This document shows positions 1-64,000 of a stretch of 64,000 nucleotides of DNA, piece by piece (the stretch's first letter is position 1; every line of letters starts with the position of its first letter). This DNA comes from Micromonospora sp. WMMD1128 (GTDB taxonomy: Bacteria > Actinomycetota > Actinomycetes > Mycobacteriales > Micromonosporaceae): contig NZ_CP114902.1 in NCBI RefSeq assembly GCF_027497235.1, forward strand, positions 186,001-250,000. Reading direction: 5' to 3'. The notes under the pieces are model-generated. The model searched no databases, was not told the DNA's origin, and worked only from the letters and a program-made list of their open reading frames with translations. The position numbers and the translations under genes are program-made.

Positions 1-65
1 TGCAGCAGCCGCAGACCCCGGTCCAGGGTCTGTGCGGTCTCTCCCGGGCGTGCCTGCGCGTCCAC
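1..65 (-). CDS. IclR-type transcriptional regulator, N-terminal fragment (runs off window)
   Basis: Reading leftward from a GTG at 65 gives an open frame to the window edge. Its last visible residues, ETAQTLDRGLRLL, match the usual opening of IclR-family regulators, where this segment leads into the first helix of the winged helix-turn-helix domain. Only about 21 codons are visible, so the ligand-binding domain and identity cannot be checked. It is divergent from cysS with about 63 bp between the starts. Confidence 0.5.
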   Translation of the reverse strand, partial: MDAQARPGETAQTLDRGLRLL

Positions 66-128
66 AGCACGCAGCGTACGACCCGGCTCCGGCCAACCGG
101 GAAATGTGCGGACGGCTACCCTTGTGAG

Positions 129-1543
<1,415 letters not shown>

Positions 1544-1544
<1 letters not shown>

Positions 1545-2671
1545 TGGCCGGCAACTCACAGCGCCGTGGCCGGCGACTGACGCCGAAGGCAGGCGCCCCG
1601 AAGGGCACCGGTGGCAAGAACAAGGACGCCCTCGCCGGCCGGGGTCGCACCCTGCCGGCCGACGAGCGGCCCTGGCACAAGGCCTACTCCGGCACCGAGA
1701 AGCTGCCCCAGCGCACCGCCTGGAAGCAGGACAAGGAGCGCCGTGCCGCCGCCGAGGAAGGGCGCGCGCCCAAGATCGGCCAACCCGGCAGCAAGGACAC
1801 CACCTGGGGCAAGGGCGGCGGTCGGGGCGTACCCACCGTCAAGGGCCGCAGCGGCGGCGGGAAGCCCGCCGGTCGGTCCGGTGGGCCCCGGGTCGCCCCG
1901 GGCCGCAAGTCGAACCCGGCGAAGGACAGCCCGGAGTTGCTCGTCGGGCGCAACCCGGTGCTGGAGTCGCTGCGCACCCAGGTGCCGGCGACCGCGCTCT
2001 ACACCGCGCAGGGCATCGACGTCGACGACCGGGTCAAGGAGATCGTCCGCACCGCCGCCGACCGGGGCATCGCGATCCTCGAGGTCGGCCGCGCCGAGCT
2101 GGACCGGATGACCGGTGGGGTGCTGCACCAGGGCGTCGGCCTCCAGGTGCCGCCGTTCGCCTACGAGCCGTTCGACGACCTGGTCGCCGCCGCGCTGGAG
2201 CAGGCCGCCCCGCTGCTCGTCGCGCTGGACGGCGTCACCGACCCGCGCAACCTCGGCGCGGTGATCCGGTCGGCCGCCGCGTTCGGCGCGCAGGGTGTCT
2301 TCGTACCCGAGCGACGTGCCGCCGGGATCACCGCGACCGCCTGGCGGACCAGCGCCGGCGCGGCCGCGCGCGTGCCGGTCGCCCAGGTCACCAACCTGAC
2401 CCGGTCGCTCAAGGCGTGCAAGGAGGCCGGCTTCGTCGTGGTCGGCCTCGACGCCGACGGGCAGACCGACCTCTACGACCTGGAGGCCGCGGCCGGCCCG
2501 CTCGTCGTCGTGGTCGGCTCGGAGGGGCGCGGGCTGTCCCGCCTGGTCGGCGAGACCTGCGACCTGACCGTCAGCATCCCGATGGTCTCCGACGTCGAGT
2601 CGCTCAACGCCAGCGTCGCCGCCGCGGTCACCCTCGCCGAGGTCGCCCGCCGCCGGGCCGCCGAAGCCTGA
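1544..2671 (+). CDS. rlmB: 23S rRNA (guanosine-2'-O-)-methyltransferase, SpoU/TrmH family
   Basis: SPOUT-class methyltransferase that 2'-O-methylates a guanosine in the peptidyl-transferase region of 23S rRNA. The catalytic half carries the SpoU motifs: [12 protein letters not shown] (substrate-binding start), [16 protein letters not shown] (motif 1), [14 protein letters not shown] (motif 2) and [16 protein letters not shown] (motif 3, part of the trefoil knot). The first 125 or so residues are a basic, Gly/Lys/Arg-rich, probably disordered extension, as is common in actinobacterial members. The ATG at 1544 is chosen over the TTG at 1520 because GGAGAGCAGG lies just upstream and it overlaps the cysS stop. 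A strong terminator follows. Confidence 0.9.
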
Positions 2672-2682
2672 CACCGCAGACG

Positions 2683-2720
2683 AAAAGGGGCGGTCCGCCG
2701 TGACGGACCGCCCCTTTTTT
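2683..2720. terminator. Bidirectional intrinsic terminator between rlmB and the ABC ATPase gene
   Basis: An A-run, a GC-rich arm GGGGCGGTCCG, a short loop, the complementary arm CGGACCGCCCC and a T-run form a symmetrical hairpin. It can end both the rlmB transcript and the convergent ABC ATPase transcript. Confidence 0.9.
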
Positions 2721-2728
2721 CGCGTACG

Positions 2729-3820
<1,092 letters not shown>

Positions 3821-4187
3821 GATGGAGCGCTTCCTTTCACCGGCAGGAACGTGCCGGACGATCCGAGTGGAAGGAGCGACCGGCACCCAGGGTGCCGGCC
3901 CGACGGCGCGTCACCCGGGCAGCCGGAGCCGGCCCGGAGTGTCGTCCGTGTCACTGCACCGTAAACGGCTTTCGCGTTTGTGCCAAGGCGAGGAGCAGCG
4001 GGTGGGACAGCAGGGACGGACATTTCGGTCAGCGAGGCACGGCGAGGCATCAATCTCCCGGTTTTCGAAGCGATTCGACGACGATCCATCGGCCGATCCC
4101 GGTCGGGAAGGTGACGTTTTCCGTGGTCGGGAGCACTGCCGGGCGGGATTTCCGGTGGCCAGTCGCTATGCTGAGCCCGTCACACGC
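3821..4187. other. Intergenic region: promoters for the ABC ATPase and the tRNA
   Basis: There is no credible gene in these 367 bp. A GGCACC palindrome (CCGGCACC-N3-GGTGCCGG, 3880-3898) sits in the leader of the ATPase gene. A minus-strand promoter lies at 3958-3986. A TATGCT hexamer at 4168-4173 is a plausible -10 box for the tRNA about 15 bp downstream. Confidence 0.5.
3958..3986 (-). promoter_or_regulatory. Sigma70-like promoter of the ABC ATPase gene with overlapping inverted repeat
   Basis: On the minus strand TTGGCA (-35), a 17-bp spacer and TACGGT (-10) form a close match to a primary-sigma promoter, giving a leader of about 130 nt. The spacer holds AAACG-N7-CGTTT, an inverted repeat with LacI-like character, suggesting sugar-responsive repression (inference). 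Confidence 0.55.
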
Positions 4188-4264
4188 GCCCCTGTAGCTC
4201 AGCTGGCCAGAGCACTCGCCTTGTAAGCGAGATGTCGCCGGTTCGATCCCGGCCGGGGGCTCCA
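4188..4264 (+). tRNA. tRNA-Thr (anticodon TGT), CCA encoded
   Basis: The cloverleaf folds by eye: acceptor arm GCCCCTG pairs with CGGGGGC (one G-T pair), D arm GCTC...GAGC, anticodon stem CTCGC/GCGAG with loop CTTGTAA giving anticodon TGT (reads ACA), and T arm GCCGG-TTCGATC-CCGGC. A discriminator T and genomic CCA follow at 4261-4264. It lies alone, with no sign of an integrated element beside it. Confidence 0.95.
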
Positions 4265-4301
4265 ATTCCACAAGGCGTTCCCGGCCGATGGCCGTCGACG
4301 G

Positions 4302-5003
4302 TCAGACGGCCGTGTCCTGGGCGGCGCGGTCGTCGGCGGCGACGCCTGCGGTGACCGGCGCGGGCCGGAGACCCTTGACGAGCAGATAGACGCCGAGCGA
4401 GAACTCCCACACCGCGATGGGCAGGGCCGCGACCGCGGTCACCGGCGACAGCCGGTCCCACAGGTCGAACAGGACGCCGAGGTCGGCGGCCACGAGCAGG
4501 GGCGCCCCGGCGAGTCCGAGCAGCGGAAGAATGCGCGGGACCAGGCGCGACTTGTACAGCAGGGAACCCAGCAACAACGCGTTCACGGCCGGGATGAGGC
4601 TCTGGCTGAGCAGGAACATCGAGTCGTAGAGCGCGACCAGCGCCTGCCCGGTGACAAGCGCGTCCGCGCCGGCTCCGGCCCGCCGCAGGGCCACCACCGT
4701 GAGGAGGCTCGCGACGCCGACGAAGATGCCGGCGGCCTCCAGCACCCGAGCGGCGACGAAGCCCAGCGCCCGGGCCTCGCCGTACCGTTTGAGCACCGGG
4801 AACAGCGCGACGGCGGTGCCGATACAGGCGAGCGCGACGATCGTCTCGAGCAGGCCGCCGAGGGCGACCGGGGTCTCCGACCCGCTGCCGAGGAGGTAGT
4901 CCGCTTCGCGTACCGGGGCGTACAGCGTGAGGGTCGGTATCGAGACGAAGGTGAGCACGTAGCTTCCGCCCGCCACCAGCGAGGTCTTCCGCAGCGAGTC
5001 CAT
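4302..5003 (-). CDS. DUF4386 family membrane protein
   Basis: A 233-residue protein with about six hydrophobic helices (near residues 10-28, 45-67, 80-103, 125-150, 160-180, 190-212) and no enzymatic motif. The spacing and the TSLVAGGSYVLTF opening match the DUF4386 family, whose function is unknown; members lie in the cytoplasmic membrane. GGGAGGAG sits 7 bp before the ATG. It converges on the tRNA gene and is divergent from the AraC gene across a copy of the dispersed GGGGCCCC repeat. Confidence 0.8.
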   Translation of the reverse strand: MDSLRKTSLVAGGSYVLTFVSIPTLTLYAPVREADYLLGSGSETPVALGGLLETIVALACIGTAVALFPVLKRYGEARALGFVAARVLEAAGIFVGVASLLTVVALRRAGAGADALVTGQALVALYDSMFLLSQSLIPAVNALLLGSLLYKSRLVPRILPLLGLAGAPLLVAADLGVLFDLWDRLSPVTAVAALPIAVWEFSLGVYLLVKGLRPAPVTAGVAADDRAAQDTAV

Positions 5004-5161
5004 CCGGGCTCCTCCCGTGACTGTCGATCAATCGACGGTGATGATGCGGTTACCCTCCTGCGCATCGGGGTGTCGGCGAATCGGCCGCTCGGACAGTCCT
5101 CGGCGACGACGGCACCGGGCAGAACTGGGAGGCGTGACGTGGGCGCGCGAGGTGACGGGGT

Positions 5162-5213
5162 GTTAAACGGGGGCCCTTCCTATACCGAATGCGTTAACAA
5201 GGGCCCCCTCCTT
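5162..5213 (-). repeat. Dispersed GGGGCCCC/CTTAAC repeat, copy A
   Basis: Read on the minus strand this has the order shared with copies B, C and D: a GGGGGCCC block, a TTAACGC block, the centre ATTCGGTATAGG, a second GGGCCCCC block and a final TTAAC. It is the only inverted copy and sits directly against the AraC start codon, where a ribosome-binding site would be expected. Confidence 0.8.
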
Positions 5214-5215
5214 AC

Positions 5216-5617
5216 ATGAGTCGGGGGGTGGAGGAGTCGAACCGGGCCATGTTGCGGGCCCGGGACGCGATGGACCGGGCGTACGCGCACCCGCTGGACA
5301 TTCCGGCGCTGGCCCGGATCGCGCACGTGTCGCAGGCGCACTTCATCCGGACCTTCCGGGCCACGTTCGGCGAGACCCCGCACCGCTACCTGCAACGCCG
5401 TCGGGTCGAGCGGGCCATGTCGATGCTGCTGGAGACCGACCGGGACGTCACAGACATCTGCCTCGCCGTGGGCTTCGCCAGCCTCGGCACGTTCAGCCGG
5501 ACGTTCCGGCAGGTCGTCGGCGAGTCGCCGAGCGACTTCCGGCGGCACCGGTCCGCCGCGGCGAACGTGCCGAGCTGCTTCGCGAAATCCTGGACCAGAC
5601 CGAGCAGTTTTGGATAA
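5216..5617 (+). CDS. AraC-family regulator, DNA-binding domain only
   Basis: Almost the whole 133-residue product is the double helix-turn-helix module of AraC/XylS regulators: IPALARIAHVSQAHFIRTFRATFGETPHRYLQRRRVERA is the first and DICLAVGFASLGTFSRTFRQVVGESPSDFRR the second with its signature. No ligand-binding domain is present. The start is uncertain. ATG 5216 has no ribosome-binding site because repeat copy A ends just before it, while ATG 5249 has GGAGGAG about 12 bp upstream. The VOC gene follows after 35 bp on the same strand, the usual pairing in which the small AraC protein controls the glyoxalase-like gene. Confidence 0.85.
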   Translation: MSRGVEESNRAMLRARDAMDRAYAHPLDIPALARIAHVSQAHFIRTFRATFGETPHRYLQRRRVERAMSMLLETDRDVTDICLAVGFASLGTFSRTFRQVVGESPSDFRRHRSAAANVPSCFAKSWTRPSSFG

Positions 5618-5652
5618 GCAGCAGGTCAGGGGCTTGCTCTAGCGTTCGTGGC

Positions 5653-6087
5653 ATGACGATGACTTCGATTTCCCGCTCCCAGATCTACGTGCTCGACCAG
5701 GACGAGGCGCTCGACTTCTATGTCGGCAAGCTGGGCATGGAGGTGAACACCGACCAGGATCTCGGCTTCATGCGCTGGTTGACGGTGAACGTGCCGGGCG
5801 ACCCCGCGCGGGAGATCCTGCTGGAGAAGCCCGGCCCGCCGGCGCTGGACCCGAAGACCGCCGAGCAGGTGCGGGAGCTGCTCACCAAGGGCGCCGCCGG
5901 CGGCTTCCTGTTCCTCACCACCGACGACGCGCACAAGGCGTACGCGGATCTGGTCGCCAAGGGCGTGGACGTGACCGACGAGCCGACCGACCGGCCGTAC
6001 GGGATCGACTTCGGCATCCGCGACCCGTTCGGCAACCGGATCCGGATCGGCCAGATGCACCCGCGGGAGCAGTGGGCGAACGGCTGA
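5653..6087 (+). CDS. VOC (glyoxalase/bleomycin-resistance fold) protein
   Basis: A 144-residue single-subunit vicinal-oxygen-chelate protein. It starts with the beta-alpha pattern SQIYVLDQDEALDFYVGKLGMEV, and the second module ends in the typical YGIDFGIRDPFGNRIRIGQ. A glutamate in REILLEKP and acidic residues in the second repeat could bind metal. The substrate is unknown: members include glyoxalase I, dioxygenases and antibiotic-binding proteins. It is probably co-transcribed with the AraC gene upstream. A perfect 10-bp inverted repeat follows the stop. Confidence 0.85.
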   Translation: MTMTSISRSQIYVLDQDEALDFYVGKLGMEVNTDQDLGFMRWLTVNVPGDPAREILLEKPGPPALDPKTAEQVRELLTKGAAGGFLFLTTDDAHKAYADLVAKGVDVTDEPTDRPYGIDFGIRDPFGNRIRIGQMHPREQWANG

Positions 6088-6103
6088 CCGCGGGGCAGCG
6101 GGC

Positions 6104-6137
6104 ATCGGGAGGGGCGACTAGGGTCGGCCCTCCCGAT
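6104..6137 (+). terminator. Hairpin after the VOC gene
   Basis: ATCGGGAGGG, a 14-nt loop and CCCTCCCGAT form a perfect 10-bp stem between the VOC stop and the next start. There is no T-tract. It is most likely a terminator, but could act in the leader of the following gene. Confidence 0.5.
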
Positions 6138-6154
6138 CCATGGTGAGGTGACAG

Positions 6155-6766
6155 ATGCCCAGCCGGCTGCTGTTCCTGGCCCGACACGGCGAGCAGGACG
6201 GGGCCGAGGTGGAGGGGAACACCGGCCTCTCCGCGCGGGGCCGGCGGCAGGCGGCCCTCCTCGGCGAGCGGCTGAGCGGGGCGCGGATCGACGCGGTGCA
6301 CCACGGGCCGCTGCTGCGGGCCGCGGAGACCGCCGAGTTGGTCGTCGCCGCGCTTCCCGGCGTACCCGTGCACTGCTCCGACAGCGTGGGTGACCACCTG
6401 CCCCACGACACGGATCCGGCCGGCCTGCCGGCGGCGTACGCCCGGATGTTGGCCGGCTACGACGCGGCCGAGCGGGCCGACGGGCCGCGCCGGACGGCGG
6501 AGGCCGTGGCGCGTTTCGCGGCCGTGCCGGCCGAGGGTGACGTACGCGAGCTGGTGGTGACGCACAGCTTCCTGATCGCCTGGTTGGTGCGGCACGCCCT
6601 GGACGCGCCGGAGCGGCGTTGGCTCGGCCTGGGCCTGCACAACGCGGGGTTGACCGTGATCCGCTTCAGTGCCGGCGGCCCACCGAACCTGATCGCGGTC
6701 AACGACGTCGCGCACCTGCCGCCGGAGCTGCGCGGCACCGGCATGCCGCCGGACTTCGTCTTCTAG
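6155..6766 (+). CDS. Histidine phosphatase superfamily protein (phosphoglycerate-mutase-like)
   Basis: The N-terminal RHGE motif (LLFLARHGEQDG, about residues 5-16) contains the phosphorylated catalytic histidine. LSARGRRQAALLGERL, a conserved arginine in GPLLRAAETAEL and the second catalytic histidine in ELVVTHSFLIAWLV complete the active site of this superfamily. At 203 residues it fits the single-domain branch. The substrate cannot be inferred: the family includes sugar-phosphate, nucleotide and protein phosphatases. The stop codon shares the palindrome CTAG with the stop of the convergent lipoprotein gene. Confidence 0.85.
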   Translation: MPSRLLFLARHGEQDGAEVEGNTGLSARGRRQAALLGERLSGARIDAVHHGPLLRAAETAELVVAALPGVPVHCSDSVGDHLPHDTDPAGLPAAYARMLAGYDAAERADGPRRTAEAVARFAAVPAEGDVRELVVTHSFLIAWLVRHALDAPERRWLGLGLHNAGLTVIRFSAGGPPNLIAVNDVAHLPPELRGTGMPPDFVF

Positions 6767-7224
6767 CCGGTCGCGCGGGTGAGCAGGCCGACCACCTCGG
6801 CGGTGGCGGCCGGCGGGGTGGCCTGCGGCGGGCAGTCCACGTACGAACTCGTGGTCGAGCCGATGGTGAGCCGGTAGTTGAAAGCGTCGGCGCACATGGT
6901 CGCCGGCACGGTGACGGCGGCCTCGGCGGTCAGCCGGGGGTCGGCGGTGAGCTGCCGCAGCCGGTCGAGTTCGGCCTCGGTGAGTTGGCCGTCGCGGGCG
7001 GTGCCGGACCGGTCGGTCCTGGTCCAGCTCCCGTCGGGCCGCACGGTGATGGTGTCGGTGAGCCCGACGATGCCACCGGATTTCACGAGCGTCACGTTGA
7101 CGCCGGGCGCGGGGGCGGGCGTGGCGACCGGGCCGACGGGCGCCGGTGTGTCGGCACGGGCGCAGCCGGCGAGCGGGGTGAGGATGACGGCGACGGCGGC
7201 CGCCATGGCGGGGGCTGCTCTCAT
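6763..7224 (-). CDS. Secreted lipoprotein of unknown function (paralogue of the gene at 57987)
   Basis: A signal peptide ends in the lipobox LAGC, so the mature protein should be lipid-anchored outside the membrane. The mature part has the pattern VTLVKSGGIVGLTDTITV...GSW, a leucine-rich ELDRLRQLTADP segment, a lone cysteine, YRLTI, a CPP motif and a final EVVGLLTRAT. The same pattern in the same order recurs in the lipoprotein at 57987-58496. No catalytic motif is visible. The stop overlaps the convergent phosphatase stop by 3 bp. Confidence 0.75.
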   Translation of the reverse strand: MRAAPAMAAAVAVILTPLAGCARADTPAPVGPVATPAPAPGVNVTLVKSGGIVGLTDTITVRPDGSWTRTDRSGTARDGQLTEAELDRLRQLTADPRLTAEAAVTVPATMCADAFNYRLTIGSTTSSYVDCPPQATPPAATAEVVGLLTRATG

Positions 7225-7393
7225 ACCGATCGGACGCGCGACGGGGCCACCTGGTTCCCACCCACCGCGCCTCCCTCATCCGTTCGGTCAGTGTCTCGGA
7301 CGGGAAACCGCCGATCTCTTTCACGCCCTTCGATGTCTCAGCTATATCTACATCAGTGACTACCCCCGTCACAACTTCCTTCCAGGAGGGCCC

Positions 7394-9787
7394 GTGAAAA
7401 GAACCGTCGCCGCCGCCAGCGCAGCGCTGCTCACCAGCAGCGTGCTGGCCTGCGTCACCACCACGGCGCACGCGGCAGCACCTAGCGCCGCAAACCCCGA
7501 GCCCGCCGCCGCGGCCCGGGCCGACAGCCTGCTCCGTGCCAACCCCGGTGCCGTCCAGGGCGCCAGCGGGGAGGCGTACCAGGCCGTCCGCACCAAGGTC
7601 GACCCCTCCGGGGCGGCCCACACCCGATACTCCCGCACCTACCACGGCCTGCGGGTCTACGGCGGTGACTTCGTCGTCCACACCGCCCCGAACGGCACCA
7701 TGGCCGGCACCTCGGTCGGCCTGTCCGCCCCGCTCACCCTGGGCACCACCGCAAAGGTCGGCGCGGCGGCGGCCAAGGCCAGCGCACGCAAGGCGTTCAC
7801 CGGCAGCCTCACCTCCGTCGGCGCGCCCGAACTCTTCGTCGACGCCACGAGCGGCAAGGGCCGGCTGGCCTGGGAAACCGTCGCCACCGGGTGGAAGGCG
7901 GACAAGCAGACGCCGTCGAAGCTGCACGTCGTCACCGACGCCACCACCGGCAAGGTCATCGGCTCGTACGACGAGATCGAGTCGGTGCTCGGCAGCGGCC
8001 AGGGCATCTACACCGGCTCGGTGAGCATCGACACGACGCTCTCCGGCAGCACCTACCAGATGATCGACCCGTCGCACGGCAACGGCCGCACCTGCGACAT
8101 GAACAACGGCACCTCGAGCTGCACCACGTTCACCGACGCCGACAACGTGTGGGGCAACGGCGCCAACTCCAACCGGCAGTCCGCCGCCGTGGACGCCCAC
8201 TTCGGCGCCGCGAAGACGTTCGACTACTTCAAGAACGTCCACGGGCGCAACGGCATCTTCGGCAACGGCCAGGGCGTGCCGAGCCGGGTGCACTACGGCA
8301 ACAACTACGTCAACGCGTTCTGGGACGGCGCCCAGATGACCTACGGCGACGGGTCGGGCAACTCCCGCCCGCTGGTCTCGCTCGACGTGGCCGGGCACGA
8401 GATGAGCCACGGCGTCACCGAGGCGCTGTCCGGCCTGAACTACTCCGGTGAGGCCGGTGGCCTCAACGAGTCGACGAGCGACATCTTCGGCAACATGATG
8501 GAGTTCTACGCCGCCGCGCCGAGCGACCCGGGCGACTACCAGGTCGGCGAGAAGATCAACATCAACGGCAACGGTACGCCGCTGCGCTACATGTACAACC
8601 CGTCGCTGGACGGCTCGTCCGACTCCTGCTGGTCCACCAGCACGAAGAACAAGGACGTGCACTACTCCTCCGGCGTCGGCAACCACTTCTACTTCAACCT
8701 GGCCGAGGGCACCGGCTCGACCGCGTACGGCACGTCGCCGGTCTGCGGTTCGGCACCGGCGGTCACCGGGATCGGCCGCGCCAAGGCGGAGAAGATCTGG
8801 TACCGGGCGCTCGACGTGTACTTCACCTCGAACACCACGTACGTGAACAACACCACCCCGTCGAACACCGCCCGCGCGTACACCCTGCGGGCGGCGACCG
8901 ACCTGTACGGCAACTGCTCCACCGAGTACAAGACCGTGCAGGCGGCGTGGACCGCGGTGAACGTCGCCGGCAGCGACGCGCCGTGCAGCTCCACCGGCAA
9001 CGACTTCTCCGTCTCGCTCTCCCCGACCGCCGGGTCGGTGACCGCGGGCGGTTCCGTCTCCGCCACCGTCGCCACGGCCACCACCAGCGGGTCCGCGCAG
9101 ACCGTGACGTTCTCCGCGTCCGGCCTGCCGAGCGGCGCCACCGCGTCGTTCAGCCCCGCCTCGGTGACCTCCGGCGGCTCGTCCACCCTCACCATCGCCA
9201 CCAGCTCGGGCACCCCGTCCGGCACCTACTCGGTGACGGTCACCGGCAGCGCCACGTCGGGCACGAAGACCGCCACGTACTCGCTCACCGTCAGCGGCGG
9301 CAGCGGCGGCTGCACCGGCGCGGGCCAGAAGCTCGGCAACCCGGGCTTCGAGACCGGCACCAGCCCGTGGACCGGCACCACCGGCACGATCGGCTCCTAC
9401 AGCGGTCAGTCGGCGCACAGCGGCACCCGGTTCTCCTGGCTGAACGGCTACGGCTACCGCAGCAACGAGAACATCGCGCAGTCGGTGAGCCTGCCGTCGG
9501 GCTGCTCGACCTATAACTTCAGCTTCTGGCTGCACGTCGACTCGGCGGAGAGCACGACGAGCGTGCAGTACGACAAGCTGACCGTGCAGGTGCTCAGCTC
9601 CTCCGGCTCCGTGCTGGCGACGCTGGCGACCTACTCGAACCTGAACAAGGCCACCGGCTACAGCCAGAAGTCCTTCTCCCTGGCCTCCTACGCCGGGCAG
9701 ACGGTCACGCTGAAGTTCACCGGCACCGAGGACGTCTCGCTGCAAACCTCGTTCGTCATCGACGACACCGCGGTCGACGTCTCCTGA
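7394..9787 (+). CDS. Secreted M4-family (thermolysin-like) metallopeptidase with C-terminal accessory domains
   Basis: An extracellular zinc endopeptidase made as a preproenzyme. The GTG at 7394 (upstream CCAGGAGGG) opens a signal peptide of about 27 residues cut near AHAA. A fungalysin/thermolysin propeptide region follows (about residues 50-200), then the M4 domain with HEMSH (H335, E336, H339) and NESTSD giving the third zinc ligand E359, 24 residues after H335 as in thermolysin. After about residue 540 comes an Ig-like beta domain (FSVSLSPTAGSVTAGG to TYSLTVSGG). A beta-sandwich follows, opening NPGFETGTSPWTG and resembling galactose-binding or pre-peptidase C-terminal domains, likely for substrate attachment. 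A hairpin terminator follows. Confidence 0.92.
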   Translation: MKRTVAAASAALLTSSVLACVTTTAHAAAPSAANPEPAAAARADSLLRANPGAVQGASGEAYQAVRTKVDPSGAAHTRYSRTYHGLRVYGGDFVVHTAPNGTMAGTSVGLSAPLTLGTTAKVGAAAAKASARKAFTGSLTSVGAPELFVDATSGKGRLAWETVATGWKADKQTPSKLHVVTDATTGKVIGSYDEIESVLGSGQGIYTGSVSIDTTLSGSTYQMIDPSHGNGRTCDMNNGTSSCTTFTDADNVWGNGANSNRQSAAVDAHFGAAKTFDYFKNVHGRNGIFGNGQGVPSRVHYGNNYVNAFWDGAQMTYGDGSGNSRPLVSLDVAGHEMSHGVTEALSGLNYSGEAGGLNESTSDIFGNMMEFYAAAPSDPGDYQVGEKININGNGTPLRYMYNPSLDGSSDSCWSTSTKNKDVHYSSGVGNHFYFNLAEGTGSTAYGTSPVCGSAPAVTGIGRAKAEKIWYRALDVYFTSNTTYVNNTTPSNTARAYTLRAATDLYGNCSTEYKTVQAAWTAVNVAGSDAPCSSTGNDFSVSLSPTAGSVTAGGSVSATVATATTSGSAQTVTFSASGLPSGATASFSPASVTSGGSSTLTIATSSGTPSGTYSVTVTGSATSGTKTATYSLTVSGGSGGCTGAGQKLGNPGFETGTSPWTGTTGTIGSYSGQSAHSGTRFSWLNGYGYRSNENIAQSVSLPSGCSTYNFSFWLHVDSAESTTSVQYDKLTVQVLSSSGSVLATLATYSNLNKATGYSQKSFSLASYAGQTVTLKFTGTEDVSLQTSFVIDDTAVDVS

Positions 9788-9804
9788 CCTGACCGCCCGA
9801 CCCC

Positions 9805-9845
9805 GGGGCCCGGCAGCCACCCCACGCGGATGGTCGCCGGGCCCC
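9805..9845 (+). terminator. Hairpin after the metallopeptidase gene
   Basis: GGGGCCCGGC and GCCGGGCCCC form a perfect 10-bp stem around a 21-nt loop just after the stop. No T-run follows, as is common for high-GC actinobacterial terminators. Confidence 0.55.
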
Positions 9846-9864
9846 GCCCGTTACGGTCGGAGTC

Positions 9865-10626
9865 ATGTCCGACGCGGAGCTGACCGTCACCGTGACCGGC
9901 CCGGTGGCGACCGTGGTGATCCGCAACCCGGCCCGCCGCAACGCCATGACCCCGGCCATGTGGCGGCACCTCCCGGTGCTGCTCGACGGCCTGGAGGCCG
10001 ACCCGACGGTACGGGCGCTCGTGCTCACCGGCGCGGACGGCACGTTCTGCGCCGGTGCCGACCTCGGTGACCTGGACGAGCTGCTGGACGCCGGTGACGG
10101 CAGCATCGCGGTGGCCGCCGAGGAACGGCTCGCCGCGTTCGGCCGCCCCACCGTGGCCGCGATCGAGGGCGCCTGCGTCGGCGGCGGCTGCCAGCTCGCC
10201 GTCGCCTGCGACCTGCGCCTCGCCGCGGCGGACGCCCGCTTCGGCGTACCCCCGGCCCGGCTCGGCCTGGTCTATCCCGCGCCGACCACCCGCCGGCTGG
10301 CCGGCCTGGTCGGGCCGGCCGCGGCCAAGCACCTGCTCTTCACCGGCGACCTGGTCGACGCCGAGCGGGCGCTGCGGATCGGCCTGGTCGACGAGGTGCT
10401 GCCGGCCGGCGCGCTCGCCGGCCGGGTGGCGGCGTTGACCGCCACCATCGCCGGGCGGTCCCGGCTCACCGTGACCGCCGCGAAGGAGATCGTCGACGGC
10501 CGCGCCGACGCCGACCGGATCGCCTGGTGGCACGCCCAGGTGCGGGCCAGCGGCGAGGCCCGCGAGGGGGTGGCGGCGGCAAACGAGCGCCGCCCCCCGC
10601 GCTTCCGCTGGACCCCGCCGGGTTGA
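9865..10626 (+). CDS. Enoyl-CoA hydratase/isomerase family protein
   Basis: Crotonase-fold enzyme, probably acting on a CoA thioester. The oxyanion-hole segments are visible as NPARRNAMTPAMW and ADGTFCAGADLGDL (early) and AAIEGACVGGGCQLAVACDLRLAAADARFGVPPARLGL (middle), ending in the usual trimerisation helices with KEIVDGRADADR. Length (253 aa) is standard. The glutamate that defines true hydratases is not at an obvious position in PARLGLVYPA, so substrate and reaction are open. It stands alone, with no beta-oxidation partners nearby. Confidence 0.85.
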   Translation: MSDAELTVTVTGPVATVVIRNPARRNAMTPAMWRHLPVLLDGLEADPTVRALVLTGADGTFCAGADLGDLDELLDAGDGSIAVAAEERLAAFGRPTVAAIEGACVGGGCQLAVACDLRLAAADARFGVPPARLGLVYPAPTTRRLAGLVGPAAAKHLLFTGDLVDAERALRIGLVDEVLPAGALAGRVAALTATIAGRSRLTVTAAKEIVDGRADADRIAWWHAQVRASGEAREGVAAANERRPPRFRWTPPG

Positions 10627-10689
10627 TCGTCGCCCGCCCCCGGACGCCCGCCCGGCCGGGCCGTAGCGGTGGGTGGAACGGCATGGACG

Positions 10690-11316
10690 TCAAATGCCTG
10701 CCGGTCCGTCGTCGTCATCGGGCCCGCCTTGTCGAGCCGAGATCGTGGCATCCGAGCTTCGGGGGGAGTGCGCGGCACGGCTCTCGCTGACGTGTGACAG
10801 CAACTCGTCGACCGACCACTGGTCGTAGGCGTGCTCGCCGTGTTTCACGGCGAGCACCCGGCCGTCGGGGGCGATCAGGAAGTCGGCCGGCAGCCCGAGT
10901 CGCCCGCCGTGCGGTGTGCGGGACGGCAGGCGCTCCCGGCCACGCAGGACGTGCCAGGTGCCGCTCGCCACGGCGCGCAGGATCGCTGCCCAGGCGCGTG
11001 GGTCGAGCAGCGATCGTCGCGCGGACTCCACCCCGAACTCCCGGTAGAGCCGTCGGTCGGGGTCCGCCACCACGGCGAACGGCAGGTCGGCGACGTGCTC
11101 GCGCAACTCGTCGGCGGGGGAGTGAAAGAGCACCACCTCGCGTACGCCGGCCGCCTCGATCTCGGCGTGCCGGCGCGCGATCGACCGCAGGTGGAGGTTG
11201 CAGACCGGACAGCCGGCGAAGCGGCGGAACTGGAGATGGACCAGGCGGTCGGCGTCCGGCAGGGCGATCTCCTCGCCGGTGACGCTGGTCAGGTGGCGTG
11301 CGGTGACGACGTCCAT
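10690..11316 (-). CDS. Peroxiredoxin-like (AhpC/TSA fold) protein
   Basis: A thioredoxin-fold protein of 208 residues. RFAGCPVCNLHLRSI (about residues 33-47) places a CxxC pair where peroxiredoxin-like proteins carry the redox-active cysteines. VREVVLFHSPADELREH, FAVVADPDRRLYREFGV and LPADFLIAPDGRVLAVKHG follow the AhpC/TSA pattern. It probably reduces a peroxide or disulfide in the cytoplasm. The ATG at 11316 is chosen where the homologous region begins. It is divergent from a TetR gene across only 69 bp rich in inverted repeats, so that regulator probably controls it. Confidence 0.8.
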   Translation of the reverse strand: MDVVTARHLTSVTGEEIALPDADRLVHLQFRRFAGCPVCNLHLRSIARRHAEIEAAGVREVVLFHSPADELREHVADLPFAVVADPDRRLYREFGVESARRSLLDPRAWAAILRAVASGTWHVLRGRERLPSRTPHGGRLGLPADFLIAPDGRVLAVKHGEHAYDQWSVDELLSHVSESRAAHSPRSSDATISARQGGPDDDDGPAGI

Positions 11317-11327
11317 GCGCGCTCCCG

Positions 11328-11375
11328 TTGTAGGCGTACGACGTACTCCTACAACCGTAGGCGTATCTTGTACGC
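11328..11375. promoter_or_regulatory. Operator cluster between the peroxiredoxin-like gene and tetR
   Basis: Two inverted repeats lie in the 69-bp gap: TTGTAGG-N13-CCTACAA (11328-11354) and GCGTA-N5-TACGC (11361-11375). The segment GTAGGCGTA occurs twice in direct orientation. This spacing suits a TetR dimer controlling both divergent genes (inference). Confidence 0.6.
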
Positions 11376-11385
11376 TGTCAAGGCC

Positions 11386-12009
11386 ATGCCCCGTCCTCGT
11401 TCGCTGACCCCGGTCCAACTCGCCGACGCGGCGCTCGCGGTGCTCGACCGGGACGGTCTCGCCGGCCTCACCATGCGGGCGGTCGGCGCGCAGCTCGGCA
11501 CTAGCACGATGGGTCTCTACCGCTACGTCGCCGACCGCGACGAGCTGGAGGCGCTGGTCGTCGAGCGGATCCTCGACCGGGTCGACATGCGCCCACCGGT
11601 CGACGTTCCGTGGCCGGACGGCATCCGGGATCTGGTCGACCGGGTGCGCTCCGCGGTCGGGGCCCACCCGGCCGTCGTGCCGTTGCTCCCCGCCCACCGG
11701 CACCACTCGCCCGGGATCCTGCGCTGGGGCGAGGCGGTGCTCGCGGTGCTGACCCGGGCCGGCCTCGCCGGCACCCGCCGGGTGGTCGCGTTCCGGGCCC
11801 TGCTCGGCTATGTGATCGGGGCGATCCAGATGGAGCACCTCGGCGCACTGGCCGGCCCCGCCACGGCGGTCATCGCGGCGCTGCCCCGTGACGAGTTCCC
11901 CCTGCTGGCCGAAACCGCGCGCGCGGCCGGCGCGGTCGGCCCGGACGACGAATTCGGCGGCGGGCTGGACCTCCTGCTCGACGGGATCGCCCGCCACCTC
12001 GACCGGTGA
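11386..12009 (+). CDS. TetR/AcrR-family transcriptional regulator
   Basis: The N-terminal helix-turn-helix is clear: LADAALAVLDRDGLAGLTMRAVGAQLGTSTMGLYRYVADRDELEALV, about residues 12-58. The C-terminal region has the TetR_C-like pattern of helices with hydrophobic pocket residues (FRALLGYVIGAIQMEHLG). It probably represses itself and the divergent peroxiredoxin-like gene through the inverted repeats between them. The ligand is unknown. At 207 residues its length is ordinary. Confidence 0.88.
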   Translation: MPRPRSLTPVQLADAALAVLDRDGLAGLTMRAVGAQLGTSTMGLYRYVADRDELEALVVERILDRVDMRPPVDVPWPDGIRDLVDRVRSAVGAHPAVVPLLPAHRHHSPGILRWGEAVLAVLTRAGLAGTRRVVAFRALLGYVIGAIQMEHLGALAGPATAVIAALPRDEFPLLAETARAAGAVGPDDEFGGGLDLLLDGIARHLDR

Positions 12010-12103
12010 CGGGCGCCGCGCCGAGGCGCGGAGGGTGAGGGCCGGCGGGCGCCGCGCCGGAGGCGTACCCCCGGCACCGCCCCCTGTGCCCGCCGGCCGT
12101 CCG

Positions 12104-12544
12104 TCACCGCGCCAGCGCGACCCAACTCGGGGTCGCCGGCTCCCGCCGCAGCGGCATGCCCGCCTCGGCTGGGGTCCGGTCGCCCTTGCGCTGGTTGCAC
12201 GGGTAGCAGGCGGCGGTGGTGTTCCCCCAGGTGTTCCGGCCACCGCGCGAGCGGGGCAGGACGTGGTCGATCGTGGTGGCCGGGCCGTCGCAGAAGGCGC
12301 ACCGGCGGCCGTCCCGGGCCAGCACCCCGGCGCGGGACCAGGCCGGGCCGGCGCGGAACCGCCAGCGGGTCACCACGTACCGGACGAGGCGGACCACCCG
12401 GGGCAGCGGGAAGACGCCGATCAGCCGGTCCGGCTCGGCCTCGTGGATCTCGGCGACCCGGCGGCAGAGCATCCGGATGGCGTGCTTGACGGTGACCCGG
12501 TGCAGCGGGCCGAGGTCGGCATTGATGACGAGGACGGCGTCCAC
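12104..12544 (-). CDS. HNH endonuclease-family protein
   Basis: The C-terminal half has the treble-clef HNH fold: CAFC and CYPC zinc-binding pairs flank TTIDHVLPRSRGGRNTWGNTTAACYPCNQRKGDRTP, with the catalytic histidine in IDHV and the asparagine in NQRK. The N-terminal part (VINADLGPLHRVTVKHAIRMLCR) is the extension typical of the small actinobacterial HNH proteins. Biological role is unknown; nearly every actinomycete carries one. The GTG at 12544 is preceded by GGGAG. An intrinsic terminator lies immediately upstream on the same strand, which suggests expression by read-through or by a promoter between the two. Confidence 0.85.
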   Translation of the reverse strand: MDAVLVINADLGPLHRVTVKHAIRMLCRRVAEIHEAEPDRLIGVFPLPRVVRLVRYVVTRWRFRAGPAWSRAGVLARDGRRCAFCDGPATTIDHVLPRSRGGRNTWGNTTAACYPCNQRKGDRTPAEAGMPLRREPATPSWVALAR

Positions 12545-12573
12545 CGGGCACTCCCTTCCCGATCGGTGGTACG

Positions 12574-12606
12574 AAAAAGCCGCCCGGTCCATGGGGACCG
12601 GGCGGC
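12574..12606 (-). terminator. Intrinsic terminator (or attenuator) upstream of the HNH gene
   Basis: On the minus strand GCCGCCCGGTCC, a 4-nt loop and GGACCGGGCGGC are followed by five T. It lies after the small open frame at 12631-12708 and before the HNH start, so it either ends a small independent transcript or acts as an attenuator. Confidence 0.85.
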
Positions 12607-12630
12607 GACGACGTGGGCGCGTGACGCGCG

Positions 12631-12708
12631 TCAGTCGAGCCTTCCGGACCATGAGCAGCCGGAGCTGAACAGCCACGACGGCATCGTGGTGGCGTATCGC
12701 AGCGCCAT
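12631..12708 (-). CDS. Candidate 25-residue small protein upstream of the HNH gene
   Basis: A short open frame begins with ATG at 12708, has GGGAG 6 bp upstream and ends with TGA at 12631. The product contains YATTMPSWLFSSGCSW: two tryptophans, one cysteine, hydrophobic, with a basic end. A plausible promoter (TTGCAG, 18 bp, TACCGT) lies 38 bp upstream and a textbook terminator 25 bp downstream, so it has all parts of a small transcription unit. It could be an independent small protein or a leader peptide. I do not recognise it. Confidence 0.5.
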   Translation of the reverse strand: MALRYATTMPSWLFSSGCSWSGRLD

Positions 12709-12745
12709 GGACGGCTCCCGGAACGGTGGTTGACCTTGCGCGCTC

Positions 12746-12775
12746 ACGGTAGATCGACGCCGGAGACGCCTGCAA
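12746..12775 (-). promoter_or_regulatory. Putative promoter of the small gene / HNH leader
   Basis: Minus-strand TTGCAG, an 18-bp spacer and TACCGT resemble a primary-sigma promoter. The region between the HNH start and the FAD gene (12545-12863) otherwise holds only the small frame and the terminator. Confidence 0.4.
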
Positions 12776-12863
12776 CGTATTTCGATTCGCGGTCGGAGGG
12801 TGGCTGCCGTCCGACCCGACGCGCGGCGGTGCTCACCGTTCGACGTCGCCGCCTACCGACGAA

Positions 12864-14396
12864 TCATCGGGAACGGCCGGCCAGCAGGCCACGCGGGCGG
12901 ACCGAGCGGACCGGTTCGGCCGCCGCCCCCTCGGCGCGCAGGATGTGGTTCGCCGCGATGATCCCGGTCGCCGCCGAACGCTCCATCAACGCGCTCGGGA
13001 ACTCGGTGCGGATCCCGTCCCCGGCCAGATACAGCCCCGCCGCGTCGGTGCGTACCCCCGGACGGCCGGCGTGGCTACCAGGCGTGAACGCCGGCGCCTG
13101 CGCCTCGACCCGGGCGCGCAGTTCGCGTACCCGCAGGTCGGCCACCTCCGGCCAGAGCCCGGTCAGCTCCCGCAGCATCCGCGCGGCCAGCTCGTCGGTG
13201 GGCACGTCCGGCTCGCAGGCGTACGCGTGCAACTCCACCACCGAGCCGCCGGTGCGCTCCGCCCAGCGGCGCGGCTCCGCCTCCAACCGGTGGTAGAGCG
13301 TCACCGAGTCCAGTGTCGGCTGACGCGACACGCCGCTGAACACCGCCCGGTCCGCGCGGACGTCTCCGTCCATCCAGTAGCGCGCCACCGCGTACGGCGG
13401 GCCGGGCCGACCGAACGCGGGCATCCGCGCCACCAGCTCGGGTGCCGCCGCGCCCAGGCCGGGGGAGGCCGCGACAAGCGCGGCGAGCGCCGGCGGGTCG
13501 ACCGCGAGCACCACGTGCCCGGCCATCCAGGAGTCACCGTCCGCGCCGGTCACCCGCCAGCCGTCCGGGGTACGGTCCAGCCGGGCGGCCGGCGAGCCGG
13601 TCAGCACCCGGCCGCCGTGCTGCTCCACGTGCCGGGTCAACGGCCCCCAGATCGCCGTCAAGTAGTCCTCGTCCGGGCAGTCGAAGGCCAGCCCTTCCGG
13701 GTTGCCGAGCAGATAGAAGTGGAACTGGGCGATCATCTCGGCGGCCGACATCTCCGCCTCGTGGTTGAAGAACGAGTGCGAGAAGACCTCGAACAGCATC
13801 GCCCGGGCCCGGTCCGGCAGCCGCAGCGAGGCGAGCAACTCGTCCGCGGTCCGCTCGTCGAACTCCGCGTAGGTGCGCACCGGGTCGTAGGTGAGCAGCG
13901 GGAGCGCCGCGTCCCGGTCCATCGCGCGCAGGTCCGCCAGGCGCACGCTCGGGCTGCGCAGCAGCAGCGCCAGCAGGTTGGCCGGCGGGGCGGGAGGCAG
14001 CTTGCCGAACTCCTCCGTCGGCCACCGCGCCGACAGGATCGGATAGCCCTTCACCGGCTTGAGGAACCCCAACGTCGGATCGACCCGGCGCAGGATCGAC
14101 CGCCAGTTCCAGTACTGCCGGAAGAACGCGTGGAACCCGTGCTCGTTGCGCTGCACGCCGTCCGGCAGCGCCTCCGGCCAGGCCCCGAGCCGGCCGCCGA
14201 GGTGCGGCGCGGCCTCCAGCACGGTCACCGCCACCCCGCGCTCGGCCAGCACCACCGCCGCCGACATGCCGGCGATGCCACCACCCACCACGAGCGCCGA
14301 CACCGGTCGCGGCACCCGGGCCGCGCCACCGCCGCCCGGGTCCACCACATGCTCACGTACGCCGATGAGCCGGCCGACCTGTTGCGACAGCCCCAC
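12864..14396 (-). CDS. FAD-dependent oxidoreductase of the carotenoid/squalene type (NAD(P)-binding Rossmann)
   Basis: The N-terminal dinucleotide fold ALVVGGGIAGMSAAVVLAERGVAVTVLEA (from about residue 35) binds FAD, and the C-terminal segment GLYLAGDGIRTEFPSALMERSAATG closes the flavin site, as in amine-oxidase-type flavoproteins. HGFHAFFRQYWNWRSILRRVDP resembles the sequence found in carotenoid desaturase or isorenieratene-synthase-like enzymes, so a polyene substrate is possible but unproven. No other carotenoid gene is near. The GTG at 14396 is chosen because GGAGGG lies about 8 bp upstream; an in-frame extension to 14606 is low-complexity sequence. Confidence 0.75.
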   Translation of the reverse strand: MGLSQQVGRLIGVREHVVDPGGGGAARVPRPVSALVVGGGIAGMSAAVVLAERGVAVTVLEAAPHLGGRLGAWPEALPDGVQRNEHGFHAFFRQYWNWRSILRRVDPTLGFLKPVKGYPILSARWPTEEFGKLPPAPPANLLALLLRSPSVRLADLRAMDRDAALPLLTYDPVRTYAEFDERTADELLASLRLPDRARAMLFEVFSHSFFNHEAEMSAAEMIAQFHFYLLGNPEGLAFDCPDEDYLTAIWGPLTRHVEQHGGRVLTGSPAARLDRTPDGWRVTGADGDSWMAGHVVLAVDPPALAALVAASPGLGAAAPELVARMPAFGRPGPPYAVARYWMDGDVRADRAVFSGVSRQPTLDSVTLYHRLEAEPRRWAERTGGSVVELHAYACEPDVPTDELAARMLRELTGLWPEVADLRVRELRARVEAQAPAFTPGSHAGRPGVRTDAAGLYLAGDGIRTEFPSALMERSAATGIIAANHILRAEGAAAEPVRSVRPRGLLAGRSR

Positions 14397-14439
14397 GCCC
14401 CACCCTCCGCTCCCCAGGCCCCCATCCTGCCCCCGCCTT

Positions 14440-14922
14440 TCACGGGAGGCAGGGGCGGGGGCGGTCGGAGGGGGGCCAGACGTAGTCCAGGTCGGGTGGG
14501 GTGTCGGGAGGGAAGAGCGGGGTGTAGTGGATGGGGTCCTTGCGCAGCAGGGACGAACGGTGGCTGCGGTGCAGGTCGTCACGGCCCAGCCAGGGCGGAA
14601 GGTCACCGGCGGCGGCCAGCTCGTCCTGGGTCCGGATCGTCGTGACGCCGCAGGCGGCGGCGAGATCGGTGGCGAGCGTGCCGGCGCAGGTGTCGGCCCG
14701 GCCCGGCTCGCACCACACCGCGCACATGTCCAGCCCGTAGCGGGTCAGCGCCTCCTCGTACCCGGCCCACATCTTCACGGCGGGATGGTTGCGCCAGCCG
14801 TAGTCCGGCCGGGTCAGCCCGCGCAGCACCTGGATGGCCTCCACCCGCTGCTTGCCCAGCCGCTTCTGGTCCAGCGTCCGGGCGCTGGCCAGGAAGTCCG
14901 GATACGGCAGGAACGTCTGCAT
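14440..14922 (-). CDS. MSMEG_6728-type protein (pyrimidine-dimer glycosylase-like)
   Basis: A 160-residue protein beginning MQTFLPYPDF. It carries ARTLDQKRLGKQRVEAIQVLRGL and the histidine-containing WRNHPAVKMWAGYEEAL, the core of the Pyr_excise/endonuclease V-like family, where the N-terminal region forms the DNA-glycosylase active site. HRSHRSSLLRKDPIHYTPLF follows. The actinobacterial branch has not been shown to repair DNA, so a repair role is inference. It is divergent from the RCK-domain transporter with 85 bp between starts. Confidence 0.7.
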   Translation of the reverse strand: MQTFLPYPDFLASARTLDQKRLGKQRVEAIQVLRGLTRPDYGWRNHPAVKMWAGYEEALTRYGLDMCAVWCEPGRADTCAGTLATDLAAACGVTTIRTQDELAAAGDLPPWLGRDDLHRSHRSSLLRKDPIHYTPLFPPDTPPDLDYVWPPSDRPRPCLP

Positions 14923-15007
14923 GGCGCTGCTCTACCCGCGCCCGGCCGTGACATGCGTTCAAGATCGGGGGCTGCGCCGGCCGCGAGCGGCTGGCTACGA
15001 TCCGGGC

Positions 15008-16780
15008 ATGGCCGAGCCCCTGCGCGACCGCGCGCGCCGCGCGACCGGGTGGCGGTTCCGGCCGAACGGGGACGAGCTGCCGCACTACGTGGTCTGCGGC
15101 TCCGACCCGCTTGCCTACTGGGTGGTGCGGGCGCTGCTCGCCACCGATCCGACCGCCGGTCAGGTCCGGGTCACGCTCGTGGTGCCGGAACGCCGCCGCT
15201 CCGACGGCCCCGACGGGCGGGATGTGCCGGGGGTACGCGTGGTGACGGCGGACCGGCTGGACGAGGCCACGTTCCGGCGGGCCGGGCTGGCCGACGCGGA
15301 CGGGCTGGCCCTGCTGTACCAGGACGACGTGGGCAACATGCACGCCGCGCTCTGCGCCCAGGCGGTCGAGCCCCGGCTGCGCCTGGTGGTGCGGATGTAC
15401 AACACCAATCTGGCCGACGGGCTGCGTCAGCTCTTTCCCGATTCGGCGGTCATCTCCGACGCCTCGATGGCCGCTCCCGCATTCGTCGCCGCCGCGCTCG
15501 GCGAGTTGGCGCCGACCCACTTCCGGCACGCCGGTCGCACGCTCTACGTGGCCCGTCGCGCCGACGTACGCCCGCAGGACGTGGTCTGCGGCCTGGCCGT
15601 CACGACCGACCCGGAGCTGGTCCGGGTGTTGCCGGCCGACGAGGTCGCGGCCGACGTGGTGCTGGCCGAGGCGACCGGCCGCCCGGCGGGCACCGAGCTG
15701 GCCGCCCGCCGGCTGGTGCGGGCCCGGCGGCGCCGCCAGCCGGTGGCGGTGGTGCTCCGGGCGGCCCGCAGCTTCGCCACCCGCAAGATCGGCATCGCGG
15801 TGCTGGTGCTGCTGGGGGTGATCGCGGTACTCGGCTGGTTGAACGCCCGGGCGGCGGGCGTCACCTGGGGCGAGGCGCTCTACCTCACGCTGGTCACCAC
15901 GCTCAGCGGCCAGGATCCGGACGTCACCAAGCCGGCCGCCGCCCAGGTGATGCAGGTGGTTCTCAACCTGGCCGGGCTGGCGCTGATCCCGCTGATCACC
16001 GCCGCCGTGGTCGACGGCATCGTCAACGCCCGGCTGGCCCTGCACTCCGGCCGGATCCAACCCGACCGCTCCGGGCACGTGGTGGTGGTCGGGTTGGGCA
16101 ACATCGGCACCCGGGTGATGGCCCAGCTGCACGACTTCGGCGTCGAGGTGGTGGCGATCGACAAGGACCCCGACGCGCGGGGCGCCGCGCTTGCGCACCG
16201 GCTGGGGGTGCCGGTGATCGTCGCCGACGCCGGCCTGGAGGAGACGCTCCGCGCCGCCTCGGTCGACACCAGCCAGGCGCTCGTGGTGGTCTCCACCGAC
16301 GACGGGGCGAACCTGCGTGCCGCGCTCATCGCCCGTTCCCTCGACCCGGATCTGCGGGTGGTGCTGCGGTTGTTCGACGGCGACTTCGCCGAGCGGATCC
16401 AGCAGGCGTTCGGGATCGGCATCTCGCGCAGCGTGTCCTACCTGGCCGCGCCGTCGTTCGCGGCGGCCCTGCTGGATCGCGCGGTGATCGCCACCATCCC
16501 GGTCGACCGGCACGCGCTGCTGGTCACCGAGGTGCCGGTGGTGGCCGACTCGCCGCTTGACGGTCGTCCGCTCGGCGCGGTCGCCCGTCCGGGCGAGGTG
16601 CGCCTGCTCGCGCACACCCGCACCGGGCAGAAGGCCGACTGGTCGGTCGACCCGCGGGTGGTGCTGCGCGCCGGCGACCGGTTGACGGTGGTGGCCCGCC
16701 GGGCCGGGCTGACCGCCCTGCTGCGGGAGACCACACCCGGACCGCTCGCCGCGCCGTTTCCCCGCCAACCTGATGAGTAA
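15008..16780 (+). CDS. Potassium-channel-like protein with two RCK/TrkA-N domains
   Basis: A 590-residue membrane protein. Residues about 24-160 form a first Rossmann-like TrkA-N region (HYVVCGSDPLAYWVVRALL). A hydrophobic helix follows near 258-280 (KIGIAVLVLLGVIAVLGWL), then a pore-like loop VTWGEALYLTLVTTLSGQDPD and a second helix near 315-340 (VLNLAGLALIPLITAAVV). A second Rossmann domain begins HVVVVGLGNIGTRVMAQL, with a C-terminal TrkA-C-like part. This TM-pore-TM order between two RCK domains suggests a ligand-gated cation channel rather than a Trk subunit; the pore loop has no canonical GYG. ATG 15008 begins the homologous region. Confidence 0.75.
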   Translation: MAEPLRDRARRATGWRFRPNGDELPHYVVCGSDPLAYWVVRALLATDPTAGQVRVTLVVPERRRSDGPDGRDVPGVRVVTADRLDEATFRRAGLADADGLALLYQDDVGNMHAALCAQAVEPRLRLVVRMYNTNLADGLRQLFPDSAVISDASMAAPAFVAAALGELAPTHFRHAGRTLYVARRADVRPQDVVCGLAVTTDPELVRVLPADEVAADVVLAEATGRPAGTELAARRLVRARRRRQPVAVVLRAARSFATRKIGIAVLVLLGVIAVLGWLNARAAGVTWGEALYLTLVTTLSGQDPDVTKPAAAQVMQVVLNLAGLALIPLITAAVVDGIVNARLALHSGRIQPDRSGHVVVVGLGNIGTRVMAQLHDFGVEVVAIDKDPDARGAALAHRLGVPVIVADAGLEETLRAASVDTSQALVVVSTDDGANLRAALIARSLDPDLRVVLRLFDGDFAERIQQAFGIGISRSVSYLAAPSFAAALLDRAVIATIPVDRHALLVTEVPVVADSPLDGRPLGAVARPGEVRLLAHTRTGQKADWSVDPRVVLRAGDRLTVVARRAGLTALLRETTPGPLAAPFPRQPDE

Positions 16781-16793
16781 CCTACGGCGCTAG

Positions 16794-16811
16794 TTCCAAG
16801 GTAGTGTGGAA
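16794..16811 (+). promoter_or_regulatory. Candidate antitoxin operator
   Basis: TTCCA-N8-TGGAA forms an inverted repeat directly before the antitoxin ATG. Type II antitoxins usually repress their own promoter through such sites; this role is inferred. Confidence 0.35.
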
Positions 16812-16814
16812 GTC

Positions 16815-17288
16815 ATGGGTGCGGTCTATGAAGAGCTTCCCTTCAGCGAATTCCTCCATCATCCGGCCGCCACGGCGGACCGGCTGGAGAAGGTGCGCGC
16901 CCTGCGGTTGCGCCGTCGGGGTGCCGGTGACCTGGCGTTGACCCGCGCCGACCAGTTGGAACGGGACGCGGTCGTCGTCGATTTCACCGCCCGACTACTG
17001 GCCGGCATGGTTCGTACCGGGCCGTTGGCGGCCGTCCGTCGAGTGTTGGGCGAGGCCCTGCCCTGGGTCGCCTTCCTGCCCGACGAGGACGTCGACCAGT
17101 TGCTCGCTGAGCTGACCACGGTCGCGCAGGGCGCCGCCTCACTGGAGAATCTGTCGCCCGTCGCGGTCCTGCTGACCCAGTGGCGGCACACTGCCGAGGT
17201 GCACGCCGATCCCGTCCTGCTCGAGCACGTCGGCGGGGAGCCCAGCGGAGACTTCGGTCCGGTGCCTGCGCCGGACGCGCAGCCGTGA
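16815..17288 (+). CDS. Phd/YefM-like antitoxin of a type II toxin-antitoxin pair
   Basis: The N-terminal pattern LPFSEFLHHPAATADRLEKVRALRLRRRGAGDLALTRADQLERD matches the prevent-host-death type domain, with a short strand, a helix and the DLALTRAD turn. The remaining 90 residues are helical and unassigned, which is long for Phd proteins. The start may be ATG 16815 or GTG 16806; neither has a strong ribosome-binding site. The stop overlaps the next start as GTGA, the normal antitoxin-toxin junction. Identification rests on pattern and context. Confidence 0.65.
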   Translation: MGAVYEELPFSEFLHHPAATADRLEKVRALRLRRRGAGDLALTRADQLERDAVVVDFTARLLAGMVRTGPLAAVRRVLGEALPWVAFLPDEDVDQLLAELTTVAQGAASLENLSPVAVLLTQWRHTAEVHADPVLLEHVGGEPSGDFGPVPAPDAQP

Positions 17289-17638
17289 GCCCGAAACGGG
17301 GCGATCGGGCGGCGCCGCCGGCCGTCGCGGGCGAGTACGAACTGCGCTTCGCCGACTCGGCCGCTGCAGAGGGCTGGGAGCATCTGGCCCGCCAGGTGCC
17401 GACGAACCTGCGCCGGGCGTTCGAAGCGCTGCGGGCGGACCCGCGATCCATGGCGAACCCCGACCGTCATCACCGACTCAAGGGCTTGTTGGCGACCAGC
17501 CACTGGAAGGGCCAGGCCCTGGAACGCTGGCAGTACGAGGTGACCGGCGGCGGCCGGATCTGGTATCTGATCGACGACGAGCGCCGCACGGTCTGGCTCA
17601 CCTATGCGGGCACCGGCCATCCACGCGCGACCGAGTGA
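17285..17638 (+). CDS. RelE/ParE-like toxin
   Basis: A 117-residue basic protein read from the GTG at 17285, within the end of the antitoxin frame. YELRFADSAAAEGWEHLARQVPTNLRRAFEALRADP followed by RHHRLKGLLATSHWKGQALERWQYEVTGGGRIWYLIDDERRTVWLTYAGTGHP follows the RelE/ParE order: a helix pair, then a sheet with basic residues and a late W-L-x-Y-A-G-T-G-HP strand. RelE proteins cleave mRNA at the ribosome, ParE proteins poison gyrase; which applies is not evident. Confidence 0.7.
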   Translation: MSPKRGDRAAPPAVAGEYELRFADSAAAEGWEHLARQVPTNLRRAFEALRADPRSMANPDRHHRLKGLLATSHWKGQALERWQYEVTGGGRIWYLIDDERRTVWLTYAGTGHPRATE

Positions 17639-17644
17639 GCAGGG

Positions 17645-18862
17645 TCAGGTCGCGCGGGCGGTGTGGCGGACGGCGTACCAGGCGGCGCCGAGGGCGAGCA
17701 CGCCGAAGCCGGCGAGGACGCTTGGCAGCGGCAGGCTGGCCGCGAGCACCAGGCACCCGACCAGTCCCAGCGCGGCGAGCAGCGACGGGCCGAGCGTCAA
17801 CGCCGAGGCGTTGGTGATCGCGTAGTAGACGAGCACGGTGAAACTGGAGAAGCCGATCGCGCCCCGGACGTCGGCAAGCGCCACCACGACGATCACCACG
17901 GCGGCCACGGCCAGCTCGGCGCGGTGCGGCACCCGGTGGCGCGGGTGCACGGCGGCCAGCGCGCCCGGCAGGTCCCGGCGGCGGGCCATCGCCAGCGTGG
18001 TTCGCCCGATGCCGGCGAGCAGGGAGAGCAGCACCCCGGTCACCGCGACCGTAGCCCCGGCCCGCACCAGCCAGGCCAGTCCGGGCCGGCCGGCCGCGGT
18101 CACCACGTCGACGAGCGGGGCCGTCGAGGCGGCGAGCCGGCCGGGGCCGAGCACGCCGAGCGCGACCACGGCGAGCGTCAGGTAGATCGCCAGCACCGCG
18201 CCGAGCGCCAGCGGCACCGCGCGTCCGATGGTGCGTTCCGGGTCGCGGACCTCCTCGCCGAGCGTGGCGATCCGCGCGTAGCCGGCGAAGGCGAAGAAGA
18301 GCAGGCCGGCGGCGGTGAGCACGCCGTGCGTCCCGACGTCGGCGACGCCGGTGAGCCGGTCGGTCGCGACCTGCGGCGCGCCGGTCACCGCCACCACGGA
18401 CAGCACGGTGAGCACCACCGCGACGAGCACCCGGGTGGCGGTCGCGGTCTTGCCGATGCCGCGCAGGTTCACCGCGGTCACCGCCACGACCGCGCCGACC
18501 GCGACCAGCCGGGCCTGGCCGGGCCAGAGGTACGCGCCGACGGTCAGCGCCATCGCCGCGCAGCTCGCCGTCTTGCCGACCACGAACCCCCATCCGGCGA
18601 CGAAACCGGCGAACGGGTGCAGCCGCTCCCGGCCGTAGACGTAGGTGCCGCCGGACTCCGGGTAACGGGCGGCGAGCCGCGCCGAGCTGATGGCGTTGCA
18701 GAACGCGATGAAGCCGGCGAGCGCGAGCGCGACAAGCAGGCCGGCGCCGCCGGCCGCCGAGGCGGCCGGAGCGAAGACCACGAAGACGCCCGCGCCGAGC
18801 ATCGAGCCCAGACCGATGACCACCGCATCGGGTACGCCGAGCCGCCGCGCCAGCCGTTCCAC
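17645..18862 (-). CDS. APC-family amino acid permease
   Basis: About twelve hydrophobic helices in 405 residues. The first carries the conserved substrate-site sequence GLGSMLGAGVFVVFAP (about residues 17-32). The conserved cytoplasmic stretch YPESGGTYVYGRERLHPFAGFVAGWG follows the second helix, and FFAFAGYARIATLGEEVRDPERTIGRAVPLAL marks helix 6 and the following loop. These are diagnostic of the APC superfamily. Substrate is unknown; it may be an amino acid or polyamine. The stop lies 6 bp from the convergent toxin stop. Confidence 0.88.
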   Translation of the reverse strand: MERLARRLGVPDAVVIGLGSMLGAGVFVVFAPAASAAGGAGLLVALALAGFIAFCNAISSARLAARYPESGGTYVYGRERLHPFAGFVAGWGFVVGKTASCAAMALTVGAYLWPGQARLVAVGAVVAVTAVNLRGIGKTATATRVLVAVVLTVLSVVAVTGAPQVATDRLTGVADVGTHGVLTAAGLLFFAFAGYARIATLGEEVRDPERTIGRAVPLALGAVLAIYLTLAVVALGVLGPGRLAASTAPLVDVVTAAGRPGLAWLVRAGATVAVTGVLLSLLAGIGRTTLAMARRRDLPGALAAVHPRHRVPHRAELAVAAVVIVVVALADVRGAIGFSSFTVLVYYAITNASALTLGPSLLAALGLVGCLVLAASLPLPSVLAGFGVLALGAAWYAVRHTARAT

Positions 18863-18922
18863 AGAGGCAGCCTAGGGGCGCGCGGTGAACAGCGGGTGCC
18901 GTCCTCGGTCGGCGGACCGATC

Positions 18923-18980
18923 CGAGCCGGTCGGCCGCCTTACGAAGTCGGCGCGGACGAGCCGGTCGGCCGCCTTACGA
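18923..18980 (+). repeat. 23-bp direct repeat, two copies, 35-bp period
   Basis: CGAGCCGGTCGGCCGCCTTA followed by CGA occurs at 18923-18945 and again at 18958-18980, with a partial third GGTCGGTCGGCCG at about 18995. It lies in the 150-bp gap between the permease start and the PAP2 stop. No gene is evident there. Confidence 0.7.
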
Positions 18981-19012
18981 GCCGGGGCGGCGCCGGGTCG
19001 GTCGGCCGCTGC

Positions 19013-19792
19013 TCAGTCCGGGGCGGACCAGACCACCGGCCGCGCCCACTCGCCGAGCCGCCGGGGCAGCGGCAGATCGTCCCAGGGCACCCGGCGCAGC
19101 AGCCGGTCCAGCAGCAGCCCGAGCAGCAGCCCGGCGACCGAGTCGGTGAGCCAGTGCCAGCCCAGGTAGACGGTGGTGCAGAAGACGATCGCCGGGGGCG
19201 CCACCCGGACCACGGTGATCAGCCGGGGCGGGACGGCGCGGCCGACCGTGCGCAGCAGCGGGGCCAGCAGCAGGGCGAGCACGCCGTACCAGACGATCGC
19301 GTTGGCCACGTGCCCGGACGGGTACGACTGGGCGAAGCGCACCGGCAGTTCGTGCTGGAACAGCGGCAGCGTCTGCTCGGGTGGCAGGAACGGCTCCTTC
19401 ACGCTGGCGCTCGGCGCCGGTCGTGCGGTCCACACCTTCAGCGGACCGATCGTGCAGAACGTCAGCACGAACGCCGCCACCGGCGGAAGCACCGCCCGCA
19501 CCGCCCGCAGCCGCAGCGCCAGCAGCACGCCCAGCCCGGCCGCCAGCAGCGTCAGCGGGGTGCCCTGGCCGAGCAGGTTGAACGCCATCGCGATCCAGCG
19601 GGCGACGGTCGGCCGGTGCGCGGCGGACCAGTCGGCGACGGCCCGGTCGAGCCCGAACAGGTGCCCTGCGGCAAGTGTCACGGTCAGCGCCACGAGCGCG
19701 GCGAGCAGCAGCCCGTCGCACCACCACCCGGCCGGTCGGACGGGCCGCAGCCGCAGGTCGCGGCGTACCCCTGAGGTCTGACGCACGCGCAC
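19013..19792 (-). CDS. PAP2-family membrane phosphatase
   Basis: The three PAP2 signature regions are visible in order: KVWTARPAP (motif 1), SYPSGHVAN (motif 2, catalytic histidine) and the third motif as YLGWHWLTDSVAG with its nucleophilic histidine and aspartate. Six hydrophobic segments place the active site on the outer face of the membrane. Family members dephosphorylate phosphatidate, undecaprenyl pyrophosphate or related lipids; which substrate applies here is open. Confidence 0.88.
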   Translation of the reverse strand: MRVRQTSGVRRDLRLRPVRPAGWWCDGLLLAALVALTVTLAAGHLFGLDRAVADWSAAHRPTVARWIAMAFNLLGQGTPLTLLAAGLGVLLALRLRAVRAVLPPVAAFVLTFCTIGPLKVWTARPAPSASVKEPFLPPEQTLPLFQHELPVRFAQSYPSGHVANAIVWYGVLALLLAPLLRTVGRAVPPRLITVVRVAPPAIVFCTTVYLGWHWLTDSVAGLLLGLLLDRLLRRVPWDDLPLPRRLGEWARPVVWSAPD

Positions 19793-19889
19793 ACGCTACC
19801 GGCCGCCGACGGCGGCCGGGGCAGCGGCGGTTGTGTGCCGAGCCACGAAGGGAGGCGTTCCCCGGCGGTCACCGGTCACACTGGTGGCC

Positions 19890-21098
19890 GTGCGGATCAC
19901 TTCGGCCCTCGTCGACCCGGCGCTGCTCGACCTTCCCTGGTCGACCCCGCTGGCCGAGTGGCCTGCCGAGCATCTGGTGGCGCTACCCCAGGGCATCTCC
20001 CGGCACATCGTCCGGTTCGTCCGGCTCGGCGGCTTCGTCTACGCGGTGAAGGAGACCGGGGAGCGGGTCGCCGAGCGCGAGTACGACCTGCTGCGGGCGC
20101 TTGAGCGGATCGACTTCCCGTCGGTCGAGGCGATCGCGATCGTGGCGGACCGGCAGACCGACGACGGCGAGCCGCTCGACCCGGTGCTGATCACCCGGCA
20201 CCTCCAGTTCTCCCTGCCCTACCGGGCGCTGTTCTCCAACACGCTGCGCCCGGAGACGATGAACCGGCTGCTGGACGCGCTGGCCGCGCTGATCGTCCGG
20301 ATGCACCTGACCGGTTTCTTCTGGGGTGACTGCTCGCTGTCGAACACGCTGTTCCGGCGGGACGCGGGCGCGTTCGCCGCCTACCTGGTGGACGCCGAGA
20401 CCGGGGCGTTGCACCCGTCACTCTCCAACGGCCAGCGCGGGGAGGACCTGGAGATCGCCCGGGTGAACATCTTCGGCGAGGCGCTCGACCTCCAGGCCGC
20501 CGGCCTGCTGCACGAGTCGATCGACCCGGAGGTGGTCTGCGAGGAGGTGGTGCGGCGCTACGAGCAGCTCTGGCACGAGATCACCTACGAGCAGCAGGTC
20601 GAGCGCGCCGCCCGGCACGACATCGAGGGCCGCATCCGTCGCCTCAACGAGCTGGGCTTCGACGTGGCCGAGGTGGCGCTGTCGACCGTCGACAACGGGC
20701 GCTACCTGGTGCGGCCCAAGGTGGTCGACGCCGGCTACCACACCCGGCGGCTGCTGCGGCTGACCGGTCTGGACGCCGAGGAGAACCAGGCCCGCAAGCT
20801 CCTCAACGACCTGGACGCCTACCGGGTGGAGAGCGACCTGACCGACGAGCAGCAGGCGGCGCACCGCTGGCTCACCGAGGTGTTCGAGCCGGTGGTCCGG
20901 GCGGTGCCCGCGCACCTGCGCCGCAAGCTGGAGCCGCAGGAGCTGTTCGCCCAGATCATCGAGCACAAATGGCTGCTCTCCGAGCAGGCCGGCCGGGACG
21001 TGGGGATGCGCCGGGCGGTGCACTCCTATCTGGCCGACGTCCTGGTGCACCGCCCGGACGAGCAGGCCGTGCTCGGCGTCGAGGTGCCCACCGCCTGA
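19890..21098 (+). CDS. DUF4032 family protein (kinase-like fold)
   Basis: A 402-residue soluble protein. HIVRFVRLGGFVYAVKETGERVAEREYDLLRALERI resembles the N-lobe of a protein-kinase-like fold with lysine and glutamate, and LTGFFWGDCSLSNTLFRRDAGAFAAYLVDAETG resembles the catalytic loop (D-x-x-x-x-N) and metal-binding aspartate. The second half is the DUF4032 region proper. Substrate and function are unknown. The start is set at the GTG at 19890, where conserved sequence begins; the frame extends to 19833 without a better ribosome-binding site. Confidence 0.75.
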   Translation: MRITSALVDPALLDLPWSTPLAEWPAEHLVALPQGISRHIVRFVRLGGFVYAVKETGERVAEREYDLLRALERIDFPSVEAIAIVADRQTDDGEPLDPVLITRHLQFSLPYRALFSNTLRPETMNRLLDALAALIVRMHLTGFFWGDCSLSNTLFRRDAGAFAAYLVDAETGALHPSLSNGQRGEDLEIARVNIFGEALDLQAAGLLHESIDPEVVCEEVVRRYEQLWHEITYEQQVERAARHDIEGRIRRLNELGFDVAEVALSTVDNGRYLVRPKVVDAGYHTRRLLRLTGLDAEENQARKLLNDLDAYRVESDLTDEQQAAHRWLTEVFEPVVRAVPAHLRRKLEPQELFAQIIEHKWLLSEQAGRDVGMRRAVHSYLADVLVHRPDEQAVLGVEVPTA

Positions 21099-21099
21099 C

Positions 21100-22209
21100 T
21101 CACTCCACCCACTCGCCGGCGCGCATCACCCGGACCACGTTCAGTTCGTCGTCGAGCACCACCAGGTCGGCGCGCAGGCCGGCCTGGAGCGCGCCCACCC
21201 GGTCGCCGAGGCCGAGCGCGCGGGCCGGGGTGGTGGCGGCCATCCGGACGGCGTCGGGCAGCGCGACGCCCGCGCCGACCGCGTGCCGCAGCGCGGCGTC
21301 CATGGTGAGCGTGCTGCCGGCGATCGCGCCGTCCCGGCTGAGCCGGGCCTCGCCACCGGCCACGGTGACCGCCTGGCCGCCCAGCTCGTACTCGCCGTCG
21401 GGCATGCCGGCGGCGGCCATCGCGTCGGTGACCAGGGCGGCCCGGTCCGGGCCGGCGACCGAGGTGGCGAAGCCGAGCATGCCGTCGTGCAGGTGTACGC
21501 CGTCGGCGACCAGCTCGCACACCACGTTCGGGGCCTCCAGCAGCGCCACCACCGGGCCGGGCTCGCGGTGGTGCACCGGACGCATCCCGTTGAACAGGTG
21601 GGTGCCGACGCTCGCCCCGGCGGCCACCGCCGCGCGGGTCTGCGCCCAGGTGGCGTCCGTGTGCCCGACGGCCGCCACCACGCCGTTCGCCACCAGCAGC
21701 TCGATCGCCGCGGTGGCGCCCGCACGCTCGGGGGCCAGCGTGACCATCCGGACCGCGCCGCCGCCCAGTTCGATCAGCTCGGTCAGCTCGTCGGTGGACG
21801 GGTCGCGCAGGAACTCCGGGTTCTGCGCCCCGCAGCGGTCGGCGGACAGGTAGGGGCCCTCGAAGTGGAGGCCGGCGAGCACGCCCGACTCGACGAGCGG
21901 CCGGAACGCGGCGGTGGCGTCCCGCATCAGCGCGAACGGGGAGCTGACCAGGCTGGCCAGCAGCGTGGTGGTGCCATGGCCGAGGTGGAACGCGGCGGCC
22001 TGCCGGGCGGCAGCCGGGTCGCCGGTGGTGAACGTGTGGCCGCCGCCGCCGTGGGTGTGCATGTCCACGAAGCCGGGCACGATCCAGTGTCCGTCGCGCA
22101 CCGACGGATAGTCGGCGACCGCGCTGATCCGGCCGTCCCGGATCTCCACGCAGCCCTGCCGGATGACGCCGGTCGGGGTCACCACCTTGCCGGTCACGCG
22201 CCGGGTCAT
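21100..22209 (-). CDS. nagA: N-acetylglucosamine-6-phosphate deacetylase
   Basis: Amidohydrolase that removes acetate from GlcNAc-6-phosphate. Signature elements: DMHTHGGGGH (first metal site), LHFEGPYLS (catalytic region), AVGHTDATWAQ and THLFNGMRPVHHREPG (metal and substrate residues), and ALVTDAMAAAGMPDGEYELGG with the catalytic aspartate. Length is 369 residues. The ATG overlaps the kinase stop as ATGA and has GGAGAG upstream, so it is the last gene of a three-gene operon with the ROK kinase and SIS protein. Confidence 0.92.
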   Translation of the reverse strand: MTRRVTGKVVTPTGVIRQGCVEIRDGRISAVADYPSVRDGHWIVPGFVDMHTHGGGGHTFTTGDPAAARQAAAFHLGHGTTTLLASLVSSPFALMRDATAAFRPLVESGVLAGLHFEGPYLSADRCGAQNPEFLRDPSTDELTELIELGGGAVRMVTLAPERAGATAAIELLVANGVVAAVGHTDATWAQTRAAVAAGASVGTHLFNGMRPVHHREPGPVVALLEAPNVVCELVADGVHLHDGMLGFATSVAGPDRAALVTDAMAAAGMPDGEYELGGQAVTVAGGEARLSRDGAIAGSTLTMDAALRHAVGAGVALPDAVRMAATTPARALGLGDRVGALQAGLRADLVVLDDELNVVRVMRAGEWVE

Positions 22210-23138
22210 CAACTCTCCTTCGCCAGGGTGTCCAGGGCCAGCAGGGCGGCGCCGAGGCAGCCGGCCTCGTCGCCGAGGGCGGCCGCGACCAGGCGCGGCT
22301 CGCGGTGGAACGTCAGCCGCTCGCGCAGCGCGTCGCGCAGCGGGTCGAACAGCCGGGGACCGGCCTGGGCCAGCCCGCCGCCGATCACCACGGTAGCCAC
22401 GTCGTACAGCGCCTGCCCGGTGGCGAGCCCGTCGGCGAGCGCCTCGACCGCCTCCCGCCAGACCGCACCGGCGAGCTGCTCGCCGGCCGCCGCCCGGTCG
22501 GCCACCTCGGCGGCGGTCGTCGGCACCCCGGCCAGCTCCGTGTAGCGGCGGCCGATCGCCGAGGCCGAGGCCACCGCCTCCAGGCAGCCGGCCCGGCCGC
22601 AGCCGCAGCGCGGGCCGCCGGGGCGTACCAGAATGTGTCCGATCTCCCCGGCGGCGCCGTGCGCGCCGGCGGCGGCCGACCCGTCGACCACGTGCGCGGC
22701 GGCGATGCCGGTGCCGATCGCGACGAAGAGCACGTGCCCGGCGTCGCGGCCAGCGCCGAGCCTGGCCTCGGCCAGGCCACCCACCCGCACGTCGTGGCCG
22801 AGCGCCGCGGGCAGGCGCAGGCGCGCCCGCGCCAGGTCCCGCAGGGGTACGTCCCGGAAGCCCAGGTTCGCCGACCAGACCGCCACCCCGTGGGCCTCGT
22901 CGACCACCCCGGGCACGGCGATGCCGCAGGCCACCGGCGTGAAACCGCCGGCGCGGGCGGTGGCGGCCAAGCCCTCGGCCACGTCGAGGACCGTCCCGAC
23001 CACGGCCTCCGGCCCGCGCTGGGCGTCGGTGGCGTGCCGTTCGGTGTGCACGGTCGTGCCGTCCGGCCGGACCAGGGCGCACTTTATCCCGGTGCCGCCC
23101 ACGTCCAGCGCGACGACGACCTCGTCGCGCTCGATCAC
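22209..23138 (-). CDS. ROK-family sugar kinase, probably N-acetylglucosamine kinase
   Basis: The ATP-binding motif DVGGTGIKCALV opens the protein, and the ROK zinc motif CGCGRAGCLE (around residue 178) with the upstream substrate histidine in GEIGHI identifies the family. Length (309 aa) is standard. ROK kinases phosphorylate glucose, GlcNAc or ManNAc; position between nagA and a SIS gene points to an amino sugar. Both ends overlap neighbours (GTGA with the SIS stop, ATGA with nagA), indicating translational coupling. Confidence 0.85.
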   Translation of the reverse strand: MIERDEVVVALDVGGTGIKCALVRPDGTTVHTERHATDAQRGPEAVVGTVLDVAEGLAATARAGGFTPVACGIAVPGVVDEAHGVAVWSANLGFRDVPLRDLARARLRLPAALGHDVRVGGLAEARLGAGRDAGHVLFVAIGTGIAAAHVVDGSAAAGAHGAAGEIGHILVRPGGPRCGCGRAGCLEAVASASAIGRRYTELAGVPTTAAEVADRAAAGEQLAGAVWREAVEALADGLATGQALYDVATVVIGGGLAQAGPRLFDPLRDALRERLTFHREPRLVAAALGDEAGCLGAALLALDTLAKES

Positions 23139-24064
23139 GCCAGAACCACGGAGCGGGTCAGGTGGCGGGGCGCGTCGGGGTCGAGGCCGCGGCTGGTGGC
23201 CAGCGCGACCGCGAAGCGCTGGGCGAGGATCAGGTCGGCCATCGGGTCGACCGGGTTACGGCCGGCCGCCCAGCTCGTCAGCACGGTGTGGCAGCCGTGC
23301 GTGCGGCTGTGCACGAACGCCGCGCCGGTGGCCGCCACGTCCTCGGCGAGCCCGTCCGGGATCCCGCCGAACGCCCAGACCAGCCGGCCCGGCGCGCCGA
23401 TCGAGATGGGACCGTGGCGGTAGTCCATGGCCGGGTACGCCTCGGCCCAGAACGTGGCCGCCTCGCGGCACTTCAGCGCGGCCTCCTGGGCCAGCCCGAC
23501 GGTCCAGCCGCGACCGAGGAACGTGACCTGCTCGATGCGGGCCGGGTCGATCGGCAGCGGCGCCCGGACGGCCACCTCGGCGTCGGCGGCCAGCCGGCCG
23601 AGGTCCTCGCCGAGGTGGGCGCGGAGCAGCGCCAGCGCGGTGGTGGCGAAGCGGGTCTGCACGACGGAGCGCTCGTCCGCGAAGGGCAGCGCGACCGTGG
23701 CGTCGGCCAGGTCGACGGCGGGCGAGGCCGGGTCGCCCACCAGGACCGTGGTGGGGATCTGCCCGCGCAGCGCGGCGAGCAGGTCGAGCACCTCGGTGGT
23801 GGTGCCGGAGCGGGTGATCGCGATGAGCCGGTCGTAGCGGCGGCCGGTCGGGAACTCGCTGGCCTGGAAGGCGTCGGTCTCGCCCTGGCCGGCGGTTTCG
23901 CGCAGCCCGGCGTACGCCTCCGCCATGAACCACGACGTGCCGCAACCGACCACGGCGACCCGCTCACCGGGGCGCGGCAGGCGCTCGGCGACGGTCGGCG
24001 CGAGCCGGGCCGCCTCCCGCCAGCAGTCGGGTTGGCTCGCGATCTCCGCGTGCACGTACGCCAT
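23135..24064 (-). CDS. SIS-domain sugar-phosphate isomerase/deaminase (AgaS/GlmS-isomerase-like)
   Basis: Two SIS domains can be traced. The first contains VAVVGCGTSWFMAEAYAGL and the phosphate-binding ITRSGTTTEVLDLL; the second begins VTFLGRGWTVGLAQEAALKCREAATFWAEAYPAMDYRHGPIS, matching the isomerase half of GlmS and the AgaS family. No glutaminase domain is present. In this operon the likely reaction is conversion of glucosamine-6-phosphate to fructose-6-phosphate with ammonia release, replacing NagB. The ATG at 24064 has GAGGAG 6 bp upstream; it is the first gene of the operon. Confidence 0.85.
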   Translation of the reverse strand: MAYVHAEIASQPDCWREAARLAPTVAERLPRPGERVAVVGCGTSWFMAEAYAGLRETAGQGETDAFQASEFPTGRRYDRLIAITRSGTTTEVLDLLAALRGQIPTTVLVGDPASPAVDLADATVALPFADERSVVQTRFATTALALLRAHLGEDLGRLAADAEVAVRAPLPIDPARIEQVTFLGRGWTVGLAQEAALKCREAATFWAEAYPAMDYRHGPISIGAPGRLVWAFGGIPDGLAEDVAATGAAFVHSRTHGCHTVLTSWAAGRNPVDPMADLILAQRFAVALATSRGLDPDAPRHLTRSVVLA

Positions 24065-24128
24065 CACCACTCCTCGCCACGGGAGACCTTGCGCAATACG
24101 GCGCGATCCGGCCTTCTTTCGCGCGTCA

Positions 24129-24214
24129 TTCTGCGCGAAGTGAGGTGGGCGTCGCAACCGTCTCCCCGTTCGCGCAGAACAGGGTTTTGCGCAGACCCAG
24201 TTTCGCGCACTACT
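24129..24214. promoter_or_regulatory. Putative DeoR-family operators between the nag operon and its regulator
   Basis: TTCTGCGCGAA (24129-24139) and its exact reverse complement TTCGCGCAGAA (24170-24180) lie 41 bp apart, about four helical turns. Related TTTTGCGCAGA (24185) and TTTCGCGCAC (24201) follow. Repeated half-sites of this kind suit a tetrameric DeoR repressor that loops DNA and controls both divergent units. Confidence 0.65.
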
Positions 24215-24263
24215 GTGCACGCAACCGATCACCGTACGTGCACAGGCAGGGGAGGCCCCCGCG

Positions 24264-25049
24264 GTGGACCGCTACGCGCGTTGGAACGCGCTGCTCGAGA
24301 TGCTCACCGACAGCGGCCGGGTCAGCGTCGAGGAGGCGGCCGAGCGGCTGGAGGTCTCCCAGGCGACCATCCGGCGGGACTTCGACCAGCTCGCCCAGCA
24401 GCAGATGATCACGCGGACCCGGGGCGGCGCGGTCGCCAACGGCGTCTCCTACGACCTGCCGCTGCGTTACAAGACCGCCAAGCACTCGGCGGAGAAGCAG
24501 CGGATCGGCGCCGCCGCCGCCGCGCTCGTGTCCCCGGGCACGGTGGTCGGGCTGAACGGCGGCACCACGAGCACCGAGGTGGCCCGCGCCCTGGCGGTCC
24601 GGCCGGATCTCAACACGAGCGCCGAGGGGGCCCAGCTCACCGTGGTCACCAACGCGCTGAACATCGCCAACGAGCTGCTGGTGCGCTCGCGGATGAAGGT
24701 GGTGGTGGCCGGCGGCGTGGTCCGGCCGAAGTCGTTCGAGCTGGTCGGGCCGCTGGGCGGGGCGTTGCTGCGCGAGGTCACCCTGGACGTCGCGCTGCTC
24801 GGCGTGGACGCGATCGACCCGCAGCTCGGCGCCGCCGCGCACCACGAGGGCGAGGCGGCCATGAACAGCCTCATGGTGGCCCGCGCCAAGCGGGTCGTGG
24901 TCATCGCCGACTCGTCCAAGCTGGGCGGGCACGCGTTCGCCCGGATCTGCTCGGTGGACCGGGTGGAGACGCTCGTGACCGACTCCGGAGCGTCACCGAG
25001 CCTGGTGCAGGCGTTCCGCGAGGCCGGCCTGCACGTCGTCTGCGCCTGA
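24264..25049 (+). CDS. DeoR/GlpR-family repressor of the amino-sugar operon
   Basis: The N-terminal winged helix reads RWNALLEMLTDSGRVSVEEAAERLEVSQATIRRDFDQLAQQQMITRTRGGAV, the DeoR signature. The sugar-phosphate-sensing half resembles a ribose-5-phosphate isomerase fold: GTVVGLNGGTTSTEVARAL and TVVTNALNIANELL bind phosphate, with VALLGVDAIDPQLG and VVVIADSSKLG further on. The effector is probably a phosphorylated amino sugar (inference). GTG start with GGGGAGG upstream. Divergent from the nag genes across a palindrome-rich gap. Confidence 0.9.
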   Translation: MDRYARWNALLEMLTDSGRVSVEEAAERLEVSQATIRRDFDQLAQQQMITRTRGGAVANGVSYDLPLRYKTAKHSAEKQRIGAAAAALVSPGTVVGLNGGTTSTEVARALAVRPDLNTSAEGAQLTVVTNALNIANELLVRSRMKVVVAGGVVRPKSFELVGPLGGALLREVTLDVALLGVDAIDPQLGAAAHHEGEAAMNSLMVARAKRVVVIADSSKLGGHAFARICSVDRVETLVTDSGASPSLVQAFREAGLHVVCA

Positions 25050-25052
25050 GGG

Positions 25053-25106
25053 TTAAGGCGGGGGCCCCGCTTAACGCCTCCGGTAGAGGCGGGGCCCCCG
25101 CTTAAC
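25053..25106 (+). repeat. Dispersed GGGGCCCC/CTTAAC repeat, copy B
   Basis: Begins 4 bp after the DeoR stop. Order: GGGGGCCCC, GCTTAACGC, the hairpin GCCTC-CGGTA-GAGGC, GGGGCCCCC, GCTTAAC. The central 5-bp stem is perfect in this copy. Confidence 0.85.
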
Positions 25107-25119
25107 ACGCCGACCCTGC

Positions 25120-25154
25120 ATACCGGGTATTGCCTTCGCGTGCATACCGCGTAT
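25120..25154 (+). promoter_or_regulatory. Twin palindromes overlapping the promoter of the ABC exporter genes
   Basis: ATACCGGGTAT (25120-25130) and ATACCGCGTAT (25144-25154) are near-identical 11-bp palindromes 24 bp apart. Between and over them lies a promoter-like pair, TTGCCT, 16 bp, TATGGT. A repressor bound here would block transcription of the exporter operon (inference); the regulator is not in the window. Confidence 0.55.
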
Positions 25155-25192
25155 GGTGTCGCTGTCGCCTAACTTATCGGGGGAGGTCAGCT

Positions 25193-26191
25193 GTGTCGGC
25201 TGTCCTGGAGATCGAGGGTCTCCGTAAGACGTACCGGAGCCGGAAACGCGGGGTCCGCCACGCGCTCGACGGCTTCGACATGCGGGTCGAGGCCGGCCAG
25301 GTGCACGGCTTCCTCGGCCCGAACGGTTCGGGCAAGACCACCACGCTGCGTACGCTGCTCGGGCTGATCCGGCCCAACGGCGGCCGGATGGCGATCCTCG
25401 GCCAGGAGCTGCCGCGGGCGCTGCCGGCGGTCGCCGGGCAGGTCGGCGCCATCGTGGAGAGCCCGCAGTTCTTCCCGCACTTCTCCGCGCGGGACACGCT
25501 CGGCCTGCTCGCCCAGGCCGGCGAGCTGCCGAAGCAGCGGGTCGACGAGGTGCTGGAGCTGGTCGGGCTGCGCGACCGGGCCGGGGAGCGGGTGAAGACC
25601 TACTCGCTCGGCATGAAGCAGCGGCTCGCCGTCGCCTCCGCGCTGCTCAAGGAGCCCAAGCTGCTGATCCTGGACGAGCCGGCCAACGGCCTCGACCCGG
25701 GCGGCATCCGGGAGATGCGCGGGCTGATGCGCAACCTCGCCGAATCCGGCATGACCGTGGTGCTCTCCAGCCACATCCTGGGCGAGATCCAGCTCATCTG
25801 CGACTCGGTCACCATCATCTCGCTCGGCCGGCGGGTCGCTTTCGGGCCGGTCGAGCAGGTGCTCGCGGCGCACTCCCAGGGCTCCGTGCGGGTACGCCTG
25901 GAGGCGGTCACCGACCTGCCCCAGGCCGTGGAGACGCTCACCCGCTCCGGGATCCGCGTCGCCAGCGAGCCCGACCACCTGATGCTGTCCGGCGTGGACA
26001 AGCCGGCGGTGGTCAGCCGGCTCCTCGCCGAACAGGGCCTCTACGTCAGCGAGCTCACCCCGGTCGCGGTCGACCTGGAGAGCGTCTTCCTCGAACTGAC
26101 CGCCACCGCGCCGGTCCCCGGCCAGCACCGTCAGGTCGATCAGTCCGCCAAGGTCGACCAGACCGGCACCGCAGGAGGTTGGGGCGCATGA
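25193..26191 (+). CDS. ABC exporter ATP-binding protein (DrrA/BcrA type)
   Basis: ATPase of an ABC-2 type exporter. Walker A GPNGSGKTTTLRTLLGL (about residue 42), signature YSLGMKQRLAVASALL, Walker B LLILDEPANGLDPGGIREMR and switch histidine VVLSSHILGEIQ are visible. The 80-residue tail after about 230 is typical of drug and peptide exporters such as DrrA and BcrA. The GTG at 25193 has GGGAGG 6 bp upstream. Its stop overlaps the permease start as ATGA. The cargo is unknown. It is clearly related to the ABC half of the fusion protein at 37384. Confidence 0.9.
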   Translation: MSAVLEIEGLRKTYRSRKRGVRHALDGFDMRVEAGQVHGFLGPNGSGKTTTLRTLLGLIRPNGGRMAILGQELPRALPAVAGQVGAIVESPQFFPHFSARDTLGLLAQAGELPKQRVDEVLELVGLRDRAGERVKTYSLGMKQRLAVASALLKEPKLLILDEPANGLDPGGIREMRGLMRNLAESGMTVVLSSHILGEIQLICDSVTIISLGRRVAFGPVEQVLAAHSQGSVRVRLEAVTDLPQAVETLTRSGIRVASEPDHLMLSGVDKPAVVSRLLAEQGLYVSELTPVAVDLESVFLELTATAPVPGQHRQVDQSAKVDQTGTAGGWGA

Positions 26192-27201
26192 GCCTGTTCG
26201 TCACCGAGCTGCGCCGGCTCGCCAAGCGCCGGCTCACCCGGCTGCTGTTCGTCCTGCTGGTGCTCGGGCTCGCCACCGTGGCCACCGCGTTCAGCTTCTC
26301 CAGCCAGAAGCTCTCGCCGGAGACGGTGGCCGCCGCCCAGGCCGAGTCCGACCGCCAGTACCGGCAGTCGGTCCAGGACTGGCAGCGCACCGTGACCGAG
26401 TGCGAGGCCGCCCAGGCCCGCGGTGAGCAGACCGAGGACCGGTACGGCCCGAACTGCGGCAAGGACTACCAGCCGCAGCCGGAGATGTTCGACCCGAAGT
26501 GGAACCTGCCGTACCAGTTCGACTTCCGGGCCGAGTTCCCCACGTTCATCGCCGTCTTCGCCGGTGCGGTGGCGCTCTTCGCGTTCATCGTCGGCGCCTC
26601 CTTCGTGGGCGCCGAGTGGAACACCGGCGGGATGATGAACCTGTTGCTGTGGCGACCGAAACGGCTCGCCGTGCTCGGCACCAAGCTGGCCGCGCTGCTC
26701 ACCACCATGCTCGGGCTGAGCGTCGTGCTCGGCGCGTTGTGGACCGCCGCGTTCTGGCTGATCGGCACATCCCGCGGCACCACCGCGAAGATGACCGCCG
26801 GGGTGTGGCGCTCGATCGGGCTGGACGGCCTGCGGGCGGTGGCGCTGGTGCTCGTCGTCGGCGCGGTCGCGTTCGCGCTGGCCTCGCTGGGTCGGCACAC
26901 CGCGATGGCGCTCGGGGCGGCGGTGGCGCTCTTCGCGGTCAGCGAGATCGGCATCCGGATCGCGGTCGGCGTGCTGTCGGTGCCGTTCGGCGAGCGCTAC
27001 GTGCTCTCCACGTACGCCCAGTCGTGGTTCATGAAACAGGCTGAGTTGTTCGACTACGACACCTGCCAGTTCGCCAGGGGCGCCTGCGATCCGGCCAGGT
27101 ACGTGGTGACCTGGCAGCAGTCGGCGGTGGTGTTCGGCATCGGCGCCGCGGCGGCTCTGGTCGGTGCGTTCTGGACGATGCGCCGGCGGGACATCTCCTG
27201 A
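26188..27201 (+). CDS. ABC-2 type exporter permease
   Basis: A 337-residue membrane protein partnering the ATPase upstream. The first helix is near residues 15-38 (RLTRLLFVLLVLGLATVATAF), followed by a large polar extracytoplasmic loop of about 75 residues with paired cysteines. Five more helices follow from about 110 onward (FPTFIAVFAGAVALFAFIVGASFVGAEW). The GAEWNTGGMMNLLLWRPKR stretch after helix 2 is the coupling region common in ABC-2 permeases. GCAGGAGG precedes the ATG. A strong hairpin follows the stop. Confidence 0.85.
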   Translation: MSLFVTELRRLAKRRLTRLLFVLLVLGLATVATAFSFSSQKLSPETVAAAQAESDRQYRQSVQDWQRTVTECEAAQARGEQTEDRYGPNCGKDYQPQPEMFDPKWNLPYQFDFRAEFPTFIAVFAGAVALFAFIVGASFVGAEWNTGGMMNLLLWRPKRLAVLGTKLAALLTTMLGLSVVLGALWTAAFWLIGTSRGTTAKMTAGVWRSIGLDGLRAVALVLVVGAVAFALASLGRHTAMALGAAVALFAVSEIGIRIAVGVLSVPFGERYVLSTYAQSWFMKQAELFDYDTCQFARGACDPARYVVTWQQSAVVFGIGAAAALVGAFWTMRRRDIS

Positions 27202-27203
27202 CC

Positions 27204-27248
27204 CGCGGTCCGCGCCGCCGTAGCTCTGCGACGGCGGCGCGGACCGCG
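27204..27248 (+). terminator. Long perfect hairpin after the ABC exporter operon
   Basis: CGCGGTCCGCGCCGCCGT at 27204-27221 pairs perfectly over 18 bp with 27231-27248 around a 9-nt loop, 2 bp after the permease stop. There is no T-tract; stems of this kind end transcripts in actinobacteria. Confidence 0.75.
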
Positions 27249-27344
27249 CGGGGCGATGCGGTCGAGGGCGGCCCTGGTTACGCTGGGGTTCCCCTCGGCC
27301 GGCGCGTCTCCCGCGCCGGTCCTTCTTCGTCGGAGAGGAGCGCC

Positions 27345-27806
27345 ATGTCCGCCGACGCCACGGACCGGACCGCGGTGGAGCGGCCCGACCCGTCCGGACC
27401 GCCGGAGGGTACGCGCCGGACGGCCGTCCCCCCGCCGCGCACCCCGTCCGAGCCTGCCGGCGAGACCCCGTCCGAGCCGGCCGGTGCCTCTTCGCCCGAA
27501 GCCGGTGATGACGCGGCCGGTGCGGACGCGGCCGGCGACGACGACGCGACCGGCCCCGCCGAGGCGGACGCGGCCGATGGGCTGACCGAGCGGGAGCGGC
27601 GGATTCTCACCTTCGAGTCCCGGTGGTGGAAGCACGCCGGCGCCAAGGAGCAGGCCATCCGGGACACGTTCGGCCTGTCCGCAACCCGCTACTACCAACT
27701 GCTCAACGGGTTGCTGGACCATCCGGCCGCGCTGGCCGCCGAGCCGTTGCTGATCGGCCGGCTGCGCCGGTTGCGCTCGTCGCGGGCCCGCAACCGGCGG
27801 CGTTGA
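27345..27806 (+). CDS. DUF3263 protein with acidic/Pro-rich N-terminus
   Basis: The last 75 residues, GLTERERRILTFESRWWKHAGAKEQAIRDTFGLSATRYYQLLNGLLDHPAALAAEPLLIGRLRRLR, are a DUF3263 domain, a helix-turn-helix-like actinobacterial family thought to bind DNA. The first 75 residues are low-complexity Pro/Ala/Asp/Glu and probably disordered. A strong GGAGAGGAG precedes the ATG. Family function is unknown. Confidence 0.85.
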   Translation: MSADATDRTAVERPDPSGPPEGTRRTAVPPPRTPSEPAGETPSEPAGASSPEAGDDAAGADAAGDDDATGPAEADAADGLTERERRILTFESRWWKHAGAKEQAIRDTFGLSATRYYQLLNGLLDHPAALAAEPLLIGRLRRLRSSRARNRRR

Positions 27807-27812
27807 CGGGTC

Positions 27813-28025
27813 TCACTTCTCGTAGGTGCGCAGCCCGTTGCCGATGGCGAAGAAGGTCGGCGCCCACTCGCCGATGAAGATGCCCCAACGGTCCGCCCGC
27901 GCCATGCCGGCACGCTCCAGGCTCTTGGAGAGAAACCAACTGGTGAACGAGAGCCCGATGCTGACGAAGCCGGCGAGGTAGGCGTGCTCCGCGCGGATTC
28001 CCGACTCGTGCAACCGCTCCAACAT
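27813..28025 (-). CDS. Small membrane protein of unknown function
   Basis: A 70-residue product with two hydrophobic helices (AYLAGFVSIGLSFTSWFLSKSL and RWGIFIGEWAPTFFAIGNGL) separated by a short basic loop. No family is recognised with confidence. The ATG at 28025 has AGGGGG upstream. It converges on the DUF3263 gene with 6 bp between stops. Confidence 0.7.
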   Translation of the reverse strand: MLERLHESGIRAEHAYLAGFVSIGLSFTSWFLSKSLERAGMARADRWGIFIGEWAPTFFAIGNGLRTYEK

Positions 28026-28274
28026 GTCGACCCCCTGTCGTGGTCCGTCCAACCCGAAGCTACCGACTGACCTTTGCCGGTGACGCACAGTTGTCAGAAT
28101 GCGTCGGCGCTCCTTCCGGCGTGAGCGCCCTCACCCCGGAACGGACCGGTCGGATGACAACGCAGCGTGAGCCGGAACACCCCGGGGGTACGACCGGTCG
28201 ACCCGCTCCGCCGTACCGGCAATGAGTGCCCAAAGGGGTGGACGCGCGCCGGAGCGGCCGGCAGACTCCGGCTC

Positions 28275-28784
28275 GTGACGGGTGCGGTACGGCTGGAGCC
28301 GGTGGACGAGCGGAACATGGAACCGTTGCTCTCCGTAGCGGCGGCCGAGGCGGAACCGGAGGATGTCATGCCTCCGGTGGACGCCCCGGCCGGCTGGTCG
28401 CTGGCCCGCCGGGACGCCTTCCGCGACTTCCACCGGGCCAGCTTCGGCGGGCTGGACGGTCCGACGCGCACGCTGATGTTCGCGATCGTGTCCGGCGGTG
28501 AGGTGGTCGGCATGGTGCGGATGACCCGCCGGGACGAGCCGGGGACGGTGGAGACCGGGATGTGGCTCGGCCGGTCGGCGCGAGGTCGGGGCCTGGGCGC
28601 CGCCGCGCTGCGGGAGTTGCTGCACGCCGCCGCGGCGGCCGGCATGCACACGGTCGTGGCCGACACGACGCCGGACAACGCCGGGGCCATTTCCGTGCTT
28701 CGTAAATGTGGCGCGGAACTGCGGGAAGAGGGCGGGAAAATGCACGCCCGAATGTGTCTTGATTCCGCCCTGCCGACCCGCTGA
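28275..28784 (+). CDS. GNAT-family N-acetyltransferase
   Basis: Acetyl-CoA-dependent acyltransferase of 169 residues. The opening strand VRLEPVDERNMEPLLSVA, the VVGMVRMTRRDEPGTVETGMWLG beta segment and the acetyl-CoA loop RSARGRGLGAAALRELLHAAAAAGMHTVVADTTPDNAGAISVLRKCGAEL are typical of the RimJ/RimL branch. The acceptor is unknown. The start codon (GTG 28275) is chosen by alignment to family length; its ribosome-binding site is weak. Confidence 0.8.
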   Translation: MTGAVRLEPVDERNMEPLLSVAAAEAEPEDVMPPVDAPAGWSLARRDAFRDFHRASFGGLDGPTRTLMFAIVSGGEVVGMVRMTRRDEPGTVETGMWLGRSARGRGLGAAALRELLHAAAAAGMHTVVADTTPDNAGAISVLRKCGAELREEGGKMHARMCLDSALPTR

Positions 28785-28857
28785 CACCACCCGTCACTTC
28801 TCGCCTTTCCCCTGTTCACATCTGCTGCGTCGCGACGTTTCGCCCCGGCTGTGGCGT

Positions 28858-28882
28858 GTTTCGGGCATGCTCTGACGGGTAC
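28858..28882 (+). promoter_or_regulatory. SigB/SigF-like stress promoter
   Basis: GTTT, 15 bp, GGGTAC matches the GNNT-N14-16-GGGTAC/T consensus for SigB-family (general stress) sigma factors of actinomycetes. It lies about 126 bp upstream of the gene at 29009 and on its strand. The 224-bp gap holds no other clear feature. Confidence 0.55.
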
Positions 28883-29008
28883 TGCCGGCCGGGTCCGCTG
28901 ATGCGGGGTACACGGTCGCAGGCCGCCTTTGCTGATCCCTGGCAATTTCGTTCCGGGCCTGCTCCGGCGCACGAGGTGTCTCTTCCGCCGGGGAGCGAAG
29001 GAGAGCTG

Positions 29009-29482
29009 ATGAAGAGCGGAGCTCGGATCGCCCTGGCGGTCGGTTTCGGATATGTGCTCGGTCGGCGCAGGAAGCTGCGTACGGCGCTCACCCTGGCCGC
29101 CGCGGTCGCCGCCGGCCGGGCCAGCCAGAACCCCGCCGGCCTGAAGCAGATGGCCACCGGCCTACTCGGGTCGAACCCCCAGCTGAGTAACCTCGGCAAG
29201 CTCGGTGCGCCGCTGGTCACCGCCGGTCGGGCCGCGGCGACCGCCGCCGCCGGCAGCGGAATCGACGCGGTGAGTGGTCGGCTACGGGGCGGCGCGGACG
29301 CGCTGCGCCGCCGGTCCGGCGGCCAGTCCGCCGACGGTTCGCTCGGGCCGCGGTCGGCTCCGGACGAGGAACCGGAGCTCGACGAGCAGCCGGACGCCGG
29401 TTATGACGAGACCAACGATCAGATCGACGACGAGGACCGGGACGAGCAGCCGGCCCCCGTACGCCGTTGGCGGGGGCGGTGA
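29009..29482 (+). CDS. Hydrophobic-N-terminus protein with acidic tail, unknown function
   Basis: A 157-residue product. Residues 1-35 are short and hydrophobic with basic clusters (ARIALAVGFGYVLGRRRKLRTALTLAAAVAAG), suggesting membrane association. The middle is Ala/Gly-rich (LVTAGRAAATAAAGSGIDAV), and the last 50 residues are strongly acidic (DEEPELDEQPDAGYDETNDQIDDEDRDEQ). Strong ribosome-binding site (GAAGGAGAG). Its stop lies 2 bp before the SRPBCC gene. Similar hydrophobic/SRPBCC pairs occur near actinobacterial gas-vesicle genes, but no gvp gene is here. Confidence 0.7.
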   Translation: MKSGARIALAVGFGYVLGRRRKLRTALTLAAAVAAGRASQNPAGLKQMATGLLGSNPQLSNLGKLGAPLVTAGRAAATAAAGSGIDAVSGRLRGGADALRRRSGGQSADGSLGPRSAPDEEPELDEQPDAGYDETNDQIDDEDRDEQPAPVRRWRGR

Positions 29483-29484
29483 CC

Positions 29485-30603
29485 ATGTCCACGAGCGACC
29501 TCGTCGGGCGCGCCCGCGACCAGATCGGCGGCGAGCTGCGCAATCTCGTCTCCGCGATCGGTGAACGTGCCGTGCAGGTAGTCACCGAGCGGGTCACCGG
29601 CGTGACCGGTCGGCTCAGCGAGTACGCGAAGCAGGGCGGTGGACCGGGCCTGGTCGCCGCGGCCACCGGCGCGCAGAAGCTCGCCGACGGCCACTCCCCG
29701 CTGACGGCCGTGTTGCATGCCGGCGTGGCCGGCGGTAAGGAGAAGCTGATGTCGGCGTTCGGCGGCGGCAAGGGTGGCAAGGGCGGCGGCAAGAAGCTCA
29801 AGGTCACCAACATCGTCGAGACCATCGAGGTCGGCGTGCCGGTCCGGGTGGCCTACAACCAGTGGACCACCTTCGGCGACTTCCCGAGCTTCATGAAGAA
29901 GGTCGAGCAGGCCGACTGCGACGAAGACGAGAAGATGACCTGGAAGGCGCAGGTCCTGTGGTCGCACCGGACCTGGGAGTCGACGATCGTCCGGCAGATC
30001 CCGGACCGGCTGATCCACTGGCGGTCCACGGGCGACAAGGGCTCGGTCGACGGCACGGTCAGCTTCCACGAGGTCGGCCCGGAGCTGACCCGGATCCTGG
30101 TGGTGCTTGAGTACCACCCGCAGGGCCTCTTCGAGCACACCGGCAACCTGTGGCGGGCGCAGGGCCGTCGGGTCCGGCTGGAGCTGAAGCACTTCGTCCG
30201 GCACGTGATGACCGAGACCGTGCTCGACCCGGACTCGGTCGAGGGTTGGCGGGGCGAGATCCGGGACTCCCAGGTGGTCAAGGACCACGAGACCGCGCAC
30301 CGCGAGGATCAGGAGCGGGGCGGTGGTGGGGAGCCCGCCGGGCGTGGCCGCCGCCGGCCGTCGCAGCGCCGCCGTCCGGTCGAGGAGCAGGAGTACGACG
30401 AGTACGACGCGGGCGAGGACTTCGACGACGAGGAGTATGACGAGGAGCCGGAGGAGCTGCCGCCGCCGCGCCGCCGGCAGCCCGAGCGGACTCGTCGACC
30501 GCAGCGCGACGAGCGGCCGGCCCGCGAGGAGCGGGCCCGTCGTGCCCCCGAGGCGCCCCGCCGGCCGGTGGTCAGGCGTCGCCGGGAGGAGCGCGACGAG
30601 TGA
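29485..30603 (+). CDS. SRPBCC (START-like/polyketide-cyclase fold) protein with long charged tail
   Basis: Three parts. Residues 1-110 are helical with an Ala/Gly-rich stretch and GGGKGGKGGGKK linker. Residues about 112-255 form a helix-grip domain of the SRPBCC superfamily (VTNIVETIEVGVPVRVAYNQWTTFGDFPSFMKKVEQAD, then VLWSHRTWESTIVRQIPDRLIHWRS, then GTVSFHEVGPELTRILVVLEYHP), which usually binds a lipid or other hydrophobic ligand. The last 110 residues are extremely charged: an Asp/Glu/Tyr stretch, then Arg-rich. GTG 29479 is an alternative start. Probably co-transcribed with the preceding gene under the stress promoter. Confidence 0.8.
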   Translation: MSTSDLVGRARDQIGGELRNLVSAIGERAVQVVTERVTGVTGRLSEYAKQGGGPGLVAAATGAQKLADGHSPLTAVLHAGVAGGKEKLMSAFGGGKGGKGGGKKLKVTNIVETIEVGVPVRVAYNQWTTFGDFPSFMKKVEQADCDEDEKMTWKAQVLWSHRTWESTIVRQIPDRLIHWRSTGDKGSVDGTVSFHEVGPELTRILVVLEYHPQGLFEHTGNLWRAQGRRVRLELKHFVRHVMTETVLDPDSVEGWRGEIRDSQVVKDHETAHREDQERGGGGEPAGRGRRRPSQRRRPVEEQEYDEYDAGEDFDDEEYDEEPEELPPPRRRQPERTRRPQRDERPAREERARRAPEAPRRPVVRRRREERDE

Positions 30604-30643
30604 GGGTGGCGACGGCGGGCGGTCCGGCTCGCCGTCGCCCTCG

Positions 30644-31270
30644 TCAGTGGGGGTCGAGGTTCTCCAGCAGTGACGGGTCGCGCCGGATCATCTCGGCGAG
30701 CCGGGCCGCCGGGTCGGTACCGACCGGGTCGTGTCCGGGGTCGACCACCGTCTTCACCGACATCGGCCAGGCCGGCGGCGGCTTCGGCGCGGGCACCGGA
30801 CCCACCGTGACCGTCGGTCCGGCCCAGGAGACCCGTAACGGGTACGCCTGGTTGCCCCGCTCCACCCGGACCGTCACGGCGAGCCCCGGGTGATCGGCGA
30901 CGACCCGCCGGAGCGCCTCGGCGACCTCCTCGACCGGGTCCCGCCGGGGCGGCGGTGGCGTCTCCCCGCCGCGCAGCCGGTACGCGCCGTGCCCGGCCCG
31001 AGGGTCGGTCGGTTCGACCATGTCCGGCCCGGTGGCGTAGGGCTCGGCGAGGTCGGGCCCGGCGCCGTAGGGCTCGGCGAGGTCAGGCCCGGTGGCGTAG
31101 GGCCCGACCAGGTCAGGCCCGGTGAGGTCGGGTCCGGCAAGGTCCGGCCCGGTGAGGGCCACGCCCCGGTTTGCCCCCTCGGCCGGCTCCCCGGGCAGCG
31201 GGGCCCGGCGGCGCTGCGCCTCCTCGCGCCGGGCCAGCCGGGCCAGTGTCTCGTCCAGATCACCTCTCAT
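30644..31270 (-). CDS. Unknown protein with GPDL/GPY tandem repeats, downstream of the conservon
   Basis: A 208-residue product without a recognised domain. Residues about 42-90 are tandem 5- and 10-residue units of the type GPDLAEPYAT and GPDLTGPDL, encoded by matching DNA repeats at 31010-31160. The C-terminal half (VEEVAEALRRVVADHPGLAVTVRVERGNQAYPLRVSWAG) looks folded. The ATG at 31270 has GGGG about 6 bp upstream. It follows the GTPase gene by 44 bp on the same strand and is probably part of the conservon operon. Confidence 0.65.
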   Translation of the reverse strand: MRGDLDETLARLARREEAQRRRAPLPGEPAEGANRGVALTGPDLAGPDLTGPDLVGPYATGPDLAEPYGAGPDLAEPYATGPDMVEPTDPRAGHGAYRLRGGETPPPPRRDPVEEVAEALRRVVADHPGLAVTVRVERGNQAYPLRVSWAGPTVTVGPVPAPKPPPAWPMSVKTVVDPGHDPVGTDPAARLAEMIRRDPSLLENLDPH

Positions 31271-31314
31271 CGCGTCCACCCCTTCGATGACCACGGACCG
31301 AACCGACGGATGGT

Positions 31315-32076
31315 TCAGCGTTCCCGGGACCGGGTCGCCCGGTCAAGCGCCCGGTCCAGGACGACCAGCAGGGCGTCCCGTACGGAGAGCCGGTCCCGGG
31401 CGTCGAACTGCACGAGCGGCACGTGCTCGGCGATCGCCAGCGCCCACCGGATCGACGGCAGGTCCAGGGCCAACCGCCCGTCGAACGCGTTGACGCCAAC
31501 GGCGAACGGCAGCCCGGCCCGTTCGAAGAAGTCGATCGCCGGATAGCAGTCGTCGAGCCGGGCGCTGTCCACCACCACAAGCGCGCCGAGCGCGCCCCGG
31601 GCCAGGTCGTCCCACATGAAACCGAACCGGGCCTGACCTGGCGTACCGAAGAGGTAGAGCTTCAGGCTGCGGTCGATGGTCACGGAGCCGAAGTCCATGG
31701 CGACCGTGGTGGTGGTCTTGCCGGCCACTCCGCCCGGATCGTCGACGCCGATCCCGGCGGTGGTCATCTCCGCCTCGGTGGTCAGCGGAGCGATCTCGGA
31801 GATCGCGCCGACCGTGGTGGTCTTGCCGACCCCGAAGCCGCCCGCGATGAGGATCTTCACCGGGATCGGCGGGCGGGGCGCGGGTACCCGGCTGACGATC
31901 GGGGCCGGTTCCCCGGGCGTGCCCGGCGGCCGGTAGGGCAGTGGTGGTCCGGCCGGTGGGGGCGGTGTGGCCCGGCCGATCAGTGGGGCAGGGTTGCCGT
32001 AGCGGGCGGGGGCGCTGTTCGCGGCCGGCCCGCCCTGGGCGGCCGCCCGCCAGTCAGGAGATCGCACGAAGTCCAT
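31315..32076 (-). CDS. Conservon GTPase/ATP-GTP-binding protein (CvnD type)
   Basis: A small Ras-like nucleotide-binding protein acting at the membrane with the kinase, Roadblock and DUF742 proteins. After a 70-residue Pro-rich segment come the P-loop GGFGVGKTTTVGAISEI, the switch region EAEMTTAGIGVDD and the G3-like YLFGTPGQARF, ending with a guanine-specificity-type strand VGVNAFDG. The ATG at 32076 lies inside the end of the DUF742 gene (23-bp overlap). Conservon GTPases of Streptomyces influence development and antibiotic production. Confidence 0.88.
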   Translation of the reverse strand: MDFVRSPDWRAAAQGGPAANSAPARYGNPAPLIGRATPPPPAGPPLPYRPPGTPGEPAPIVSRVPAPRPPIPVKILIAGGFGVGKTTTVGAISEIAPLTTEAEMTTAGIGVDDPGGVAGKTTTTVAMDFGSVTIDRSLKLYLFGTPGQARFGFMWDDLARGALGALVVVDSARLDDCYPAIDFFERAGLPFAVGVNAFDGRLALDLPSIRWALAIAEHVPLVQFDARDRLSVRDALLVVLDRALDRATRSRER

Positions 32077-32506
32077 CAATCACTCGCAGGATGAGGTCGG
32101 GATCGAGGGCGTCGTCGCCGTCCGCGACGTGCACGTCGAGGTGGCCGGCGGCGCGTAGGTCACCGACCAGCACCCGGGTCACCCCGAACTGCATCCGGGT
32201 CCGGGCGGAGATCTCGGCCACCGACACCGGCTCGACGCAGATCGCGACGATCGCGGCCAGTTCCGGGGCCAGTCGGGCGGTCACCGCCCACGAGACGCTG
32301 CCGGGCCGGGCGGTCACCTGGGTCTCCAGGCTGATCGCCGGGTCGCCGTCCACCCGGCCGGCGGTGAGCACGAACGGCCGTAGGCCGGACGGCTCCCCGT
32401 CGTCGGCGTCCGTGCTCGGCGTCGGCCGGGTGGACGCACGCAGGAAGGGGCGGATCCGGACGCCGTGTTCCGGCTCCGGATCCTCGTCGGCGGCCCCCGG
32501 GATCAT
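32054..32506 (-). CDS. DUF742 protein (CvnC type)
   Basis: A 150-residue cytoplasmic protein. The family opening VRIRPF and the segment LRPFVLTAGRV are clear, followed by a winged-helix-like region (LAAIVAICVEPVSVAEISARTRMQFGVTRVLVGDLRAAGHLDVH). DUF742 proteins belong to conservons and associate with the Roadblock protein and GTPase. The ATG overlaps the Roadblock stop (ATGA) and the gene end overlaps the GTPase start. Confidence 0.9.
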   Translation of the reverse strand: MIPGAADEDPEPEHGVRIRPFLRASTRPTPSTDADDGEPSGLRPFVLTAGRVDGDPAISLETQVTARPGSVSWAVTARLAPELAAIVAICVEPVSVAEISARTRMQFGVTRVLVGDLRAAGHLDVHVADGDDALDPDLILRVIDGLRAIS

Positions 32507-32967
32507 TGCTGAACGGCGTTCTTCAGCTCGGCGATCAGGCGGGGGCTCAGCGCACCGCCGGCACGGCCGGCGAAGAGCGTCATCTCGTACGCCACGGTGC
32601 CCAGGTTGGCGGTCCGGTCGGCGACCACGCCGAGGACCGAGCCGCTGCTGATCGCGCTGATCAGCAGGTAGCCCTCGGCCATGTCGACGATGACCCGGTT
32701 GAGCCCGCCCAGCGCGTACCAGCTGGCGGCGCCGCCGGCGAGGCTGGTCATACCGGAGACCACGGCGGCGAGCCGCTCCGCGTTGGACCGGTCCTTGATC
32801 GCGGACATGGCCATCAGGAGTCCGTCCGAGGAGACCGCGATCGCCTCCATCACCCCCGCCGTGCTGGAGGTGAACGAGTCGAGCAACCAGTTGAAGGTGC
32901 GCGCCTCGGGGCTGAGGTCGCCGTTGATGCTCTGTTCGACGTTGTCGTGCAGGAACGGGCTGGTCAC
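32503..32967 (-). CDS. Roadblock/LC7-domain protein (CvnB type)
   Basis: A 154-residue protein with one Roadblock/LC7 domain: FNWLLDSFTSSTAGVMEAIAVSSDGLLMAMSAIKDRSNAERLAAVVSGMTSLAGGAASWYALGG. In conservons it links the sensor kinase to the GTPase. The GTG at 32967 overlaps the kinase stop (GTGA) and has GAGGATCC upstream; the longer frame beyond it is antisense-type Arg/Pro sequence. Confidence 0.9.
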   Translation of the reverse strand: MTSPFLHDNVEQSINGDLSPEARTFNWLLDSFTSSTAGVMEAIAVSSDGLLMAMSAIKDRSNAERLAAVVSGMTSLAGGAASWYALGGLNRVIVDMAEGYLLISAISSGSVLGVVADRTANLGTVAYEMTLFAGRAGGALSPRLIAELKNAVQQ

Positions 32968-35840
32968 CGTGATGGATCCTCTTCGTAGCGTCGGTCGGGA
33001 CTCACTTCGCGCAGAGCACGGGCGACGCCCGCCTCGAATTCGGTGATGAGGTTTCGGACCTCGACGGGGTCGCCGGGGTCGGAGCTGGCCGGGGGCGGGG
33101 GCGCCACCGCCGAGACGGACAGGTTCGCGCCGGGTACCCGCCGGCTGAGCCGGGGTCGCTCCGGTGTCGCTTCGGCCGGCGTGATGTCGTCCTCGGCCCG
33201 GCGTACCCCGTCCTGGAACGCCTCCACCAGGGCGCGGACCGTGGCCGGGTCGTCCGGGACGCCGATCAGCGGCCCGATCACCGGCCCGGCCGGTGCGGCC
33301 GGCGGGCCGGCCGGCAGGTTCGCGCCGGGGACCCGTTTCCGGATCGGTCGGGTCCCGGGCGGCCCGGCCGGACCCGCCGCGCTCGACGGCCGCGCGGCGG
33401 ACGGCCGTTCGGCCGGCGGGACCGGTGATCCGCCCGGCGGGAATCCGGCGGGCGGCGGCGACGTCGGCCGGGCCGGGCCGGCGGGTGCCGTCGGGCGGGC
33501 CGGGCCGGCGGACGGCGTCGTGAAGGCGGGGCCGGCGGGCGGGGGCGTGAAGGCGGGGCCGGCGGGCGGGGGCGCGAAGGCGGGGCCGGCGGGCGGGGGC
33601 GCGAAGGCGGGACCGGCGGGCGGCGGCGCGAAGGCGGGGCCGGTCGTCGGCCCGGCGGCCGGGGGAGCGGCCGGGGTCGGGCCGACGACCGGTGTCGGCG
33701 GAGTGGTGCCCGCGGGGAGCGCGGCCGGGCCGGCGGGCAGCGTGGTGGGTGGCGCGGTCGCCGCGGTGCCGAGCGGGCCGGTCGTTTCCGGATCGTCGGC
33801 GGGCTCGCCGAAGGCGTTCCACGAGTCGCCGCTGGTGATGCTGCGGGTGGCCCGGCTCAGCAGCTCCGCGTCGAAGCCGACCAGGTCGGCGGACGCCGGC
33901 GGGACGCCGGCCGCGCGACCCGTGCGAGCGGGTTGCGGACGCCGCTCGCCGGCCGGCACGACGGCCCGGGCCACGGCCGCGTCTGCCGGCTCCGGCCGGC
34001 GGACCACGAGCGAGGCGGCCGGGATCTCCACGCCGGCCGTGACGCCGCCGCCAAGCGTCGCCGTCAGCCGTACGTTCCAGCCGTGCCGGCGGGCCAACCG
34101 GCCCACCACGAAGAGCCCCAACACCTCGGTCGGCGCGAGGTCGAGCCGTTCCCGCCGGGTGAGCCGGGCGTTCTCCTCGACGAGCCGTTCCTCGGTGAGG
34201 CCGATGCCGTGGTCCACCACGAGCAGCCGGGCGCCTACACCGGTCAGCTCGCCGGAGACCACGACGCGGGTGTGCGGGGGTGAGAAGGCGGTCGCGTTCT
34301 CCATCAGCTCGGCCAGCGCCAGCACCAGGTCGCCGGCGATCGCGGGCGCCGCGGAGACACCGGGCGGCACCTGCACGTCGACCCGGGTGTAGTCCTCGAT
34401 CTCGCCGAGCGCGAGCCGGACCACGTCGGCCAGTGGAACCGGCGCCACGTGATCGTCCGAGCCGGTGGCGCCGGAGAGCACCACCAGGCTGCCCGCGTTG
34501 CGGCGCAGCCGGCTGGAGATGTGGTCCAGCCGGTAGAGGTGCTCCAGCCGGCCCGGGTCGGCCTCCTGCCGTTCCAGCCGGTCGATGAGCGCGATCTGGC
34601 GGCCGACCAGGTTCTGCGTACGCCGGCCGACGTGGCCGAACATCTGCGCCACGTTGCGCCGGCCGGCAACCTGCCGCTCGACCAGCCGGGCGGCGGTGTG
34701 CTGCACCCGGTCGAACGCGCGGGCCAGGTCGCCGATCTCGTCCCGGGCGTCGACGTCCACCGGGTCTAGGCGCACCGGCGGCACCGACTCGGTCTCGTCG
34801 TCGGCGACCCGGGTCAGCTCCGCCTCGGCGACCCGGGCGACGCGCTCGGCGGACTTGGTGAGCCGGCTCAGCGGCCGGGACACGGTCCGGGCGACGGTCA
34901 TGCTCAGCAGCACCACCAGGAGAAGGATCACGGCCGCCGCCACGGCGACCAGCCAGGCCGCGGTCAGCGCCTCCCGCTCCTCGGTACGGGTCTCCGCGAT
35001 CACGTCCGCGACGATCTTCTTCTCCACGAACTGGCCCAGTGTGATCATCGAGCGGACCGAGGGGAAGAGCGTGTCCAGCGGCACCCGTGCGATCGAAAGG
35101 ACCGGATCCTGCGCGCTGTCCTGCAGGAAGGTCTGGTTGGTCCGGGCGGCCACCGCCGCGTCGTCGAGCAGCGCCAGCTGCAACTGCTCCGGCGTGATCA
35201 GTTTGCGGAACCGCTCGTTGTCCACGTTGAGCGTCGCGACGCAGGCGATGTAGGAGGCGGAAATCGTCGGGTCACCGTTCGCGCGGACCAGGACGATCTG
35301 GGTGGCGCACGAGCTCAGCGCCTCGTCGGTGTGCAGCAGCGCGTCCAGTGCGAGCACCTGCCGCCCGGCCGACGTGTCGGTGTCCACCCGGAACGGCAGC
35401 CGAAGCGACTCGATCAGCGCCAGGTCGACCCGGGAGAAGGTGTTCAAGATCTGTGCCGGGATGGCCCGTCCGTCGAGCGTTGCGGCACGGACGTCGGCGA
35501 GCTCGCGTACCCCCTCGATCGCCTCGCTGACCGGCGTCGGCAGCGGTTCGGCGCGCAGGTCGGCGACCCGGTCGTCGACGGTGGCGGACTTCTGGAGCAG
35601 CTCGGTGCGGCTGACCCGACCGAGCAGCAGCCCGATCGAGAGCAGTCGTTCCTGCTGGAGGTCCTGGACCAGGCTGCCGATCCGGCTGGCGACGCGTACG
35701 GTCTCGGCGGTGTCTGCCGCCCGCTGCGCGGCGGCCACCCGATCGACCACCACCGGCACGGCCAGCCCGACCATGCTCAGCAGCGGAATGATCACCAGCA
35801 GGGCGAGCTTGCCCCGGATCCGCAGCCTAGTGAGCAGCAT
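32964..35840 (-). CDS. Conservon sensor histidine kinase with nitrate-sensor-like extracellular domain (CvnA type)
   Basis: A 958-residue membrane kinase. TM1 near residues 10-30, a helical extracellular NIT-like region (about 35-300, with LVQDLQQERLLSIGLLLG), TM2 near 312-335, then HAMP. The phosphoacceptor region LDHISSRLRRNAGSLVVLSG is of the conservon type, followed by the ATPase N-box ELMENATAFSPPHTRV and G-boxes VVDHGIGL and LGLFVVGRLA. The last 300 residues are Pro/Ala-rich with tandem GPAFAPPPA units, ending in helices. ATG 35840 has GGAGG upstream and overlaps the previous stop by 14 bp. Confidence 0.9.
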   Translation of the reverse strand: MLLTRLRIRGKLALLVIIPLLSMVGLAVPVVVDRVAAAQRAADTAETVRVASRIGSLVQDLQQERLLSIGLLLGRVSRTELLQKSATVDDRVADLRAEPLPTPVSEAIEGVRELADVRAATLDGRAIPAQILNTFSRVDLALIESLRLPFRVDTDTSAGRQVLALDALLHTDEALSSCATQIVLVRANGDPTISASYIACVATLNVDNERFRKLITPEQLQLALLDDAAVAARTNQTFLQDSAQDPVLSIARVPLDTLFPSVRSMITLGQFVEKKIVADVIAETRTEEREALTAAWLVAVAAAVILLLVVLLSMTVARTVSRPLSRLTKSAERVARVAEAELTRVADDETESVPPVRLDPVDVDARDEIGDLARAFDRVQHTAARLVERQVAGRRNVAQMFGHVGRRTQNLVGRQIALIDRLERQEADPGRLEHLYRLDHISSRLRRNAGSLVVLSGATGSDDHVAPVPLADVVRLALGEIEDYTRVDVQVPPGVSAAPAIAGDLVLALAELMENATAFSPPHTRVVVSGELTGVGARLLVVDHGIGLTEERLVEENARLTRRERLDLAPTEVLGLFVVGRLARRHGWNVRLTATLGGGVTAGVEIPAASLVVRRPEPADAAVARAVVPAGERRPQPARTGRAAGVPPASADLVGFDAELLSRATRSITSGDSWNAFGEPADDPETTGPLGTAATAPPTTLPAGPAALPAGTTPPTPVVGPTPAAPPAAGPTTGPAFAPPPAGPAFAPPPAGPAFAPPPAGPAFTPPPAGPAFTTPSAGPARPTAPAGPARPTSPPPAGFPPGGSPVPPAERPSAARPSSAAGPAGPPGTRPIRKRVPGANLPAGPPAAPAGPVIGPLIGVPDDPATVRALVEAFQDGVRRAEDDITPAEATPERPRLSRRVPGANLSVSAVAPPPPASSDPGDPVEVRNLITEFEAGVARALREVSPDRRYEEDPSR

Positions 35841-37002
35841 CGAAGGGCCTCCACCGCTCGGCCTCGGGAGCCGTACCGGCCCGGACGGGCAGGCGGTCGG
35901 CGTCCCGGACAGGTAGGCGGTCGGCGTCCCGCGCGGGGGCCGGTGGGTCCGGGCGGACCGCCGGGGGCCGCGCGGCCTCGGCATGCGTCGGGCGCTTCTC
36001 GGCGGGGCGGCGCCGGAACAGCGTCACGGCCAGCCCCACCAGCAGCGCGGTCGCCACCCCGGCCGCGACCCGGGCCAGCAGCCGGTCCCGGTCGAGTGCG
36101 TCCAGCCGCTTCGTCAGCAGCGCGTCGAGCTGGTCGAGGATGACGGTGCGGAGCTGCTTGGCGGCGGCCTGGGCGCTGATCCCGGCGGCGGTGAGCTGCT
36201 GGGGATTCGGCGCGGCCTGCCCGCCGCCCGCCGCGGTGAACGCTTCGAGGGACCGCTGATAGGTGTCCAACGGGGTGAGCACGTTGGCACCCAGGTCGGC
36301 GCTCTCCGTACTGTCCACCGCCGCGCGGAGGTCGGCGACCAGGTCGTTGGCCGGGCCGAACGCGGCCACCCGGAGTTCGGCCAGCTCGATGCCGGTCTTC
36401 GTCCGCTCGGCTGCGGGTCGGGTGGCGGCCAGCCGGACCAGGTCGGCGAGCCGGCCGGCGAGCACCGTCGCGGTGGGCAGCGCTCCGCCGATGCCGTCCT
36501 GGAGGAAGAACGTGTCCGACTGCGGGTCGCGGATCAGGCCGGAGCTTTCCCGTACCTTCCGGTAGAGGGCGAGCAGCAGGTCGGCGGCCTCGCCGTACGC
36601 CTGGTAGGCCGCCTCCGGATCGGTGAGTTCGCGCTCCGGCATCCCGTCCAGCTTCGCCCGCAGCCCGGCCCAGCGGTCGTGGGTGCGCAGCTCGTCGCCG
36701 ACGGCGTCGTCCACGCTCGCCACCTCTTCGATGGCGGCGCTGAGCGCGGCGCGGGAGGCCGGCGCCTGGGCGACGGCCGTGGACTGGACCTCCACCAGCG
36801 AGTCGGTGAGCGGCCCGAGGGCGCGCAGGTAGCGGACGCCGAGTCGTTCCCGGGTGGCCAGGTCGTGGTCGTCCGCGGTGTTCCCCTCGGCGAGCGCGAA
36901 GAGCAGGCCGAGCGGGGCGACCAGCACCAGCGCCAGCAGCAGGGGCAGGACGCGGCCCGGCACGGAGGGCCGCCGACGGACCCGCGGCGCGGGGACGGTC
37001 AT
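35827..37002 (-). CDS. Two-helix extracellular sensor-like protein heading the conservon
   Basis: A 391-residue protein with an N-terminal helix (about 17-37, VLPLLLALVLVAPLGLLFALA), a 270-residue helical extracellular domain, a second helix near 325-345 (VAAGVATALLVGLAVTLF) and a short Arg/Pro-rich cytoplasmic tail with a duplicated RDADRLPV. The motif DPQSDTFFLQDGIGGALP resembles the D-x-x-x-D-S-Y/F-x-L-x-D element of chemoreceptor and sensor-kinase input domains, yet there is no kinase or methyl-accepting domain. It overlaps the kinase start and has GGAGGAGAG before its ATG. A role as accessory sensor is inferred. Confidence 0.75.
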   Translation of the reverse strand: MTVPAPRVRRRPSVPGRVLPLLLALVLVAPLGLLFALAEGNTADDHDLATRERLGVRYLRALGPLTDSLVEVQSTAVAQAPASRAALSAAIEEVASVDDAVGDELRTHDRWAGLRAKLDGMPERELTDPEAAYQAYGEAADLLLALYRKVRESSGLIRDPQSDTFFLQDGIGGALPTATVLAGRLADLVRLAATRPAAERTKTGIELAELRVAAFGPANDLVADLRAAVDSTESADLGANVLTPLDTYQRSLEAFTAAGGGQAAPNPQQLTAAGISAQAAAKQLRTVILDQLDALLTKRLDALDRDRLLARVAAGVATALLVGLAVTLFRRRPAEKRPTHAEAARPPAVRPDPPAPARDADRLPVRDADRLPVRAGTAPEAERWRPFDAAH

Positions 37003-37383
37003 GGTGTCTCTCCTCCGGCGACGGCGACGGCGGGGCGATCGGTGCCGCGGGAGGTCGCCGTGAGCAGTCCCGTGCACCGGACCGGAAAATTAGTCGAACC
37101 GGGCGTGGCTGGAACCGTGGTCACGGAGTCGGCTTCACGTCAGTTCGTCCTCGGGTGACCGATAGTAAATTGTGGCCACACGCAGCGTCGGATCGGGCCG
37201 CCGAGACGTGGCATCGACGATGGTTTGCAACCGTAGATGTGATTTCACGGGATGCGAATACATCCCGCTGGGATGCTCTGGACCTTCTGCGGACGACGTC
37301 CGGTACGCACCGAACGGCGCAGCTGAATGGACGTACGGCGGATCTCAGGGAACGCTCAGCGGACGGCCCGTACCGTGTGCCAC
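37003..37383. other. Divergent regulatory region between the conservon and the hydrolase-ABC fusion
   Basis: These 381 bp are less GC-rich than the surroundings and contain no gene. GGGATG-N6-CATCCC (37249-37266) is an inverted repeat, and a further GGGATG follows at 37270. AT-rich stretches such as AAAATTAG (37085) and TAGTAAAT (37163) could hold the divergent promoters. Confidence 0.5.
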
Positions 37384-40254
37384 ATGAGATCACCGCTGCC
37401 CGGCGCGCGGGCCCGGCGTGCCCTGTCCGGCCACCCGCGCCGGCTCGTCGCCGCCGTGGTGGTGGTAGTCCTGGTCGCCGCCGCGCTGGTCTGGGTGGCC
37501 CGGCCGCAGGGCCCGGACTTCCGGACCGAGCCGGCCCTGGTGACCGTCCGCTCGGGCCCGGACGGGGACGAGCCGGTCGACCTGGACACCACGCTCTACC
37601 TGCCCGACGACGCCTCCGGCGACAACCGGGTGCCGGCGGTGCTGCTGGCGCACGGCTTCGGCGGCACCAAGGAGTCGGTTCGCTCGGACGCGGAGGACCT
37701 GGTCGCCCGCGGCTACGCCGTGCTCACCTGGACCGCTCGCGGCTTCGGCCGCAGCGGCGGCCAGATTCACCTGGACAGCCCGGACTACGAGGTGCGGGAC
37801 GCGCAGCGGCTGCTGGACCGGCTCGCCGCCCGTCCGGAGATCCGCCTCGACTCGGCCGGCGACCCTCGGGTGGGCGTGGTCGGCGGCTCCTACGGCGGCG
37901 GCCTGGCCCTGCTGCTGGCCGCGCAGGACCGCCGCGTCGACGCGATCGTCCCGATGATCACCTGGAACGACCTGTCCCGGGCGTTCCTGCCGGAGAACAC
38001 CGGCAAACCGCCCACCGAGGGCGTGTTCAAGAAGGGCTGGGCCGGCATCTTCTTCGGCGGCGGCGGCAACGCCGGCTCGGGCCCGGCCGGGCTGTCCGGC
38101 GCCACCGCCGCCGCGCCGGAGGGCGCACCCGCCTCGGCCGGGCCGGCGAGCCCGCAGCCGGGCGCCGGACCGGGCAGCGGCTCCGGCCGGGCGCCTGGTG
38201 GCGCCGCCGACCCGTCCTGCGGCCGGTTCGCCGCCGACGTCTGCGCCGCGTACCTGCGCATCGCCACCACCGGCCAGGCCGACGCCGCCGCGGTCGAGCT
38301 GCTGCGCCGCTCGTCGCCGGCCCCGGCGCTGAACCGGATCAAGGCCCCCACCCTGCTGGTGCAGGGCGAGGCGGACACGCTCTTCCCGCTCACCGAGGCG
38401 GACGCCAACGCGCGCGGCATCGCCGCGGCCGGCACCCCGGTCCGGGTCGCCTGGTTCACCGGCGGCCACGACGGCGGCGCCGGGCCGACCTCCGACTCCG
38501 ACCGGGTGAAGTTCCTGACCGCGCAGTGGCTCGACCACTACGTCAAGGGCGAGGGGGCGGCACCGGGCGACTCCTTCACGTTCTCCCGGATCGCCGGGTT
38601 CGACGCGCTCGACCGGGGTCTGGTGGCCACCGGCTACCGCACCGACGACTACCCGGGCGTGACCGGGCAGGAGCGTCGCGACGTGGCGCTCACCGGCCCG
38701 GCCCAGCCGGTCGCCGTACCGCCGAACGGCAACCCGGCGGCCATCTCCACGATCCCGTTCGCCGGCGCGCTCGGCTCGCTGCTGGACGGCGTGGCCGGCG
38801 ACATCCCCGGCCAGCACGCGCGCTTCGAGTCGGCGCCGCTCGACGACCCGGTCGACGTGGTGGGCGCACCGACCGTACGGATCCGGGCCGCCTCGGCGAC
38901 CGGCGAGGCGGTGCTCTTCGTCAAGCTCTACGACGTCGACCCGCAGGGCGCGGCCGCGCTCCCCGACGGCCTGGTCGCGCCGGTGCGGCTGACCGGCCTG
39001 CCGGCCAGCCTCGACGCCGCGACGCCGGTGACGGTCACGCTGCCGGCGATCGTCCGCCGGGTCGAGGCCGGGCACCGGCTGCGGCTCGTGGTGGCGACGT
39101 CGGACCAGGCGTACGCCACGCCTGCCGAACCGGTCGTGCACACCGTGGCGCTCGGCGACGGCCCGCTGGTGCTGCCCACCGTGGACGCCGCGCCGATCCC
39201 CACCTCGGCCGCGATCTGGCGCTGGGTGCTTGTCGGCCTGCTCGCCGCGATCGCGGTCGGGCTCGTCGTGGTCGTCCTGCTCGCCCGCCGCCGGCAACGC
39301 CGCCAGGACCGCTCCGTGCACCCGGAGTACGCGGGCGTGCCGCTCGCCGTGCGCAACCTGCGCAAGGAGTACGCGGACGGCTTCGTCGCCGTTTCCGAGG
39401 TGGACTTCGAGGTGCACCCCGGCCAGGTGGTCGGCCTGCTCGGGCCGAACGGCGCCGGCAAGACCACCACGCTGCGGGTGCTGATGGGGCTGACCCAGCC
39501 CACCGCCGGGGAGATCTACGTGTTCGGGCACCGGCTGGTGCCCGGTTCGCCGGTGCTCTCCCGGATCGGCGCGCTCGTCGAGGGGCCGGGTTTCCTGCCG
39601 CACCTGTCCGGGCTGGACAACCTGAAGGCGTACTGGCGGGCGACCGGCCGGCCGTGGGCGGACGCGCACTTCGACGAGGCGCTGGAGATCGCCGGCCTGG
39701 GTGACTCGGTGCACCGGCGGACGAAGAAGTACAGCCACGGCATGCGGCAGCGGCTCGCCATCGCCCAGGCCATGCTCGGCCTGCCCGAGCTGCTGGTGCT
39801 CGACGAGCCGACGGACGGGCTCGACCCGCCGCAGATCGCCGAGATGCGCCGGGTGCTCCAGCGCTACGCCACGGACGGCCGGGCGGTGCTGGTCTCCAGC
39901 CACCTGCTGGCCGAGGTGGAGCAGACCTGCACCCACGCGGTGGTGGTGAACAAGGGGCGGATCGTGGCGTCCGGCCCGGTCGGGGAGATCGTCGGTGAGT
40001 CGCCGAGCGTGCTGTTCGAGGTGAGCGACCCGGATGCCGCGCGTACCGTGCTCGACCGGCTCGACGGTGTGCGGGTGCTGCCCGACGACGACGGTGGGCT
40101 GGTGGTCGACACGAACGGCACCGCACGCAGCGAGGTGGTGGCCGAGCTGGTCCGGGCCGGCATCGGGGTGGACCGGGTGGTGCCCCGGCGTCGCCTGGAG
40201 GACGCGTTCCTCGCCCTGGTCGGCGAGAACTCTCGGGGAAGCGGTGACCGGTGA
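37384..40254 (+). CDS. Fusion: membrane-tethered extracellular S15/CocE-type hydrolase joined to a cytoplasmic ABC ATPase
   Basis: A 956-residue single frame. Residues 21-39 form a membrane helix after an Arg-rich N-terminus. Next comes an alpha/beta hydrolase with oxyanion motif HGFGG (H90), nucleophile GGSYGGG (S169), acid D331 in GEADTLF and H362 in GGHDGG; the insertion near 235-285 is Gly/Ala/Pro-rich. Residues about 470-600 look like the jelly-roll C-terminal domain of X-Pro dipeptidyl-peptidase/CocE enzymes. A second helix (611-635) is followed by ARRRQRR and an ABC domain: Walker A K693, signature YSHGM (783-787), Walker B D807-E808, switch H in VSSHLL. Charge distribution puts the hydrolase outside and the ATPase inside. 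Confidence 0.88.
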   Translation: MRSPLPGARARRALSGHPRRLVAAVVVVVLVAAALVWVARPQGPDFRTEPALVTVRSGPDGDEPVDLDTTLYLPDDASGDNRVPAVLLAHGFGGTKESVRSDAEDLVARGYAVLTWTARGFGRSGGQIHLDSPDYEVRDAQRLLDRLAARPEIRLDSAGDPRVGVVGGSYGGGLALLLAAQDRRVDAIVPMITWNDLSRAFLPENTGKPPTEGVFKKGWAGIFFGGGGNAGSGPAGLSGATAAAPEGAPASAGPASPQPGAGPGSGSGRAPGGAADPSCGRFAADVCAAYLRIATTGQADAAAVELLRRSSPAPALNRIKAPTLLVQGEADTLFPLTEADANARGIAAAGTPVRVAWFTGGHDGGAGPTSDSDRVKFLTAQWLDHYVKGEGAAPGDSFTFSRIAGFDALDRGLVATGYRTDDYPGVTGQERRDVALTGPAQPVAVPPNGNPAAISTIPFAGALGSLLDGVAGDIPGQHARFESAPLDDPVDVVGAPTVRIRAASATGEAVLFVKLYDVDPQGAAALPDGLVAPVRLTGLPASLDAATPVTVTLPAIVRRVEAGHRLRLVVATSDQAYATPAEPVVHTVALGDGPLVLPTVDAAPIPTSAAIWRWVLVGLLAAIAVGLVVVVLLARRRQRRQDRSVHPEYAGVPLAVRNLRKEYADGFVAVSEVDFEVHPGQVVGLLGPNGAGKTTTLRVLMGLTQPTAGEIYVFGHRLVPGSPVLSRIGALVEGPGFLPHLSGLDNLKAYWRATGRPWADAHFDEALEIAGLGDSVHRRTKKYSHGMRQRLAIAQAMLGLPELLVLDEPTDGLDPPQIAEMRRVLQRYATDGRAVLVSSHLLAEVEQTCTHAVVVNKGRIVASGPVGEIVGESPSVLFEVSDPDAARTVLDRLDGVRVLPDDDGGLVVDTNGTARSEVVAELVRAGIGVDRVVPRRRLEDAFLALVGENSRGSGDR

Positions 40255-41138
40255 TGGCGGGTTCTCAGGTGGCGTCGAAGGGCAGTGGTGGGGCGGCGGT
40301 CGGTTACCGGCCGTCGGCCACGCTGCCGTTCGGGGCGGAGTTCCGGCGGCAGGCGTCGCGTCGGCGTACCCAGTTGGCGCTGGGGTTCATGGTGCTGCTG
40401 CCGCTGATCATCCTGATCGCGTTTCAGTTCGACTCCGGGAACGACGACGGCGGCGGGCGGGGCGAGTTCGCCAGCCTGGCCGACCTGGCCACCGCGGGCG
40501 GGCTCAACTTCACCCTGTTCTCGATCCTGGTGTCGGCGTCGTTCCTGCTGGTCGTGGTGGTGGCGCTGTTCTTCGGTGACACGGTGGCCAGCGAGGCGAG
40601 CTGGGGCAGCCTGCGCTACCTGCTGGCCGTGCCGGTGCCCCGGGCGCGGCTGCTCGCGGTGAAGCTGGTGGTCGCGCTCGCGTACTCCGGGTTGGCGTTG
40701 CTGCTGCTCGCGGGCACCGCGCTGCTCGCCGGCACGCTGCGGTACGGCTGGGAGCCGCTGAGCAGCCAGGTCTCCGCCGAGTTGGCCCCGGTCGACGGGC
40801 TGCTCCGGTTGCTCGGGGTGCTCGGCTACCTGGCGGTGGTGCTGCTTGTGGTGGCCGGGCTGGCGTTCCTGCTGTCGGTGACCACCGATGCCGCGCTCGG
40901 CGCGGTCGGCGGTGCGGTGCTGCTCTGGATCCTGTCCAGCATCCTCGACCAGATCACCGCGCTGGGCGGGCTGCGCGACCTGCTGCCGACCCACTACAGC
41001 AGCGCCTGGCTGGGGTTGTTGTCCACGCCGACGCAGACCGACGACGTGGTGCGGGGCGCGATCTCGGCGATCGTCTACGCGACGCTGTTCTGGGGGCTCG
41101 CCTTCTGGCGGTTCACCCGCAAGGACATCACCAGCTGA
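40254..41138 (+). CDS. ABC-2 type permease paired with the hydrolase-ATPase fusion
   Basis: A 294-residue protein with six hydrophobic helices (near 45-62, 95-120, 145-170, 190-215, 225-245, 265-285). GDTVASEASWGSLRYLLAVPVPRARLL after helix 2 is the ABC-2 coupling segment. It starts inside the fusion-gene stop (TGATG; GTG 40251 is an alternative), so both are translated together and must form one transporter, with the ATPase supplied by the fusion protein. Repeat copy C begins 5 bp after the stop. Confidence 0.85.
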   Translation: MAGSQVASKGSGGAAVGYRPSATLPFGAEFRRQASRRRTQLALGFMVLLPLIILIAFQFDSGNDDGGGRGEFASLADLATAGGLNFTLFSILVSASFLLVVVVALFFGDTVASEASWGSLRYLLAVPVPRARLLAVKLVVALAYSGLALLLLAGTALLAGTLRYGWEPLSSQVSAELAPVDGLLRLLGVLGYLAVVLLVVAGLAFLLSVTTDAALGAVGGAVLLWILSSILDQITALGGLRDLLPTHYSSAWLGLLSTPTQTDDVVRGAISAIVYATLFWGLAFWRFTRKDITS

Positions 41139-41143
41139 GGTGC

Positions 41144-41195
41144 AAGGCGGGGGCCCCTCTTAACGCTTCCGGTAGAGGAAGGGGCCCCGCTTAAC
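41144..41195 (+). repeat. Dispersed GGGGCCCC/CTTAAC repeat, copy C
   Basis: Starts 5 bp after the permease stop. Order: GGGGGCCCC, CTTAACGC, a centre in which CTTCC pairs with GGAAG, GGGGCCCC, GCTTAAC. The central stem differs in sequence from copy B but is still paired. Confidence 0.85.
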
Positions 41196-41209
41196 GTCTC
41201 AAGCCCATA

Positions 41210-41229
41210 TCATGGGAGCGTTCCCATGA
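41210..41229 (+). promoter_or_regulatory. CebR/LacI-type operator upstream of doxX
   Basis: The 20-bp palindrome has arms TCATGGGA and TCCCATGA around GCGT. Its core TGGGAGCGTTCCCA differs by one base from TGGGAGCGCTCCCA, the published CebR site of cellulose-utilisation genes in Streptomyces. It lies 88 bp before the doxX start. No LacI-family gene is in the window. Confidence 0.6.
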
Positions 41230-41317
41230 GATTGTCCCGCCAGCAAGGAATTGATTAACTTCTATTCCTGCGCCCGCCATCCTGGACGTCGCCACATATC
41301 GCCCCAGGAGGTATCCC

Positions 41318-41764
41318 ATGGTTCCCACGCAGTTGAAGGGCCCCGTGCTCTCCCTGTTCCGCATCGTCGTCGGCCTGCTCTTCATGCTCCACGGCGCGGC
41401 GTCGATCTTCGGCATACTCGGCGGCAACCCGGTCACCGGCGAGGCGATCCCGGTCGGCACCTGGCCCGGCTGGTGGGCCGCGCTGATCCAGCTCGTCTGC
41501 GGCGCGCTGGTGCTCGTCGGCCTGGGCACCCGCCCGGCCGCGCTCCTCGCCTCCGGCTCGATGGCGTACGCATACTTCGTGGTGCACCAGCCGCACGGCC
41601 TGCTGCCCATCCGCAACGGCGGCGAGGCGGCCGCGATGTTCTGCTGGTCGTTCCTGCTGGTCGCGGTGCTCGGCCCGGGCACCTGGGCGCTCGACGCCCT
41701 GCTGGCCCGCCGCCGCGCGGCCGCCGAGACCCCGTCGACCCCGCGCGCCTCCGTCCCCGCCTGA
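41318..41764 (+). CDS. DoxX-family membrane protein
   Basis: A 148-residue protein with four hydrophobic helices. The opening FRIVVGLLFMLHGAASIFGILGG and the following WPGWWAALIQLVCGALVLVGLGTRPAALLASGSMAYAYFVVHQPHG match the DoxX/YphA family. Members lie in the cytoplasmic membrane and have been tied to thiosulfate or redox processes, without a settled function. AGGAGG precedes the ATG. A near-perfect LacI-type palindrome upstream suggests repression linked to a sugar signal (inference). Confidence 0.85.
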   Translation: MVPTQLKGPVLSLFRIVVGLLFMLHGAASIFGILGGNPVTGEAIPVGTWPGWWAALIQLVCGALVLVGLGTRPAALLASGSMAYAYFVVHQPHGLLPIRNGGEAAAMFCWSFLLVAVLGPGTWALDALLARRRAAAETPSTPRASVPA

Positions 41765-41783
41765 GCCGTACATCCGCGATCTT

Positions 41784-41821
41784 CGTACGGGGTCCGCCCC
41801 TCAGGGGGCGGTCCCCGTACG
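41784..41821 (+). terminator. Strong hairpin after doxX
   Basis: CGTACGGGG-T-CCGCCCC pairs with GGGGCGG-T-CCCCGTACG with one T-T mismatch and a very small loop. It lies 20 bp after the stop. There is no T-run. Confidence 0.7.
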
Positions 41822-41838
41822 TAGGTTCGGGCCGGCAC

Positions 41839-42044
41839 GCGCTGCAGCGTGGCGACCTCGTCGACGCTGGTAAGCGTGGTGGGGCAGGTGGGTTCTTGCT
41901 CTCCACGAAGGAGCTGGCGGATCTGTGCGAGGTGGGCAGCCGGTCGCCGTCCGGCAGGCCATCACGATCCTGATCGAGACCGGCGGGTTGTACGGCCATC
42001 AAGGGCTCGGCGTGTTCGTCCGGACCCCGCTGCCCCATGCCTGA
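41839..42044 (+). pseudogene. Degraded GntR-family regulator fragment (frameshifted)
   Basis: One frame reads ALQRGDLVDAG, then FLLSTKELADLCEVG up to about 41937. The next frame continues without a gap as QPVAVRQAITILIETGG, then LYGHQGLGVFVRTP and a TGA at 42042-42044. Joined, this is the winged helix-turn-helix of a GntR regulator, including the wing GxQGxGVFVR. A one-base loss at about 41937 breaks it; no start codon or ligand-binding domain remains. It looks like a remnant beside the DUF1828 cassette. Confidence 0.7.
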
Positions 42045-42053
42045 CGAGGTGCG

Positions 42054-42854
42054 TTACGGCCTCAGCGCAGCCGGCGAAGGTGGGACCACCTTGTCGAGTT
42101 GTCGCTCGAGGCTGAGCGGGTCGTCGAAGAACTCGACGTCGCTCACAGTTCGGAGCTCGGCGACGATCGCTGCTGGCCAGTCACGCGCCGAGCCGTCGAG
42201 CGCAGCGACCCGGGCTTCTCGGGCGATCTTCGACAAGCCGAAGACGTGGTAGCAATGCTCGGCTGCCTGATCAGGGTCACGGAGACCGACGGCCTGGACG
42301 TAGGCCGCTTTGCCGTCGTTGGTGACCCGTAGCGTCACCGAACGGCTGCGACCCGACTCAAGCGGGATCGGAGCGTCGCGCTGGAGTTCGCGCGTGCGCC
42401 CGGCCCAGGTGGTGACCCGGTCCGTCACCCGGTCGACAAACCTCATGCCCGTCGGATGCGGAGCGAGCCATCGAAGCTGGTCGGCGCGGAGCGACGCCTG
42501 GGCGACGTCAAGGACCAACTTTCCCAGATCATCGGCGCCCCCGAAGGCCGTGATTTCACCGGGTGCTGCCTCAACCCCGTTGATCTCACCGTCAGCCATG
42601 ATCTCGGCGAACGCCGCAGCCGCGCGACCAGCGAGCAGATTTACTCCAGCCATCGTCAACAGGGACGCTGCGGTGGCGCGATCGGTCACCCGGTAGCCGG
42701 AGCCCATGGGCTCGACCAGAACCCGTACGCCGTCGCCGTCGCCATAGGTCAAAGGCAGGTCAACCAGCAGGCCGTCGCCGTACGGGTGGATGACGGTGTT
42801 GTCATTGACAGCCCGGAGGACAGCACCGATGACGGTCGTGGCGTCCACGATCAT
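42054..42854 (-). CDS. DUF1828 domain protein
   Basis: A 266-residue protein. Residues about 5-110 match DUF1828: DNTVIHPYGDGLLVDLPLTYGDGDGVRVLVEPMGSGYRVTDRATAASLLTMAGVN. The remainder is unassigned, with a basic middle (VDRVTDRVTTWAGRTRELQR). Function is unknown. The start may be ATG 42854 or GTG 42848; GAGGGGG is better spaced for the latter. It lies 5 bp after its partner gene and next to a GntR remnant, in a patch with more A/T than its surroundings, which suggests an accessory, possibly transferred cassette. Confidence 0.7.
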   Translation of the reverse strand: MIVDATTVIGAVLRAVNDNTVIHPYGDGLLVDLPLTYGDGDGVRVLVEPMGSGYRVTDRATAASLLTMAGVNLLAGRAAAAFAEIMADGEINGVEAAPGEITAFGGADDLGKLVLDVAQASLRADQLRWLAPHPTGMRFVDRVTDRVTTWAGRTRELQRDAPIPLESGRSRSVTLRVTNDGKAAYVQAVGLRDPDQAAEHCYHVFGLSKIAREARVAALDGSARDWPAAIVAELRTVSDVEFFDDPLSLERQLDKVVPPSPAALRP

Positions 42855-42859
42855 CCCCC

Positions 42860-43336
42860 TCACGGCTCGCGCCAGATGAAGTCGTCCCCGATAGCAATGA
42901 AGCACTCTCCGGCGAACGCTTCCAGGATTGCACGATAAGTGCCGGGTGCGACTCTGGGCTGAAGTGGAACGGCGGGAATGTCGTCTGGTTCGTACGCCCC
43001 CTCATCTCCGCCACCGGGCTCGTTCCGGTGCTTGTGAGTGCCGGAAAAGGGACGATGCGGTGTGTTGACGCACAATCGGCGCGCGGAGAAGCCCAGCCGA
43101 CCATCGCCGGCAAGATACTGAAGCGCCGGCTCGCTCGGCTTCAGCTCGTTGACCGTCATACGAAGCCTGCACGGCGTGAGCGCCCTGAGAGTGGTGTCAA
43201 CCCGGAGGACGCCTTCCCTGACGACCCGGTTCCTGGTGGCCCAGGTGACACCCCCCACGGTCACTGCCTGCGCGAGCGGTGAAAGCAAGGTGCCGAGGTT
43301 GGCGGCCGTCATCAAGTCCGACACCTGGCGACTCAC
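42860..43336 (-). CDS. Unknown protein partnered with the DUF1828 gene
   Basis: A 158-residue product that I do not recognise. Notable features are the basic TPHRPFSGTHKHRNEPGGG segment and a compact C-terminal stretch YRAILEAFAGECFIAIGDDFIWREP. The GTG at 43336 has AGGAAGGGG 7-8 bp upstream. An inverted repeat GTGAC-N8-GTCAC lies just upstream at 43361-43378. The 5-bp gap to the DUF1828 gene implies a two-gene operon; the organisation resembles small defence or toxin-antitoxin cassettes, but no diagnostic motif supports that. Confidence 0.6.
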   Translation of the reverse strand: MSRQVSDLMTAANLGTLLSPLAQAVTVGGVTWATRNRVVREGVLRVDTTLRALTPCRLRMTVNELKPSEPALQYLAGDGRLGFSARRLCVNTPHRPFSGTHKHRNEPGGGDEGAYEPDDIPAVPLQPRVAPGTYRAILEAFAGECFIAIGDDFIWREP

Positions 43337-43495
43337 GATCGCACCCCTTCCTGCCGTCTGGTGACGACGTGAGGTCACCTCGCTCCGTGCAGGGTCGGAC
43401 ACTATCTGAGACGGTCTTCGTGGCGTGGTTCCGGCGGGGCGTGTCGGGTCGCTACCTGATCTCGACGGGAGAGTGATACCCGCCTGCTGGGGCGC

Positions 43496-44125
43496 TCAGA
43501 GCGGGTTTACCGGAACGTCGGCCGTAGAAGGCGGGCCGCTCGGCGCGGCGGGTTCCGTGGTCGGCTCGGGGTCGCGGCGCTTCCAGGCGCTGACCCCCAG
43601 CCGGCCGGTGTTGCCCAGGTCGATCGGACCGTCCAGCGCGACCGGGTACGCCGGCCGGCCGCTGACCGGGGCGACGTCGAGCTGCCTGCCCTCGGTCGCC
43701 ACCACTGTCGCGTCGGTGACGGTGTTGCGCCAGAGCAACGCCGCGCCGGCCCGCTCGCCGGGGCGCAGCACGACCCGGGTGGGTGGGGCGTCGAAGCCGG
43801 AGGTGATCCCGGTGGCGCCGGGGACGATCCGGACCGTGATCCGGTCCCCGTCGGCGTCCCGGAGGCGGACCGCCGGATAGCCGCGCAACTCGTACGGCTG
43901 ATCTCCGCAGTTGACCAGGTCCAGGCCCATGGCCCGCAGCCCCATCGCGGCGCTCACCCCGGTTTCGGTGATCCGGATGCCCTCCGGCGTGCACGGCGGG
44001 GTGGGCGAGGCGGCGGGGGCGGTCGGCTGCGGGGGCAGCGGGTCGATCGGCGCCGGCGCCCGGGTGCAGGCCGCCACTAGCGTCAGCGCCGCGAGAAGAC
44101 CGGTGCCGACTGCCGCGTTCCGCAT
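43496..44125 (-). CDS. DUF4232-type secreted lipoprotein
   Basis: A 209-residue product with signal peptide MRNAAVGTGLLAALTLVAAC ending in the lipobox VAAC. After a Pro-rich linker the mature domain reads TPEGIRITETGVSAAMGLRAMGLDLVNCGDQPYELRGYPAVRLRDADG and then RVVLRPGERAGAALLWRNT, the beta-sandwich pattern of DUF4232 proteins. It should be anchored on the outer face of the membrane; function is unknown. Divergent from thrC, with about 93 bp before the riboswitch. Confidence 0.8.
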   Translation of the reverse strand: MRNAAVGTGLLAALTLVAACTRAPAPIDPLPPQPTAPAASPTPPCTPEGIRITETGVSAAMGLRAMGLDLVNCGDQPYELRGYPAVRLRDADGDRITVRIVPGATGITSGFDAPPTRVVLRPGERAGAALLWRNTVTDATVVATEGRQLDVAPVSGRPAYPVALDGPIDLGNTGRLGVSAWKRRDPEPTTEPAAPSGPPSTADVPVNPL

Positions 44126-44218
44126 CCGGCGATCATGCCACCCGTGTGGCCCACTGCGTGGGACCCCCGGGTGGCAGCTGCGTGAGCAGCGCATAGACTC
44201 GGCGGCACAACTGCATAC

Positions 44219-44351
44219 CTCATCCAGAGGGGCTGAGGGATACGGCCCGACGACGCCCCGGCAACCACCCGCCACGCTCGACGACGAGCGACCGCGGGCA
44301 GGTGCCAATTCCGTCCCCGCCGCACCCGGCGATGCGGGGAAAGATGAGAGG
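44219..44351 (+). ncRNA. SAM-I (S-box) riboswitch in the thrC leader
   Basis: The conserved elements occur in order: CTCATCCAGAGGGGCTGAGG (P1/P2 and the kink-turn region), GGCCCGACGACGCCCCGGCAA (positions 44243-44264), AGGTGCCAATTCC and the closing GATGAG. CTCATC and GATGAG form P1. The thrC ribosome-binding site GAGAGG overlaps the 3' strand of P1, so SAM binding would hide it. GAGAG and CTCTC next to it can form an alternative hairpin. Confidence 0.9.
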
Positions 44352-44362
44352 AACCTCTCGAC

Positions 44363-45652
44363 ATGACGTCGACCCTTCCCGCCGTCTCCGGCATCGACAC
44401 CACCCGCAGCCCGGCCCGCGCCCTGGTCTGTCGCGCCTGTTCCGCGCGCTACCCGCTGGCCGCGCAGCACGCCTGCTACGAGTGTTTCGGCCCGCTTGAG
44501 GTCGACTACGACACCGCCGCCCTGGCCACCGTCACCCGGGCGCAGATCGAATCCGGCCCGAACAGCATCTGGCGCTACGCCGCCCTGCTGCCGGCCGGCC
44601 AGGACCCGGCCACCCGGGTCACCCTCGACCCGGGGCTGACCCCGCTCGTGTCCGCCGGCAACCTCGCCGCCGAGCTGGGGCTCACCGGCCCGCTCTGGGT
44701 CAAGGACGACAGCGCCAACCCCACCCACTCGTTCAAGGACCGTGTCGTGTCGGTGGCGCTCACCGCCGCCCGCGCGCTCGGCTTCACCCGCTACGCCTGC
44801 GCGTCCACCGGCAACCTGGCCAACTCGGTCGCCGCGCACGCGGCCCGGGCCGGCGTGCCGTCGGTGGTCTTCATCCCCAGTGACCTGGAGCAGGGCAAGG
44901 TCGTCACCACCGCGGTCTACGGCGGTGACCTGGTCGCGATCGACGGCTCGTACGACGACGTGAACCGGCTCTGCGGCGAGCTGGTGGAGACCGACGAGTT
45001 CGAGGACACCGCGTTCGTCAACGTGAACGTCCGGCCGTTCTACGCGGAGGGCTCCAAGACTCTCGGGTACGAGGTGGCCGAGCAGCTCGGCTGGCGCATC
45101 CCGGCGCAGGTGGTCATCCCGATGGCCAGCGGCGAGCTGCTCACCAAGATCGACAAGGCGTTCACCGAGCTGGTGGAGATCGGCCTGGTGGAGGCGCCGG
45201 CCGGTGGCTGGACGGTGTTCGGCGCCCAGTCCGCCGGCTGCAACCCGATCGCCACCGCGCTGCACGACGACCGCGACACCATCGTCCCGGTCAAGCCCAC
45301 AGGCATCGCCAAGTCGCTGAACATCGGCGACCCGGCCGCCGGGGTGTACGCGCTGGAGGCGGTCCGCCGCACCGGCGGCTGGATGGAGTACGCCGACGAC
45401 GACGAGATCCGCGCCGGTATCCGGCTGCTGGCCCGGACCACTGGCGTGTTCGCCGAGACCGCGGGCGGCGTGACGGTGGCGGTGCTGCGCAAGCTGGTGG
45501 AGTCCGGCAAGCTCGACCCGACCGCCGAGACGGTGGTCTTCAACACCGGCGAGGGCTTGAAGACCCTCGACGCCGTGGCTGCCGCCGCCGGCCCCACCCA
45601 CCGCATCAAGCCCAGCCTCCGCGCCGCCCGCGACGCCGGCCTCCTCTCCTGA
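44363..45652 (+). CDS. thrC: Threonine synthase
   Basis: PLP enzyme that converts O-phosphohomoserine to threonine and phosphate. An N-terminal zinc-ribbon-like segment (CRACSARYPLAAQHACYECFGPL, four cysteines) precedes the catalytic domain. The PLP lysine sits in NPTHSFKDRVVS and the phosphate-binding loop in ACASTGNLANSVAAHAARAG. Length (429 aa) and this cysteine-rich start fit the longer actinobacterial type. Its leader is a SAM-I riboswitch, so expression should fall when S-adenosylmethionine is high. thrA and thrB are not in the window. Confidence 0.93.
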   Translation: MTSTLPAVSGIDTTRSPARALVCRACSARYPLAAQHACYECFGPLEVDYDTAALATVTRAQIESGPNSIWRYAALLPAGQDPATRVTLDPGLTPLVSAGNLAAELGLTGPLWVKDDSANPTHSFKDRVVSVALTAARALGFTRYACASTGNLANSVAAHAARAGVPSVVFIPSDLEQGKVVTTAVYGGDLVAIDGSYDDVNRLCGELVETDEFEDTAFVNVNVRPFYAEGSKTLGYEVAEQLGWRIPAQVVIPMASGELLTKIDKAFTELVEIGLVEAPAGGWTVFGAQSAGCNPIATALHDDRDTIVPVKPTGIAKSLNIGDPAAGVYALEAVRRTGGWMEYADDDEIRAGIRLLARTTGVFAETAGGVTVAVLRKLVESGKLDPTAETVVFNTGEGLKTLDAVAAAAGPTHRIKPSLRAARDAGLLS

Positions 45653-45681
45653 CCTCCTGACCCGTCCGACAAGGCGTCGAT

Positions 45682-45730
45682 CAAGGAGTTGGCGTCAGCG
45701 GCAGTGGCCGATCCGGACGCGAACTCCTTG
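45682..45730 (+). terminator. Long inverted repeat downstream of thrC
   Basis: CAAGGAGTTGGCGTC (45682-45696) pairs with GACGCGAACTCCTTG (45716-45730) at 14 of 15 positions around a 19-nt loop, 30 bp after the thrC stop. The region from here to 46029 holds no gene; it also contains a second hairpin. Confidence 0.5.
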
Positions 45731-45971
45731 GTCAACTCGCCGCGGTGGGCCGTCCCGGCCGCTGGCGGACTCGCCCGGGTGGGGGATCGGGGACGACCAG
45801 CGGGTGACGGGGGATGTGCGGGGAGTGGCAGGAAACCACCCCCGAGGACTTGACGGCAGGAACCGGACGGCGCAAGATGCTCGGTGCGGGAGGGCATCCG
45901 CCGGAGACTTTTCGAAGTTTTGCGACCCAACGCCGGAGGCGTTGTGCGGACGTCCCTCCCGACCAACCTCG

Positions 45972-46003
45972 GACAGGGCCAGCGGAAATCCGCTGGCCCT
46001 GTC
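45972..46003 (+). terminator. Perfect 15-bp inverted repeat before the double-GNAT gene
   Basis: GACAGGGCCAGCGGA and TCCGCTGGCCCTGTC are exact complements around two A. It lies 27 bp upstream of the ATG at 46030, so it may be a terminator for read-through or a structure in the leader of that gene. Confidence 0.5.
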
Positions 46004-46029
46004 ACCGTTCCCGGGCCAGGATCGCCGCC

Positions 46030-47049
46030 ATGGGCCTGACCGTCACCCCGCTCGATCCCGCCGACCGACCCACGCTCGACGCGGCGTACCGGATCGCGGA
46101 GGCGGCCCGCGCCATCGACGAACCGGACCTGCCGCCGACCTGCCGGCGGCGGTTCGAGGCACTGCTGCGGCACCCGATGCCCGGCATCGACGGGCGCTGG
46201 GCCGTCGCCCGCCTCGACGGGGTGCCCCTCGGCTGGCTCCGGCTGCACCTGCACACGCTGGAGAACACCGAGAACGCCAGCGTCGAGCTGGTGGTCGACC
46301 CGGCCCACCGCCGTCGCGGGATCGGGCGGGTGCTGCACGAACACGGCCTGCGCCTGCTGCGGGAGCACGGCGGCAAACGGCTTGTCGGCTCCACCGCCGC
46401 CGCGCTGCCCGGCCAGGAAGAGCGGGAATTCCCGGGCGCGGCGTTCGCCGCCGCCATGGGCGCGAAGGCGGCGAACGCCGACGTCCGCCGCCGGCTCGAC
46501 GTGACCGCGCTCAACCGGTCCCGGCTGGCCACGCTGTCGGCCGAGGCCCGCGCGGCGGCCACCGGCTACCGGACGGTGCACTGGCGCGACCATGTGCCCG
46601 AGGAGTACGCCTCGGACGTCGCCCACCTGGAGGGCCGGCTGCTGCTCGACGCGCCCATGGGGGAGCTGGCATGGGAACAGCAGAGGATGGACGCGCAGCG
46701 GAAGCGGGGCGTGGAGCGGGCGCTCGACGCCCGGGGCATGCGCCGCTACAACACCGGCGCGGTGCACGAGGCGTCCGGCCGGCTCGTCGGCTGGAGCCAG
46801 CTCAGCCTCGACGCCAGCAGCACCGAGCACGCCTGGCAGCAGATCACCATCGTCGACTCCGGCCACCGCGGCCACCGGCTCGGCCTGCTCTGCAAGACCA
46901 CCAACCTGGCGTACGCGCTGGACCACGAACCGGCGCTGCGAAACGTCGACACCTGGAACGCCGCCGCCAACGCCCACATGATCGCGATCAACGAACAGCT
47001 CGGTTTCCGCCCGGCGGCCGGCTCCGTCGACTGGCAGTTGACCATCTGA
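46030..47049 (+). CDS. Tandem GNAT-domain acetyltransferase
   Basis: A 339-residue protein with two GNAT domains. The first has ENTENASVELVVDPAHRRRGIGRVLHEHGLRLLREHGGKRLVGSTA, including the acetyl-CoA loop RRRGIG. The second, after about residue 180, has HEASGRLVGWSQLSLDASSTEHAWQQITIVDSGHRGHRLGLLCKTTNLAYALDHEPALRNVDTWNAAANAHMIAINEQLGFRP, with a weaker loop HRGHRLG. Similar two-domain proteins (MshD-like in architecture) are common in actinobacteria, but this one is not clearly mycothiol synthase. The ATG at 46030 is where homology begins. Confidence 0.8.
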   Translation: MGLTVTPLDPADRPTLDAAYRIAEAARAIDEPDLPPTCRRRFEALLRHPMPGIDGRWAVARLDGVPLGWLRLHLHTLENTENASVELVVDPAHRRRGIGRVLHEHGLRLLREHGGKRLVGSTAAALPGQEEREFPGAAFAAAMGAKAANADVRRRLDVTALNRSRLATLSAEARAAATGYRTVHWRDHVPEEYASDVAHLEGRLLLDAPMGELAWEQQRMDAQRKRGVERALDARGMRRYNTGAVHEASGRLVGWSQLSLDASSTEHAWQQITIVDSGHRGHRLGLLCKTTNLAYALDHEPALRNVDTWNAAANAHMIAINEQLGFRPAAGSVDWQLTI

Positions 47050-47101
47050 GTTGTGACACGCCCCTACTGATCTGGTGCCTTTCTGTTGCATGATGGCGGG
47101 C

Positions 47102-48775
47102 ATGACGGAGACCCCGCACCCCCTGTACGACAGGCACGCCGAAACCCTCGACCGGGCGCTGACCGCGATCACGGAGCGCGGGTACTGGTCCGCCTATCCC
47201 GAGTCGCCCAGCCCCCGGGTGTACGGCGAGACCGCAGCCGCCGACGGCAAGGCCGCCTTCGAGGCGTACCTGGGTGGCGACTTCCCGCTCGACCAGGCCG
47301 CTGACGGCACCACCGTCGCCACCGAGGCCAGCCCGTTCGGGGTGTCGCTGGACGTGCGCTACCCGCACGCCGGCGCCGACGAACTGGTGGCCGCCGCCAC
47401 CGCCGCGCTCCCGGCCTGGCGCGACGCCGGCCCGAAGGCCCGGGCCGGGGTCTGCCTGGAGATCCTCGACCGCCTCCACCGGAACATCTTCGAGCTGGCC
47501 AACGCCGTGCAGTTCACGAGCGGCCAGGCGTTCGTGATGGCGTTCCAGGCCGGCGGCGCGCACGCGCTGGACCGCGCCCTGGAGGCGGTCGCCTACGCGT
47601 ACGCGGAGATGACCCGCCATCCGGGGACGGCCGGCTGGGAGAAGGCCGCCGGCAAGGGCGACCCGCTGCGGATGACCAAGACGTTCCACGTGGTGCCGCG
47701 CGGGGTGGCGCTCGTCATCGGCTGCAACACGTTCCCGACCTGGAACTCGTACCCCGGGTTGTTCGCCTCGCTCGTCACCGGCAACCCGGTGCTGGTGAAG
47801 CCGCACCCGCGGGCCGTGCTGCCACTGGCGATCACCGTGCGGTACGCCCGCCAGGTGCTCGCCGAGGCCGGCTTCGACCCGAACCTGGTGCAGCTCGCTC
47901 CCGAGGCCGCAGGCGAGAAGCTCGCCTCGACGCTGGCCCTGCACCCGGCCGTCAAGATCGTCGACTTCACCGGCTCCACCGAGTACGGCGACTGGCTGGA
48001 GGCGAACGCCCGGCAGGCCGCCGTCTACACCGAGAAGGCCGGCCTGAACACGGTGGTGATCGACTCCACCGACGACTTCGCCGGGCTCTGCCGCAACCTC
48101 GGCTTCACGCTGACGCTCTACAGCGGTCAGATGTGCACCACCTCGCAGAACCTGCTGATCCCGCGCGACGGCATCGACACCGACCAGGGGCACAAGAGTT
48201 TCGACGAGGTGGCCGCCGGCATCGCCGGCGCGGTCGGCAAGCTGACCGCCGACCCGGCCCGGGGTGTCGAGCTGACCGGCGCGATCGTCAACGACGGGGT
48301 GCTGGAGCGCCTCGACGAGATCGCCAAGGTCGGTGAGCCGGTGCTGGAGTCCCGCACCGTCGAGCACCCGTCCTTCCCGGGCGCCGTGGTGCGTACGCCG
48401 ACCGTGGTCAAGCTGGACGCCGGCGACACCGCGACCTACGGGCGGGAGTGGTTCGGGCCGATCTCGTTCGCCATCGCGACCGACTCGACCGAGCACAGCC
48501 TGCGCATCCTGCGCGAGACGGTGGGGGAGAAGGGCGCGTTGACCGCGGCCGTCTACTCCACCGACGAGGCGGTGCTGGACGCGGCCGAGGCGGCGGCGGT
48601 CGACGCCGGGGTGCACCTGTCCTGCAACCTGACCGGCGGCGTCTTCGTCAACCAGTCGGCGGCGTTCTCCGACTTCCACGGCTCGGGCGCGAACCCCGCG
48701 GCGAACTCCGCCCTGACCGACGGCGCATACGTGGCAAACCGCTTCCGCGTCGTGCAGTCACGCCGCCACGCGTGA
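47102..48775 (+). CDS. paaN: PaaN-type aldehyde dehydrogenase family protein
   Basis: A 557-residue member of the aldehyde dehydrogenase superfamily. The long N-terminal region (ETLDRALTAITERGYWSAYPESPSPRVYGE) with YPHAGADELVAAATAALPAWRDAGPKARAGVCLEILDRLHRN is characteristic of the PaaN branch. NAD-site and active-site elements: VALVIGCNTFPTWNSYPGL, the glutamate region VDFTGSTEYGDWLE, and the catalytic cysteine in LYSGQMCTTSQN. PaaN is linked to phenylacetate degradation, but no other paa gene is here. Its stop is followed at once by repeat copy D. Confidence 0.8.
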   Translation: MTETPHPLYDRHAETLDRALTAITERGYWSAYPESPSPRVYGETAAADGKAAFEAYLGGDFPLDQAADGTTVATEASPFGVSLDVRYPHAGADELVAAATAALPAWRDAGPKARAGVCLEILDRLHRNIFELANAVQFTSGQAFVMAFQAGGAHALDRALEAVAYAYAEMTRHPGTAGWEKAAGKGDPLRMTKTFHVVPRGVALVIGCNTFPTWNSYPGLFASLVTGNPVLVKPHPRAVLPLAITVRYARQVLAEAGFDPNLVQLAPEAAGEKLASTLALHPAVKIVDFTGSTEYGDWLEANARQAAVYTEKAGLNTVVIDSTDDFAGLCRNLGFTLTLYSGQMCTTSQNLLIPRDGIDTDQGHKSFDEVAAGIAGAVGKLTADPARGVELTGAIVNDGVLERLDEIAKVGEPVLESRTVEHPSFPGAVVRTPTVVKLDAGDTATYGREWFGPISFAIATDSTEHSLRILRETVGEKGALTAAVYSTDEAVLDAAEAAAVDAGVHLSCNLTGGVFVNQSAAFSDFHGSGANPAANSALTDGAYVANRFRVVQSRRHA

Positions 48776-48827
48776 AAGGCGGGGCCCCTGCTTAACGCAT
48801 TCGGTAGAGGAGGGGCCCCCTTTTAAC
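48776..48827 (+). repeat. Dispersed GGGGCCCC/CTTAAC repeat, copy D
   Basis: Begins at the base after the paaN stop. Order: GGGGCCCC, GCTTAACGC, ATTCGGTAGAGG, GGGGCCCCC, TTTTAAC. It ends 13 bp before the stop of the convergent GNAT gene, so it lies at a convergent junction. Confidence 0.85.
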
Positions 48828-48839
48828 ACTCCACCGGGG

Positions 48840-49355
48840 TCAGGCCGGGCGACGCATCTGGAGTTCGCGCAGGGTGGGGATGCGCGGGTGCGGGACGCGT
48901 ACCCCGGTGTCGGTGAAGCCCAGCTTCTGGTAGGCCCGGCAGGCGCGGTCGTTGCCGACCACCACCTCCATCATCAGCTCGGGCCGCCCGCACGCCCGGG
49001 ACCAGGCCGCCACCTCGTCCACGAGCGCGGCGAGCAGCCCGGTGCCCCGCCGGGCCGGGGTCACGTAGACCGCGTAGACGAGCGTCAGGCCCGGCTCGTC
49101 CGGCGCGGCCGTGCCGCCGGCGTGGCCGACGAGGCGACCGCCCGGGTCGGCGACGAACTGGGCGGTGTGATCGCCCCGGGAGACCGCCGCGACCCGGGCC
49201 GCGAAGTCCGCGTGCGGCCGGGCGGCGGCCTCGGCGACGGTCTCCAGGAAGGCCAGCGGGGCGTCGGCAAGCATCTCCAGCCGGAGCGCCCGCATCCGGG
49301 CGGCGTCCTCCGGGCGGATCCGGCGGACCGTGGTCGGGGCGGGCGCGCTGGTCAT
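48840..49355 (-). CDS. GNAT-family N-acetyltransferase
   Basis: A 171-residue acetyltransferase. VRRIRPEDAARMRALRLEMLADAPLAF opens the fold, LTLVYAVYVTPARRGTGLLAALVDEVAAWSRACG gives the acetyl-CoA loop (ARRGTG), and VVVGNDRACRAYQKLGFTDTGVRVPH is the usual C-terminal strand-helix. The substrate is unknown. It converges on paaN. Confidence 0.85.
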   Translation of the reverse strand: MTSAPAPTTVRRIRPEDAARMRALRLEMLADAPLAFLETVAEAAARPHADFAARVAAVSRGDHTAQFVADPGGRLVGHAGGTAAPDEPGLTLVYAVYVTPARRGTGLLAALVDEVAAWSRACGRPELMMEVVVGNDRACRAYQKLGFTDTGVRVPHPRIPTLRELQMRRPA

Positions 49356-49577
49356 GCCGCATACATACCGGACCGGTCCGGTGATGGCGCCGCCGGGTGC
49401 CCGGCGCGGTCCGGAATGCGCCCGATTTGTGGTCGTGCGCGGTCGTCACTCCTCGTGTAGCGTGCGATTTCGGTCACCGATTCAGCGGCCGTCGCCGATC
49501 GCCGAAACGGTGCGCCGCCGGTGCCGGTCCGCCGGTCTCCGGGTCTTGGGACGCCGCGCAGAGTGAGGAAGTGCACC

Positions 49578-49778
49578 GTGGCACAGGGCACCGTGAAGTG
49601 GTTCAACGCCGAAAAGGGCTACGGCTTCATCGCCGTCGACGGCGGGCAGGATGTCTTCGTCCACTTCTCCGCGATCGAGATGGACGGCTACAAGGCGCTT
49701 GAGGACGGCCAGCGGGTCGAGTTCGAGATCGCCCAGGGGCAGAAGGGTCCGCAGGCCGAACGCGTTCACGTCATCTGA
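49578..49778 (+). CDS. Cold-shock protein (CspA family)
   Basis: A 66-residue OB-fold nucleic-acid-binding protein. [12 protein letters not shown] (RNP1 region) and DVFVHFSAI (RNP2) are intact, so it should bind single-stranded RNA and DNA as an RNA chaperone. The GTG start has GAGGAAG 8 bp upstream. The 222 bp upstream contain no gene and probably include a long 5' leader, as is usual for csp transcripts. Confidence 0.93.
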
Positions 49779-49890
49779 TCATCGGCGGTCGCCCCCGCGC
49801 GGCCGAACCATCCCCCGACCGGGGCTGCGGTGCGGCCCCGCACCGTGGAAGATCATGAGCCGTTCCAGCCGTCGCCGCTGAGGAGGGCCC

Positions 49891-51372
49891 ATGTCCGAGC
49901 TGCCCCCGTCGGGTGCCGAACCGGTGCCCCCGGTCGACCCGACCCGGCCCCCGTCGCCGCCCGCCGACCCATGGGCCCCCGCCGACCCGTGGGCCGGCCC
50001 GGCCGCCGACCAGCCCGGCCCGGCCGCCGCCGACCCGTGGCCCGGCCCGGCCGCCGCCGACCAGCCCGGCTCGTACCCGGCCGTGCCACACCAGCCCGGC
50101 TCGTACCCGGCCGTGCCACACCAGCCCGGGTACGGCCTGCCCTCGGGCTCCGGGCCGCAGGGCACCCCGCCGGGCTGGCCTGCACCGCAGGGCACCCCGC
50201 CCTCGGGCTCCCCGCCGGACGGCGCTCCGCCGTCGGCCTTCGCGCCGGACGGCACTCCGCCTGGCTGGTCCGGGCCGCAGGGCACTCCGCCTGGCTGGTC
50301 CGGGCCGCAGGGCACTCCGCCTGGCTGGTCCGGGCCGCAGGGCACCCCGCCCGGGTGGTCCGCGCCGCAGGGCGCTCCGTCCGGCTGGTCCGCGCCGCAG
50401 GGCGCTCCGCCTGGGTGGCACTGGCCGGCGGCCGGGGCGCCCGGTTCGGCGTACCCCGGTCACCCGATGCCCGGGGCGGCGTACCCCGCGTGGCCGATGC
50501 CCGGCGGTCATCCCGGCTGGTATCCCGGTCTCGACCCGCAGGACCCGCTTGTCACCCCGCCGCACGCGGGGGTGGGGGGTTGGTTCGCGCGGTGTGCCGG
50601 CGCGGTCCGGCGGGGCTGGCGGCACCTGGTGCCGATCATGCTGCTCACCCAGGCCGTACCGGCTGCGGTGATCTCCGTCGTCTCGCTGTTCCTCGTCCCC
50701 ACCGATCAGATGGCGGCCGGTCCGGACGGCGCGCCGGTGCTGCCGGACGGTTACCTGGAGCAGACGCTCGCGTTCTACGGCGTGGTGCTGCTGGCCACCC
50801 TGGTCTTCGGCCCGCTCCAGGCTGTCGGCTGGGCCGCCGGCACCTGGGTGGTCGCGCGGCAGGCGGCCGGTGCGCCGGTGGGTCTGGGCGGCGCGTTCCG
50901 GTACGGGGCGCGCCGCGCGCTCGGTCTCTGGGGCTGGACGATCGTCGCCTCGCTGCTGATCACGTTCGGTGCCTGCTTCTGTCTGCTGCCGGGCGTGTAC
51001 GCCGGGTTCGCGGTCGCGTTGTTCGGGCCGGTCCACCTGTTCGAGCGGCAGGATCCGATCGGCCGGTCGTGGCGGTTGTTCCATCGGAGCTTCGGCATGG
51101 TGCTGGGCCGGGTGGCGCTCGTGGCGTGCGCGCTGCTCGCGGCGGCGGTGCTGGACGTCGTGGTGGGCGCGGTGAGCGGCGCGGTGTTCGGTGCCGATCC
51201 GACGACCGCGCCGGGCACCACGGTCGGGGCGGTGGCGCTGGCCGTGGTGGGTGCCGCGCTCGCCGCGCCGGCCTACCTGGCGCAGCTCGTCGGGCTGGTC
51301 GTCGCGTACGCCGAGCAGCGGGCGCAGGAAGGCCCGGTGAACGCGGCCCGGCTGGCGGCGGAACTCGGCTGA
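49891..51372 (+). CDS. Membrane protein with long Pro/Gly/Trp repeat N-terminus
   Basis: A 493-residue protein. The first 235 residues are low-complexity: [16 protein letters not shown] units, duplicated [10 protein letters not shown], and about eight copies of a 10-residue [14 protein letters not shown] unit. After residue 235 come about six membrane helices ([51 protein letters not shown] and others) with the short amphipathic [17 protein letters not shown] between helices, resembling glycerophosphodiester phosphodiesterase-type or DUF7847 membrane domains. Function is unknown. Proline-rich cytoplasmic tails of this kind are frequent in actinobacterial membrane proteins. Confidence 0.75.
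50157..50420 (+). repeat. Tandem 30-bp coding repeat ([10 protein letters not shown] units)
   Basis: The DNA repeats in 30-bp units, including three nearly exact copies GGCACTCCGCCTGGCTGGTC followed by CGGGCCGCAG at 50250-50339, with diverged copies on both sides. Exact third-position identity in the central copies points to recent expansion. Confidence 0.8.
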
Positions 51373-51386
51373 CCGGCGCTGTCGTG

Positions 51387-51413
51387 CTTGCACTCGGCTA
51401 GGGAGAGTGCTAA
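51387..51413 (+). promoter_or_regulatory. CIRCE element 1 (HrcA operator)
   Basis: CTTGCACTC-N9-GAGTGCTAA. The right arm matches the CIRCE consensus exactly; the left arm departs at two positions. Upstream of groEL. Confidence 0.85.
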
Positions 51414-51421
51414 ACAAGTCA

Positions 51422-51448
51422 TTGGCACTCGCGTACGGTGAGTGCCAA
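51422..51448 (+). promoter_or_regulatory. CIRCE element 2 (HrcA operator)
   Basis: TTGGCACTC-N9-GAGTGCCAA, a perfect 9-9-9 inverted repeat, 35 bp centre to centre from the first element. HrcA repression of groEL under non-stress conditions is expected. Confidence 0.92.
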
Positions 51449-51463
51449 TGGTCGGGGCGGTAG

Positions 51464-53269
<1,806 letters not shown>

Positions 53270-53292
53270 GTCCAGCTTCACCAGTACGCCGA

Positions 53293-53326
53293 GAAGGGGC
53301 GGGCCGCGTCAGCGGTCCGCCCCTTC
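53293..53326 (+). terminator. Terminator after groEL
   Basis: GAAGGGGCGGGCCGC and GCGGTCCGCCCCTTC form a 15-bp stem with one G-T pair and a 4-nt loop. It lies between groEL and the convergent small gene. Confidence 0.8.
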
Positions 53327-53337
53327 CGCGTACGCGC

Positions 53338-53544
53338 TCAGGTGGGCAGCGGGCGTTGGTTGCGTCGCTTGTGCGCCCGGTCGTAGGGCGGCAGCAGCCG
53401 CCTGGGCTCGTCCACCGGCTGCCGTGACTCCTCCTCGGCCGGCTGGTCGGCGGCGGCCTGCTCGGCGTCGCCGAGGTCGAGTCGATCGGCGATCCGCTCC
53501 CCGGTCGGTGCGAAGTCGTCGGTCCGTTCGTCATCCGTGGTCAT
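53338..53544 (-). CDS. Small charged protein of unknown function
   Basis: A 68-residue hydrophilic, acidic N-terminus and basic C-terminus product (TTDDERTDDFAPTGERI to YDRAHKRRNQRPLPT). No domain is recognised and it is probably disordered. GAGGAGG sits 7 bp before the ATG, and codon use follows the genome pattern, which supports it as a real gene. Confidence 0.65.
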   Translation of the reverse strand: MTTDDERTDDFAPTGERIADRLDLGDAEQAAADQPAEEESRQPVDEPRRLLPPYDRAHKRRNQRPLPT

Positions 53545-53605
53545 GCGCCGCCTCCTCTGCTCCTCGACGGTAGGGCCGATCGGTCACCAGGGCGGCCGAA
53601 CGGCG

Positions 53606-56059
53606 TTATGCCCCATTTCGGGCTGCCTGCACCGCCGCGTACGCATCGACCAGGCCCGCGCCGACCGTGTCCCGGGTGCCGCCGCACGTCCCGCCGGCCG
53701 GCACCGTGGCCGGGGTGGCGGTCTCGGTGAGGATCCGCCGGGTCCGGTCCAGGTCCCCGATCAGCGCCGGGTTCGCCGACCACATCAGCGCCACCACACC
53801 CGCCACCTGCGGCGTCGCCATCGAGGTGCCGTCGAGGGTGGCGTACCCACCGCCGGGGAACGCCGACGGCACGGCCGCGCCGGGCGCCACCAGGTCGGGT
53901 TTCGCGACGCCCCCGGTCGGGCCCCGGCTGGAGAACTCGGTGAGCCGGCGGGAACGGTCGACCGCGCCGACCGTGAGCACGTCCGGGTACGGCGCCGGCG
54001 GGTCGTTGAGCGAACCGCAGGACGGGCCCTCGTTGCCGGCGGCGGCCACCACCAGGATGCCGGCGGCGGCGAGCGCGGCGGTCGCCGGACGCAGCGCACC
54101 CGCGTCGCACCCCTCCAGCGGCGGGCAGCCCCACGAGTTGGTGAGCACGTCCGGCGCGCGTTGCGGCCGACCGTCGGTGAACGGGTCACCGCCGGGCGGG
54201 AACGGGGCCAGCATGAACTGGAGGCAGTCGAGATAGCGGGCCGGGTTACCGAGGTTGCGGTCCAGGTTGACGCAGCCGACCCAGCTCGCTCCCGGGGCCA
54301 CCCCGATCCCGCCGCGCCCCACCGCGCTGCCGAGCGTGTGGGTGCCGTGGCCGCCCCGGTCGGCCGGCGCGCGGCGGTGCTCCCACGGGTCGTACCAGGA
54401 GTCGTCGCCGCCCCGGAAACCGGCGGCAAGCGCCGGGTGCCCCCCGTCCACGCCGGAGTCCGAGCTGCCCACCACCACGCCGGCGCCGGTGACGCCCAGC
54501 TCCGACCAGACCCGGTCCGCGCCGATCAGCGACACGTTCCAGGTCGGGCCGGTCGGCGCCGGAGTGTCGCCGCGGGCCGGCGGCGCCGCCGCGGGCAGCG
54601 GGCGCGGACGCTGGTCCACGAGGACCCGGGCCACCTCGGGGCGGCCGGAGAGCCAGGCCCGCACCGCCGGGCCGCCGTCCGTCTCGATCGCGTTGACCAG
54701 GTAGTAGGGCGTCGGGTCGAGACGCAACCGGGTCAGCGTGCGGCGCAGGTCGCCCTGGGTGCGCTCGGCGGTCGCCACCAACCGCCGGTAGACCTCGGCG
54801 GCCCGGGCGTCCCGACCGGCCCGACCGGGCCCGCCGGCCGGGAGGCCGCTCAGGTCGGCCTGCTCGCGCAGCACCACGAACAGCCGTTCGCCGTACAGCC
54901 CCGGCTGGCCGGGCACCACGTACACCACCGCCACGGCGGCCAGCAGGGCCCCGGCGGCCAGCCCGGCCACGCCCCGCCGGGGAGCGCGGGCGTGGGGGCG
55001 GGCGAGCAGCACGCCGTACCCGACGGCGAGCAGGACCGCGACGGCGAACGCGGCGCCGGTGCCGACCGCGACCCAGAACGGCACGTCGCGGCCGGTGGCC
55101 AACAGCAGGCTGATCTCCTCCGGGTCGGTGAACGCCAGCGGACCGGCCAACGCCAGGCCGACCAGCCAGCGCACCGGGGCCGGCCCGGCCGACCGGCCGG
55201 CGTGCCGGGCCGCGGCCTCCAGCGCGCCGAGCACGAAGCCGAGCGGCGGCAGCAGGACCAGGCCCGGCAACTGGGCGCCGGACTGCCCGGCGCCGGCTGC
55301 CAGCAGCGCCAGCGTCACCCCGGCGACCAGGCCGCCGACGAGCACCAGCCGGGCCGGCCGGACCGTGGTCCCACCGGCGAGCCCGGCCCAGAACCGGGGG
55401 CCGAGCAGCACCCCCGCCAGCACGCCGAGCGCGGCGGCGGCCAGCGCGGCGAGCAGCGTCTCCAACGCCCCACCCAGCGCGCCCACCCAGGTCCAGGGCA
55501 GCAGCGCGGCCAGCCCGGCGGCGATCGCCAGCAGCGCCACCGCGCCGGGCCGCCGGCCGCCGCGGGTCTCACCCTCCGCATCCGAACCCGGGGGTACGCC
55601 GGGCGGCGCGTCCGGCGGGACCGGCCGGCGGCGGGCGAGCCGGTCGACGGCGAGCGCGAGCAGCACGGCGGTGACCGCCAGCGCGGCCAGGTACGCCTCG
55701 TGGTGCACCGGCGGCAGCGTCCGCAGCAGCGTCGCCGCGCCGAGCGCGACCGCGCCGCCGGTCCACGCCCGCCCGGCCGCCCGCACCGCCGGGGAGCGGG
55801 GGGCCAGCGCCAGCGCCAGCGCGGGCCCGCCGACGAGCAGCATGGTGACCACGGCCACCACCGGCCAGGTCGCCACCGCCCGGTCCATCCCGAGGACCAG
55901 CAGCACCTGGTCGACAAGCCAGCCGGTGACCTGGCCGGGCACGGTGACGAGCACCGCCCAGACGCCGGTCGCCACCGCCGCCACGACCGGCCACGGCCCG
56001 GCCTCGCGCGGCGGTGGCGGGGGTACGGGAACAGCGGGCGGGCCGGTCAGCATGGTCAT
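53606..56059 (-). CDS. Subtilisin-like (S8) peptidase fused to a polytopic membrane domain
   Basis: An 817-residue protein. Residues 1 to about 410 hold around eleven hydrophobic segments (for example PVVAAVATGVWAVLVTVPGQVTGWLV, WPVVAVVTMLLVGGPALALAL, AVALLAIAAGLAALLPW). A linker of about 110 residues resembles a peptidase prodomain or stalk. The S8 domain follows: catalytic D534 in VVVGSSDSGVDGGHP, H571 in GGHGTHTLG, oxyanion N in AAAGNEGPS and S746 in GTSMATPQVAG. The catalytic domain should lie outside the cell. Start is ATG 56059 (GTG 56062 possible); no clear ribosome-binding site. Divergent from glpD. Confidence 0.88.
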   Translation of the reverse strand: MTMLTGPPAVPVPPPPPREAGPWPVVAAVATGVWAVLVTVPGQVTGWLVDQVLLVLGMDRAVATWPVVAVVTMLLVGGPALALALAPRSPAVRAAGRAWTGGAVALGAATLLRTLPPVHHEAYLAALAVTAVLLALAVDRLARRRPVPPDAPPGVPPGSDAEGETRGGRRPGAVALLAIAAGLAALLPWTWVGALGGALETLLAALAAAALGVLAGVLLGPRFWAGLAGGTTVRPARLVLVGGLVAGVTLALLAAGAGQSGAQLPGLVLLPPLGFVLGALEAAARHAGRSAGPAPVRWLVGLALAGPLAFTDPEEISLLLATGRDVPFWVAVGTGAAFAVAVLLAVGYGVLLARPHARAPRRGVAGLAAGALLAAVAVVYVVPGQPGLYGERLFVVLREQADLSGLPAGGPGRAGRDARAAEVYRRLVATAERTQGDLRRTLTRLRLDPTPYYLVNAIETDGGPAVRAWLSGRPEVARVLVDQRPRPLPAAAPPARGDTPAPTGPTWNVSLIGADRVWSELGVTGAGVVVGSSDSGVDGGHPALAAGFRGGDDSWYDPWEHRRAPADRGGHGTHTLGSAVGRGGIGVAPGASWVGCVNLDRNLGNPARYLDCLQFMLAPFPPGGDPFTDGRPQRAPDVLTNSWGCPPLEGCDAGALRPATAALAAAGILVVAAAGNEGPSCGSLNDPPAPYPDVLTVGAVDRSRRLTEFSSRGPTGGVAKPDLVAPGAAVPSAFPGGGYATLDGTSMATPQVAGVVALMWSANPALIGDLDRTRRILTETATPATVPAGGTCGGTRDTVGAGLVDAYAAVQAARNGA

Positions 56060-56112
56060 CACGGTACGGCCGGGACGTGTCGTCGTGGCGGGGGGACGGC
56101 TACCGTGGACGG

Positions 56113-57948
56113 GTGCGTGACCCCAACGTCTCCCGATCCGTGGCCGGACAGCTCTCCGCCGAGCGCCGCGCCGACGACCTGCGCCGGCTGCGCGCCGAGC
56201 GGTTCGACGTGCTGATCATCGGCGGTGGGGTGACCGGGGCGGGCGCCGCGCTCGACGCCGCGTCCCGAGGGCTGAAGGTCGCCCTGGTGGAGGCGCGCGA
56301 CTACGCCGCCGGCACCTCCAGCCGATCCAGCAAGCTGATCCACGGTGGCCTGCGCTACCTGGAGCAGTTGGAGTTCCACCTGGTGCACGAGGCGCTCACC
56401 GAACGCGGCCTGCTCGCCACCCGGCTCGCACCGCACCTGGTCCGCCCGGTGCCGATCCTGGTGCCGCTGCCCACCTCCGGCGGCGTCCGCGACCTGCCCC
56501 GACGTGTCCTCCGCCGCTCCTACTACGGCCTCGGCGTGGCCGCGTACGACGCGTTCGCCGGGGTGTTCGGCGGCGGGCGCGGCATGCCGATGCACCGGCA
56601 CCTGACCCGCGAGGGCGCGCGCCGGATCTTCCCCAGCCTGCGGCCGGACGCGCTGGCCGGGGCGATCCGCTACTACGACGGCCAGGTCGACGACGCCCGC
56701 CTGGTGGTGACGCTGGCCCGCACGGCGGCCAGCCTCGGTGCGACAGTGGTCAACAGCGCCCGGGCGGTCGGTCTGATCCGCCAGGCCCGCGAGGTGACCG
56801 GCGTGCGGGTGCGCGACCTGGAGGCGCCGGCCGGCTCGCCGGATGCCGAGTTCGAGGTACGCGCGCGTACCGTGATCGCCGCGACCGGGGTGTGGAGCGA
56901 CGACATGTCGCGGATGCTCAACGACGTCGGGCTGCGCCCCGGCCTGCGGGTGCGGGCCTCGAAGGGCGTGCACCTCGTGGTCCCCCGGTCGGCGATCGTC
57001 GGCGAGACCGGGCTGATCCTGCGCACCCCGACGAGCGTGCTCTTCGTCATCCCGTGGGGCGGCCACTGGATCATCGGCACCACGGACACCGACTGGCAGC
57101 TCGACCGTTCCCACCCGGCCGCCACCGCGCGCGACATCGACTACCTGTTGGAGCAGGTCAACCTCGTGCTGGACCGGCCGCTCACCACCGCCGACATCGA
57201 GGGCGTCTACGCCGGGCTGCGCCCGCTGCTCTCCGGCGAGGCGGACTCCACCTCCAAGCTCTCCCGGGAGCACGCCGTGGTCGAGCCGATGCTCGGCCTG
57301 CTGCTGGTGGCCGGCGGGAAGTACACGACGTACCGGGTGATGGCCTCCGACGTGGTCGACCACGCGGTGCACCGCCTCGGCCGGACCCGCCCGTCGCGCA
57401 CCGCCGACCTGCCGCTGCTCGGCGCGGACGGCTACGCCGCGATGTGGCGGGACCGGGCTGACCTGGCCCGCCGGCACGGGGTGCCGGTCGGGGTGGTCGA
57501 GCACCTGCTGGAGCGCTACGGCAGCCTCACCCTCGACGTGCTCGCCCTGGTCGACGCGGACCCGCTACTCGGCTCGCCGCTGGCCGGCGCGCCGGAATAC
57601 CTCGCCGCGGAGGTGACGTACGCGGCCCGGGCCGAAGGCGCGTTGCACGTCGAGGACGTGCTCACCCGGCGTACCCGGATCTCCATCGAGACCAGCCACC
57701 GCGGCCTGGAGTCGGCGGAGCACGCCGCGGAGCTGATGGGCGCGGTGCTCGGCTGGGACGCCGCGACCCGGGCCCGGGAGGTGGCCCACTACCGGGCGCG
57801 GGTGGAGGCCGAGCGGGAGTCGCAGCTCATGCCGGACGACATCGCGGCCGACGCGGCGCGCCTCGGCGCGCCCGACGTGCGCGGCTTCGCCGCCGACCGG
57901 GCAGCTCACCCCGCTGAGCAAACTGGAGCCGCACCGACTGGTCAGTAG
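56113..57948 (+). CDS. glpD: Glycerol-3-phosphate dehydrogenase, FAD-dependent
   Basis: Membrane-associated flavoenzyme that oxidises glycerol-3-phosphate to dihydroxyacetone phosphate and feeds electrons to quinone. The FAD site FDVLIIGGGVTGAGAALDAASRGLKVALVEA is near residue 30. SSRSSKLIHGGLRYLEQLEF is the second family signature, and VIPWGGHWIIGTTDTDW with GVYAGLRPLL and VAGGKYTTYRVMA form the substrate and C-terminal FAD contacts. The DAO_C domain makes up the last 130 residues. Length 611. The GTG at 56113 begins the conserved region. Confidence 0.92.
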   Translation: MRDPNVSRSVAGQLSAERRADDLRRLRAERFDVLIIGGGVTGAGAALDAASRGLKVALVEARDYAAGTSSRSSKLIHGGLRYLEQLEFHLVHEALTERGLLATRLAPHLVRPVPILVPLPTSGGVRDLPRRVLRRSYYGLGVAAYDAFAGVFGGGRGMPMHRHLTREGARRIFPSLRPDALAGAIRYYDGQVDDARLVVTLARTAASLGATVVNSARAVGLIRQAREVTGVRVRDLEAPAGSPDAEFEVRARTVIAATGVWSDDMSRMLNDVGLRPGLRVRASKGVHLVVPRSAIVGETGLILRTPTSVLFVIPWGGHWIIGTTDTDWQLDRSHPAATARDIDYLLEQVNLVLDRPLTTADIEGVYAGLRPLLSGEADSTSKLSREHAVVEPMLGLLLVAGGKYTTYRVMASDVVDHAVHRLGRTRPSRTADLPLLGADGYAAMWRDRADLARRHGVPVGVVEHLLERYGSLTLDVLALVDADPLLGSPLAGAPEYLAAEVTYAARAEGALHVEDVLTRRTRISIETSHRGLESAEHAAELMGAVLGWDAATRAREVAHYRARVEAERESQLMPDDIAADAARLGAPDVRGFAADRAAHPAEQTGAAPTGQ

Positions 57949-57986
57949 GGTAGTGCGCCCTACCTACGGAAGTGTAGGTTTCCCGC

Positions 57987-58496
57987 GTGGTTCGCCCATC
58001 CTGGACGCGCGTCTCCGCCCTGTCCGTCGGCGTGCTGCTGGTGACCGTCCTGACCGGCTGCTCGCTTTTCGACCGGCCGGGGAGCGCCAGCTACCCCGAT
58101 CAGCAGGGTTCGGCCACACCGACACCGGTCGGTAGGCGTGTCAGCCTGGTGCAGCGGCTCGGCGGTGACGGCCCGGTCCGCACGCTCGACGTGGAGCCGA
58201 CCGGGCGGTGGCAGTGCCGCGACTGCGCCGGCGACGGAGTCGACGCGACAGGCGCGTTGAACCCCGAGCAGACGTCCCGGTTGCAGAAGATGCTCGACGA
58301 CCCGGCGCTGGCCGGGGAGACCGACGAGGTCCGGCGTTACCGGCAGCTCTGCATCGGCGCGCTGACCTCGACGCTGCTCATCCCGCCGGGGCTGACCATC
58401 ACCATTCAGGACTGTCCCGGTGAGCCGGAGCCGCCGGTGGCGTACGAGGTGCTGCTGCTGCTCACCCAGGCCACGCCGGCGCAGGACAAGGGCTGA
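57987..58496 (+). CDS. Secreted lipoprotein (paralogue of the gene at 6763)
   Basis: A 169-residue product with signal peptide and lipobox LTGC (about residues 22-25). The mature region follows the same order as the lipoprotein at 6763-7224: VSLVQRLGGDGPVRTLDVEPTGRW, GALNPEQTSRLQKMLDDPALAGE, a lone cysteine, LTITIQDCPG and EVLLLLTQAT. It additionally has a CxxC pair (QCRDCAG). Function unknown; should sit outside the membrane. An inverted repeat GTAGGG-N7-CCCTAC lies at 57945-57963 before the start. Confidence 0.75.
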   Translation: MVRPSWTRVSALSVGVLLVTVLTGCSLFDRPGSASYPDQQGSATPTPVGRRVSLVQRLGGDGPVRTLDVEPTGRWQCRDCAGDGVDATGALNPEQTSRLQKMLDDPALAGETDEVRRYRQLCIGALTSTLLIPPGLTITIQDCPGEPEPPVAYEVLLLLTQATPAQDKG

Positions 58497-58497
58497 G

Positions 58498-59898
58498 TCA
58501 GACCACCTTGCCGGGGTTGAGCAGCCCGGCCGGGTCCAGCGCCGCCTTGATCGCCTGGTGCACCCGGACACCCACCGGGCCGATCTCCCGGGCCAGCCAG
58601 TCCCGCTTGAGCAGCCCGACGCCGTGTTCCCCGGTGCACGTGCCGCCCAACTCCAGGCCGAGCCGCATGATCTCGTCGAAGGCCCGCCGGCCGCGGTCCA
58701 CGCTCGCCGGGTCGGCCCGGTCGACCACGATGTTGGGGTGCATGTTGCCGTCGCCGGCGTGCCCGACCACGCCGATCGGCACGTCGCACTCCGCGGCGAT
58801 CCGGGCCACCCCGTCCAGCAGCTCGGCCAGCCGGCCGCGCGGCACCGCCACGTCGTCGATGACCAGGCCGCCGTTACCGCCCGGGGCGGCAACCGCGGCG
58901 AACCGTTCCATCGCGGGGTGGGCCAGCCGCCGGGCCTGGAGCAGGGCGGCGGCCTCGGTCGCGTCGGTGGCCACGTAGACCTCGTCGGCGCCGGCCGCGC
59001 GGCACACCTCGGCGATCCGGTCCAGGTCGCCGGCCGCCCGGTCGCCGGTGTCCACGGCCGCCAGCAGCAGCGCCTCCGCGTCGGTGCGCAACCCCATCGG
59101 CCGGTACGCCTCGATGGCCCGCAGGTGGGTCCGGTCCAGCAGCTCCAGCAGGCTCGGGGTGAGCCCCCGCTCGGCGATCCCGGCCACCGCGCCGCCGGCC
59201 GCCGCCGTGGTCGGGAAGACCGCCACCAGGGTCAGCGACGCCTCGGGCGCCGGGCGCAGCGCCACGGTCACCTCGGTGATCACACCGAGCGTGCCCTCCG
59301 AGCCGACGAAGAGCCGGGTCAGGTCGTACCCGGCGACGCCCTTGGCGGTACGCCGGCCGGTGCGCAGCACCTCGCCGGAGGCGAGCACCACCTCCAGGCC
59401 GAGCACGTACTCGCCGGTCACGCCGTACTTCACGCAGCACATGCCGCCGGCGTTGGTGGCCACGTTGCCGCCGACCGTGGACGACTCCCACGAGCCGGGG
59501 TCCGGCGGATACCACAACCCGTGCTCCCGCAAGGCTCCGGCCAGCGTCGCGTTGACCACGCCTGGCTGCACCACGGCGATGCGACCGACCGGGTCGACCT
59601 CGCGGATCCGGTCCATCGCCACGGTGCTCAGCACCATCGCGCCGGCCACCGCGTTCGCCGCGCCGGCCAGCCCGGTCCGCGCGCCCTGCGGCACCACTGG
59701 TACGCCGTGCCGGCCGGCCGCGCGCACCGCCGCCACCACCTGCCCGGTGTCGCGGGGGCGGACCACCACAAGCGGGGTGCCCGAGGCGCAGAGGTCGGCC
59801 TCGTCCCGCTCGTGGACGGCCAGCAGGTCCGGATCGGTGAGCACGGCGGGCCCGCCGAGCGCGGCCCGTAGTTCGTCGAGGAGGGGATGGGCGACCAT
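58498..59898 (-). CDS. FAD-linked oxidase, GlcD (glycolate/lactate oxidase) type
   Basis: A 466-residue flavoprotein of the VAO/GlcD family. PLVVVRPRDTGQVVAAVRAAGRHGVPVVPQGARTGLAGAANAV is the PP-loop FAD domain, and STVGGNVATNAGGMCCVKYGVTGEYVLGLEVVLASGEVLRTG the conserved isoalloxazine region. The C-terminal half ends HAGDGNMHPNIVVD and GGTCTGEHGVGLLKRDWL, with the substrate-binding histidines of D-2-hydroxyacid oxidases. It lacks partner GlcE/GlcF genes here. It converges on the lipoprotein gene with 1 bp between stops. Confidence 0.88.
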   Translation of the reverse strand: MVAHPLLDELRAALGGPAVLTDPDLLAVHERDEADLCASGTPLVVVRPRDTGQVVAAVRAAGRHGVPVVPQGARTGLAGAANAVAGAMVLSTVAMDRIREVDPVGRIAVVQPGVVNATLAGALREHGLWYPPDPGSWESSTVGGNVATNAGGMCCVKYGVTGEYVLGLEVVLASGEVLRTGRRTAKGVAGYDLTRLFVGSEGTLGVITEVTVALRPAPEASLTLVAVFPTTAAAGGAVAGIAERGLTPSLLELLDRTHLRAIEAYRPMGLRTDAEALLLAAVDTGDRAAGDLDRIAEVCRAAGADEVYVATDATEAAALLQARRLAHPAMERFAAVAAPGGNGGLVIDDVAVPRGRLAELLDGVARIAAECDVPIGVVGHAGDGNMHPNIVVDRADPASVDRGRRAFDEIMRLGLELGGTCTGEHGVGLLKRDWLAREIGPVGVRVHQAIKAALDPAGLLNPGKVV

Positions 59899-59929
59899 GC
59901 CGGGAAGGCTACCGGCGTACCGTTGCGCC

Positions 59930-60262
59930 GTGCTCTACCTGGACCCGCCCGCGGTGCCCTGGCGCGGCCGGCTCTGGTCGCATCTGATCAGCGACGTCTC
60001 CTACGCCGAGCTGCACGCCTTCGCGGAGATGCTCGGCGCGCCCCGGCGCGGCTTCGACCGGGACCACTACGACCTGCCCGCCGAGCGGTTTCGGGCGGCG
60101 GTCTGGCTGGGCGCGACAGTGGTTCCCTCCCGGGAGATCGTCCGGCTGCTGCACGCCGGGGGCCTGCGCCGCCCGAAGCACCGTGTCTCAGGACAGCGCG
60201 GTCAGCTCCCGGCGCAGGTTGGCGCGGGCGGGCGCCTCCCAACGGGCGTGCGTCTCGGGTAG
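59930..60262 (+). CDS. DUF4031 protein
   Basis: The first 85 residues (LYLDPPAVPWRGRLWSHLISDVSYAELHAFAEMLGAPRRGFDRDHYDLPAERFRAAVWLGATVVPSREIVRLLHAGGLRRPK) are a complete DUF4031 domain, a small family of unknown function often encoded near HD hydrolases. The remaining 25 residues overlap the end of the convergent HD gene by 75 bp and look like read-through sequence, so the natural stop may have been lost. GTG start without a strong ribosome-binding site. Confidence 0.75.
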   Translation: MLYLDPPAVPWRGRLWSHLISDVSYAELHAFAEMLGAPRRGFDRDHYDLPAERFRAAVWLGATVVPSREIVRLLHAGGLRRPKHRVSGQRGQLPAQVGAGGRLPTGVRLG

Positions 60263-60823
60263 GCGGTAGAGCGCCGGCAGGGCGAGCAGGCGTCGCAGCA
60301 CGTCGGCCCGGCCGGCTCGGAAGTCCGGCTCCGGCACGTGGGCGTACTCGCGGCGGATCGCCGCGGCGTACCTGTCGTAGTCGGCCGGCGCGGCGGCCAG
60401 CACCGCCAGGTCGGCGTCGCAGAGCAGGGCCCCGTCCGGGTCGTCCGGCCCGACCGCGTGGTCGGCGGTGAGCAGCACCAGGCGGCGTACCCCGGCCACC
60501 GTCGCGGCCGGGACCCCGGCGGCGGTGAGCAACGCGCCGGCCAGGTCGGCGCTGGCCCGCTCGTTGGCGTCGCCACCCGCGCGCGGGTCGTAGACCGCGT
60601 CGTGACCCCACGCCGCCAGCCGGACCTGGTCGGGGTGGCGGGCCCGATCGGCGTACGCGTCGACCACGTCGAGCACCGCCCGCAGGTGCGCCACCGTGTG
60701 GTAGTGCCGGTGCGGCTCCCGCCAGCCGGCCAGCAGCCGCGCCCCGGCCCGATCCACGTCGGCCGGGTCGGTGGCCCCGGCCGCCCGTGCCGTCTCCCGC
60801 CACCGCGCCGTCAACTCGTCCAT
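60188..60823 (-). CDS. HD-domain metal-dependent phosphohydrolase
   Basis: A 211-residue predicted phosphohydrolase. Metal ligands: HYHTVAHLRAVLD, the HD pair in LAAWGHDAVYDPRAGGDANERASADLA and a later aspartate in LLCDADLAVL. Members of this branch (YfbR/Predicted HD) act on nucleotides or nucleotide-like substrates. The real substrate is unknown. It converges with DUF4031 and overlaps it by 75 bp. Confidence 0.82.
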   Translation of the reverse strand: MDELTARWRETARAAGATDPADVDRAGARLLAGWREPHRHYHTVAHLRAVLDVVDAYADRARHPDQVRLAAWGHDAVYDPRAGGDANERASADLAGALLTAAGVPAATVAGVRRLVLLTADHAVGPDDPDGALLCDADLAVLAAAPADYDRYAAAIRREYAHVPEPDFRAGRADVLRRLLALPALYRLPETHARWEAPARANLRRELTALS

Positions 60824-60883
60824 CCGGTGCAGTCTGCCCGTCGGAGCGAGGATTCACCGGGGGTGGGACGGGTAGTACCCGCC

Positions 60884-62125
60884 ATGGCCCGGGACCGACG
60901 ACTGCCGTTCCTGCGGCGTGTGACGTCGCGCGACGGGGGCGGTGACCTCGACGGGCCACGGATCGCCGCCGCGATGGACGAACTGCGGAGCAGGAGCAGG
61001 GCCACCCTGCACGACCGGATGCACCGGGTCCGGACCGCGTTCGGCCTGGCGTTGCAGGCCGGGCTCGCGGCCGGCTTGGCGTACCTGGTGGCGCACCGGC
61101 TGCTGGGCAATCCGCAACCGGTGTTCGCACCCATCTCCGCGGTGGGCACGCTGGCCGCCTCGGTGGGCCAACGGTTCCGGCGTACCGTCGAGCTGATCAT
61201 CGGGGTGGCGGTCGGCGTGCTCGTCGGCGACGTGTTGATCTACTTCCTCGGTACCGGCGCCTGGCAGCTCGCGCTGGTGGTGACCTCCGCGATCCTGCTG
61301 ACCATCTTCGCCGGCGGAAGCGTGGCCATCGTGATCCAGGCGGCGGCCACGGCGGTGCTGATCGTGACGCTCACCCCGTCCACCGACAACCTGGAGTTCC
61401 CGCGCTTCATCGACGCCCTCGTCGGCGGCAGCGTCGCGCTCGTGGTCACCGCCGTCCTGCTCCCGCTGAACCCGCTCCGGGTGATCAACCGGGCGGCCCG
61501 GCCGGCGCTGGACCTGCTCGCCGAGCAGCTCGACATGTGCGCCCAGGCGCTGCGCAACCGGGACCGGGACACCGCCCAGCGGGCGTTGTTCCGGCTCCGG
61601 GAGAACAAGGAGGAGTTGGCCGCGCTCAGCGAGGCGATCGAGGGCGCCAAGGAGACCATCACCATCTCACCGGCCCGCTGGCACCGGCGCAGCGAGCTGA
61701 CCCACTACGCGGAGGCGGCCGAGCCGATCGACCGGGCGATGCGCAACAGCGGCACGCTGATCCGCCGCTCGGTGACCATGATCGAGGACGAGGAGCCGAT
61801 CCCGGAGCCGATGCCGGACGCCGTCGCGCACCTCGCCGAGTCGGTACGCCTGCTCCGGCACGAGTTCGCCATGGGGGAGGAACCGCAGCGGGCGCGGGAG
61901 CACGCGCTGCGTGCGGTGAGCGAGGCCGGTCGGGCGTACACCCAGGGGGTGGGCTTCTCCGGCAGCGTGGTGATCGCCCAGGTGCGTACCGCCGCAAGCG
62001 ACCTGATGGTGGCCTCCGGCGTCGATCAGGAGGAGGCGAACCGCCTGGTCCGCCAGTCCTTCGGCGTCAACAACCAGAGCCCCGCCACCCCCACCCCGGC
62101 TCCCACCGCCCCACCCCCCGGCTGA
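60884..62125 (+). CDS. FUSC-family membrane protein (aromatic-acid exporter type)
   Basis: A 413-residue protein. After a basic N-terminus come about six helices between residues 45 and 205 (RTAFGLALQAGLAAGLAYLVAHRLLG, APISAVGTLAASVGQRFRRTVELIIGVAVGVLVGDVLIYFLG, LALVVTSAILLTIFAGGSVAIVIQAAATAVLIVTL). Such APISA and RxxE elements are typical of FUSC/ArAE proteins. A long helical cytoplasmic region follows, and a Pro-rich tail. Export of aromatic acids or similar compounds is known for relatives; the substrate here is unknown. Confidence 0.82.
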   Translation: MARDRRLPFLRRVTSRDGGGDLDGPRIAAAMDELRSRSRATLHDRMHRVRTAFGLALQAGLAAGLAYLVAHRLLGNPQPVFAPISAVGTLAASVGQRFRRTVELIIGVAVGVLVGDVLIYFLGTGAWQLALVVTSAILLTIFAGGSVAIVIQAAATAVLIVTLTPSTDNLEFPRFIDALVGGSVALVVTAVLLPLNPLRVINRAARPALDLLAEQLDMCAQALRNRDRDTAQRALFRLRENKEELAALSEAIEGAKETITISPARWHRRSELTHYAEAAEPIDRAMRNSGTLIRRSVTMIEDEEPIPEPMPDAVAHLAESVRLLRHEFAMGEEPQRAREHALRAVSEAGRAYTQGVGFSGSVVIAQVRTAASDLMVASGVDQEEANRLVRQSFGVNNQSPATPTPAPTAPPPG

Positions 62126-62132
62126 CTGTGTC

Positions 62133-62155
62133 CCCCTCCCGACGTTGGGGAGGGG
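62133..62155. terminator. Hairpin between convergent genes
   Basis: CCCCTCCC pairs with GGGAGGGG around a 7-nt loop, between the FUSC stop and the stop of the convergent aminotransferase. Confidence 0.6.
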
Positions 62156-62160
62156 AGCGG

Positions 62161-63423
62161 TCAGGGGAGGGTGGACAGGGCGGTCAGGAGGGAGTCGATC
62201 TCGTGGGTGGTGGTGCCCAGGCCCACGCTGGCGCGTAGGGCGGTGGGGGGCAGGGCGGCCCCGGGGGTGCGGGCTGCCGCCTCGGTCAGCAGACGGCGGG
62301 CCAGGGGGTGGGCGCAGAACAGGCCGTCCCGCACACCGATCCGGTGCCGGGTCGCCAGGTGGGCGGCCACCTCCGCGGAGTCCCGACCGGCGACCACGAA
62401 GCTGACGATGCCCACCCGGGGCGCCTCCGGGCCGAACGTGCGCAGCTCCACCACGCCCGGCAGCGCGGCCAGGCCGGAGCGCAACCGGGCCAGCAGCGCC
62501 TGTTCCCGGGCGTGCAGCGCGTCCCGGTCCGCCGCCGCGAACGCCGCGCACACCGCCGCCAGCGCGACCGCGCCGAGCAGGTTGGGGGTGCCGCCCTCGT
62601 GCCGGGCCGGGCCGGTCGTCCAGCGGACCTCGTGGGTGGCCGCGCCGACGTGACTGGTGGCGCCCCCGCCGGGCAGGTACGGCGGGGCGGCGTCCAACCA
62701 GTCCGCCCGCCCGGCCAGTACCCCCGCGCCGAACGGGGCGTACAGCTTGTGGCCGGAGAGCGCCACGTAGTCCACGTCCAGCGCGGTCACGTCGACCGGG
62801 GCGTGCGGGGCGAGCTGGGCGGCGTCGACCAGGATGCGGGCGCCGTGCCGGTGGGCCACCCGGGCCAGCTCGGCCACCGGCCAGCACTCGCCCGTCACGT
62901 TGCTGGCGCCGGTCACCGCGACCAGCACCGGCAGGCCGGGCCGGGCGTCGCGGGCCAGCTCGCTCAGCGCCGCGTCGAGGTATCGGACCGCGTCGGCCGC
63001 GCTGGCCGGCACCGGGAGCCGCACCGAGCCGCGCGGCCAGGGCAGCAGGTTGGCGTGGTGCTCGCCGGCGAACGTGACCACTGTGGTGCCGGCGGGCAGC
63101 GCCCGGGCCAGCAGGTTCACCGCGTCGGTGGTGTTCCGGGTGAAGATCACGTGATCGTCGGGTCGCGCGCCGAGGAAGTCCGCCACCGTCTGCCGGGCCC
63201 GTTCGTAGGCCAGGGTGCAACGCCGGGACAGCGCGCCCGCGCCGCGGTGCACGCTCGCGTACCAGGGCAGCAGCTCGGCCACCGCGTCGGCCGCGGCCCG
63301 CGCGCACGGCGCGCTGGCGGCGTGGTCCAGGTTGATTTCCCCGGGTACGCCGAGCACGCCGAGCGGGTCCGGCCGGACGGGCGCGGGCAGCGTGGGCAGT
63401 GCGGGCATGAGGGTGACGGTCAT
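62161..63423 (-). CDS. Class V aminotransferase, cysteine-desulfurase-like, under SAM-IV control
   Basis: A 420-residue PLP enzyme. INLDHAASAPCARAAADAV opens the family. FTRNTTDAVNLLARAL and AGEHHANLLPW bind cofactor phosphate and stack on PLP; VDAAQLAPHAPVDV has the aspartate, and LSGHKLYAPFGAGVL the Schiff-base lysine. These match the SufS/Csd and cysteine-desulfurase-like branch, but there is no Fe-S assembly partner. The SAM-IV riboswitch in the leader links it to sulfur amino acid metabolism. ATG 63423 with GGGAGG upstream. Its true reaction is open. Confidence 0.85.
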   Translation of the reverse strand: MTVTLMPALPTLPAPVRPDPLGVLGVPGEINLDHAASAPCARAAADAVAELLPWYASVHRGAGALSRRCTLAYERARQTVADFLGARPDDHVIFTRNTTDAVNLLARALPAGTTVVTFAGEHHANLLPWPRGSVRLPVPASAADAVRYLDAALSELARDARPGLPVLVAVTGASNVTGECWPVAELARVAHRHGARILVDAAQLAPHAPVDVTALDVDYVALSGHKLYAPFGAGVLAGRADWLDAAPPYLPGGGATSHVGAATHEVRWTTGPARHEGGTPNLLGAVALAAVCAAFAAADRDALHAREQALLARLRSGLAALPGVVELRTFGPEAPRVGIVSFVVAGRDSAEVAAHLATRHRIGVRDGLFCAHPLARRLLTEAAARTPGAALPPTALRASVGLGTTTHEIDSLLTALSTLP

Positions 63424-63508
63424 GGCGGAGCCTCCCGGGTCACAGGGGACCCCGGGGTGTCGCCGGCGGGGTCCGCGCTTGCCCAGCACGCGTGGTGGCG
63501 CTGGGCCC

Positions 63509-63592
63509 GGTCATCACCCGGGGCACCCCACCGCGAACCTCGACGAGGGTTGCCGGCCAGCAAGCCGGGGCTTGACGCTGGCGCTCGTGACC
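63509..63592 (-). ncRNA. SAM-IV riboswitch in the leader of the class V aminotransferase
   Basis: On the minus strand the conserved blocks occur in order: GGTCACGAGCGCCAGCGTC, AAGCCCCGGCTTGCTGG, CCGGCAACCCTC, GCGGTGGGGTGCCCCGGG and TGATGACC, which pairs with the first block. This is the actinobacterial SAM-IV aptamer. Downstream, GCCCAGC/GCTGGGC (63481-63507) and GGACCCC/GGGGTCC (about 63447-63474) can form hairpins before the ribosome-binding site, likely the expression platform. Confidence 0.88.
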
Positions 63593-63657
63593 TGTTCGGG
63601 AGCATAGCGGTCGTGATGCGGCCGGACCAGCGGGGCGTGGGTGGCTACGCTGACCGC

Positions 63658-64000
63658 ATGGCCGTCACCCCGCCCGGCGGAGCTCTGCCGCCGCCGTCCG
63701 CGCCCGCCGCCCCGCCGCCCGGGGCGCCGACGCCGCGGATGCCCCTGCGCCGGCTCGGCTGGCGGCGCTTCCTGGTGCTGGCCGGGGTGGTGCTCCTGAT
63801 CGCGGCCGGCGCGCTGTTCATGGTCTTCACGCTCGGCGAGAGCCTGGGCGCCCAGGCGCTGCTGGTCGGCGTGGTCGCGGCGATCCTGCCGGTGCCGGTG
63901 CTGGTGTCCTGCTTCCTCTGGCTCGACCGCTACGAACCCGAGCCGCTGAAATACCTGGTTTTCTGCTTCGCCTGGGGCGCGTTCGTCTCCACCGCCATCT
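63658..64000 (+). CDS. PrsW-type intramembrane protease, N-terminal part (cut by window end)
   Basis: Open to the window end (114 codons visible). A Pro/Ala-rich start of about 28 residues precedes a membrane helix (RFLVLAGVVLLIAAGALFMVFTL), a second one (ALLVGVVAAILPVPVLVSCFLWL) and the motif LDRYEPEPLKYLVFCF, the EPEP region typical of PrsW proteases. The metal-binding histidines lie beyond the window, so activity cannot be checked. Divergent from the aminotransferase leader. Confidence 0.75.
   Translation, partial: MAVTPPGGALPPPSAPAAPPPGAPTPRMPLRRLGWRRFLVLAGVVLLIAAGALFMVFTLGESLGAQALLVGVVAAILPVPVLVSCFLWLDRYEPEPLKYLVFCFAWGAFVSTAI

Follow-up and report, generated by a model that had tools for sequence, protein, structure and literature searches.

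A conserved hydrolase-ABC ATPase fusion with a constant permease partner in Actinomycetota: a candidate export-and-cut machine

By sequence, the soil actinobacterium Micromonospora sp. WMMD1128 encodes a single chain in which an outer lipase- or esterase-like enzyme is joined to an inner transporter ATPase, and a permease gene follows directly. The arrangement is conserved and seems to be unstudied. The preferred reading, which falls a little to the doubtful side of even, is that an ABC-2 machine passes a compound, acylated and perhaps lipid-like, to the esterase tethered to it, in the presumed order of export and then cleavage. The relevant features lie in the window, i.e., the whole stretch of 64,000 nucleotides that was analysed:

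37384..40254, plus strand: fusion gene, 956 aa (membrane helix, alpha/beta hydrolase and jelly-roll, membrane helix, ABC ATPase; open frame and Pfam)
37444..37500, plus strand: first membrane segment, putative signal anchor (aa 21-39; hydropathy 3.11, preceded by basic residues)
37519..38583, plus strand: alpha/beta hydrolase domain with approximate boundaries (about aa 46-400; Peptidase_S15/Hydrolase_4 Pfam matches and fold search)
37888..37890, plus strand: Ser169 codon, proposed nucleophile in GGSYGG (sequence and alignment)
38374..38376, plus strand: Asp331 codon, proposed catalytic triad (alignment)
38467..38469, plus strand: His362 codon, proposed catalytic triad (alignment)
38809..39132, plus strand: PepX_C jelly-roll match (aa 476-583; PF08530, 59.3 bits)
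39226..39282, plus strand: second membrane segment (aa 615-633; hydropathy 3.23, followed by a basic stretch)
39334..40251, plus strand: ABC ATPase (aa 651-956; ABC_tran, 103.4 bits), with Walker A K693, Q-loop Glu733, signature YSHGM, Walker B D807/E808 and H840
40254..41138, plus strand: ABC-2 permease (ABC2_membrane_2, 45.6 bits, cut-off 27.2; also ABC2_membrane_4)
41146..41195, plus strand: strong hairpin just 3' of the permease (fold z-score of -3.75 for 41130-41230)

The fusion frame runs for 956 codons from the ATG at 37384 to the TGA at 40252-40254, and Peptidase_S15 (68.2 bits; cut-off, 23), PepX_C (59.3 bits; cut-off, 22.5) and ABC_tran (103.4 bits; cut-off, 25) all match in that same frame. 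The permease ATG begins at 40254, the last base of the fusion stop codon, while the listing places its start one codon earlier, at a GTG (40251). An initial annotation of this DNA had described a single uninterrupted frame with the permease starting inside its stop codon, and both points hold. Of 431 named related loci, the best 80 were compared: 79 carry the frame without a break, and in L078 a contig end cuts it. A sequencing error, which the annotation had raised against its own claim, or a chance read-through is ruled out by this unbroken frame and by fusions elsewhere in the phylum. The hairpin beyond the permease possibly marks the transcript end; it is part of a repeated element with copies elsewhere in the window.

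The hydrolase half combines Peptidase_S15 and PepX_C, in that order and both above the Pfam cut-offs, in the window protein and in 6/6 further fusions scanned, with the Peptidase_S15 match in the fusion spanning positions 2 to 134 of 262. This pair is typical of the group of cocaine esterase/CocE-NonD and the alpha-amino acid ester hydrolases. Neither the PepX_N helical domain of the Firmicutes-type X-Pro dipeptidyl-peptidase proper nor the C39 cysteine peptidase domain has a Pfam match in the fusion, and the hydrolase is of the serine alpha/beta type. In a fold search, PaL lipase ranks first (E = 2.1e-24), followed by cocaine esterase and alpha-amino acid ester hydrolases. At the superfamily level, the S15/CocE label of the initial annotation is right, but among solved folds the closest is a lipase (PaL), and any peptidase activity is putative. 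Of the four other Peptidase_S15 matches in the genome, two (L003 and L005, but not L001 and L002) were inspected for a second fusion; by eye, L003 reads as a free S15-type enzyme and L005 as an S9-type peptidase.

The residues named in the initial annotation (S169, D331, H362, K693, D807 and E808) are all where it had placed them. Asp331 and His362 occur in 82/82 sequences and Ser169 in 81/82, the remaining sequence ending at a contig end; all three are kept in 26/26 diverse fusions, and alignment predicts an invariant Ser-Asp-His triad of the S15/CocE-NonD type. K693, S784, G786, D807, E808 and H840 are likewise present in all 26, whereas H785 is found in 18 and replaced by Gln in 8. The loss of catalytic residues that might have counted against the claim is not seen in these 82 sequences or in the 26 diverse fusions. 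In comparisons of the window with 9 of the 80 loci, both the hydrolase half (omega, 0.18 to 0.31) and the ATPase half (omega, 0.05 to 0.15) are under purifying selection. Both activities seem to be needed, since these residues are kept in 26/26 fusions and both halves are under such selection.

In the best 80 of the 431 loci, the fusion is followed by a permease match 79 times, the contig of L026 ending before one, and the same holds in 14/14 distant loci, in agreement with the dedicated permease proposed initially. Judged from these comparisons, the arrangement of fusion and permease across the 80 loci is more than chance. The fusion occurs in at least 15 of 198 sampled Actinomycetota genomes. 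Its hydrolase half has a strong match in 55/61 sampled genomes of the family and is patchy across the phylum. Eight of the 56 matching family genomes were read; hydrolase and ATPase lie in one frame in 7 of them, including L193, where the ATPase is split over two frames in a frameshift-like manner; in L188, a contig edge is reached before the ATPase.

Neighbor scans and Padloc give no support to a biosynthetic product locus or a defense locus. Rough gene calling at 27 fused loci found, apart from the permease, an aldehyde dehydrogenase gene in 6 loci that fall into two groups (L086; L145, L146, L148, L149 and L151). This co-occurrence is tentatively treated as chance, that enzyme family being common. 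The window itself has such a gene some 6 kb downstream. Other shared neighbors are limited to the fusion's own family or to one distant genus, except for small opposite-strand frames overlapping the permease, which the same rough calling shows to be shared more widely.

Fused hydrolases form a single clade with the unfused ones outside, in a tree holding 19 of the 24 unfused rows (L152 to L155 were left out for low score and L147 as too short). In the ATPase tree, two unfused ATPases (L166 and L167) sit inside the fused branch. The initial annotation had allowed that a wide set of homologues with separate halves and no fusion would speak against it; unfused halves do occur. Another ABC-ATPase frame lies near 3/24 unfused hydrolases (L126, L127 and L141), none with a fusion-type permease. 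Signal-peptide-like starts were recognized by eye in 8 of the 9 unfused hydrolases printed (of 24 rows), L152 being without one, and one relative with such a start bears cell-wall-binding repeats, so the hydrolase domain probably belongs outside the cell. The charge pattern agrees with these starts in suggesting an outside enzyme and an inside ATPase, as initially proposed. Among the 26 diverse fusions, the first membrane segment is over threshold in 23 and the second in 25.

Sister ATPase-permease operons (L168 to L185), with 40 to 47% identity in the ATPase and 30 to 38% in the permease, offer a parallel. Directly upstream of the ATPase, 13/18 carry a LolA/MucB/DUF2092-like gene, which occupies the place of the hydrolase but encodes a separate outside protein rather than a fused enzyme. 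The LolA-like family match exceeds the Pfam cut-off in only 5/18 upstream genes, and 5/18 have no match at all; the nearest unfused pairs, L166 and L167, have no LolA-like gene upstream. Proteins of the LolA/MucB-like fold class bind lipids or lipoproteins. The sister operons suggest that actinobacteria have a wider class of ABC systems that work with an outside protein and possibly handle lipids.

With its complete ABC ATPase and a permease of the ABC2 type encoded separately, the system has the make-up of an ABC-2 exporter, for which an outward direction is presumed. The proposed machine would be an ABC-2 exporter made from two genes, one of which already includes the surface enzyme. It would assemble as the usual ABC dimer from two copies each of the fusion chain and the permease. 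ATP use by the cytoplasmic ATPase domains would drive the permease, which would bring an ester- or amide-linked compound that is associated with the membrane, and may be lipid-like or acylated, to the outer face. The hydrolase tethered at that face would then cleave it, with enzyme and exporter fixed at 1:1. This reading is supported by the ester-cleaving enzymes that are the nearest folds, by ATPase and permease matches of ABC-2, exporter and ABCA types, by the LolA/MucB/DUF2092-like genes of the sisters, and by a permease beside every fusion whose contig reaches that far. It is weakened by the partial LolA-like signal, by the lack of a biosynthetic neighbor pointing to a product, by the moderate confidence of the single-chain structure models (pLDDT, 64 and 68), and by NosFY, a solved relative that is not a plain exporter. 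With somewhat greater reserve, the fusions can be regarded as an undescribed class of one-piece export-and-cut machines in several Actinomycetota families, coupling ATP use, delivery and surface cleavage; if so, the class would be the fused enzymatic counterpart to those sister transporters whose outside protein is LolA-like. The machine may serve to release a prodrug, remove a propeptide or detoxify a compound, as initially proposed; two further possibilities are a substrate of lipid-like or acylated kind and control of the enzyme through ATP gating with nothing transported.

Such control would mean that the ATPase and permease carry no substrate and that ATP-driven movement opens and closes the outer active site, an explanation that is credible but unlikely. 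NosFY acts on NosD and FtsEX acts on cell-wall hydrolases, and NosY is the sole significant PDB match of the permease family (E = 1e-4), albeit a weak one confined to a single stretch of some 80 residues; NosF is among the matches of the ATPase (E = 1.2e-38), although ABCA-type domains score better. A covalent membrane-helix link to the enzyme would suit force transmission, and the sister operons likewise place an outside-protein gene beside the ATPase. Nevertheless, the linker evolves fast (omega, 0.33 to 1.12 in nine pairs, the window against 9 of the 80 loci), unlike a finely tuned lever, and no NosD-like (beta-helix) gene is present among the part of the neighbors scanned by Pfam.

Self-protection, in which a toxic acylated or peptide compound would be pulled from the membrane and cut to bar its return, has a slimmer prospect. 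It would be a more destructive version of the LanFEG/BcrAB immunity pumps. In NCBIfam, the ATPase matches a lantibiotic-protection family best (TIGR03740, 168.5 bits) and DrrA next (TIGR01188, 164.2 bits), but neither score comes near its cut-off (309.75 and 312.45, respectively). The usual Q-loop residue is Gln, and Glu at this position is a LanF trait. The fusion ATPase falls in a clade with Glu in the Q-loop, and Glu733 is conserved in 25/26 diverse fusions, with Glu also in 20/21 unfused relatives, which favors self-protection; literature searches on the Glu-type Q-loop found nothing relevant. On the other hand, a hydrolase half this frequent within the family looks like housekeeping, despite its patchiness across the phylum, and Padloc matches are confined to the ATPase part of the fusion. 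Nutrient use, with an external ester or peptide trimmed by the surface enzyme and the product then imported through the ABC part, is hardly tenable: secreted-looking unfused hydrolase relatives exist in the phylum, but no substrate-binding protein gene adjoins the fusion, ABC2_membrane_2 is found in 30/30 permeases scanned (24 from fused loci), and the families closest to the ATPase are of exporter and ABCA types.

Export followed by surface cleavage, the preferred reading, also lends itself to genetics. ABC transporters that pass cargo to outside enzymes usually do so as separate proteins, which makes coupling between transport and enzyme hard to prove. The fusion holds both activities in one chain with a constant permease, so one active-site mutation and one ATPase mutation fit in the same gene and provide a clean genetic test of whether export and cleavage are one process. 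Literature searches aimed at the fusion gave no description of a hydrolase-ABC fusion among the papers listed, judged partly by title and abstract, in line with the initial view that the combined machine is uncharacterised. Another kind of enzyme-ABC fusion, with a nuclease domain, is described in fungi (PMC3482391), and the excerpted text of a 2024 survey of alpha/beta hydrolases mentions ABC twice, neither time for a hydrolase-ATPase fusion (PMC11878206).

The closest known enzyme is PaL lipase (PDB 8yzn/8yzo), which shares with the fusion an alpha/beta hydrolase and a second beta domain. It is the second-best sequence match of the profile, in an alignment that also reaches the jelly-roll, non-significantly, but it is a separate protein of about 505 residues with about 20% identity and no ATPase. 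By its shared name, it is probably the Pseudomonas alcaligenes lipase, and a lipase named PaL, equated with the 8yzn protein through that name, cleaves menthyl propionate (PMC9902596). CocE-NonD and the alpha-amino acid ester hydrolases, the fold matches just under PaL, have no joined ATPase and show 13 to 17% identity in the fold alignments; comparison of the lid with the CocE group is precluded by low model confidence at about aa 193-279. On the transporter side, NosF-NosY supplies the permease family with its sole significant relative of solved structure, and the ATPase with one of its better ones. NosFY works with an outside partner, NosD, but NosD is no ester hydrolase and is not part of the same chain. 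The LanF/BcrA and DrrA exporters, the best NCBIfam matches of the ATPase yet under the family cut-offs, are not known to have a fused enzyme. An enzyme or outside domain is joined to the ABC ATPase chain in C39 peptidase-containing ABC transporters and in TagH; C39 acts in the cytoplasm before export, and the outside part of TagH follows the ATPase and is not a hydrolase.

The fusion gene and its permease are placed as follows in the window (residue numbers refer to the fusion protein).

31315-32079, opposite strand to the fusion: small ATP-binding protein gene, upstream of the fusion and near the NIT/HAMP gene
32964-35984, minus strand: histidine-kinase-like gene, upstream of the fusion, whose product has a NIT domain, a HAMP domain and a Pro-Ala-Gly-rich region of repeated GPAFAPPPA units
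37384-40254, plus strand: fusion gene, ATG 37384 to TGA 40252-40254, 956 residues in one frame
Residues 21-39 and 615-633: hydrophobic helices bracketing the hydrolase part
40254-41138, plus strand: permease, an ABC-2 type membrane protein (Pfam), sharing one base with the fusion stop codon
Downstream of the fusion-permease pair: genes for DoxX, a PLP-dependent enzyme and, at 47075-48775, an aldehyde dehydrogenase
41147-41195, 25058-25106 and 5162-5179: copies of a palindromic repeat

Pfam places a Peptidase_S15 alpha/beta hydrolase, a PepX_C jelly-roll domain and a complete ABC ATPase in a single frame, the join described in the initial annotation, and this frame is intact in 79 of the 80 best relatives among 431 confirmed in a scan of named bacterial genomes; the exception, L078, begins within the gene at a contig end. 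The six residues named in that annotation (Ser169, Asp331, His362, Lys693, Asp807, and Glu808) all occur at the positions it gave, and the permease start at 40254 does lie inside the fusion stop codon. Ser169 is present in 81 of 82 sequences (the other is cut by a contig end) and the remaining five residues in all 82, and all six are invariant across 26 diverse fusions. Comparison of the window with each of nine close relatives gave omega values of 0.18 to 0.31 for the hydrolase and 0.05 to 0.15 for the ATPase, and the linker region changes more quickly (0.33 to 1.12).

The 80 best of the 431 relatives belong to Micromonospora and genera that we take to be its allies, and a permease match follows the fusion in 79 of them, the contig of L026 ending first. 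The fusion is widespread yet patchy in the phylum: it occurs in at least 15 of 198 sampled genomes (our own and 14 whose stretches were examined), the 14 representing five families besides Micromonosporaceae and including six of the seven listed genomes of one distant genus, whereas a second family in that order, with five genomes listed, yielded weak matches only (best E value, 6.8e-28), and the two of these examined, L142 and L147, are unfused. A permease match lies 3' on the same strand in all 14 fused loci from this sample. The fusion is also found on a Tsukamurella plasmid and in a Nonomuraea record. Some hydrolase match was present in 56 of 61 Micromonosporaceae genomes: 52 in frames of at least 850 amino acids, three cut by contig ends (G199, G238, and G202) and one, in G210, a distant relative only. 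Eight of these 56 were examined directly, and the ATPase half of the others is presumed from frame length. At locus L193 of genome G228 (2392-7232), the ATPase part apparently lies in two frames, through either an assembly frameshift or a real break. The one annotated fusion examined is named alpha/beta fold hydrolase.

In a quick tree of the hydrolase, the 26 fused rows are separated from 19 unfused rows by a branch with SH-aLRT support of 96.5. The corresponding ATPase branch (support, 99) unites the 26 fused rows with L166 and L167, the nearest unfused ATPase-permease pairs, which are nested beside the locus L125. This nesting requires at least two changes, and the two loci may represent later losses of the enzyme or the sign of a second origin. 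The main groups are alike in both trees, as judged by eye and as expected if the two halves travel together.

An enzyme outside and an ATPase inside the cell, proposed earlier from charge patterns, are supported by several sequence features. Basic residues lie N-terminal of the first helix and C-terminal of the second in the fusion protein of the window, and with sequences taken from stop to stop, helix segments exceeded the threshold in 23 (first) and 25 (second) of the 26 diverse fusions. Signal-peptide-like N termini were seen by eye in eight of nine unfused hydrolase relatives, the distant L152 being the exception. One of the eight, L122 (frame 3761-6724), carries C-terminal CW_binding_2 cell-wall-binding repeats and is probably a secreted, wall-bound version of the same enzyme.

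The best family matches of the fusion ATPase, lantibiotic protection and DrrA, are both far below the cutoff; among solved structures, ABCA-type domains rank first and NosF after them. The Q-loop carries Glu in 25 of the 26 diverse fusions, and 20 of 21 unfused relatives share this residue. The permease profile matched one solved chain significantly, NosY (E value, 1e-4, over about 80 residues). The nearest unfused transporters, found by permease search, were scanned directly upstream of the ATPase in 18 sister loci (L168 to L185). The upstream frame matched LolA, MucB/RseB or DUF2092 (E value, ≤0.01) in 13, five of them above a curated cutoff, and no such match was found in L169, L170, L171, L179, and L180. 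No hydrolase or LolA-like gene occurred in the short stretch scanned upstream of the ATPase in L166 and L167. Two branches of a single transporter family thus differ in the module before the ATPase, a separate LolA-like protein or a fused hydrolase. Six genomes (G023, G107, G128, G161, G182, and G193) have both kinds, so neither simply replaces the other. Because lipids or lipoproteins are the ligands of LolA-like proteins, a lipid-like substrate for the fusion system is plausible at most; the sister operons with a LolA-like gene are possibly lipid-handling operons. None of the solved structures is related by sequence to the LolA-like member of L175. A gene judged by eye to be polyprenyl synthase-like precedes the LolA-like gene in several loci from a single genus, L174, L175, L178, L182, and L185 among them.

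AlphaFold models were of moderate quality for the hydrolase alone (pLDDT, 64; pTM, 0.66) and the whole chain (pLDDT, 68; pTM, 0.51). A fold search ranked the lipase PaL (8yzn) first, followed by cocaine esterase and alpha-amino acid ester hydrolases, with X-Pro peptidases lower; in sequence-only comparison, single-domain alpha/beta hydrolases, e.g., an MHETase, scored equally well or better. Judging by the shared name, 8yzn is probably the lipase PaL that cleaves menthyl propionate according to PMC9902596. The fusion hydrolase is likely to cleave esters or amides, and a peptidase role is possible.

In a comparison of 27 fused loci, all groups had the permease as a common partner, and other shared neighbors, aldehyde dehydrogenase excepted, are limited to Micromonosporaceae or one distant genus. 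Six loci of two groups (L086 in one; L145, L146, L148, L149, and L151 in the other), as well as the window, have an aldehyde dehydrogenase gene several kilobases or less from the fusion, but this is a common family and the proximity may be coincidence. Directly 3' of the permease is a strong hairpin (41147-41195), and copies of a GC-rich palindromic repeat resembling GAAGGGGCCCCGCTTAAC found in that position fold in this way; the window holds five copies at three or fewer mismatches, against 0.04 expected.

The anatomy of the fusion is compatible with four mechanisms. We tentatively prefer export followed by surface cleavage, in which the ABC-2 transporter would export a compound that the tethered enzyme then cuts. 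ATP-driven gating of the outside enzyme is an unlikely alternative on the same anatomy, self-protection is less likely again, and uptake is highly improbable. Hydrolase, ATPase, and permease are known as separate parts; this transmembrane join, with its constant permease, is apparently undescribed, no account of it having appeared in a literature search on the fusion that covered few subscription journals. Together, the fusion and permease would constitute an ABC-2 system with its own outside enzyme built in.
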